Below, piece after piece: positions 1 through 41,344 of a stretch of DNA of 41,344 bases. The first letter of the stretch is position 1; every line of letters begins with the position of its first letter. A program made the translations under genes and the position numbers. This stretch comes from Tahibacter caeni (GTDB taxonomy: Bacteria > Pseudomonadota > Gammaproteobacteria > Xanthomonadales > Rhodanobacteraceae), in contig NZ_JANFVR010000007.1 in assembly GCF_024609805.1 (NCBI RefSeq), positions 1-41,344 on the forward strand. Reading direction: 5' to 3'. Under the pieces are notes generated by a model, which saw only the letters and a program-made list of their open reading frames with translations, had not been told where the DNA came from and did not search any database.

Positions 1-2
1 CG

Positions 3-386
3 GAACAGCGGCCGCGCGCGGCCGACGCGCGCGACACGTCGGCCGACCTCGCGGCGCGCGCGCGCGCCTATCTCGACATCAACTGCGGCCACTGCCACAG
101 CGCGAAGGGCGCGGCGAACACGTCGGGCCTGTTCCTCGACGTGGCCCACGAGCCCGGCATCCATTTCGGTTTCTGCAAGCAGCCCGTAGCGGCCGGCAAG
201 GGCACGGGCAACCGGCTCTACGACATCAAGCCCGGCGACGCCGCGGGCTCGGTGCTGCTGTACCGTCTCGAAAGCACGGACCCGGCGGTCATGATGCCCG
301 AGCTCGGCCGGTCGGTCGCGCATCGCGAAGGCGCGGCGCTGATCGGCGATTGGATCAACGCGCAGAGCGGGGACTGCAATCGATGA
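3..386 (+). CDS. C-terminal part of an SO2930-like diheme cytochrome c (5' end outside window)
   Basis: The frame is open from the window edge to a TGA at 384-386, so only the last 127 residues are present. They contain one c-type haem motif, CGHCH, in the context YLDINCGHCHSAKG, followed by NTSGLFLD and a tail with MMPELGRS and a final IGDW. This order matches my memory of the C-terminus of the SO2930 family of exported cytochromes, whose other haem site would lie upstream of the window. Such proteins act in the periplasm or at the outer membrane; the electron partner is unknown. The next gene, on the same strand after about 214 bp, is a TonB receptor, a neighbour I have seen associated with this family. 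Haem attachment is clear from the motif; the family name is recognised from memory. Confidence 0.8.
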   Translation, partial: EQRPRAADARDTSADLAARARAYLDINCGHCHSAKGAANTSGLFLDVAHEPGIHFGFCKQPVAAGKGTGNRLYDIKPGDAAGSVLLYRLESTDPAVMMPELGRSVAHREGAALIGDWINAQSGDCNR

Positions 387-495
387 GGCGCGGAGAAACG
401 CCATCCGGCAGAACACGGAATATCGCTGCGGCGGCATGCCGGCCCCGGCGACAGGCCGACCTGCGGCCGGCGGTTGCTTCTCCCCCTCACACGAA

Positions 496-529
496 CCTCT
501 CTCCCGGCTCGAACGCGCCGGGAGAGAGG
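496..529 (+). repeat. Perfect 13-bp inverted repeat in the leader of the TonB receptor gene
   Basis: Positions 496-508 and 517-529 are exact reverse complements with an 8-base loop. The arms are pyrimidine-rich on the left and purine-rich on the right. No T run follows; the next 40 bases are A-rich. It could act as a terminator-like hairpin for the cytochrome gene, an mRNA leader structure for the receptor, or a member of a dispersed intergenic repeat family. Confidence 0.6.
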
Positions 530-600
530 AGCAAGAAGTGAAAAACAGCAAGACCAAAACAGAAAAAAGCAAGCATCAGCCAACCCCCGGGGAGTGGACC

Positions 601-3030
601 ATGAAACCGATTCGCCGCCAGCTCGTCGCCAGCCTGCGCCAGGCCCTGCTCGTCTCGCTGACCGCAGCGAGCCTGCCCGCCGTCGCGCAGATCGCCGAGA
701 CCGAAGACAACCTGCTCGAACGCATCGTCGTCACGGCGCAGAGCCGCGAGCAGGAACTGCAGGAAGTCCCGATCGCGATCCAGGTCGTCGACGAAAAGCT
801 CATCACCGAGACCACCGCCTACGATCTGCAGGACATCGACAACTTCGTGCCCGGCCTCGTCGTCAGCGGACAGAAGACGCAGCCGTACTTCGCGATCCGC
901 GGCATCAGCACCGGCGACTTCGGCATCGGCACCGATCCGGCGGTCGGCGTCTACGTCGACGGCGTCTATTCGGCGCGCTCGGGCGGCTCGGTGCTCGCGT
1001 TCAACGACGTCGAGCGCATCGAAGTGCTCAAGGGCCCGCAGGGTACGCTGTTCGGCCGCAACAGCGCGGCCGGCGCGGTGTCGCTGATCAGCAAGCAGCC
1101 GGGCCGCGATCTCGAAGGCCGCGTGACCACGCGCTTCGGCAACGACGGCCAGCGCTACGTGGACGGGCTGATCAACACGCCGCTCGGCGACACGACCGCG
1201 CTGCGCGTCAGCGTGCTGCGCAACGAATCCGACGGCTGGCTGCGCGACGCGGCCACCGGCCGCGACCTCAACGGCGACGACAACTGGGCCGCGCGCGCCG
1301 CCTTTCGCTGGGACCTGTCGAACTCGACCAACGCCGTGCTGACCTGGGACCACGAGCGGCTCGACCAGCTCGCGCGCCCGGCCATCGGCATCGTGCCGTT
1401 GCCGGCGTCGCCGGACTGGCCGCCGTCGCCGCCGGATCCGGCGACCTATCTCGATCCGCGCCGCGCGCCCGTGTTCAACGACGTGGAGGGCAACGAGGAA
1501 TCGCGCACGTTCGACGGCGCGACTCTCGCGATCAATCACGACGCCGACTGGGGCCACCTGACCTCGACGACGGCCTGGCGCGAGTTCGACACGGTCAATC
1601 GCGAGGACGAGGATGGCACGAACCGGCGCTATCTGTATCTCGACACCGCCAACATCGAGGACAACCGCAGCTTCTACCAGGAGCTCAAGTTCTCCGGCGA
1701 CACGGGCACGGTGAACTGGGTCGCCGGCGCGAGCTACTACCGCGAGAAGGCCAACCAGACCTCGCAGGTCAACGTGTTCACCGACAGCCTCGACACCCTG
1801 ATCCGCAACCAGGGCCTCGCGCCGACGCCGGACGGCACCCTGTTCGGCTATTTCAGCGACGTGCTCGCCTCGTTCGACGCGCCGTTCAGCCTGCGCGACC
1901 ATCGCTGGCGCGAGGAGATGATCAACAGCGCCGACTCGCGCGCGTATGCGCTGTTCGGCGACACGATCTGGGCGCTCAGCGACACGACCCACTTCACGGT
2001 CGGCCTGCGCTACACGCGCGACGAGAAGAAATTCAGCTGGCTCAACGGCCCGCGCAGCGCGCCTACGCTGGATGCGACCGTCCAGCAGCTGTTGCCGCTG
2101 GTCGCGCAGCTGCCGCCGGAGCTGCAGGAGCAGGCGCTGTTCGCACTCGGCGTCGCCGGCAGCGACATCGTGTTCGCGAACGGCGAGCTCGAAGGCGTCA
2201 AGGTGCGCGACAGCAAATCCTGGAGCGACCTGAGCCCGCGCTTCGTGCTCGACCATCAGGTCACGCCGGACACCATGCTGTTCGCCTCGCTGGCCAAGGG
2301 CTACAAGGCCGGCGGCTACAACAGCCTGGACATCGGCGCGAAGTTCGACAACGAGGACGTCTGGAATCTCGAAGCCGGCCTCAAGCAGGTCGATCACGAG
2401 CACGGCCTGATGTGGAGCGCGTCGGCGTTCTACTACGTCTATTCCGACCGCCAGGCCATCCGCCTGGATCCGAACAGCGCCGGCAGCGGCGTGCCGCGCT
2501 ATCTCGTCGACACCAGCGACGAGAAGGCCTGGGGCATCGACGCCGGCCTGCAGTGGCAGCCGGTCCGCGCGCTGACTCTCGATGCGAATCTCGCGTTCAT
2601 CGATGCGACCTACAAGGACAAGGTCGCGCCGAGCGGCGCGGATCTGTCCGGCCAGGCGACCGGCGAGCCGTATCTGTCGTTCTCGCTCGGCGGCCAGTAC
2701 CGCTGGGATCTCGGCGGCGCCGGCGCGATGACCCTGTCGCTGCGCCACGCCTACCGCGGCAAGAGCCGCTGCAACGCCGACTCGCAGTTGCAGGGCGATT
2801 GCAGCGTCAGCCCGAACGTCGACGTCGGCGCCGCACAGCAGCGCACCGACCTGCGCCTGGGCTGGACCGACGCCGCCGACCACTGGCATGCGGCCGCGTT
2901 CGCGACGAACCTGTTCGACAAGCGCTACGTCGAAGGCGTCGGCAACTACACGACCGACGTGTTCGGCACCACCTACGCGACGATCAGCGCGCCGCGCCTG
3001 TACGGCGTGGAGGTCGGCTACCGGTTCTGA
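601..3030 (+). CDS. TonB-dependent outer-membrane receptor
   Basis: This encodes an 809-residue outer-membrane active transporter powered by TonB-ExbBD. The ATG at 601 is chosen because a GGGGAG ribosome site lies 6-11 bases upstream and the product begins with a signal peptide ending near LPAVAQ. An upstream in-frame ATG at 436 would add a stretch that does not look like protein. After cleavage come a TonB-box-like segment (ERIVVTAQ), the plug domain with FAIRGIS, VGVYVDGVY and VLKGPQGTLFGRN, and a long 22-strand-type barrel ending in YGVEVGYRF, with the terminal Phe needed for barrel assembly. The plug is of the class often called CirA/FecA or SusC-unrelated 'TonB receptor' in xanthomonads. 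The substrate cannot be read from the sequence. No FecR or sigma factor lies nearby, so regulation by surface signalling is unlikely. Confidence 0.95.
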   Translation: MKPIRRQLVASLRQALLVSLTAASLPAVAQIAETEDNLLERIVVTAQSREQELQEVPIAIQVVDEKLITETTAYDLQDIDNFVPGLVVSGQKTQPYFAIRGISTGDFGIGTDPAVGVYVDGVYSARSGGSVLAFNDVERIEVLKGPQGTLFGRNSAAGAVSLISKQPGRDLEGRVTTRFGNDGQRYVDGLINTPLGDTTALRVSVLRNESDGWLRDAATGRDLNGDDNWAARAAFRWDLSNSTNAVLTWDHERLDQLARPAIGIVPLPASPDWPPSPPDPATYLDPRRAPVFNDVEGNEESRTFDGATLAINHDADWGHLTSTTAWREFDTVNREDEDGTNRRYLYLDTANIEDNRSFYQELKFSGDTGTVNWVAGASYYREKANQTSQVNVFTDSLDTLIRNQGLAPTPDGTLFGYFSDVLASFDAPFSLRDHRWREEMINSADSRAYALFGDTIWALSDTTHFTVGLRYTRDEKKFSWLNGPRSAPTLDATVQQLLPLVAQLPPELQEQALFALGVAGSDIVFANGELEGVKVRDSKSWSDLSPRFVLDHQVTPDTMLFASLAKGYKAGGYNSLDIGAKFDNEDVWNLEAGLKQVDHEHGLMWSASAFYYVYSDRQAIRLDPNSAGSGVPRYLVDTSDEKAWGIDAGLQWQPVRALTLDANLAFIDATYKDKVAPSGADLSGQATGEPYLSFSLGGQYRWDLGGAGAMTLSLRHAYRGKSRCNADSQLQGDCSVSPNVDVGAAQQRTDLRLGWTDAADHWHAAAFATNLFDKRYVEGVGNYTTDVFGTTYATISAPRLYGVEVGYRF

Positions 3031-3039
3031 GCCCGCCGA

Positions 3040-3073
3040 TGGTGCCGGCGTCCGCGATGCGGCGCCGGCACCA
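3040..3073. terminator. Hairpin between convergent genes (possible bidirectional terminator)
   Basis: An 11-bp perfect stem, 3040-3050 with 3063-3073, lies between the end of the TonB receptor gene and the end of the convergent glycosidase-like gene. There is no T run, so it may stop transcription weakly or need Rho. Confidence 0.45.
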
Positions 3074-3085
3074 CGACCGGTCGAC

Positions 3086-3892
3086 TCACTTCGGCGGCGC
3101 CGGCTCGGCGTCGTCGCCGATCGCATCGACGACGCCGATCAGCGGACCCAGCCGCGCGCGCGCCGTATCGCGGCGCGGCGTCCGCGCATAAAAGCTCGAC
3201 ACCGAGCCGTCGAAATACAGCGCGTCGGAGCACTGCAGCACGTCACGGAAATACGTCGCGAATGCATGCAGGGTGACCGGCCGTTCGCTGATGACGAAAC
3301 GCACGCGCCCGCCGCAGATGCCCACGCCGTTGCGCACGTGGCGCGAGCGCGACGCCGGATCCAGGCGCGGATGCAGCGCGCCGTGCTGCAGCAGCAACGG
3401 ACCCGACTGCGTCGCGAGCTGCACGCCCGTCGCGACGTCCGCGTAGCGCGAGGCTTCGACGATCTGCGCGCCGCCGGCGCCGACCAGGAATACGCCGTTG
3501 GGCTTCAGGTAGAAATTGCCGGTGCCGTCGCCGAGGTCGAGCGGACTGCGCTCGATTCCGTCGGCGACGAACAGGCCGACCGGCCGGAAGCCCGGATGGA
3601 ACATGCCGGCGTTCATGCCCCAGCGCAGCCGCCGGCCGCGCCGCTGCAGCCAGGCATCGAGCCGGCGCAGACTCAGGAACGGACGCTGCGCGTCGTCGTC
3701 GAGGAACAGCGCGAGGCGGTCGTGCGCGAGGTCGACGTCGACGACCGTGCAGGCCGCCTCGGGCCCGACCGCCGCAACGCCGTGCAGGCCGCCGAACAGC
3801 AGTCCGAACACGGCGACGGCCCGGCGCCGCAGTGTCCACGACGGCGGCGCCGCATCGGCACGCGCCGGAGGCCGGCTTCGTTCGCGCTGCAT
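3086..3892 (-). CDS. Phosphodiester glycosidase family protein (NAGPA/DUF2233-like), exported
   Basis: The 268-residue product has a basic N-terminus, a hydrophobic segment at about residues 24-43 that looks like a signal peptide or anchor, and one DUF2233 (NAGPA-like) domain filling the rest. Recognisable family motifs are WGMNAGMF, GFRPVGLFV, LKPNGVFLV, the ATQSGPLLL segment and LYFDGSVSSFYA near the C-terminus. Characterised members remove N-acetylglucosamine from phosphodiesters, as in the mammalian uncovering enzyme; in bacteria the substrate is generally a cell-wall or exopolysaccharide phosphodiester and is not known here. The ATG at 3892 has GGAG five bases upstream. The gene converges on the TonB receptor gene and has no obvious operon partner; the next minus-strand gene starts about 80 bp away on its 5' side. 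Confidence 0.85.
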   Translation of the reverse strand: MQRERSRPPARADAAPPSWTLRRRAVAVFGLLFGGLHGVAAVGPEAACTVVDVDLAHDRLALFLDDDAQRPFLSLRRLDAWLQRRGRRLRWGMNAGMFHPGFRPVGLFVADGIERSPLDLGDGTGNFYLKPNGVFLVGAGGAQIVEASRYADVATGVQLATQSGPLLLQHGALHPRLDPASRSRHVRNGVGICGGRVRFVISERPVTLHAFATYFRDVLQCSDALYFDGSVSSFYARTPRRDTARARLGPLIGVVDAIGDDAEPAPPK

Positions 3893-3973
3893 GGAAACTC
3901 CATCGACCCGACCGCGCGAATCTACACCGTAACGACCGCGGCTACGTGCAGGCCGAGCCCGGTCGACGCGCCG

Positions 3974-4651
3974 TCACCAGCGCTTCCACCAGGGCCGCTT
4001 GCCGCCGCGGTAGACGAAGCCCGGCGCCGCGCGCACGTTGTCGTCGATGCGCAAGGTCGCCTCGACGCGGTCGAGCAGGCTGCGCGCGCGCGACAGCGCA
4101 TGATCGGGAAAGCGCGCATCGTGTGTGCGCGCATCGGACAGGTTCCAGAGCAGGCCGCTCGCGCCCGCGTCGCCGTAGGGGTCGCGCGCCCAGCCGAGCA
4201 GATCGCCGTGCTCGGACCGGGTCACCTGGCCGCTGGCCATCGCGTGCTGGAGCACCTGCGCTTCGCGCACGCCGGCCGTCGTGCGCTCGACGCAATGCAC
4301 TTTGACGAGAAAACCGAATTCGCGGAACGGCAGCACCAGCGAAGCGAGGTAGCTCAGGCCGCCGGACGGCTGCGGCAGCTTGCGCACGATACGCACGGCC
4401 GCGCAGCCGGCCACGCGCACGGGGTCGCATTCGATGAGCCCGTGGCCCTCGGCGACGGCGCGCTCGCGATAGAAGCGGCGCACGCCGGCGGTATCCGTCG
4501 GATCCGCGGCGAGGTCCGGCGGACCGTCGATGAAATGCACGCCGAGCGTATCGCCGCCGGCGCTGGTCCATTCGCGCAGTGCGCTGCCGGTCGTGGTCAT
4601 GCGCAGGCCGCGCAGGTCGAAGCGCAGCGATTCCGCCGAAATCAGCATCAT
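3974..4651 (-). CDS. Protein of unknown function, 225 residues
   Basis: I do not recognise this family. The frame continues upstream to a TTG at 4849, but the upstream residues are Arg-rich shadow-like sequence, so the double ATG at 4651/4648, directly preceded by AGGG, is the likely start. The protein has no signal peptide or membrane segment and looks like a single alpha/beta cytoplasmic domain: a strand-rich N-terminus (LISAESLRFDLRGLRM), a central segment with CDPVRVAGCAAVRIVRKL and a long FREFGFLVKVHCVERTTAGVREA stretch, and a basic C-terminus ending WWKRW. The body resembles small lipid- or stress-related proteins of the type predicted to bind hydrophobic ligands only in general composition, so no function is proposed. 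It is 81 bp upstream (5' side) of the glycosidase-like gene and may share its transcript. Confidence 0.7.
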   Translation of the reverse strand: MMLISAESLRFDLRGLRMTTTGSALREWTSAGGDTLGVHFIDGPPDLAADPTDTAGVRRFYRERAVAEGHGLIECDPVRVAGCAAVRIVRKLPQPSGGLSYLASLVLPFREFGFLVKVHCVERTTAGVREAQVLQHAMASGQVTRSEHGDLLGWARDPYGDAGASGLLWNLSDARTHDARFPDHALSRARSLLDRVEATLRIDDNVRAAPGFVYRGGKRPWWKRW

Positions 4652-4985
4652 CCCTGCGCGTACCCTGGGCCACGGCCTGCCGCGTTCGCGGCGCCGTCGT
4701 ACGCCAAGTCGCTGCGTCGTGGTTCTGTCCGTGTCATCGCTCGCCTTGATTGTCTGCGGCGACCGCCGTCCCGCTCCTCGCGGAAGCCGGCTCGGCCGCT
4801 GCGCCGCAACATCGATTCGCGCCGATATTCCCATGACGGAGCAGGCCAAGAAAGACCGTCACGACGGCGGCGTGACGGTTTCGACACCTGCCGCGAACGC
4901 AACCGCCATCTGCTGCGGATCGCGCGCCGCACGGGCCGCTTCATGCGACCATCGTCGAACGATCCGCCGCCACGACCGGAGCGCC
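4652..4985. other. Divergent intergenic region with a 25-bp dyad
   Basis: This 334-bp stretch separates the divergent starts of the unknown protein (minus) and the HisN-like gene (plus). The main visible element is the perfect inverted repeat at 4855-4879. A smaller 13-bp palindrome sits at about 4951-4964. I see no convincing sigma-70 hexamer pair and no further coding sequence. Confidence 0.5.
4855..4879. promoter_or_regulatory. 9-bp inverted repeat with 7-bp spacer, possible operator
   Basis: ACCGTCACG at 4855-4863 and its exact complement at 4871-4879 flank seven bases. The spacing puts the half-site centres 16 bp apart, suited to a dimeric regulator; it could also fold as an RNA hairpin. 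No T run follows. Confidence 0.4.
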
Positions 4986-5801
4986 GTGAACCGTCCCGAC
5001 CTGCAGGAACTGCTGCGCTTCGCGCTGGAACTGGCCGATCTCGCGCAGGCGCAGATCCTCCCGCACTACCAGCGCTGCGGCACCGAACTCAAGGCCGACG
5101 GCAGTGAAGTCACCGCGGCCGATCGCGCCGCCGAACGGGCGATACGCGCGGCGATCGCGCAGCGTCATCCGATGCACGCGGTGATCGGCGAGGAATTCGG
5201 CGGCGAGCGCGACGCGCCGGCGCAGTGGATCGTCGATCCGCTGGACGGCACCAGCGCGTTCGCGCTCGGCATGCCGCTGTTCGGCACACTGATCGCCTAT
5301 GCCGAGCACGGCGAGCCGCTGGTCGGCGTGATCCATTTTCCGGTGCTCGGCGAAACGGTCTACGCCGCGCTCGGCGGCGGCTGCTGGTTCCGTCGCCGCG
5401 ACGGCGCGACGGAACGCGTCCGCGTCGGCGCGGCGGCCGCGATCGAGGATGCCGTCGTCTCCGCCTCCGGCGTGCACGCGACCGACGTGCTGCCCGCCGC
5501 CGACGGCACCGCCCACGTGCTGACGCCGTTGCTGCGGCGCGCGCGCAAGTTCCGCTTCTGCGGCGACTGCCTGCAGCACGCGCTGGTCTGCCGCGGCAGC
5601 CTGCACGTCGCGATCGACACCGTCATGCAGCCCTGGGACATCGCCGCGCTGGTGCCCTGCATCGAGGAGGCCGGCGGCGTCGCGAGCGCGCTGGACGGCC
5701 GCCGCGAAGGCCTGGTGCACGCCGGCAGCCTCGTCGCTTCCTGCAGTCCCGCGCTGCACGCGGCCGTGCTCGACGTGCTGAATGCACGGGAGGGCTGCTG
5801 A
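4986..5801 (+). CDS. hisN: Inositol monophosphatase family protein, probable histidinol-phosphatase
   Basis: The 271-residue product carries the lithium-sensitive Mg-dependent phosphatase signature: GEE at residues 68-70, DPLDGT at 84-89 and PWDIAAL with the third metal-binding Asp at 218. These residues bind the Mg ions used to hydrolyse a phosphate monoester. The segment GMPLFGTLIAY after the DPLDGT motif, and the length, fit the HisN-like branch, which hydrolyses histidinol phosphate, better than SuhB or CysQ. The start is the GTG at 4986, preceded by GGAG with a 4-base gap; upstream codons in this frame look non-coding. No other histidine-biosynthesis gene is nearby, so the substrate is inferred from sequence only. 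A general inositol- or nucleotide-phosphatase role remains possible. Confidence 0.85.
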   Translation: MNRPDLQELLRFALELADLAQAQILPHYQRCGTELKADGSEVTAADRAAERAIRAAIAQRHPMHAVIGEEFGGERDAPAQWIVDPLDGTSAFALGMPLFGTLIAYAEHGEPLVGVIHFPVLGETVYAALGGGCWFRRRDGATERVRVGAAAAIEDAVVSASGVHATDVLPAADGTAHVLTPLLRRARKFRFCGDCLQHALVCRGSLHVAIDTVMQPWDIAALVPCIEEAGGVASALDGRREGLVHAGSLVASCSPALHAAVLDVLNAREGC

Positions 5802-5898
5802 ACCTGACGATCGTCGATCGATCCGGCCGCCGCGATCGGCGGCAGTAGCCGTCGCCGCCGTGCGCCGCCGCCGTCTCATCGCCTTCCCGGAGTCGCCC

Positions 5899-6356
5899 AT
5901 GATCTATCTGCTGCTCAAGCTCGTGCATGTCGCCGCGGTCGTGCTGTTCCTCGGCAATACGACGCTGGGATTATTCTGGGTGCGCCACGCCCGCCGCCTG
6001 GACGCGCCGGCGCGCATCGCCGAAACCCTGGACGGCGTGATCCGCAGCGACCGCCTGTTACCCTGCCCTGCGTGCTGATCCTCGCCGTGGCCGGCATCGG
6101 CGCGGCGCTGTACGGCGGCCTGCCGCTGCTGCGCACGCCCTGGATCGCCGCAGGCCTGGCGCTGTTCGCGCTGTCGGGGTTCAGCTATCGCTGGGTAGGG
6201 CAGCTGCAGCAGCGCATCCTCGGCGAAGCCCGCCGCCCCGACGCGACGCTCGCGCAGCTCGACCCGCTGCTGCAGCGCTGGAGCCGCATCGCCAGCTTCA
6301 GCGTCGGACTGGCCTGGATCGCGCTGATCGTCATGGTGCTCAAGATTCCGCGCTGA
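5899..6356 (+). pseudogene. DUF2269 family membrane protein gene, broken by a one-base deletion
   Basis: Two overlapping frames together encode one four-helix membrane protein of about 152 residues. The first frame starts at the ATG at 5899 (GGAG upstream) with YLLLKLVHVAAVVLFLGN and runs to SDRLL before going out of frame at about 6057-6060. The second frame carries LPCVLILAVAGIGAALY, then two more hydrophobic segments, and stops at 6354-6356. Restoring one base after the TT near 6058 rejoins them as a typical DUF2269 sequence (R-S-D-R-L-F-T-L-P-C). The family is an inner-membrane protein of unknown function. The lesion could be a true pseudogene mutation or an assembly error in this single position. 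The downstream half keeps good codon use, so any mutation is recent. Confidence 0.75.
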
Positions 6357-6371
6357 GTGCCGGCGCGGCGT

Positions 6372-6431
6372 CCAGCGCCGAACACGACGTGCCGCGTCTG
6401 CCGGAGCAGGCCGTGGACCAGTACGAAGTCC
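6372..6431 (-). pseudogene. Duplicated 3'-end fragment of thpR
   Basis: From 6381 to 6431 this matches 7881-7931, the 3' end of thpR, at 46 of 51 bases by eye, in the same orientation and exactly 1,500 bp away; the match extends with one indel to about 6372. On the minus strand it still reads VLVHGLLRQTRHVVFG against VLVHSLLGQTRHVVLG in the intact protein. There is no start or upstream part of the gene. It marks the far edge of the low-GC segment that follows. Confidence 0.8.
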
Positions 6432-6515
6432 CCGTGCCTGCCTGCGCAGGCGATCACGCGACATATTCGCCTGATCGATCGGTCCAGACGCTCGTCTTCA
6501 GGGAGATACAAGGCG

Positions 6516-6758
6516 ATGAAGATCTACGGCCGCGCAGCGGCGAACAGCAACGATGCCGCACCGAGCGCCCTCGTCGAGGCCGCGTTATGCGCAACGCCGG
6601 ACGAACTGCGCCGCATCGCCGCGTTCCTGACGCTCTGCGCCGACGAGCTGGAGTACCTGGGCGAGCGCTACGGCCATCTGCATCTCGCCGACCGCATGAG
6701 CGGGTTCGGCGGATCGCCGACTCTGACCGTGTTTGCCGCCGAATCCGGCTCAGCGTGA
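6516..6758 (+). CDS. Small Imm32-like protein
   Basis: This 80-residue cytoplasmic protein starts MKIYGRAAAN at the ATG at 6516, with AAGG three bases and GGGAG eleven bases upstream. The segment DELRRIAAFLTLCADELE is the part I associate with the Imm32 immunity-protein family of polymorphic toxin systems (typical pattern: MKIYG, an acidic SEV-like stretch, PEELRKIAAFL, CAxE, then HxHLxD). Here the later part reads YGHLHLADRM. Such proteins are thought to bind and neutralise a partner toxin. No toxin gene is adjacent; the neighbour is an exported protein on the opposite strand. The assignment is from memory of the family pattern and is moderate. The gene lies in the low-GC segment bounded by thpR copies, which suggests transfer. 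Confidence 0.6.
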   Translation: MKIYGRAAANSNDAAPSALVEAALCATPDELRRIAAFLTLCADELEYLGERYGHLHLADRMSGFGGSPTLTVFAAESGSA

Positions 6759-6790
6759 TAGCAAGCGGGCAGGATCGGGGATCTACTACT

Positions 6791-7684
6791 TCAACGCATC
6801 GGCGCCGAATCGTCGAAATCGCTCGCGAACAGGCGATCGATGGACAGCTGAAGATAGCTTATCGGGGCCGGAACCGCGGGAAGCAGTCGACCGCCGTTCG
6901 CTGCGTCGGTCATCCATTGATCGATCAGTTGTATCGGAAAGGCCAGCGGCCGCTCGTAGACGGAATTCGACGTCAACCGAACAAGACAGCTGGATTCGCC
7001 CCGCGGCGGCACGTCGGGTAGCAGAACTCCGTAACCGAAGTCGAAACACATCGGTCCGTATACGGAGCTGCCGCAACCGCCGGCGATTGCGCCGTCCACC
7101 GCGAAAGGTAGCGCTTCCATCAGGCAAAAGCCGGCCCGCAGATCACGCACAGTCACCGCTGAGTCGTTGTGGACTACGAGACTTACCAGCCCCTGCGCAC
7201 GGCCATTCTGGAGTATCGAGGCAGGCGCCGCCTCGAGGCGCAACTCCAGCCCAGGAACCGTGCCGAGCTTGAAGTTCAGCGAATTGATCCGCGTCCCCGA
7301 ATAAGGTTCGTTAGAAAACTCGATCGCCAAGTCGCTGCGCGACGAAGCATTGCGCTGTACCGCGTAGGAACATGTGTAATCTCCGGCTGGAAAATAGATC
7401 GACTGCGACCAGGGCAATTCCTGCAGATCGGGGCAACTCGCAGGGCTGTCCCCAGCTGTCGTCACGATGTATTGATCTGTCCCCGCCGAGTGGCACCACA
7501 GGTGGGCGGCTGCGCCGGTGCCGTGAGCACGAAACCGGAAAATTCCCCGATCGCCGGGCAACAGATGCCGGATCGTATCGTCGAGCGGCGTCAATACCAC
7601 GTCGGGAACGGACTGGGCATTGGCCGGCGCAATGATCGATAGCAATACTGCTGCGGCTATGGCGTTGGGGCGCAATCTGGTCAT
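6791..7684 (-). CDS. Exported protein of unknown function, 297 residues
   Basis: The start at 7684 is chosen because the product then begins with a clear signal peptide (MTRLRPNAIAAAVLLSIIAP, cleavage after ANA); an upstream in-frame ATG at 7813 would bury it. No good ribosome site is visible. The mature part is rich in beta-strand-like segments and has about eight cysteines, among them those in LWCHSAG, SCPDLQEL, YTCSYAV, GFCLMEA, GCGSS and CFDFGYG, suggesting disulfides in the periplasm or outside the cell. A middle segment (SLVVHNDSAVTVRDLRAGF) looks like an immunoglobulin-like fold. The C-terminus carries IDRLFASDFDD, a short motif also seen near the N-terminus of the DUF1800 protein. GC content is about 57 %, well under the neighbours, in keeping with transfer. 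I do not recognise the family. Confidence 0.75.
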   Translation of the reverse strand: MTRLRPNAIAAAVLLSIIAPANAQSVPDVVLTPLDDTIRHLLPGDRGIFRFRAHGTGAAAHLWCHSAGTDQYIVTTAGDSPASCPDLQELPWSQSIYFPAGDYTCSYAVQRNASSRSDLAIEFSNEPYSGTRINSLNFKLGTVPGLELRLEAAPASILQNGRAQGLVSLVVHNDSAVTVRDLRAGFCLMEALPFAVDGAIAGGCGSSVYGPMCFDFGYGVLLPDVPPRGESSCLVRLTSNSVYERPLAFPIQLIDQWMTDAANGGRLLPAVPAPISYLQLSIDRLFASDFDDSAPMR

Positions 7685-7855
7685 GCTGTAAGGATGGCGC
7701 AATCTCGTGGCAACGCTACCCTTGTCAGTGATGCCGCAGACAACCGCGTTGTTTTCTCCAAGACGACCGAGACGCAAACGTCCCCCAGGCATCGCTTCCC
7801 GTGGTGCGGCCACTCGACGCCGGGTGGATTCCCGCTGACGCCACGTGGCGTTGGC

Positions 7856-8458
7856 TCAGCCTTCGAGCGCCCAGCGCCCGAGCACGACGTGCCGCGTCTG
7901 ACCGAGCAGGCTGTGGACCAGCACGAAGTCCTGCGCGGTCCAGGTTATCGGCGTCACGGCTTCGGCGTCGACGGTCTGCGCCGCATAGGCCAGCGTGACG
8001 TGCGGCTCGAACGTGCGCGAGACGCAGCGGCCGAGTCCGTTGCGCGCGAGCGCCGTGCCGAGTTCGGCGCGGAACGCGTGCAGTGCCGCGTTGCCGCCGC
8101 CGGCCTTCAGCACGAGCGGACGCTTGTCGCGCCGGCCGGAAAAACTCGCGACCTCGTCGAGCGTGATCGGGAACGGCACCGCGCGCAGCGACGCCGCAGC
8201 CGTCCTGGCCGCTTCCACCGTGTCCGTCGGCAGGCCGGCCCAGTCGCCGATGTGGAACAGCGTGATGTGGAGCCGGCCGGGCTGATGCCGCGGCCCGCGT
8301 ATGCCGTGACGCGCGCAGACCTCGGCGCCGAGCGCGTCGATGCGCGCCGCCGTCGCCGCATCCGGATACAGGCCGAGAAACAGGCGGTCGGTCGGGACGA
8401 GCGGCGCGTTGCCGAACAGCGAGGACTGGACGGACGCATCGTCTTGCGGAGATGACAT
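7856..8458 (-). CDS. thpR: RNA 2',3'-cyclic phosphodiesterase (2'-5' RNA ligase family)
   Basis: The 200-residue product has the two HxT motifs of the 2H phosphoesterase superfamily, HITL at residues 64-67 and HVTL at 153-156, spaced as in ThpR. These enzymes open 2',3'-cyclic phosphate ends of RNA and can ligate tRNA halves through 2'-5' bonds. The family's usual N-terminal SLFG-then-RLFLGLYPD layout is present. The ATG at 8458 is preferred because AAGG lies five bases upstream and because the protein then has the normal length. The frame stays open for 71 more codons to an ATG at 8671, two bases after the icmF stop, so a longer product is possible. The 3' end is duplicated at 6372-6431. Confidence 0.85.
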   Translation of the reverse strand: MSSPQDDASVQSSLFGNAPLVPTDRLFLGLYPDAATAARIDALGAEVCARHGIRGPRHQPGRLHITLFHIGDWAGLPTDTVEAARTAAASLRAVPFPITLDEVASFSGRRDKRPLVLKAGGGNAALHAFRAELGTALARNGLGRCVSRTFEPHVTLAYAAQTVDAEAVTPITWTAQDFVLVHSLLGQTRHVVLGRWALEG

Positions 8459-8671
8459 GGGCACCTTGCCGGAAAGCAGAAATCCGCCGAGATCCTGCGA
8501 CAGCTCGCGCGGCGGCCAGCGCGGGCTCAGCACCTGGACGACTTCCATGAGCTCGAAAAAACGCGCGAGGCCGTCCTTCGGTCGCGACGGACGGAACGGC
8601 AGCCCGCCTTCGGCCGCGAACGGGTGCTCGTCCACCGTATCCGGACGATCGCCGGGACCGCGCTTCGCCAT
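8459..8671 (-). other. In-frame 71-codon extension upstream of thpR
   Basis: This stretch is continuous with thpR and contains no stop. It begins with an ATG at 8671, only two bases after the TAG of icmF, a layout typical of translational coupling. Its residues look like real protein: an N-terminal polar part with DEHPFAAEG, then GLARFFELMEVVQVL and SPRWPPREL. I do not recognise a family. It may be an N-terminal domain fused to ThpR, or an ancestral small gene that has lost its stop codon. The internal ribosome site at the thpR start favours separate or dual initiation. Confidence 0.5.
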
Positions 8672-8673
8672 GC

Positions 8674-11600
8674 CTACATATTGCGCCGATACTCGCCGCC
8701 GACGTCGTAGAGCGCGTGGCTGATCTGGCCGAGACTGTGGGTCTTGACCGCTTCCATAAGGCTCTCGAACACGTTGCGGCGTTCGCGCGCGGCGGCCTGC
8801 AACGGCTTGAGGCCGCTGTCGGCGTAGCCGTTGCGGTTGGCCTGGTACTTCGCGACGTTGTCGATCTGCTGGCCCTTCTCGCTCTCCGTCGAACGGATCA
8901 GCTCGATCTCGGTGACGATGTCGCCGCCGTGGTCCTTCGGCAGGAAGGTGTTGACGCCGATCAGCGGCAGGCTGCCGTCGTGCTTCTTGTGTTCGTAGTA
9001 GAGGCTTTCTTCCTGGATCTTGCCGCGCTGGTACATCGTGTCCATCGCGCCGAGCACGCCGCCGCGCTCGCTGATCGCCTCGAATTCCTTGTAGACGGCT
9101 TCCTCGACGAGGTCCGTCAGCTGGTCGACGACGAAGCTGCCCTGCCACGGGTTCTCGTTGAAATTGAGGCCGAGTTCCTTGTTGATGATCATCTGGATCG
9201 CGACGGCGCGGCGCACGCTCTCCTCGGTCGGCGTGGTGATCGCCTCGTCGTAGGCGTTGGTGTGCAGGCTGTTGCAGTTGTCGAACAGCGCATAGAGCGC
9301 CTGCAGGGTCGTGCGGATGTCGTTGAACTGGATTTCCTGCGCGTGCAGCGAACGGCCCGAGGTCTGGATGTGGTACTTCATCATCTGACTGCGTGCCGAG
9401 GCGCCGTAGCGCTCGCGCATCGCGCGCGCCCAGATGCGCCGCGCGACGCGGCCGATGACCGTGTATTCCGGGTCCATGCCGTTGGAGAAGAAGAACGACA
9501 GGTTCGGCGCGAAGTCGTCGATCTTCATGCCGCGCGCGAGGTAGTACTCGACGATCGTGAAGCCGTTCGACAAGGTGAAGGCGAGCTGGCTGACCGGGTT
9601 CGCGCCGGCCTCGGCGATGTGATAGCCCGAGATCGACACCGAATAGAAGTTGCGCACGTTGCGGTCGACGAAATACTGCTGGATGTCGCCCATCATGCGC
9701 AGCGCGAACTCGGTCGAGAAGATGCAGGTGTTCTGCGCCTGGTCTTCCTTGAGGATGTCCGCCTGCACCGTCCCGCGCACGGTCGCGAGGGTCTGCGCCT
9801 TGATCCGCGCGTAGGTCTCCGCATCGACGACCTGGTCGCCGGTCACGCCGAGCAGGCCGAGGCCGAGGCCGTCGTTGCCGTCGGGCAGCAGACCGCCGTA
9901 CTGCGGCCGCGCGCGGCCGCGATAGAGCCCGGCGATCGTCGCGCGCGCGGCTTCCCAGCGCGCGTCGTCGGCGCGCAGGTATTTCTCGACCTGCTGGTCG
10001 ATCGCGGTGTTCATGAACATCGCGAGGATGATCGGCGCCGGGCCGTTGATCGTCATCGACACCGACGTGCTCGGCGCGCAGAGGTCGAAGCCCGAATAGA
10101 GCTTCTTCATGTCGTCCAGGGTCGCGATGTTGACGCCGGAGTTGCCGATCTTGCCGTAGATGTCCGGGCGGACGGCCGGGTCCTCGCCGTACAGGGTGAC
10201 CGAGTCGAACGCCGTCGACAGGCGCGCGGCCGGCAGGCCGACGCTCAGGTAGTGGAAGCGCCGGTTCGTGCGCTCGGGCGTGCCTTCGCCGGCGAACATG
10301 CGGATCGGGTCCTCGCCGCTGCGCCGGTACGGATAGACGCCGCCGGTGTACGGGTAGTAGCCCGGCAGGTTCTCCTTCTGCAGGAACACGAGCAGCTCGC
10401 CCCAGCTGCGGTACTTCGGCGCGGCGATCTTCGGGATCTTCTGGTGGCTCAGCGACTCGCGGTAGTTCTCCACGCGGATGGTCCTGTCGCGGACCTGGTA
10501 TTCGTTGACCTCGTCGGTCACCGACTTCAGCCGCGCCGGCCATTCGCGCAGCAGCTTCAGCGCTTCGGACGACAGCGACTGCACGGCGTCGTTGTAGCGC
10601 TGGCGCAGGGTCTTCAGGCTGCGCTCGTCGCCGGCCAGCAACGCATCGGCCGCGTACAGCTCCAGTGCCTTCGGCAGCTGCGCGTCCTCGAGATCGCGCA
10701 GGGACTGCCAGTACGACTGCGCGCGGTCGGCGGTCTCGGCCTGGGCCAGGATCGCCGCGTTGATGCCGCGCCCCTGCTCGGCGATCTCGGCCAGATAGCG
10801 CACGCGGTTGCCCGGAATCAGCACCGTCGCGCGCGGCTCCTTCAACGAGGTGTCGAGCGCGGGGCTGAAATCGCAGCGCGGGTTGCCGATTCCCGATTCC
10901 CCATTCCCGACTCCCGGCTTGTGCCGCAGCAGGCGGCACAAGCTCACGAACATCCAGCTGATCCCCGGATCGTTGAACTGGCTCGCGATCGTCGGATAGA
11001 CCGGCACGTCCTCGTCCTTCATCTGGAACGCCGTGCGGTTGCGCTTCCACTGCTTGCGCACGTCGCGCAGCGCGTCCTCGGCGCCGCGCTTGTCGAACTT
11101 GTTCAGCACGACGAGCTCGGCATAGTCGAGCATGTCGATCTTCTCGAGCTGGCTCGGCGCGCCGAAGTCGCTGGTCATCACGTAGACCGGGAAGTCGACG
11201 AGATCGACGATTTCCGAGTCCGACTGGCCGATACCGGCCGTCTCGACGATGACGAGGTCGTAGCCGAGCCCCTTGAGGAACGCGATGCAGTCCTTGAGCA
11301 CGACGTTGGTCGCGACGTGCTGGCGCCGCGTCGCCATCGAACGCATGAACACGCGCGGGCTGCGCAGCGCGTTCATGCGGATGCGGTCGCCGAGCAGCGC
11401 GCCGCCGGTGCGGCGCCGCGTCGGATCGACCGAGATCACGGCGATGCGCATCGCCGGAAAGCTCGCGAGGAAGCGGTTCAGCAGTTCGTCGGTGACCGAG
11501 GACTTGCCGGCGCCGCCGGTGCCGGTGATGCCGATGACCGGCGCGCCGCGGCCGGCCAGCGCGAAGCGCGGATCCGCGCCGGCCCAGTCCTTGCGCAGCC

Positions 11601-12180
11601 GCGCAAGCTCGGCCTCGTCGTAGTCGCCGTTCTCGATCGCGGTCAGCACGCGGCCGATGCCGATCTCGTCGTCGAGCGCCGGCCGTTCGGCCGCGGGCGC
11701 GGCCGCGTCGCGGCGGCTGCGCGCCAGACCGGCACGGCGCACGACGTCCTCGATCATCGCGACCAGGCCCATGTGCATGCCGTCGTTCGGATGGTAGATG
11801 CGCTCGATGCCGTAGGCCTGCAGCTCGGCGATCTCCTCGGGCGTGATCGTGCCGCCGCCGCCGCCGAACACGCGCACGTGGCCGGCGCCGCGCTCGCGCA
11901 GCATGTCGACCATGTACTTGAAGTATTCGACGTGGCCGCCCTGGTAGGAGCTCAGCGCGATCGCGTCGGCATCCTCCTGCAGCGCGGCGCGGACCACGTC
12001 CTCGACCGAGCGGTTGTGGCCCAGGTGAATGACCTCGGCGCCCTGCGCCTGGATCAGCCGGCGCATGATGTTGATCGCGGCGTCGTGCCCGTCGAACAGG
12101 CTGGCCGCGGTGACGAAACGCAGCGGCGCGGCCGAGGCCGACTGATCCTGCGGGGCTAGGCGTTGGGCGGGTGTGCTCAT
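8674..12180 (-). CDS. icmF: Fused isobutyryl-CoA mutase (IcmF type)
   Basis: The 1,168-residue protein joins, in one chain, a cobalamin-binding domain (about 20-150), a MeaI-type G-protein chaperone (about 210-415) and the large acyl-CoA mutase domain (about 555-1168). Visible motifs are FDGHDAA with the cobalt-ligand His32, [19 protein letters not shown] at 106-110, the P-loop GTGGAGKS at 220-227, NKFD at 360-363, and in the mutase part [24 protein letters not shown] and [13 protein letters not shown]. IcmF interconverts isobutyryl-CoA and n-butyryl-CoA with adenosylcobalamin, and some members act on isovaleryl- and pivalyl-CoA. The ATG at 12180 gives the expected N-terminus. The linker at residues 422-432 is encoded by a short tandem repeat not expected in the family. 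Neighbours for leucine degradation fit a branched-chain acyl-CoA role. No cobalamin riboswitch was seen upstream. Confidence 0.95.
10886..10917. repeat. Tandem 7-bp-period repeat inside icmF
   Basis: Four consecutive 7-bp units at 10889-10916 differ by one or two bases each (three ATTCCC-type units and one ACTCCC unit). On the coding strand they read as GGGAAT-like units, a type of dispersed repeat I recall between genes in xanthomonad genomes. Here it is translated in frame as a Gly/Asn-rich linker ([11 protein letters not shown]) between the G-protein and mutase domains. Confidence 0.7.
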
Positions 12181-12342
12181 CGTCGATCCGGGGCGAAGGT
12201 GGCGTCGGGCCGTCATTGTAGCCCGCGGCCGCGGCGCGCCGGCGGCCGGGTTGTCCGGACGAATTGGCCCCGTCGCGCGACTCGGCAGCGGCCGGCGCAG
12301 CGACTATGATGCGGCCTTGCACTGCGCCCACCGGAGCCCCTG

Positions 12343-12948
12343 ATGATGCACCGCACCGCCCTGCTGCTCGCTCTCGCCGCCGCCGGCGCCGCCGAGTCCA
12401 AGGAGATCAAGCTGCAGAACCCGAGCTTCGAGGAACCCGCGACGGTGCACGACGTCGTCAGCGGCTGGCGTGCACTGCAGCATTCGGGCGAGGACTCCTA
12501 CGAATTCACGACCGTCGGCGACATCTTCGCCAAAGGCAAGCGCAGCTTCCGCCTGACGCGGATCAAGGAACAGCATTACGGTGCGCTCGACCAGTCGCTG
12601 CCGGCTGCGCCGCTGGCCGGCCGGAAGATCGAATACCGCTTCCAGGTGCGCACGCGCGACGTCGGCCCCGGCGGCTTCTATCCCTACGTGAACCTGACCA
12701 GCAGCTCCGGCGACGTGCTCGAGCAGATCCGCGGCGACGCGGTCGTCGGCACAGTGGACAAGTGGAAAACCGTGAGCGTCACCCTGACCGTGCCGAACGA
12801 CGTGCACAACGTCGTCGTCGGCATGCTGCTCATGGACGCCGGCACGATCTGGGCCGACGACGTGAGCCTGCGCACGATCGACGCGCCCGGCACGAAGCCG
12901 CTGGCGGTCGAGGAGAAGCCGAAGGCCGGGAAGATCATGATTCCCTGA
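12343..12948 (+). CDS. Small exported protein with a jelly-roll (CBM-like) fold
   Basis: The 201-residue product starts with a short hydrophobic segment (MHRTALLLALAAAGAAE) that fits a signal peptide. What follows reads like a carbohydrate-binding jelly-roll domain of the CBM4/9 type: NPSFEEP near residue 27, then GWRALQ, the GKRSFRLT strand, YRFQVRTRD, and a late VVVGMLLMDAGTIWADDVSL that resembles the last two strands. No catalytic domain is present, so it may bind a sugar or act as a structural periplasmic protein. A GGAG ribosome site lies seven bases before the ATG at 12343; a second ATG at 12346 is equally possible. It is divergent from icmF across 162 bp and has no co-directional partner within 500 bp. 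The fold is inferred from pattern only. Confidence 0.7.
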   Translation: MMHRTALLLALAAAGAAESKEIKLQNPSFEEPATVHDVVSGWRALQHSGEDSYEFTTVGDIFAKGKRSFRLTRIKEQHYGALDQSLPAAPLAGRKIEYRFQVRTRDVGPGGFYPYVNLTSSSGDVLEQIRGDAVVGTVDKWKTVSVTLTVPNDVHNVVVGMLLMDAGTIWADDVSLRTIDAPGTKPLAVEEKPKAGKIMIP

Positions 12949-13053
12949 GCAGGCGGGGAAAGCGTTCGCAGCGAGGCTCCTTTGCCCTGCTGCTTTTCCC
13001 CACAACCCCGCCGAACGCTGCGCGTTTCGGCCGTTCCGGCCCGTTGGGCGTTC

Positions 13054-13089
13054 AGAATGATCAGAACCTCGGTTCTGAGCGATCATTCT
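13054..13089. repeat. Imperfect palindrome with a 4-base bulge
   Basis: AGAACC and GGTTCT (13063-13068, 13071-13076) form an inner stem. AGAATGATC and GATCATTCT (13054-13062, 13081-13089) form an outer stem after a GAGC bulge. It is AT-richer than its surroundings. It might be a terminator for the upstream gene or a protein-binding site. Confidence 0.5.
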
Positions 13090-13369
13090 TCACCCCCTTG
13101 ACTCAAAGGGCTCCACGGAAAGGTCGACGCGACGTTTGCGCGACGTCCCTGTGCCCTGCTGCCAGCACTCCCTAGTCCGTGAACGGCGTTCGTTGCGCGG
13201 CTGCCCTTGAAGCGCAGAACGCGAAAGCGGGAATACGGCGCGTCCGCGGGTTTTCGGGAGTACCGGACGAGTCGCTGCGGTGCGGCGCGACGTTGCACGG
13301 CGCGGCATTCGTGCCGCGCTTTCGGCTAGAGCGTTCCACCCACCGGCGTGCGGGGCTACACTACGCGCC

Positions 13370-13401
13370 GCCAACGCCCGCCCCCTATTGCGGGCGTTGG
13401 C
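13370..13401 (+). repeat. 12-bp perfect hairpin upstream of leucine dehydrogenase
   Basis: Positions 13370-13381 and 13390-13401 are exact complements around an 8-base loop, about 110 bp before the ATG at 13513. No T run follows, so an mRNA leader structure or operator is more likely than a terminator. Confidence 0.5.
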
Positions 13402-13512
13402 GCATATGCCTTCCCACTCAGTCACTTAGCGCGCAATTCTGACGGAAAAGCGAGCTCATGCAGGCGCTTTGCCCCGCGCGGATTCCGCGTCTCCAGCCGG
13501 AGTAGTACGTCG

Positions 13513-14616
13513 ATGATCTTCGAAACCCTCGCTCAGACGGGCCACGAGCAGGTCGTTTTCTGCCACAACAAGGACGCCGGCCTGAAGGCCATCATCGCGA
13601 TCCACAACACGGTGCTCGGTCCTGCGCTCGGCGGTACACGCATGTGGGCCTACAAGACCGAGCAGGAAGCGCTGAACGACGTGCTGCGCCTGTCGCGCGG
13701 CATGACCTACAAGGCTGCGGTGTCGGGCATCAATCTCGGCGGCGGCAAGGCCGTCATCATCGGCGATCCATCCAAGGACAAGAGCGAGGCGCTGTTCCGC
13801 GCGTTCGGCCGCTTCATCAACTCGCTGAACGGCCGCTACATCACGGCCGAGGACGTCGGCATCGACGTCAACGACATGGAATACGTGCTCAAGGAAACCG
13901 AATTCGTGACCGGCGTGCACCAGGTGCACGGCGGCTCCGGCGATCCCTCGCCGTTCACGGCGTTCGGCACCCTGCAGGGCCTGATGGCCGCGCTGAACGT
14001 CAAGTTCGGCAACGAGGACGTCGGCAAGTACAGCTACGCCGTGCAGGGCGTCGGCCACGTCGGCATGGAATTCGTCAAGCTGCTGCGCGAGCAGGACGCG
14101 AAGGTCTGGGTCACCGACATCAACCAGGAAGCGGTCAAGCGCTGCGTCGACGAATACGGCTGCGAAGCCGTCGCGCTCGACGAGATCTACGACGTGCCGG
14201 CCGACATCTATTCGCCGTGCGCGCTCGGCGGCACGGTCAACGAGAAGACGCTGCCGCGCCTGCAGTGCAAGGTGATCTGCGGTGCCGCGAACAACCAGCT
14301 CGCGACCGACGCGATCGGCGACGAAGTCGAGAAGCGCGGCATCCTCTACGCGCCGGACTACGCCGTGAACGCCGGCGGCCTCATGAACGTGTCGCTGGAA
14401 ATCGACGGCTACAACCGCGAACGCGCGATGCGCATGATGCGCACGATCTACTACAACCTCGGCAAGATCTTCCAGATCGCCAAGCGCGACGGCATCCCGA
14501 CCTACAAGGCCGCCGACCGCATGGCCGAAGAGCGCATCAGCGCGATCGGCAAGATCAAGCTGCCGCACATGGGCAACCAGCAGACGCGTTTCCTCGGCCG
14601 CATGCGCGGTCAGTAA
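13513..14616 (+). CDS. Leucine dehydrogenase (Glu/Leu/Phe/Val dehydrogenase family)
   Basis: The 367-residue enzyme oxidatively deaminates leucine, and probably valine and isoleucine, to the 2-oxo acid with NAD. The N-terminal catalytic domain has GMTYKAAVSGINLGGGK with Lys67 and Lys79, equivalent to the substrate-binding and catalytic lysines of Bacillus leucine dehydrogenase, followed by GRYITAEDVG. The dinucleotide-binding motif GVGHVG is at 179-184, and the late APDYAVNAGGLMNV segment is typical. Length and motifs favour leucine over glutamate or phenylalanine dehydrogenase; the exact amino-acid preference is inferred. The ATG at 13513 has GGAG about 11 bases upstream; upstream in-frame codons look non-coding. 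It is followed by a strong hairpin, then by the isovaleryl-CoA dehydrogenase gene, the enzyme two steps further along the leucine pathway. Confidence 0.92.
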   Translation: MIFETLAQTGHEQVVFCHNKDAGLKAIIAIHNTVLGPALGGTRMWAYKTEQEALNDVLRLSRGMTYKAAVSGINLGGGKAVIIGDPSKDKSEALFRAFGRFINSLNGRYITAEDVGIDVNDMEYVLKETEFVTGVHQVHGGSGDPSPFTAFGTLQGLMAALNVKFGNEDVGKYSYAVQGVGHVGMEFVKLLREQDAKVWVTDINQEAVKRCVDEYGCEAVALDEIYDVPADIYSPCALGGTVNEKTLPRLQCKVICGAANNQLATDAIGDEVEKRGILYAPDYAVNAGGLMNVSLEIDGYNRERAMRMMRTIYYNLGKIFQIAKRDGIPTYKAADRMAEERISAIGKIKLPHMGNQQTRFLGRMRGQ

Positions 14617-14624
14617 GAAGCCGT

Positions 14625-14655
14625 TGCCGCAGCGGACCCGAGGTCCGCTGCGGCA
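14625..14655 (+). terminator. 14-bp perfect hairpin after leucine dehydrogenase
   Basis: Positions 14625-14638 and 14642-14655 are exact complements around a 3-base loop, nine bases past the stop codon. It lacks a T run but is very stable, so it may protect the 3' end or terminate transcription partly. Confidence 0.6.
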
Positions 14656-14790
14656 GCCTGCGGCGGCACCGCGCCGACGCGCTCGTGGCTGGCGTCCGGC
14701 TTCGTTCGTTGTATGGACATCCGCGTTAGCCGCTGCGGCGGCGCGCCGCTAGAATGCGACTCTCTCCTTCCTGCCGCCGGTGCCGCCCGC

Positions 14791-15948
14791 ATGCGCCCTT
14801 TCCCCCTCGGTGAAGACCTCGATCTCCTGCGCGAATCGGTGCGCCAGTTCGCCGAGAAGGAGATCGCGCCGCGCGCGGACCTGATCGACCGGGAGAACCA
14901 GTTCCCGGCCGACCTCTGGAAGAAATTCGGCGAGATGGGCCTGCTCGGCGTGACCGTGCCCGGCGAGTACGGCGGCTCGGAGCTCGGCTATCTGGCCCAT
15001 CTGATCGCGATGGAGGAGATCTCGCGCGCGTCCGGCTCGGTCGGCCTGTCCTACGGCGCCCATTCCAACCTCTGCGTGCAGAATCTGTTCCACAACGGAA
15101 CAGAGGAACAAAGAAAGAAATACATTCCCGGCCTGTGCAGCGGCGACTTCGTCGGCGCGCTGGCCATGAGCGAGCCCGGCGCCGGCTCCGACGTGGTCGG
15201 GTCGATGACCTGCCGCGCCGAGCTCAAGGGCGACCGCTGGGTCGCGAACGGCTCCAAGATGTGGATCACGAACGGCCCCGACGCCGACGTGCTGCTCGTC
15301 TACATGCGCACGGCGCCGCGCCCGGCCGGCTCGCGCTGCATGACCGCGTTCGTCGTCGAGAAGGGCATGAAGGGCTTCTCCACCGCGCAGAAGCTCGACA
15401 AGCTCGGCATGCGCGGCTCCAACACCTGCGAGCTCGTGTTCGAGGACTGCGAGATTCCGGCCGAGAACGTCGTCGGCCAGGTCAACGAAGGCGTGCGCGT
15501 GCTCATGAGCGGCCTGGACACCGAACGCCTCGTACTGTCGGGCGGCCCGATCGGCCTGATGCAGGCCGCGCTCGACATCACCCTGCCCTACGTGCGCGAG
15601 CGCAAGCAGTTCAACGCACCGATCGGCACCTTCGGCATCATGCAGGCCAAGATCGCCGACATGTACACGGCGCTGCAGTCCTCGCGCGCGTTCGCCTACA
15701 TGGTCGCGCAGGACTTCGACCGCGGCACCCGATCGCGCATCGACCCGGCCTCGTGCCTGCTCAACGCCTCGCAGAACGCCGTGCGCGTGACGCTCGAGGC
15801 GATCCAGGCACTCGGCGGCAACGGCTACATCAACGAGTTCCCGACCGGCCGCCTGCTGCGCGACGCCAAGCTCTACGAGATCGGCGCCGGCACCAACGAG
15901 ATCCGCCGCATGCTGATCGGCCGCGAGCTGTTCCACGGCAAGTCCTGA
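14791..15948 (+). CDS. liuA: Isovaleryl-CoA dehydrogenase
   Basis: The 385-residue FAD enzyme converts isovaleryl-CoA to 3-methylcrotonyl-CoA in leucine degradation, passing electrons to ETF. The acyl-CoA dehydrogenase signatures are present: [12 protein letters not shown] at 123-134 and, near the C-terminus, [19 protein letters not shown] and [17 protein letters not shown]. The catalytic glutamate is in [12 protein letters not shown] (Glu245), the position used by isovaleryl-CoA dehydrogenase rather than the C-terminal position of most relatives, and this decides the substrate. The ATG at 14791 gives the normal N-terminus ([17 protein letters not shown]); its ribosome site is weak. The gene follows leucine dehydrogenase by 174 bp. 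The usual next genes of a liu operon are not adjacent: signalling genes intervene before the thiolase and carboxyltransferase genes. Confidence 0.95.
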
Positions 15949-16057
15949 GGCGCCCGCGCCGCGGCCGGACGGCGGGCCGGCGGCGTTTCAGATTCTCACC
16001 GACGATCGTCATGCAACTGGGGTAGACTGCCGCGGTACTCACTGCGGGAGGGGCCGC

Positions 16058-17584
16058 ATGGGTCTGCTGGACGATGCCATCGAGTTCGCCGACGAACCCG
16101 TACGGGCGCTGCCGCCCTGGAAGGTATTGATCGTCGACGACGAACCCGAGGTGCACAGCGTCACTCGTCTCGTGCTCGGCAACTTCCGCTTCGCCGAGCG
16201 CTCGCTCGACCTGATCAGCGCCTATTCGAGCCGCGAGGCCGAGCAGTTGCTCGGTCGCCACGACGACGCGGCCGTCGTGCTGCTCGACGTGGTCATGGAA
16301 TCGGAACAGGCCGGACTGGAGCTCGTCCGCGCGATCCGCGAGCGCCTCGGCAACCAGTTCGTGCGCATCGTGCTGCGTACGGGCCAGCCGGGCCAGGCGC
16401 CCGAGCACGACGTCATCGCCGCCTACGACATCAACGACTACAAGGAAAAGACCGAGCTGACCGCGCAGAAGCTCGCGACGACGCTGTATGCGGCGCTGCG
16501 CGCCTACCGCGACATGCGCACGATCGAGGCGAGCCGGCGCGGCCTCGAACAGGTCATCCGCGCCTCGGGTCAGGTCTTCGCGCACCAGCCGCCGCCGCAG
16601 TTCGCCTCGACCGTGCTGGCCCAGCTCGGCGAGCTGGCCGGGCTGCAGGCCGGCGCGCTGTGCTGCCGCGTCAGCCGCCCGCACGCGGACCTGCCGGAAC
16701 ATTTCCAGGTCGCCGCGGCCAGCGGCGACTACGGCCGCTACGTCGACGGCAACGCCGACGAGAGCCTGCCGCCGCACATCGTGCAGTCGCTGCGCGCCGC
16801 GTACCTGCAGCGCCGCCACGTCTACGCCGACGACCACTACGTGCTGTACTTCGCCGACAGCGACGCGACCGAGGCGCTGATCTACGTCGGCCAGGCGCAC
16901 GCGCTCGACGAACTCGGCCAGCGCCTGCTGCAGGTGTTCTGCAGCAATGTCGCGATCGCGTTCGAGAACCGGCATCTGAACAGCGAGCTCGTCGACACCC
17001 AGCTCGACATGATCTACCTGCTGGCCGGCGCGGCCGAGTCGCGCTCGCAGGAAACCGCCAACCACGTGCGCCGCGTCGGCCTGCTCGCGGCGCTGCTCGG
17101 CCGTCTGCACGGCCTCGACGAAGCGACCTGCGAGATGCTGCGGCACGCCGCGCCGCTGCACGACATCGGCAAGATCGGCATTCCCGACGCGATCCTCAAC
17201 AAGCCCGGCCCGCACACGCCCGAGGAAGCCGTCGTCATGCGCACGCACGCGGAACTCGGCGCGCGCCTGCTCGGCGGCTCGCGCCGGCCGGTGTTCCGCC
17301 TCGCCGCGGACATCGCGCTGAGCCATCACGAGCACTGGGACGGCAGCGGCTATCCGCGCGGCCTGCGCGGCGAGGCGATTCCGATCGCCGGGCGCATCAC
17401 GGCGCTGGCCGACGTGTTCGACGCGCTCGGCAGCAAGCGCTGTTACAAGCAGGCCTGGCCCGAGACCGAGATCCGCGCGTTCATCACCGAACGGCGCGGC
17501 AGCCAGTTCGATCCGGCCCTGGCCGACCTGCTGTTCGCGAACTGGGACAGCGTGGTCGCGCTGCGTCGCGACCTGCCCGACTGA
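16058..17584 (+). CDS. Response regulator with DUF3369 and HD-GYP domains
   Basis: The 508-residue cytoplasmic protein has a receiver domain (about 22-145) with the acidic pair in VLIVDDEPE and phospho-acceptor Asp77 in VVLLDVVME, a DUF3369 domain (about 160-315), and an HD-GYP domain (about 325-495). The HD pair is His368-Asp369 in LHDIGKIGIPD; HHEHWDGSGYPRGL carries the GYP motif at 431-433. HD-GYP enzymes with these residues hydrolyse cyclic di-GMP; phosphorylation of the receiver probably controls this. GGGAGG lies seven bases before the ATG. The gene converges with a sensor kinase gene that lacks its own receiver, making the two a likely pair. All key catalytic residues look intact, so it should be an active phosphodiesterase. 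Confidence 0.93.
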   Translation: MGLLDDAIEFADEPVRALPPWKVLIVDDEPEVHSVTRLVLGNFRFAERSLDLISAYSSREAEQLLGRHDDAAVVLLDVVMESEQAGLELVRAIRERLGNQFVRIVLRTGQPGQAPEHDVIAAYDINDYKEKTELTAQKLATTLYAALRAYRDMRTIEASRRGLEQVIRASGQVFAHQPPPQFASTVLAQLGELAGLQAGALCCRVSRPHADLPEHFQVAAASGDYGRYVDGNADESLPPHIVQSLRAAYLQRRHVYADDHYVLYFADSDATEALIYVGQAHALDELGQRLLQVFCSNVAIAFENRHLNSELVDTQLDMIYLLAGAAESRSQETANHVRRVGLLAALLGRLHGLDEATCEMLRHAAPLHDIGKIGIPDAILNKPGPHTPEEAVVMRTHAELGARLLGGSRRPVFRLAADIALSHHEHWDGSGYPRGLRGEAIPIAGRITALADVFDALGSKRCYKQAWPETEIRAFITERRGSQFDPALADLLFANWDSVVALRRDLPD

Positions 17585-17786
17585 AACGCCGGCGGCATCG
17601 GCGCGCCATCGCCGCGGCGTCCGCGCCGAGGGCGGCGTCCTGCCCCGCCACAGCCAATCGAACGATTCCGGGGCTCCGATCCACGGTGTCGTCGCCATCA
17701 GCTGCTGCGACCTGGCTGCGCCTTATGGCGGCGCCCCCGACCGGAATCGCCACGCAATTTCTTCGCCGTATTTGCGGGACAGGACG

Positions 17787-21629
<3,843 letters not shown>

Positions 21630-21780
21630 GCGCCGAGGCTAGCCGCGACCTTGCAACGGCACAACCGACGCCGCATTTCACGACCGGCCGCGGCGGCGGC
21701 GAATTCCGCCGGATTGCTGGCCGGTTCCGCCAGCCCCGCGCGGAACCCGGCAAAACCGCTGCGGAAGATCTCCCGTTCAA

Positions 21781-21810
21781 TTGCCGCAGCGCAACAGGCC
21801 GGCGCATAAT
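21781..21810 (+). promoter_or_regulatory. Possible sigma-70 promoter of the thiolase gene
   Basis: TTGCCG (21781-21786) and CATAAT (21805-21810) are separated by 18 bp, with a predicted start of transcription near 21817 and the thiolase ATG at 21875. Four of six and five of six bases match the consensus. Confidence 0.4.
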
Positions 21811-21874
21811 CGGGCGGTTCGGCGCCCCGGCACCGCTACGTCCCGCCCCTCTTTCACGCTACCCGGAGAGTTTC

Positions 21875-23053
21875 ATGTCCGATATCGTCATCGTCGGCGC
21901 CAAGCGCACGGCCATCGGTTCATTCCTCGGTCAGTTCAGCGGCGTCCCGACGCCGACCCTCGGCGCCACCGCGATCAAGGCCGCGCTCGAACACGCCGGC
22001 GTCGGCGCGGACGACGTCGACGAAGTCATCATGGGCTGCGTGCTGCCGGCCAACCTCGGCCAGGCGCCGGCGCGCCAGGCGGCGCTGGCCGCGGGCCTGC
22101 CGACCGCGACGGCCTGCACCACCATCAACAAGGTCTGCGGCTCGGGCATGAAGGCCATCATGCTGGCCCACGACTCGATCAAGGCCGGCTCCACGACGGT
22201 CGCCGTCGCTGGCGGCATGGAGTCGATGACCAACGCGCCGCACATGATCCCGAATTCGCGCAGCGGCAACCGCTACGGCAACTTCGAAGCCGTCGACCAC
22301 ATGGCCTGGGACGGCCTGACCAATCCCTACGACGGCAAGGCCATGGGCGTGTTCGGCGAACAGTGCGCCGACAAGTACCATTTCACGCGCGAGGAGCAGG
22401 ACGCCTATGCCGCCGAGACCGTGCGCCGCGCGCTGGCCGCGCAGGCCAGCGGCGCGTTCGCCGACGAGATCGTTCCGGTCAAGGTCGCCACGCGCAAGGG
22501 CGAGGTGGAATACGCGACGGACGAGCAGCCGGCCAAGTGCGACGTCGGCAAGATCGCCTCGCTGAAGCCGGCGTTCCGCAAGGAAAACGGCACGATCACC
22601 GCGGCCACCTCCTCGAGCATTTCCGACGGCGCGGCCGCGACCGTGCTGATGAGCGCCGACGAAGCCTCGCGCCGCGGCCTCGCGCCGCTCGCGCGCATCG
22701 TCGCCCACGCGACCCACGCGCAGGAACCGCAGTGGTTCACGACCGCGCCGGTCACCGCGATCGGCAACGTGCTGAAGAAGGCCGGCTGGAGCGTCGCCGA
22801 CGTCGACCTGTTCGAAGTCAACGAAGCGTTCGCCGTCGTCGCGATGACGCCGATGCGCGAGCTCGGCATTCCGCACGACAAGCTCAACGTCAACGGCGGC
22901 GCCTGCGCGCTGGGCCATCCGATCGGCGCGAGCGGCGCGCGTCTCGTCGTCACGCTGATCCATGCGCTCAGGCAGCGCGGCCTCAAGCGCGGCGTCGCGT
23001 CGCTGTGCATCGGCGGCGGCGAAGCGACCGCGATCGCGATCGAGCTGGCCTGA
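21875..23053 (+). CDS. Acetyl-CoA C-acyltransferase (thiolase)
   Basis: The 392-residue enzyme belongs to the thiolase family that condenses two acetyl-CoA or cleaves acetoacetyl-CoA. The acylated cysteine is Cys88 in INKVCGSGMKA. The C-terminal motifs are NGGACALGHPIGASG with His348 and CIGGGEATAIAIE with Cys378. Sequence and length resemble biosynthetic-type AtoB/PhaA acetyl-CoA acetyltransferases more than FadA. Placed between isovaleryl-CoA dehydrogenase and methylcrotonyl-CoA carboxylase genes, it probably performs the last thiolysis of leucine or isoleucine degradation, although use in other short-chain routes cannot be excluded. The ATG at 21875 has GGAGAG about six bases upstream. It is divergent from the large sensor kinase gene across 245 bp. 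Confidence 0.93.
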   Translation: MSDIVIVGAKRTAIGSFLGQFSGVPTPTLGATAIKAALEHAGVGADDVDEVIMGCVLPANLGQAPARQAALAAGLPTATACTTINKVCGSGMKAIMLAHDSIKAGSTTVAVAGGMESMTNAPHMIPNSRSGNRYGNFEAVDHMAWDGLTNPYDGKAMGVFGEQCADKYHFTREEQDAYAAETVRRALAAQASGAFADEIVPVKVATRKGEVEYATDEQPAKCDVGKIASLKPAFRKENGTITAATSSSISDGAAATVLMSADEASRRGLAPLARIVAHATHAQEPQWFTTAPVTAIGNVLKKAGWSVADVDLFEVNEAFAVVAMTPMRELGIPHDKLNVNGGACALGHPIGASGARLVVTLIHALRQRGLKRGVASLCIGGGEATAIAIELA

Positions 23054-23209
23054 TCCGCGGCCGAAACGAAGGAAAGCGGAGCGCGCCGCCGCGGCGCGCT
23101 CCGCAGCGGCCGCAGCGGCGAATACACATTCTCGCGAGGCACACGCTTGCCTGAGCCCGCCTCCGGCTCAATACTGCCGCGCCACCGGCCCCTGGAGGAG
23201 AATCCCGTG

Positions 23210-23653
23210 ATGAAACCGCACCGCATCGTATTGTGTCTGGCCCTGATCGCCGGCCTCGCCGCCTGCAGCGCGCAGGACCAGCAGGCCGCCCAGCAGAAGG
23301 CCGACGCGGCCAAGCAGGCCGCCGCGCAGAAGATCGACGAAGCCAGGAAGACCGCCGCCGAAGCCGCCGCGACGACGAAGGAAGCCGTCAAGGACGCCGC
23401 CGCCGAGGTCAAGTCCGCCGCCGGAGATGCCGGCGACCGTATCAGCACCATGGCCAACGAGACCGGCCAGGCGGTCAAGGAAGGCGCCAGCGACGCGCTC
23501 GCGGCCGGCAAGGCCGCCGGCGCCGAAATCAAGGAAGGCGCGAAGGAAGTCGGCCACGAGCTCAAGGAAGGCGCCAAGGCCGTCGGCCAGGAAATCAAGG
23601 AAACCGCGGTGGAAGCCAAGGACGCGGCAAAGGAAGCCGTCAAGAAGGACTGA
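23210..23653 (+). CDS. Small Ala/Lys-rich lipoprotein
   Basis: The 147-residue product has a lipoprotein signal peptide with the lipobox LAAC (HRIVLCLALIAGLAAC), so it should be anchored to a membrane through the cysteine. The mature part is almost entirely Ala, Lys, Glu and Gly in loose 11-residue periods such as KEGAKEVGHEL and KEGAKAVGQEI, predicting long amphipathic helices like those of LEA or apolipoprotein-like stress proteins. It has no enzymatic motif. GGAGGAG lies 9 bases before the ATG at 23210; a GTG three bases earlier is possible. The gene follows the thiolase by 156 bp and ends before a clear terminator, so it may be its own unit or the end of the thiolase transcript. Function is not known; a role in envelope stability is a guess from composition. 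Confidence 0.8.
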   Translation: MKPHRIVLCLALIAGLAACSAQDQQAAQQKADAAKQAAAQKIDEARKTAAEAAATTKEAVKDAAAEVKSAAGDAGDRISTMANETGQAVKEGASDALAAGKAAGAEIKEGAKEVGHELKEGAKAVGQEIKETAVEAKDAAKEAVKKD

Positions 23654-23971
23654 GCGCTCGCCCGAGCGCAAGCGCCGGCCACCCGCCGCGTCTTCCTGCA
23701 GCAACGCAACGAACCGGCCGCTCCTGCGGCCGGTTTGCATTTCGGCGGAGGAAAACGCAGCGACCGTTCGTCCGGCAAACGGCGCCCCGCGCGAAAGCGT
23801 CGCCCCCTCCGGCACCCGAAACCGACAGGGCCGCCGCGGCGACGGCCGCCGTGCGGCGCTCACGGCCTTCGCCGACGCGCGCGGCAACCGCCGCCGCACG
23901 GTCCGGCGCGATTTCCCATTGCCGGCGCGCTGTGCTTACATGCGCGCCCTGTTTCCCTTCGGCGCACGCGC
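23654..23971. other. 318-bp intergenic stretch: terminator, then no recognised element
   Basis: The first part holds the hairpin at 23712-23735. The rest, up to the carboxyltransferase start at 23972, has no frame that looks coding and no clear sigma-70 promoter or ribosome site. Confidence 0.5.
23712..23736 (+). terminator. Intrinsic-type terminator after the lipoprotein gene
   Basis: A 10-bp perfect stem (23712-23721 with 23726-23735), a 4-base loop (TCCT) and a short T-rich tail (TTTGCATTTC) lie 58 bp past the stop codon. Confidence 0.7.
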
Positions 23972-25579
23972 ATGACCGTCCTCGAGTCCCGGATCGATTC
24001 CCGCAGTCCCGAATTCCAGGCCAATGCCGCCCAGCTGCGCGCCGCGGTCGAGGATCTGCAGACGCAGATGGCGCGCGCCGCGCTCGGCGGCGGCGAGAAG
24101 GCGCGCAGCAAGCACACCGAGCGCGGCAAGCTGCTGCCGCGCGAGCGCATACGCGCGCTGCTCGATCCGGGTTCGCCGTTCCTCGAGCTGTCACCGCTGG
24201 CCGCCCACGGCATGTACGACGACGCGGCGCCCTGCGCCGGCGTGATCACGGGCATCGGCCGCGTGCACGGCCAGGAAGTCGTCGTCGTGGCGAACGATGC
24301 GACCGTCAAGGGCGGCACCTACTTCCCGATGACCGTCAAGAAGCACCTGCGCGCGCAGGAAGTCGCGCTCGAGAACCGGCTGCCCTGCGTCTATCTCGTC
24401 GATTCCGGCGGCGCGTTCCTGCCGCTGCAGGACGAGGTGTTCCCGGACAAGGAACATTTCGGCCGCATCTTCTACAACCAGGCGCGGCTGAGCGGAGCCG
24501 GGCTGGCGCAGATCGCCGTGGTCATGGGCTCGTGCACGGCCGGCGGCGCCTACGTGCCGGCCATGTGCGACGAGACCATCATCGTCAAGGAACAGGGCAC
24601 GATCTTCCTCGGCGGCCCGCCGCTCGTGAAGGCGGCCACCGGCGAGATCGTCGACGCCGAATCGCTCGGCGGTGCCGACGTGCACACCAGCGTGTCCGGC
24701 GTGGCCGATCATTTCGCCGAGAACGACGCGCACGCGCTCGCGATCGCGCGCGACATCGTCAAGCATCTGAACCGGCGCAAGCAGCTGCCTGTCGCCGTGG
24801 CGGAACCGCGCGAGCCCGCCTACGCCGCCGAGGACATCTACGGCATCGTGCCGGTCGACACACGGCGCCCGTTCGACATCCGCGAGATCATCGCGCGCAT
24901 CGTGGACGGTTCGGAATTCCAGGAGTTCAAGGCGCGCTACGGCAAGACCCTGGTCTGCGGCTTCGCGCACATCCACGGCTATCCGGTCGGCATCGTCGCG
25001 AACAACGGCATCCTGTTCGCCGAATCGGCGCTCAAGGGCGCGCATTTCATCGAGCTGTGCAACCAGCGCAACGTTCCGCTCGTGTTCCTGCAGAACATCA
25101 CCGGCTTCATGGTCGGCCGCAAATACGAGAACGCCGGCATCGCCAAGGACGGCGCCAAGATGGTGACCGCCGTGGCCTGCTCGCACGTGCCCAAGTTCAC
25201 CGTCATCATCGGCGGCAGCTTCGGCGCCGGCAACTACGCGATGTGCGGCCGCGGCTACCAGCCGCGCTTCCTCTGGATGTGGCCGAACGCACGCATCAGC
25301 GTCATGGGCGGCGAGCAGGCCGCCTCGGTGCTCGCGACGGTGCGCCGCGACGGCCTCGAATCCGCCGGCAACACCTGGAGCACCGACGAGGAAGACGCGT
25401 TCAAGGCGCCCATTCGCGCGCAGTACGAACGCCAGGGCCACCCCTACTACGCGAGCGCGCGCCTCTGGGATGACGGCGTCATCGATCCGGTCGACACGCG
25501 CCGCGTGCTCGGCCTTGCGATCTCGGCCAGCCTGAACGCGCCGATCGAGCCGCAGCGCTACGGCGTGTTCCGCATGTAA
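23972..25579 (+). CDS. liuB: Methylcrotonyl-CoA carboxylase, carboxyltransferase (beta) subunit
   Basis: The 535-residue protein carries the two crotonase-like carboxyltransferase domains. It moves CO2 from carboxybiotin to 3-methylcrotonyl-CoA, giving 3-methylglutaconyl-CoA. Typical MCC-beta segments are [69 protein letters not shown] and [14 protein letters not shown], and the last residues are RYGVFRM. Geranyl-CoA carboxylase beta is the nearest alternative, but its pathway genes are absent. The biotin-carrying alpha subunit, normally encoded next door, is not in the window, so the enzyme must be completed from elsewhere. The ATG at 23972 has no strong ribosome site. A strong terminator follows at 25642-25680. 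Confidence 0.93.
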
Positions 25580-25641
25580 GCGGCCGCGGACCGCTGCGCC
25601 GCGGCGCACGTCCGACGCCGCCGCGGCAGAGACGGCAACAA

Positions 25642-25680
25642 AAAACCCGGCGACTGATGCAGGCGCCGGGTTTTCCTTTT
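25642..25680. terminator. Bidirectional intrinsic terminator
   Basis: An 11-bp perfect stem (25642-25652 with 25664-25674) is preceded by an A run and followed by TTTT-rich sequence. It can therefore stop transcription from the carboxyltransferase gene on the plus strand and from the giant surface protein gene on the minus strand. Confidence 0.88.
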
Positions 25681-25782
25681 TGCAACGGCCGCCTCCGGCG
25701 GACCATTGCGCAATGTCGCTTTATCGATCCTTCCAGACGTCCACCAGTCGCGGACGCCGGCCCACCGTAGCGACCGCCGCAT

Positions 25783-25812
25783 CATCGCCCGCCGCCGCGG
25801 CGGCGGGCGATG
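25783..25812. repeat. 30-bp perfect palindrome downstream of the giant gene
   Basis: Positions 25783-25797 and 25798-25812 are exact complements with no spacer, eight bases past the stop codon of the giant surface protein gene. It could stabilise the 3' end of that mRNA or cause exonuclease pausing. Confidence 0.6.
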
Positions 25813-25819
25813 CGCGCGC

Positions 25820-28800
25820 TCAGCTCATGCGCCGCTCGTGCTGGCGCCAGGCCAGCGCGGCCAGAGCCAGCATCATCAGCAGCATCGCGAACCAGCCCAG
25901 CGCCGGTGCCGGCACCGGCGTGCTGCCGAGCACGACCAGCGGCACCGAGGCGTTGCACGGACCCGGCTGGCCGGACGGCATGCACACCGTGTTCGACGAC
26001 GGCGACACGACGACCGTGTTGAGCAGGTTGCCGCTGGCCGTGGCCGAGATCTGCGCGGTGATCGTGTAGATCAGGCTCGCGCCGACCGGCAGCTGCGGAA
26101 CGGTCTGGTACAGCGCACCCGTGCCGCTGGCCGCCGGGCAGACCGCGCCGCCGCTGCCCGAGCAGGTCCAGATGAAGCCGACGATGCCGGCCGGCAGCGC
26201 GTCGTCGACGATCACGTTGTTGGCCGGGATCGTGCCGACGTTCGTCACGGTGACCGTATAGGTCGCCGTGCCGCCGGCCGCGACGGTCGTGGTGTTGACC
26301 GTCTTGGTCACCTGCAGGCGCGGCGACTGTTCCGTCGGCGTCAGCACGCACTGCGGACCGGCCGGCGGGCAGGCCGGCGGCGTGGTGCCGGTCAGGTAGG
26401 CCAAATTCGCGACCTGGCTCACGCCGAGCGGAATCGGACTGGCCACCTGCACGACGACCGTCAGCTGCAGGCTGCCGCCGGCGGGAATGGACAGGCCGCT
26501 CCAGCTGACGAGGCCGGCCGCGAAGGTGCCGCCGTTGTCGGCGCTGACGAAGCTCGTGTTCGCGTCGATGCGGTCGGTGGCTCCGACATTCGTCGCCGCG
26601 GTGCCGCCGCTGTTGGCCAGCGTGATCGTATAGGTCAGCGTCTCGCCGGGTTCGGCCACTCCGGGCTGCGCGCCGCTCTCGCCGCTCAGCGCCTTGGTCA
26701 CGGCGACGTTCGCCGCGGTCGGGATCGTCACGCATTCCGGCGGCAGCGGCATGCTGCTGCAGTTCGGCGGTGTCGTGCCGGTCTCATAGGCGAGATTCAC
26801 GACCTGCGTGACGCCGGCCGGCAGCGGGTCGGCCACGGTCACCGTCACGGTCAGGTTCAAGTTGCCGCCCGGCGGCACGGTCAGGCCCGACCAGAGCACG
26901 TTGCCGCCGCTGGCCGCGCCGCCGTTGCTCGCACTGACGAAGACCACGTTCTGATCCAGCGGATCGGTCACGCCGACGTTCTGCGCCGCCGCGCCGCCGC
27001 TGTTGCTCAGCGCGATCGTGTAGACCAGTGTCTCGCCGGGCTCGGCCACGCCGGCCACGCTGCCGCTCTCGCTGCTCAGGGTCTTGACGATGCGCACGTC
27101 GGCCTGCAGCGGATGCGTCGTGCTGCAGCTCGTGCAGTCCGGCGGATTCGTGCCGCCGCCGCCCGTCGCAGCCACGCTGTTGTTGACCGAGCCCGTCGCG
27201 TTCGCATTGACCGTCGCGGTGTAGCTGACCGCATACGTGCCCGGCACGGTTCCGCTGGGCAACGTGCACTGCACGGCACCCGTGCAGGTGTACGCGCCCG
27301 CGCTCGTGACCGCGCCGAAGGTCTGGTTCGCGCTGATCGTGTCGGCCAGCACCAGCGGCGCGGTCAGCGCGGCGTTCGCGACGGTCGCGGTCACCGTGTA
27401 CGTGATCGTCTGGCCTGGTGTCACGGTCGTGCCGCTGGCCGGGTTCGAGCTCTTGACCACGCTGACGACCGGATTCAGCGAATGCGTCGTGCTGCAGCTC
27501 GTGCAGTCCGGCGGATTGCTGCCGCCGCCGCCCGTCGCGACGACGACGTTGCCGACCGTGCCGGTTGCGTTCGTGTTGACCGTTGCCGTGTAGCTCACCG
27601 CATAGGTGCCCGGCGCGGTGCCGCTAGCCAACGTGCACTGCACGGAACCGGTACAGCTGTAGGCGCCGGCGCTCGTGACCGAACCGAAGGTCTGGTTCGC
27701 GCTCAAGGTGTCAGTCAGCACGAGCGGCGCGCTCAGCGCGGCGTTCGCCACGGTCGCCGTCACCGTGTAGGTGATCGTCTGGCCGGCCGAGACCGCCGTG
27801 CCGCTGGCCGGATTCGACGTCTTGACGACGACGATGCCCGGGTTCAGCGGATGCGTCGTGCCGCACGAGGTGCAGTCCGGCGGATTGCTGCCGCCGCCTC
27901 CCGTCGCAACCACGGTGTTGCCGACCGTGCCGGTTGCGTTCGTGTTGACCGTTGCCGTGTAGCTGACCGCGTAGGTACCCGGCGCGGTGCCGCTAGCCAA
28001 CGTGCACTGTACGGAACCGGTGCAGGTGTACGCGCCGGCGCTCGTGACCGCACCGAAGGTCTGGTTCGCGCTGAGCGTATCGGTCAGCACGAGCGGCGCG
28101 GTCAGCGCCGCGTTCGCGACGGTCGCCGTCAACGTGTAGGTGATCGTCTGGCCGGCGGCCACGGCCGCGCCGCTGGCCGGGTTCGAGCTCTTTACGACCG
28201 TGACGACCGGGTCCAGCGGATGCGTCGTGCTGCACGAGGTGCAGTCCGGCGGGTTCGTGCCGCCGCCGCCCGTGGCCGCGACGACGTTGCCGACCGTGCC
28301 GGTCGCATTCGCGTTGACCGTTGCGGTGTAGCTGACCGCATACGTGCCCGGCGCGGTGCCGCTCGGCAGGGTGCACTGCACGGTGCCGGTACACGTGTAC
28401 GCACCGGCGCTCGTGACCGAACCGAAGGTCTGGTTCGCGCTCAGCGTATCGGTCAGCACGAGCGGTGCGGACAGCGCGCCGTTCACGACGGTCGCCGTCA
28501 GCGTGTAGGTGATGGTCTGGCCCGGCAGCACGGCCGTGCCGCTGGCCGGGTTCGAGGTCTTGACGACCGCAATGCCCGGATTCAGCGGATGCGTCGTGCT
28601 GCAGGTCGTGCAGTCCGGCGGATTGCTGCCACCGCCGCCCGTCGCGGTCACGTTGTTGTTGACCGAGCCGGCCGCGTTCGCATTGACGGTCGCGGTGTAG
28701 CTGACCGCATAGGTACCCGGCGTCGTGCCGCTCGGCAGGGTGCACTGCACCGTGCCCGTGCAGGTATACGCGCCCGCGCTCGTGACCGTACCGAAGGTCT

Positions 28801-31800
28801 GGTTCGCGCTGATCGTGTCGGTCAGCACCAGCGGTGCCGTCAACGTGCCGTTGGCGACCGTGGCCGTCAGCGTGTAGGTGATCGTCTGGCCCGGGATCAC
28901 GGCCGTGCCGCTGGCCGGGTTCGAGGTCTTGACCACGGTGACGGCCGGATCCAGCGGATGCGCCGTGCTGCAGGTCGTGCAGTCCGGCGGATTGCTGCCG
29001 CCGCCGCCCGTCGCGACGACGTTGTTGTTGACCGAGCCGGCCGCGTTCGCATTGACGGTCGCGGTGTAGCTGACCGCATAGGTACCCGGCGTCGTGCCGC
29101 TCGGCAGGGTGCACTGCACCGTGCCCGTGCAGGTATACGCGCCCGCGCTCGTGACCGTACCGAAGGTCTGATTCGCGCTGATCGTGTCGGTCAGCACCAG
29201 CGGTGCCGTCAACGTGCCGTTGGCGACCGTGGCCGTCAGCGTGTAAGTGATCGTCTGGCCTGGGATCACGGCCGTGCCGCTGGCCGGGTTCGAGGTCTTG
29301 ACGACGGCGACGACAGGGCTCAACGGATGCGTGGTGCTGCAGCTCGTGCAGTCCGGCGGATTGGAACCGCCGCCGCCCGTGGCCGCGACCGTGTTGCCGA
29401 CCGAGCCGGCCGCGTTCGCGTTCACCGTCGCGGTATAGCTGACCGCATACGTGCCCGGCGTCGTGCCGCTCGGCAGGGTACACTGCACCGAGCCCGTGCA
29501 GGTGTAGGCGCCCGCGCTCGTGACCGTACCGAAGGTCTGGTTCGCACTGATCGTGTCGGTCAGCACCAGCGGACTGGTCAAGGTGCCGTTCGTGACCGTG
29601 GCCGTCAGCGTGTAGGTGATGGTCTGCCCCGGCAGCACGGCCGTGCCGCCGGCCGGATTCGAGGTCTTCACCACGGTGACGGCCGGATCCAGCGGATGCG
29701 TCGTGCTGCAGGAGGTGCAGTCCGGCGGATTCGTGCCGCCGCCGGTCGCCACGACACTGTTGCCGACCGAGCCGGCCGCGTTCGCGTTGACCGTCGCGGT
29801 ATAGCTGACGGCATACGTGCCCGGCGCGGTGCCGCTCGGCAGCGTGCACTGCACGGAACCGGTGCAGCTGTAGGCACCCGCGCTCGTGACCGCACCGAAG
29901 GTCTGGTTCGCGCTGATCGTATCGGTCAACACCAGCGGCGCGCTCAGCGAACCGGCGGTGACCGTCGCCGTCAGGGTGTAGGTGATGGTCTGGCCTGGCG
30001 TCACTACCGTGCCGCTGGTCGGGTTCGAGGTCTTGACGACCGTGACGGCCGGGTTCAGCGGATGCGTCGTACCGCAGCTCGTGCAGTCCGGCGGATTGCT
30101 GCCGCCGCCGCCCGTCGCGACGACGTTGTTGTTGACCGAACCGGTCGCGTTCGCATTGACCGTCGCGGTGTAGCTGACCGCGTAGGTGCCCGGCGACGTG
30201 CCGATCGGCAAGGTGCACTGCACCGTGCCGGTACACGTGTACGCGCCGGCGCTCGTGACCGTACCGAAGGTCTGGTTCGCGCTGATCGTGTCGGTCAGCA
30301 CGAGCGGCGCGGTCAATGCACCGTTCGTGACCGTCGCCGTCAACGTATAGGTGATGGTCTGGCCCGGCGAAACCACCGTGCCGCCGGCCGGATTCGAGGT
30401 CTTGACCACGCTGACGGCCGGATCGAGCAGGTGCGTCGTGCTGCAGGTCGTGCAGGTCGGCGGATTGCCGCCGCCGCCCGTTGCGGTCACGTTGTTGTTG
30501 ACCGAACCGGCCGCGTTCGCATTGACCGTCGCGGTATAGCTGACCGCGTACGCGCCCGGTGTCGTGCCGCTCGGCAACGTGCACTGCACGGAACCGGTGC
30601 AGGTGTAGGCGCCCGCGCTCGTGACCGTACCGAAGGTCTGGTTCGCACTGATCGTGTCGGTCAGCACCAGCGGCGCGGTCAGCGCGGCATTGGTCACCGT
30701 CGCGGTCAGGGTATAGGTGATGGTCTGGCCCGGGATCACGGCCGTGCCGCTCGCCGGATTCGAGGTCTTGACCACGGTGACGGCCGGGTTCAGCGGATGC
30801 GTCGTGCTGCAGCTCGTGCAGTCCGGCGGGTTGCCGCCGCCGCCGGCCGCGGCGACGGTGTTGCCGACCGTGCCGGTCGCATTCGTATTGACCGTCGCGG
30901 TGTAGCTGACCGCGTACGTGCCCGGCGTCGTGCCGCTCGGCAAGGTGCACTGCACGGAGCCGGTGCAGGAGTACGCGCCCGCGCTCGTGACCGTGCCGAA
31001 GGTCTGGTTCGCACTCAAGGTGTCAGTCAGCACCAGCGGCGCGCTCAGCGCCGCATTCGTCACGGTCGCGGTCAGGGTGTAGGTGATCGTCTGGCCGGCC
31101 GAGACGGCCGCGCCGCTGGCCGGGTTCGAGGTCTTGACGACCGTGACGGCGGGGTTCAGCGGATGCGTCGTGCTGCAACTCGTGCACGTCGGCGGGTTGC
31201 CGCCCCCGCCCGTCGCCGCGACGTTGTTGCCGACCGTGCCGGTCGCATTCGTATTGACGGTCGCGGTATAGCTGACCGCATACGTGCCCGGCGTCGTGCC
31301 GCTTGGCAGGGTGCACTGCACGGAACCCGTGCAGCTATAGGCGCCCGCGCTCGTGACCGTACCGAAGGTCTGGTTCGCCGACAACGTGTCGGTCAGCACC
31401 AGCGGCGCCGTCAGCGCGGCGTTGGTCACCGTTGCGGTCAACGTATAGGTGATGGTCTGACCCGCCGTCACGGCCGCGCCGCTGGCCGGGTTCGATGTCT
31501 TGACGACGGCGATGGCCGGGCTCAGCGGATGCGTGGTGCTGCAGGTCGTGCAGGTCGGCGGATTGCCGCCGCCGCCCGTCGCCGCGACGGTGTTGCCGAC
31601 CGTGCCGGTCGCGTTCGCATTGACCGTCGCGGTGTAGCTGACCGCGTACGTGCCCGGCGCCGTGCCGACCGGCAGGGTGCATTGCACCGAGCCCGTGCAG
31701 GTGTAGGCGCCCGCGCTCGTGACCGTACCGAAGGTCTGGTTCGCGCTCAGCGTATCGGTCAGCACGAGCGGCGCGCTCAGCGCCGCATTCGTCACCGTTG

Positions 31801-34720
31801 CGGTCAGGGTGTAGGTGATCGTCTGGCCGGCCGAGACCGACGCACCGCTGGCCGGGTTCGAGGTCTTGACGACCGTGACGGCCGGAGTCAGCGGATGCGT
31901 CGTGCTGCAGGTCGTGCAGGTCGGCGGATTGCCGCCGCCGCCCGTCGCCGCGACGTTGTTGCCGACCGTGCCGGTCGCGTTCGCATTGACCGTCGCGGTG
32001 TAGCTGACCGCGTACGTACCCGGCGCCGTGCCGACCGGCAAGGTGCATTGCACCGAGCCCGTGCAGGTGTAGGCGCCCGCGCTCGTGACCGTACCGAAGG
32101 TCTGGTTCGCACTCAGCGTATCGGTCAGCACGAGCGGTGCGCTCAAGGTGCCGCCGGTGACCGTCGCGGTCAGGGTGTACGTGATGGTCTGGCCCGTGGA
32201 CACGGCCGTGCCGCTGGCCGGGTTCGAGGTCTTGGCGACCGAGATCACCGGCGGCGGCAGGTTGTGCGTGACGCTGCAGGGGCCGCAGGTCGGCGGGTTG
32301 GTACCGCCGCCGCCGCTCGGTACGACGTTGTTGGCGACGCTGCCGACGGCCGAGCTGTTCACGGTCGCGGTGTAGGTGACGGAATACGTGCCGGTCGCCG
32401 TGCCCGACGGCAGGGTGCAGGTCAGGCTGCCGCTGCAGCTGAAGCTGCCGGCGCTCGTCACGCTGCCGAAGGTCAGGCCCGTGCCGAGCGCGTCGGCCAG
32501 GGTCAGGGTCGAGGTCAGCGGCGCATTGGCGACGGTGACGTCCAGCGTATAGGTGATCGTGTCGCCGACGTTGACCTGCGAACCGGGTGCCGGCGTAGAG
32601 CTCTTGACGACGTCGATGATGGGCTTGGCGACGAGGGTCTGCGCCGTCGCCGTGTTCGGGGCGGGCGCGCCCGCGGTTTCGTTCGTCGCGGCGATCGTCG
32701 TCGTGATCGGAATCGGACCCGGGTTCGTCGGCGCGACGACGTAGTTGAAGTTGAACGTCAGCGACTGGCCCGGGGTCAGGCTCGTCGACATGCCGGTGAA
32801 CGTGATCGTGCAGGTCGGCGCCGGGTTATAGGTCGGCGTGACGCCGCCGGGCACGAGGGAGAACGTGACCGCGGCCGGGCAGGTCGTCGGCGTCGCCGGA
32901 TTGCCGAGCGCGACCGTGTAGGACACGCCGGTGGCCGTCGTGTCGCCGGCGTTGCTGAAGACGAAGCTGCCGTAGGCCGTGCCGCCGCTGATGACCGAGG
33001 AGCTGACGCTGACCTGCGTGGTCACGTCGACGCCGGTGGTCGGCGGCACGATGACGACGGGCTCGTTGAACTGCGGCGTCTTTTCCAGCGCCCAGAGATC
33101 CAGGCCCTTGGCCGTGCCGAAATACTCGTTCGCGCTGTTGTTGCAGTCGGTATTGTTGTCGTTGGAACCGCCCCAGGAACGGTAGTAGTTGCCGGTGCCG
33201 CCGAGGTTGGCGTTGGCCGAATCGACGCCGAGCAGCGAATAGCTCGGCACCGGCTGGGCGATCGCGCTGCCGGCGCCGCAGAGATGGCCGTTGAGCACGC
33301 CGATCAGCGAGCCGTTGGCCGCGCGATGGCCGCGGTCGTCGTAATAGACCGTCGTGTCCTGCGAGCCGTTGAGCTTGGCCAGGGTCGGGCCGCCCTTGAC
33401 GTTGCCTTCGACGTCGACCATCGGGAAATGGATTTCGCCGTTGCGGCCGGTGATGCGGAAGGTGTAGTTGCCGGCCGGGAACGGCGTGTTGCTGTTGTCG
33501 CGGCCGTCCCACAGCACGCTGTGCGTACCGGTCAGCGCGATGCCGGTCAGCACGCGGTTCAGCGGATTGGCGGGGTCGAAGTCCACACCGTCGCGACTGA
33601 CCACGATTTCATAGGTCAGCGTGTTGACGGTGTTGAACGTGAAGATGCCGCCCGTGGAATAGGTCGAGCTGTTGCCGCCGAGGTTGCCGACGAAGGTCGG
33701 CGAGTTCAGCTGCGGCGCGGCCGGTACGGCCGGAATCGCCAGTGCGCTGAGCACGCGGTTGACTTCGGTGTTGTTCGGGCCGGTCGGCGAGACGTCGCTG
33801 AAGAAGATCGGATACTGCGGCGGCTGCGCCGTCACGCCGGCCGTGCCGGAGGGGCCGCCGGTCGCCGCGGCGTTCGCGCCGCGGTAGTCGTGGTACAGCG
33901 CCGAGCCGTTGGTGTCGATGAAGCCTGCGGCGTTGGCGTAGAATGCCGCGCGGTTCGGATCGAGACCGCGGAAGCTCTGCCGGTAGCGGTAGCCGTCGAG
34001 CGAGACGTAGTACAGATCGTTGAAGAGCTGACGGCCGTTGGCGTTGTTGTAGATCGTCCACGCATAGGTGAACAGACGCCCGTTCAGATCGACCAGCGAC
34101 GAAGCGTCCGCACGCACCGTCACGTCCCAGGCCGAGGTCAGGTTGTTCTGCAGGATCTGCGGCGTCGCGACCGAGGCATTGTTGGTCGCACCGCCGCCGG
34201 TCGCACCGGTGAAGCGCACACCGTAGATGCCGGTGGTCGGCGCCACGTACGAACAGGGCGTGAAGCCGTCGGTGACCGTGAACGAGCCGTTGGCGCTGTT
34301 CGGACCCGCCAGTTCCTGCAGGCGCGAGGCGATGGTGCCGGCACCGGACTGACTGCTGCAGCTGAAGTTCGCCGTACCCGGAATCGTTTCCGATCCCTTG
34401 GGGCCGAAGGACTGCGGGTTGTAGACGAAGATGTCGCCGCCGTTGCTGCGGTTGCGCGAGCCGAGCAGGATGTATTCGCCGGCGCGCGCATAGACGTAGA
34501 GGAACTGGTTGCCCGCCGCGACCCCGGCGAAATTGGTGGCGTTGCTGGCGTCCATGACGCCGCGCGAACCAGCGGCGTTGTAGGTACTCGGATACAGCGT
34601 GCGGCTGCCTTCGGCGAAGGCCGACATGCAGATCGGCAATGCCAGCAGCGCGAGCCATGCGCGCGGACCACGACGTCGCCGGTGTGTCGGAACACTCCCG
34701 GCCGCTTGAGTTGACGGCAT
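25820..34720 (-). CDS. Giant DUF11-repeat surface or secreted protein, 2,966 residues
   Basis: A signal peptide (to about residue 36) is followed by a unique region of about 660 residues with many aromatic and Asn-rich strands and a FlgD-like HSVLWDGRDNSNTPFPAG segment. At about 702-824 is a first, diverged DUF11-type repeat, then fourteen near-identical 122-123-residue repeats (825-2539), then three other DUF11-like repeats of different type (AEPGETLVYTIALSNSGG and similar). The C-terminus has PAPALGW, a hydrophobic helix and a basic tail (RQHERRMS), as in IPTL/PEP-CTERM-type sorting signals. Each repeat has one C-x5-C and one C-x2-C-x3-H pattern. The ATG at 34720 has GAGGGA seven bases upstream. 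Such proteins usually form long stalks for adhesion or matrix; the ligand is unknown. The response regulator and kinase genes behind it may control it. Confidence 0.93.
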   Translation of the reverse strand: MPSTQAAGSVPTHRRRRGPRAWLALLALPICMSAFAEGSRTLYPSTYNAAGSRGVMDASNATNFAGVAAGNQFLYVYARAGEYILLGSRNRSNGGDIFVYNPQSFGPKGSETIPGTANFSCSSQSGAGTIASRLQELAGPNSANGSFTVTDGFTPCSYVAPTTGIYGVRFTGATGGGATNNASVATPQILQNNLTSAWDVTVRADASSLVDLNGRLFTYAWTIYNNANGRQLFNDLYYVSLDGYRYRQSFRGLDPNRAAFYANAAGFIDTNGSALYHDYRGANAAATGGPSGTAGVTAQPPQYPIFFSDVSPTGPNNTEVNRVLSALAIPAVPAAPQLNSPTFVGNLGGNSSTYSTGGIFTFNTVNTLTYEIVVSRDGVDFDPANPLNRVLTGIALTGTHSVLWDGRDNSNTPFPAGNYTFRITGRNGEIHFPMVDVEGNVKGGPTLAKLNGSQDTTVYYDDRGHRAANGSLIGVLNGHLCGAGSAIAQPVPSYSLLGVDSANANLGGTGNYYRSWGGSNDNNTDCNNSANEYFGTAKGLDLWALEKTPQFNEPVVIVPPTTGVDVTTQVSVSSSVISGGTAYGSFVFSNAGDTTATGVSYTVALGNPATPTTCPAAVTFSLVPGGVTPTYNPAPTCTITFTGMSTSLTPGQSLTFNFNYVVAPTNPGPIPITTTIAATNETAGAPAPNTATAQTLVAKPIIDVVKSSTPAPGSQVNVGDTITYTLDVTVANAPLTSTLTLADALGTGLTFGSVTSAGSFSCSGSLTCTLPSGTATGTYSVTYTATVNSSAVGSVANNVVPSGGGGTNPPTCGPCSVTHNLPPPVISVAKTSNPASGTAVSTGQTITYTLTATVTGGTLSAPLVLTDTLSANQTFGTVTSAGAYTCTGSVQCTLPVGTAPGTYAVSYTATVNANATGTVGNNVAATGGGGNPPTCTTCSTTHPLTPAVTVVKTSNPASGASVSAGQTITYTLTATVTNAALSAPLVLTDTLSANQTFGTVTSAGAYTCTGSVQCTLPVGTAPGTYAVSYTATVNANATGTVGNTVAATGGGGNPPTCTTCSTTHPLSPAIAVVKTSNPASGAAVTAGQTITYTLTATVTNAALTAPLVLTDTLSANQTFGTVTSAGAYSCTGSVQCTLPSGTTPGTYAVSYTATVNTNATGTVGNNVAATGGGGNPPTCTSCSTTHPLNPAVTVVKTSNPASGAAVSAGQTITYTLTATVTNAALSAPLVLTDTLSANQTFGTVTSAGAYSCTGSVQCTLPSGTTPGTYAVSYTATVNTNATGTVGNTVAAAGGGGNPPDCTSCSTTHPLNPAVTVVKTSNPASGTAVIPGQTITYTLTATVTNAALTAPLVLTDTISANQTFGTVTSAGAYTCTGSVQCTLPSGTTPGAYAVSYTATVNANAAGSVNNNVTATGGGGNPPTCTTCSTTHLLDPAVSVVKTSNPAGGTVVSPGQTITYTLTATVTNGALTAPLVLTDTISANQTFGTVTSAGAYTCTGTVQCTLPIGTSPGTYAVSYTATVNANATGSVNNNVVATGGGGSNPPDCTSCGTTHPLNPAVTVVKTSNPTSGTVVTPGQTITYTLTATVTAGSLSAPLVLTDTISANQTFGAVTSAGAYSCTGSVQCTLPSGTAPGTYAVSYTATVNANAAGSVGNSVVATGGGTNPPDCTSCSTTHPLDPAVTVVKTSNPAGGTAVLPGQTITYTLTATVTNGTLTSPLVLTDTISANQTFGTVTSAGAYTCTGSVQCTLPSGTTPGTYAVSYTATVNANAAGSVGNTVAATGGGGSNPPDCTSCSTTHPLSPVVAVVKTSNPASGTAVIPGQTITYTLTATVANGTLTAPLVLTDTISANQTFGTVTSAGAYTCTGTVQCTLPSGTTPGTYAVSYTATVNANAAGSVNNNVVATGGGGSNPPDCTTCSTAHPLDPAVTVVKTSNPASGTAVIPGQTITYTLTATVANGTLTAPLVLTDTISANQTFGTVTSAGAYTCTGTVQCTLPSGTTPGTYAVSYTATVNANAAGSVNNNVTATGGGGSNPPDCTTCSTTHPLNPGIAVVKTSNPASGTAVLPGQTITYTLTATVVNGALSAPLVLTDTLSANQTFGSVTSAGAYTCTGTVQCTLPSGTAPGTYAVSYTATVNANATGTVGNVVAATGGGGTNPPDCTSCSTTHPLDPVVTVVKSSNPASGAAVAAGQTITYTLTATVANAALTAPLVLTDTLSANQTFGAVTSAGAYTCTGSVQCTLASGTAPGTYAVSYTATVNTNATGTVGNTVVATGGGGSNPPDCTSCGTTHPLNPGIVVVKTSNPASGTAVSAGQTITYTVTATVANAALSAPLVLTDTLSANQTFGSVTSAGAYSCTGSVQCTLASGTAPGTYAVSYTATVNTNATGTVGNVVVATGGGGSNPPDCTSCSTTHSLNPVVSVVKSSNPASGTTVTPGQTITYTVTATVANAALTAPLVLADTISANQTFGAVTSAGAYTCTGAVQCTLPSGTVPGTYAVSYTATVNANATGSVNNSVAATGGGGTNPPDCTSCSTTHPLQADVRIVKTLSSESGSVAGVAEPGETLVYTIALSNSGGAAAQNVGVTDPLDQNVVFVSASNGGAASGGNVLWSGLTVPPGGNLNLTVTVTVADPLPAGVTQVVNLAYETGTTPPNCSSMPLPPECVTIPTAANVAVTKALSGESGAQPGVAEPGETLTYTITLANSGGTAATNVGATDRIDANTSFVSADNGGTFAAGLVSWSGLSIPAGGSLQLTVVVQVASPIPLGVSQVANLAYLTGTTPPACPPAGPQCVLTPTEQSPRLQVTKTVNTTTVAAGGTATYTVTVTNVGTIPANNVIVDDALPAGIVGFIWTCSGSGGAVCPAASGTGALYQTVPQLPVGASLIYTITAQISATASGNLLNTVVVSPSSNTVCMPSGQPGPCNASVPLVVLGSTPVPAPALGWFAMLLMMLALAALAWRQHERRMS
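27104..32248. repeat. Array of fourteen tandem coding repeats of 366 or 369 bp
   Basis: The 5,145 bp divide into seven units of 369 bp and seven of 366 bp; the difference is one residue in the Gly-rich linker (GGGGS or GGGGT against GGGG). The units are highly alike in DNA: two neighbours, around 28738-28930 and 29107-29300, differ at only about three of 195 positions by eye. This suggests recent duplication or gene conversion. Confidence 0.92.
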
Positions 34721-34820
34721 AAATCAGTCCCTCAGTGAAGTTGCAACAATCGCCGCATTGTTAGCAGCGATATCGGGCGCAAGGATCGTTAATTCCGCCG
34801 TGACGGGCCATGCGCGCGCG

Positions 34821-34851
34821 CTCACGCAATCTCACGCAATCTCACGCGTGA
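34821..34851. promoter_or_regulatory. Three 10-bp direct repeats upstream of the giant gene
   Basis: CTCACGCAAT occurs twice in a row and is followed by CTCACGCGTG; the last unit overlaps a perfect TCACGCGTGA palindrome (34842-34851). The repeats lie 101-131 bp upstream of the ATG at 34720 and are spaced by one helical turn, as expected of sites for OmpR-type regulators. Confidence 0.45.
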
Positions 34852-34963
34852 CGTTGCCTGCGCGAACGCCGCGACCCGGCGCGCGAACACGGCGCGGCCC
34901 TTCCGCTGTAGCGGAAAACCAGCAAAAACGCCGGGGAAACACGCCGATTCGTCAGAGCACCAT

Positions 34964-34988
34964 CGCGCCGCATCGCGAATGCGGCGCG
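34964..34988 (-). terminator. Hairpin after the kinase gene, possible terminator
   Basis: A 10-bp stem (34964-34973 with 34979-34988) and 5-base loop lie about 100 bp past the stop codon of the kinase gene on the minus strand. No T run is seen. Confidence 0.35.
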
Positions 34989-35088
34989 CGACGGCAAGAC
35001 CGCAGCACAGCGCCGGCGCCTTGCTCGCCGGCGTTGCGTTGCAATTGTTATTTTTCTCGCGCAGCCCGCCGCACAGGCTGCGTTTGCA

Positions 35089-36501
35089 TCAGACGTTCGC
35101 CGCGAGCGGCATCGCGCCGGACGCGTCGAACTGCGCGTCGGCAAGCGGCAGCTCGATGCGGAACGTGGTTCCGTTGCCCAGGCTGCTGTCGACGTCGAGG
35201 CGACCGCCGCAGACCGACACGATCTCGCTGACCACGGCGAGCCCGAGACCGCTGCCCTGCCCGTCGGCGCTGGTCGTGAAGAACGGCTCGAACACGCGCC
35301 GGCGCACGGCCTCGTCCATGCCGCGGCCAGTGTCGCTGAACGACAGCGCGACGCGCGCCGGCCCGAGCGCCTGCACCACGATGCCGAAGCGGCCTCCCTC
35401 GGGCATGGCGGTGTTCGCGTTCGCGGCGAGGTTCAGCACGACGAGCTCGAATTCGCTGCGGTCCATGCGGACGAGCTGCGCCGACGCCGGCGGTTCGTAG
35501 GCGACGCGGACGTCGGGACCGAACAGCTGATGCAGCATGGGCTGCATCTCGGTCAGCGCCGCGCCGACGTCGAACACCTCGGGCATCGCATCGCCGCGGT
35601 GGCTGAAGGTCGTGAGCTTGCGGCTGACCGCGCTCGCGCGGCGCGCGGCGGATTCGACGCCGGCCAATGCGCCGCGCATCTGCTCTTCGTCGCCGGCGGC
35701 CATGCCGCGCGCCGCATAGCCGAGGACCAGGGTCAGCAGATGGTTGAAATCGTGCGCGACGCCGGCCGCGAGCCGGCCCACGGCTTCCACTTTCTGCGAA
35801 TGCACGAGCTGGTTGTACAGGCGTTCGCGCTCGACGATCTCCGCTTCGAGCCGCGTCTTGGCCCGCGCGAGTTCGTCGCCGCGGGCCCGCGCCGAGGCCA
35901 GGCTCTCGCGCAGCGCGGCCATGCTGCGATCGACGACGACGGCGACGAACAGGAACACGATCGCGCAGACCACGGCGAACAAGGTCAGTCCGTGCCAGGA
36001 GTCCGCGGTCGCCGCCTTGTCGATGTCCACGATCGTGCCGGCCGCGAATGCCCCGACGATCCAGAGATACATGAGCCAGAGCGCGCGCCGGCCGATCATG
36101 AGCCCGGCGACGACGAGCCAGGCGACCTGTACGGGCTGCTCGTAGGAGTTCGACATCATGCCCTGGCTCGCATAGGCATGCATCAGCAGCACGGCGACGG
36201 CGCCGAGCAGCAGTCGCAGCGCGAGCTGCACGCGCCCCTTGCGGATCAGCACGACGCAGACGCCCGCGAACACGCTGAGGCCGAGGCTCGCGATCAGGCT
36301 CGGAGTTTCCGAGGCGCGCCACGGCAGGTCGTTGAGAAAGATCCGGTAGAACCACAGCGGCGGCGGCAGCAGCGCCAGCATCAGCAGCACGACCTGCAGG
36401 GTCGGTGCGTTGCGCCGGTCCACTTCGTCCGCGGCAGGTACGTCGCGCAGCCAATTGAGCCAGCCGCGCCAGACGCGCGCGACCATGAAACCTTCAGACA
36501 T
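35089..36501 (-). CDS. Membrane sensor histidine kinase
   Basis: The 470-residue kinase starts at the ATG at 36501, which has GGGGAG six bases upstream; an in-frame ATG at 36552 is less likely. Residues 36-190 form about six hydrophobic segments, an integral-membrane sensor without a large periplasmic domain. A short coiled coil leads to the HisKA domain with phospho-His250 in RLAAGVAHDFNHLL, and the HATPase domain has NLAANANTAMP, SDTGRGMDE and GSGLGLAVV. The DFN after the His is typical of the DHp group that uses HDFNN/L-type boxes. It has no PAS or receiver domain. It follows the response regulator gene by 93 bp on the same strand, so the two form a two-component system and probably one transcript. 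The signal is unknown. Confidence 0.92.
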   Translation of the reverse strand: MSEGFMVARVWRGWLNWLRDVPAADEVDRRNAPTLQVVLLMLALLPPPLWFYRIFLNDLPWRASETPSLIASLGLSVFAGVCVVLIRKGRVQLALRLLLGAVAVLLMHAYASQGMMSNSYEQPVQVAWLVVAGLMIGRRALWLMYLWIVGAFAAGTIVDIDKAATADSWHGLTLFAVVCAIVFLFVAVVVDRSMAALRESLASARARGDELARAKTRLEAEIVERERLYNQLVHSQKVEAVGRLAAGVAHDFNHLLTLVLGYAARGMAAGDEEQMRGALAGVESAARRASAVSRKLTTFSHRGDAMPEVFDVGAALTEMQPMLHQLFGPDVRVAYEPPASAQLVRMDRSEFELVVLNLAANANTAMPEGGRFGIVVQALGPARVALSFSDTGRGMDEAVRRRVFEPFFTTSADGQGSGLGLAVVSEIVSVCGGRLDVDSSLGNGTTFRIELPLADAQFDASGAMPLAANV

Positions 36502-36594
36502 GTCCACTCCCCTGTTTGCCGTGTTCCTGTCCGATCGATCGACTCGCCGCACCCCGCGGCCCGTCGTTGCTACACCTGCTTCATCCGCTCCCGC

Positions 36595-37302
36595 TCATCC
36601 GCGCGGCACCAGCACGTAGCCGACGCCGCGCACCGTATGCAGCGGCAGGGCCGGCATGCCGGCCTCGGCGAGCTTGCGGCGCAGCCGGTGCATGACCATG
36701 TCCAGGCGATGCGGATCGAAGGCGTTGGCGTCGTCGGCCAGCGCCGCGATCAGCGTTTCGCGCTGCACCGTCGTGTTCGCCTCGGCGAACAGCAGCTGCA
36801 GCAGCATGCGCTCGGTCGCGCTGAGATCGACGGTCACGCCGTTCGGCGCGATCAGGCGCCAGCCGTCGGCGCCGAGCGCCCAGGCGCCGCCGTTGCGATC
36901 GGCCGGGGCGAGCCGGCGCGCGACGCTGCGTACCGTCGCACAGACGACGGCCGCGTCGACGGGCTTGGTCAGATAGGCGTCGGCGCCGAGATCGAGGCCG
37001 CGCACGCGGTCAGCCGTCGTCACGCGGCCGGTCAGCATGACGATGCCGACGTCGGAGCTCTCGCGCAGATAGCGCGCGACCTCGAAGCCGCTCTGGTCCG
37101 GCAGTCGGATGTCGAGCACGACGACATCGGGCACGCGCTCGAGCATCGCGCGGTACAGCTCGGCCGCGTTACCGGCGCCGACGACCTGGCAGCCGTCGGC
37201 GCGCAGTGCGGGGGCGAGAATCGCGTCGCGCAGCTCCACGTCGTCCTCGACGATGACGACGTGCAGAGACGAAGACTGAAGCGCGGCGGAACGGAAGTTC
37301 AT
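36595..37302 (-). CDS. OmpR/PhoB-type response regulator
   Basis: The 235-residue protein has a receiver domain (about 13-125) with VIVEDD, phospho-acceptor Asp64 in VVVLDIRLPD and the conserved Lys in AYLTKPVD, followed by a winged-helix DNA-binding domain (about 145-232) ending HTVRGVGYVLVPRG. The start at 37302 is favoured by domain boundaries; no ribosome site is visible, but a TAGCCA-N17-TATCAT promoter lies so close that the mRNA may begin at the start codon. It is upstream of the kinase gene on the same strand. Likely targets are its own promoter, which contains an inverted repeat, and possibly the giant surface protein gene further downstream. Confidence 0.93.
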   Translation of the reverse strand: MNFRSAALQSSSLHVVIVEDDVELRDAILAPALRADGCQVVGAGNAAELYRAMLERVPDVVVLDIRLPDQSGFEVARYLRESSDVGIVMLTGRVTTADRVRGLDLGADAYLTKPVDAAVVCATVRSVARRLAPADRNGGAWALGADGWRLIAPNGVTVDLSATERMLLQLLFAEANTTVQRETLIAALADDANAFDPHRLDMVMHRLRRKLAEAGMPALPLHTVRGVGYVLVPRG

Positions 37303-37308
37303 ACAACG

Positions 37309-37355
37309 ATGATAGGGTCTCGATCTGTGAGTGGCTACGGGAAACGATGTAGCCA
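37309..37355 (-). promoter_or_regulatory. Promoter of the response regulator gene with overlapping inverted repeat
   Basis: On the minus strand TAGCCA (37337-37332) and TATCAT (37314-37309) are 17 bp apart. A TGGCTAC-N10-GTAGCCA inverted repeat (37332-37338, 37349-37355) overlaps the -35 element, a classic place for a repressor or autoregulatory site. The predicted start of transcription is about 37302, the A of the ATG. Confidence 0.45.
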
Positions 37356-37507
37356 ATCGTGACGAAATCTGTCCGCGCCGGCGACGAATGACGCGTATTT
37401 TTCCCCACTCGCATGCGCCGTTTCCGCTGTTTTTCCGCGGCGCCGCGCGAAATTTTCCGCTGCGTGCCGACGTCTTCGATGCGCGGACGACGCGAATCCG
37501 AATTTGT

Positions 37508-37533
37508 AAAAAAACGCGACGGCAAACGCCGCG
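37508..37533 (-). terminator. Intrinsic terminator on the minus strand with no upstream gene
   Basis: Read on the minus strand, a 7-bp stem (37533-37527 with 37521-37515, one G-U pair), a 5-base loop and seven T residues form a standard intrinsic terminator. It is about 206 bp upstream of the response regulator ATG and within the gap before the divergent DUF1800 gene. Confidence 0.6.
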
Positions 37534-37994
37534 GCAATGACACCGCCACTCCGCGCACCGGCGTCGTCGATCGCTGCGCGCAGCCGCGCGACGATACCTC
37601 GACACGGGCGCGTTGCGTCGTGCCGACCGGCGCGCAGTGGCAACGAAGGCCGTTCATGAACGTCAACGGCGTTGCTCGCGATTGTCTGCCCTGTGCCGTC
37701 GCGCGACCCGGCGAAGACAAGGCGCACGCTGAAATGCGCACCGGCGCGGGCGAAGGCGTGCGCGCGGCACCGCCGGCCGGGCCGTCATGCAGGTGACAAA
37801 ACACGGCCGCGGCGACCGGAATTGTCACTGTGTGCCGCTGAGGGAAAGCCGCCTGCCGCACGCCGTCAGGTTATCTACCGCAGGGTAGGTCAACTGCTAC
37901 CGTTCAGCGGCGTTTCATCGAGCACGTGCGCGCGATCACGAAGCCCGATGCGGGCTCTGCGTATCGTGCGCACGCCAGCTCCGGGGAAATCGCC

Positions 37995-39653
37995 ATGTCT
38001 CTGATCCGTCGTTGCGGCGCGCTGCTGCTGTGCGTCGCGTTCGCCGTGCCTGCCGCGCAGGCGCGCACCTTCTTCAAGTCCGGTTTCGAAGCACCGACCG
38101 ACGTTCCGTCCACGGACGGGGAAGCGGCCCGTTTCCTGACCCAGGCCACATTTGGCCCGACCCAGGCCGACGTCGCCAAGGTCCGCCAGATCGGCTATTC
38201 GGCCTGGATCGACCAGCAGATGAACCAGGTCGCCATGACCGCGGCGCGGCCGCACATGGAAGCCGTCAGCGCCGCGATGACGGCGGCCGGCACCGGCGAC
38301 ACGATCGGCCAGAACCAGCGCCTTAGCCGCTGGTTCCACACCGCCGTGACCGGCCCCGACCAGCTGCGCCAGCGCACGGCCTGGGCGCTGTCGCAGATCT
38401 TCGTGATCTCCGACAGCAACGGCGCGATCAGCGGCGAGCCGATCCAGATGAGCGAGTACTGGGACCTGCTCGCGCGCAACGCGTTCGGCTACTACCGCAC
38501 CCTGCTCGACGAGGTCACCTACAACCCGTCGATGGGCAAGTTCCTGAGCCATTTCCGCAACCGCAAGGCGGCCACCGGCCGCGAACCCGACGAGAATTAC
38601 GCGCGCGAAGTCATGCAGCTGTTCTCGATCGGCCTGGTCGAGCGCAACCTCGACTACTCGCCGCTGCTGCAGGGCGGCCAGCCGATACCGACCTACGACC
38701 AGAACGTCATCAGCAACTACGCCAAGGTGTTCACGGGCTTCGCCTACAACAATGCCGGCACGAACCTGTTCGGCGGCACGAACACCTACCTGCCGATGTC
38801 CTGCGTCGCGACCGAGCACGACACGACGGCCAAGGTCGTCGTCGGCGGCACGACGCTCCCGGCCGGCCAGACCTGCGCCGTCGACGTGCGCGACGGCCTG
38901 AACCTGCTGGCCTCGCACGCGAACGTCGCGCCGTTCATCGCGCGCCAGCTGATCCAGCGCTTCACGACGAGCAACCCGTCGCCGGCCTACATCACGCGCG
39001 TCGCGCAGAAGTTCAACAACAACGGTGACGGCGAGCGCGGCGACCTCGCCGCGGTCGTCAGGCAGATCCTGCTCGATCCCGAGGCGCGCGCGGCCAACCC
39101 GCCGGCCACGTTCGGCAAGGTCCGCGAGCCGCTGCTGCGCCTGACCGCCGTGCTGCGCGCCTGGAACTTCCAGCTGCCCGCAGCGACCGCCTACGGCGAG
39201 ATCCGCATGGGCATGACCAACCCGCTGCCGGTCTACGGCCAGCGGCCGCTCGGCGCACCGACCGTATTCAATTTCTACGAGCCCGACTACCAGCACCCGG
39301 GCGCGATCGCCGACGCGAATCTCTATGCGCCGGAAATGCAGATCATCAACGAAGGCTCGACCTACACGATCTCCAACAGCCTGGCCGACTATACCTTCCG
39401 CTACTACGTCGGCATGAGCAATCCGCCGACCGACCGGCCGCTGATCGACGTGGGCGTGCTCGTCAACCTCGCCACGCCGACGGCCATGGTCGACGAGGTC
39501 AACAAGCGCATGTTCTACGGCCAGATGACCGGCAACACCCGCACGACCCTGATCAACATGCTGAGCTTCATGAACGGCGCATCGGCGAGCGAGAAAGCGC
39601 GCTCGCTGCTGCAGGTCGCCGCGATGTCGCCCGAATTCGCCACGCAACGCTGA
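37995..39653 (+). CDS. DUF1800 family exported protein
   Basis: The 552-residue protein starts with a signal peptide (LIRRCGALLLCVAFAVPAAQA); the ATG at 37995 has GGGGAA nearby. Just after the cleavage site is FFKSGFE. The DUF1800 domain fills the rest, with ARFLTQATFGPTQADV, FVISDSNG, the long YNPSMGKFLSHFRNRKA and DENYAREVMQLFSIGL segments, FTGFAY, and VFNFYEPDYQHPG near the end. The biochemical function of the family is not established. It is nearly always encoded beside a DUF1501 protein, as here, with an 11-base gap. The two are probably exported by different routes (Sec here, Tat for DUF1501). Confidence 0.92.
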   Translation: MSLIRRCGALLLCVAFAVPAAQARTFFKSGFEAPTDVPSTDGEAARFLTQATFGPTQADVAKVRQIGYSAWIDQQMNQVAMTAARPHMEAVSAAMTAAGTGDTIGQNQRLSRWFHTAVTGPDQLRQRTAWALSQIFVISDSNGAISGEPIQMSEYWDLLARNAFGYYRTLLDEVTYNPSMGKFLSHFRNRKAATGREPDENYAREVMQLFSIGLVERNLDYSPLLQGGQPIPTYDQNVISNYAKVFTGFAYNNAGTNLFGGTNTYLPMSCVATEHDTTAKVVVGGTTLPAGQTCAVDVRDGLNLLASHANVAPFIARQLIQRFTTSNPSPAYITRVAQKFNNNGDGERGDLAAVVRQILLDPEARAANPPATFGKVREPLLRLTAVLRAWNFQLPAATAYGEIRMGMTNPLPVYGQRPLGAPTVFNFYEPDYQHPGAIADANLYAPEMQIINEGSTYTISNSLADYTFRYYVGMSNPPTDRPLIDVGVLVNLATPTAMVDEVNKRMFYGQMTGNTRTTLINMLSFMNGASASEKARSLLQVAAMSPEFATQR

Positions 39654-39664
39654 GGACCGCCGCG

Positions 39665-41155
39665 ATGAAACAGAACGAACTCAAACGCCGGCGCTTCCTG
39701 CAGCAGCTCGGCCTCACGCTCTGCGCCGGCGGCGCCTCGGCGCTGCTGCCGCAGCTGCGCCTCGTGAACTCGGCCCTGGCCGCCGACAAGGGCACGGTCA
39801 ACGGCTACCGCGCGCTGGTCTGCGTCTACCTGTCGGGCGGCAACGATTCCTGGAACATGCTGCTTCCGTACGACACGGCACGTCACGCGGTCTACGCCGC
39901 CGCGCGCGGCGGCGTCTACAACGCGAACACGAACGCCGGCGGCCTCGGCATCGACCGCGCGGCACTGACCGCGCAATTCCAGATCACCGACAGCGCGACC
40001 GGCGCGCAGTACGCGGTCAACCCGGGCAATGCGACCTACCCGACCGGCATGGCCGACCTCGCGACGATCTACCGCGCGAACAAGCTCGCGTTCATCGCCA
40101 ACGTGGGCACCCTGATCCGCCCGATCACGAAGACCGAATACAACAGCACGCCGGCCCTGCGCCCGCCGCAGCTGTACTCGCACAACGACCAGGAGAACCT
40201 CTGGCACCTCGCGCGCACGACCGCGAGCAGCACCGGCTGGGGCGGCCTCGTCGCCGACCGCACGCGCCTGAACAACGTCAACCAGGCCCTGTCGCCGTGC
40301 ATCTCGCTGGCCGGTTCCAACCGCTTCGAAGTCGGCGACAGCACCTTTCCGTACCAGATGTCCTCGAGCGGCCTGACCGGCCTCAGCAACATCTACAACT
40401 CGGCCAGCAGCACCGGCGGCACCTACGGCTCGCAGCGCGCCGGCGCGCTCGACCTGCTGCTGGCCGACACCAGCAATCCGTCGCTGCTGACCCAGGAATA
40501 CGCGCGCACCTTCAAGCGCGGCCGCGACCTCTACGACCTGGTCAATTCCGCGCTGACCGCGACCGACGGCTCGGGCAACGTGACGACCACGTTCCCGACC
40601 GGCAACTCGCTGGCCGACCAGCTCAAGATGGTCGCGCGCATGATCAAGATCTCGCGCGAGTCCGGCGGCCAGATCCGGCACCAGCGCCAGATCTACTACG
40701 TGCGCATGGGCGGCTTCGACCTGCACGACGGCCTGATGGCGACGAACCAGAACGGCCACGGCGCGCTGCTGAACCGCGTGTCGCAGGCGCTGGGCGCGTT
40801 CTGGACCGCGCTCGGCGAGATCGGCGCACAGAACGAGGTGACCACGTTCACGATGAGCGAGTTCGCGCGCACCCTGAGCTCCAACGGCAACGGTTCCGAT
40901 CACGCCTGGGGCGGCGTGCAGCTGGTCATGGGCGGCGCGGTCAACGGCGGCCGGCTCTACGGCACCTTCCCGGACCAGACCCTCAACAACGCGATCAGCT
41001 TCTCTCGCGGCCAGACCATTCCGTCGACGAGCGTCGACCAGATGGCGGCGACGCTCGCGCGCTGGATGGGCGTGACCGGGAGCAACGACCTGGCCGCGAT
41101 CTTCCCGAACCTGATCAACTTCCCGGTCGCCGACCTCGGCTTCCTGACGGCCTGA
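39665..41155 (+). CDS. DUF1501 family exported protein (Tat substrate)
   Basis: The 496-residue protein has a twin-arginine signal (KRRRFLQQLGL at residues 7-17, then a hydrophobic stretch and ALA), so it is exported folded, perhaps with a bound metal. The DUF1501 domain belongs to the alkaline-phosphatase/sulfatase-like fold: VCVYLSGGNDSWNML near the start, YSHNDQENLWH, YVRMGGFDLHDGL and FTMSEFARTLSSNGNGSDHAWGG with several conserved Asp/His residues likely to bind metal. The reaction is not known. The ribosome site GAGG overlaps the stop codon of the DUF1800 gene, so the two are translationally close. A small hairpin (41167-41172 with 41178-41183) follows the stop codon. Confidence 0.92.
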   Translation: MKQNELKRRRFLQQLGLTLCAGGASALLPQLRLVNSALAADKGTVNGYRALVCVYLSGGNDSWNMLLPYDTARHAVYAAARGGVYNANTNAGGLGIDRAALTAQFQITDSATGAQYAVNPGNATYPTGMADLATIYRANKLAFIANVGTLIRPITKTEYNSTPALRPPQLYSHNDQENLWHLARTTASSTGWGGLVADRTRLNNVNQALSPCISLAGSNRFEVGDSTFPYQMSSSGLTGLSNIYNSASSTGGTYGSQRAGALDLLLADTSNPSLLTQEYARTFKRGRDLYDLVNSALTATDGSGNVTTTFPTGNSLADQLKMVARMIKISRESGGQIRHQRQIYYVRMGGFDLHDGLMATNQNGHGALLNRVSQALGAFWTALGEIGAQNEVTTFTMSEFARTLSSNGNGSDHAWGGVQLVMGGAVNGGRLYGTFPDQTLNNAISFSRGQTIPSTSVDQMAATLARWMGVTGSNDLAAIFPNLINFPVADLGFLTA

Positions 41156-41166
41156 ACCGTCGCGGC

Positions 41167-41183
41167 GCCGGGAAAAGCCCGGC
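41167..41183 (+). terminator. Small hairpin after the DUF1501 gene
   Basis: A 6-bp GC stem (41167-41172 with 41178-41183) around AAAAG lies just past the stop codon. It has no T run; the remaining 160 bases of the window show no gene. Confidence 0.35.
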
Positions 41184-41344
41184 TCCGCGACAGGCCTGGG
41201 CCGCGGCTCCGGGCCGCAGCGACCGCTCCGGACCGGCGGCACCTGCCCGCCGCGACGGCGGCCGCTCCAGTCGGCCAGCCCTCCCGCCGGGGCGGCCGCT
41301 TCGATCGGCGACACCCCGTCCACCGCCGCGGCTGCGACCCGATC

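Follow-up and report, generated by a model that had tools for sequence, protein, structure and literature searches.

The locus examined here lies in the window, by which we mean the whole stretch of 41,344 nucleotides that was analysed; it is contig 643 of the Tahibacter caeni genome (G000 below), which comprises 5.46 Mb in 675 contigs. Its central gene is an intact thpR, and at some distance from the 3' end of this gene lies a second copy of that end (copy 1, the distal copy), so that two small genes are enclosed between copy 1 and the gene end proper (copy 2, the proximal copy). In the following we refer to the DNA between the copies as the islet (Table 1). The ThpR protein reaches 58.9 bits against the NCBIfam profile TIGR02258, under the cut-off of 65.7, and the best NCBIfam match of the inositol-phosphatase-like gene (IMP), HisN, is also below its cut-off. 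The DUF2269 gene directly adjoins copy 1; its halves, scanned separately, each fall below the PF10027 cut-off. Two further DUF2269 matches are present in the window genome, on contigs 233 and 212. The conserved gene SALREW is the far-side marker of the locus in G000 and in two relatives, G001 and G002. To the right of thpR follows a long gene, a 1,180-aa ORF named by eye as methylmalonyl-CoA-mutase-like. Elsewhere in the window, a minus-strand ORF at 25820-34720 encodes 2,966 aa and contains 15 tandem units of ~369 bp, of which the adjacent units at 28632 and 29001 are 98% identical. No tRNA was detected in the window and no Rfam match between 5700 and 8700, and a terminator scan at the islet edges gave nothing telling.

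Table 1. Genes and repeat copies at the thpR locus (window coordinates)
Feature	Position	Strand	Remarks
thpR, RNA 2',3'-cyclic phosphodiesterase (LigT/2H family)	7856..8458	-	200 aa, intact; PF13563 55.7 bits, PF02834 46.8 bits
Copy 2, functional thpR 3' end (proximal repeat)	7867..7931	-	
Copy 1 (distal repeat), duplicated and decayed thpR 3' end	6368..6431	-	
Islet, DNA between the copies	6432..7866	no strand	
Imm32-like small protein gene	6516..6758	+	80 aa; PF15566 just under cut-off
Putative exported protein gene	6791..7684	-	297 aa, 7 cysteines; signal peptide judged by eye
DUF2269 membrane protein gene, frameshift-split	5899..6356	+	halves match consecutive parts of PF10027
IMP, inositol-phosphatase-like gene	4986..5801	+	PF00459 150 bits; TIGR02067 232 bits (cut-off 275)
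Conserved gene (SALREW)	3974..4666	-	no Pfam family; start taken from the G002 reading

The two copies agree at 49 of 54 bases (91%; 6378-6431 against 7878-7931), in the same orientation, ungapped and at an offset of 1,500 bp, and with one gap the repeat spans ~65 bp (6368-6431 against 7867-7931). Alignment reproduces what an earlier, sequence-only reading of this DNA had reported of the repeat, i.e. its coordinates, its orientation, its offset and the 46 of 51 bases identical in the in-frame block. The repeat is real and lies far above chance; indeed, with up to 3 mismatches allowed, a 31-base pattern of it occurs at two places in the window, whereas 100 shuffles yield 0.00 occurrences on average. 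When the window's own genome was searched, the two copies were returned at E-values of 1e-68 and 6e-17, the others among the 40 of 160 candidates that were scored being short, with E-values of at least 6e-4. An assembly artefact joining two loci might be suspected from the number of contigs, but is highly improbable: 5 of the 54 bases are not the same in both copies, and the flanks are unique, where a false join through a repeat would tend to give identical copies, and the synteny on both sides matches that of relatives.

The edges of the repeat block are sharp. Because the block ends 8 bases short of the thpR stop codon, copy 1 is only part of a gene end and does not reproduce it completely; an extension through the thpR stop was not found in it, nor any recognisable stop, and a lenient alignment of the whole stretch that does continue past this point is not considered reliable. 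Past the block, the likeness to thpR is not significant either on the islet side, where 70 of 500 shuffles score as high and residual thpR sequence is consequently not claimed, or on the other side (127 of 500 shuffles, and 993 of 1000 in a second test). Short perfect palindromes are situated near both islet edges (6440-6451 and 7838-7851), each without a further occurrence in the window.

The first 17 codons of copy 1 read DFVLVHGLLRQTRHVVF, against DFVLVHSLLGQTRHVVL at the ThpR C-terminus. The copy had been described as still reading in frame, which is correct for these codons, but afterwards one base is lost and the frame with it. The observation as a whole is in this sense partly confirmed. 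Copy 1 furthermore differs at two positions where all 40 related thpR genes compared have the same base, namely the first base of the Ser codon and the first base of the Gly codon in HSLLG (invariance was counted on base positions, since one of the 40 relatives has Val in place of the Gly, with the same first base), and it alters a third position, conserved among the five members of the genus that were compared. Set against the same 40 genes, the proximal copy retains the usual bases. With these changes, the distal copy is dead, a duplicated remnant.

Its likely source can be narrowed down by comparison with G002, the closest relative by ThpR, to whose thpR copy 1 is identical at 43 of 51 bases, against 46 of 51 for the thpR of the window itself. 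The two thpR genes differ at four sites, and copy 1 sides with the window at three of them, one of which is apparently derived when other genus members are compared. Since copy 1 is nearest to the window's thpR and shares with it one derived-looking site, the duplication most likely arose within this lineage, from its own thpR, although the data are few. A derivation of copy 1 from the tail of a second 2H-phosphoesterase gene was also considered and ruled out, the paralogue tails in G000 (L137) and G002 (L139) being much less similar. The closeness of the decaying copy to the resident gene would also suit a course of events in which part of thpR was duplicated in tandem in this lineage, most of the second copy was then lost and the two passengers arrived separately. 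Such a history would, however, need several precise deletions, and neither a significant thpR remnant past the block nor, anywhere in the window genome, a second copy of the islet DNA was found; we regard it as unlikely.

A drop in GC content between the copies, put at about 57% by the sequence-only reading, is indeed present in sliding windows, but it amounts to 58-66% (300-bp windows starting at 6400-7700, against 67-76% for starts at 3000-6200), and a similar dip to 60-62% occurs in the mutase-like gene (300-bp windows starting at 8900-9100). The drop is hence real but not unique, and GC3 is the better sign of unusual DNA. With a GC3 of 0.69 for the exported-protein gene and 0.84 for the Imm32-like gene, compared with 0.88-0.94 in five neighbouring genes, it is the exported-protein gene that has unusual codon use. 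This low value may in part be a family trait, because the genes for related proteins elsewhere in the genus lie at 0.71-0.83.

Of the two passengers, one has the appearance of an ordinary small immunity-like protein, the other that of an exported protein which changes fast. The first had been recognised as Imm32-like, and its product does match PF15566 (E 6.4e-6), albeit at 26.4 bits, slightly below the Pfam cut-off of 27. Relatives of it are present in 19 of 233 family genomes including G000, and in none of the 7 other genus members; the gene was not found in G001 or G002, and searches of plasmids and viral contigs yielded one weak plasmid match and one weak viral-contig match of 38 residues. 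For the second, described as a cysteine-rich exported protein, a putative signal peptide can be made out by eye, but "cysteine-rich" is generous for 7 cysteines in 297 residues. This protein belongs to no family in Pfam, NCBIfam or PADLOC and has no match in the PDB or in phages, plasmids or viral contigs; a model built from two sequences consists mostly of beta strands, at low confidence (mean pLDDT 56.9). Its relatives, counting G000, number 7 in 233 family genomes, all at most 38% identical, and 9 in 398 order genomes, the best at 35%. The G002 protein is 40-41% identical to those of G004 and to two of the three G007 copies, and 32% to that of G000. The best tree, which is poorly resolved, weakly groups the G000 protein with the third G007 copy, and a constraint uniting the G000 and G002 proteins gives a p-AU of 0.233; we make no claim of their orthology from the tree.

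The locus takes different forms in related genomes. In G001, thpR and IMP converge, with ~76 bp between their stops, and the conserved gene comes after IMP; this intergenic DNA has no significant alignment to the window, and DUF2269 is missing there as well. Next to thpR in G002 lie, in this order, an ORF that by eye resembles a phytanoyl-CoA dioxygenase, a gene whose product is 32-33% identical to the exported protein, and the conserved gene; homology to the window restarts at window position 4861, ~93 bp beyond the stop of G002's own exported-protein gene. The scanned region of G002 holds no close IMP or DUF2269 match, and its dioxygenase-like ORF is absent from the islet of the window. Gene content downstream of thpR differs again in G003, G004, G006 and G007, the remaining members of the genus that were examined. 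A comparison of the thpR junction among relatives, as the sequence-only reading had proposed, places the islet DNA as absent from the closest comparable site, that of G001, and no blastn match to the islet was obtained downstream of thpR in either G001 or G002. The same reading had named relatives with both passengers and no thpR fragment as evidence against it, and G002 answers to this in part, having a relative of the exported protein next to which there is no thpR fragment, but lacking the Imm32-like gene. The sole copy-like match in G002 is at a second 2H-phosphoesterase paralogue ~14.9 kb downstream of thpR (L071), the 3' end of which resembles the genome's own thpR at 28 of 31 bases. The exported-protein family, though rare (7 of 233), adjoins thpR in G000 and G002 alike, and with the same orientation. 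In gene order, the window thus holds G002-type and G001-type partners side by side, with copy 1 at the seam.

Copies of the thpR end were sought in 80 related thpR regions with 1,287,706 bases downstream, 61 of them reaching at least 18 kb and 75 at least 3 kb. The best ungapped score of the thpR end against the downstream DNA averaged 12.6 (sd 2.2) in these regions, compared with 41.5 in the window over the 7.9 kb available, and the top score, 23.5, is that of the paralogue tail in G002. Apart from this tail, no thpR-end copy is found within 18.5 kb in the 80 regions, although strongly decayed copies would not stand out and larger islands could extend beyond this range, and the expectation that other cargo might be bounded by such copies was not borne out. 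The window and the first 40 regions, 748,075 bases together, contain 19 direct repeats of at least 45 bp and at least 86% identity, spaced by 300-6,000 bp; two regions have two pairs each and the window 15, of which the 8 listed are the thpR repeat and seven within the tandem-repeat gene. It follows from these scores and counts that the repeat structure is uncommon and that thpR is not a habitual target of small elements in the family as sampled.

The absence of an integrase, remarked on previously, holds more widely. Pfam scans revealed no recombinase in the two islet proteins, in three neighbour genes (DUF2269 in halves) or among 15 other window products, which are metabolic, receptor, signalling and uncharacterised proteins with no phage gene among them; the 8.9-kb repetitive ORF, the 1,180-aa mutase-like ORF and small ORFs were left out of the scan. 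Searches of phages and plasmids with the islet DNA were likewise negative, and no viral contig exactly matches a 21-base pattern taken from the repeat. Nor does the locus have the terminal inverted repeats and short target duplication of a transposon: none of the 14 inverted repeats listed pairs the islet ends, and the direct repeat is far longer than the usual target duplications of transposons. A search of the literature for integration at thpR or ligT found nothing relevant, from which we do not claim its absence from print.

These results bear on the possibility that the locus is the remnant of a site-specific integrative element, in which attP would have recombined with attB in the thpR 3' end, the copy brought by the element restoring the gene and the displaced end coming to lie distally, while the integrase was later deleted or acted in trans. 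Like genomic islands that tyrosine or serine integrases insert at the 3' ends of genes, the locus has DNA of foreign appearance between direct copies of a gene end and an intact host gene; the ~65 bp of gene end stand in direct orientation on both sides of DNA with unusual codon use (though the final bases of the gene are missing from copy 1), and a block of this length with sharp edges also fits an attachment core. Integration into protein-coding genes with reconstitution of the target is, moreover, a described habit of islands (PMC12884075). Unlike such islands, however, the locus contains two genes only, its distal copy has decayed, neither an integrase nor, in the 80 related regions, reuse of the site by other cargo has been found, and matches were lacking for the islet DNA in phages and plasmids and for the repeat pattern in viral contigs. 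We consider an integrative remnant rather improbable, if still a serious candidate. A mini-element moved in trans had been raised as possible; in this variant, an element of two genes lacking its own recombinase would depend on an integrase with specificity for the thpR 3' end and would persist here as a decaying resident. Nothing found here speaks for it, and we hold it to be very unlikely. Of the integration origin first proposed there stand the absence of the islet in G001, the odd codon use of the exported-protein gene and the distal end as a duplicated remnant, but site-specific integration, with no recombinase and no recurrence, is unsupported, so that the earlier interpretation as a whole is partly supported.

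What has to be accounted for, then, is a direct repeat, a decayed distal copy, two arrangements in relatives and no recurrence in the regions examined. We tentatively favour, at somewhat less than an even chance, a reading in which two locus variants were joined by recombination once in the past, the locus being their seam and not a recurrent mobile element. Such a seam explains why copy 1 lies where it does and has decayed, and why neither a recombinase nor recurrence is seen. A thpR followed by the exported-protein gene, as in G002, would have been joined to a block consisting of a thpR end, DUF2269, IMP and the conserved gene, as in G001 with DUF2269 added. The thpR end of this second arrangement would have been left as the distal copy, freed from selection, and would then have decayed. 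The joining may have been effected by ordinary RecA-type recombination, for instance if incoming DNA that bore the thpR 3' end crossed over once within it, or if the exchange was homologous at one end only; in neither case would an integrase be necessary. A homologous block at the junctions with no recombinase is compatible with RecA-type recombination, and not specific to it. Copy 1 would mark the older junction, and the enzyme, the direction and the donor of the exchange are likewise what we infer.

Precedents for such an event exist in part. In E. coli, a gene end is documented to become duplicated when a molecule bearing it integrates by one crossover; for the end of lacZ, a PCR product indicating the duplication was obtained from 56 of 60 Lac-minus clones, and the duplications in 14 sequenced clones measured 109-950 bp (PMC3240628). 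As in this RecA-dependent case, the thpR 3' end is duplicated on both sides of incoming DNA without an integrase, but the sequenced lacZ duplications were laboratory-made and 109-950 bp in length (PMC3240628), whereas that of the window measures ~65 bp and is old. The locus also resembles the outcome of homology-facilitated illegitimate recombination in natural transformation, in which ~1 kb of foreign DNA can be gained through one homologous and one illegitimate end. That process differs in that it generally yields a deletion of similar size and not a duplication (PMC3240628).

Several points weigh against a recombination seam. The G000 and G002 exported proteins may not be orthologues, given the identities and the poorly resolved tree described above; the Imm32-like gene and DUF2269 were found in neither G001 nor G002; and the G002 dioxygenase-like ORF is missing from the islet. 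Copy 1, without the last thpR bases and a recognisable stop, is not a clean native junction. Finally, no donor with a thpR end and the passengers was found in the 233 family genomes (best exported protein 38%), the 398 order genomes (35%), plasmids or phages.

The thpR locus illustrates that the copy of a gene end beside foreign-looking DNA can suggest an integrative element although the arrangements in relatives favour a simple recombination seam. If it were true that an integrase targets thpR, this gene would join the protein-coding attachment sites in this bacterial order.
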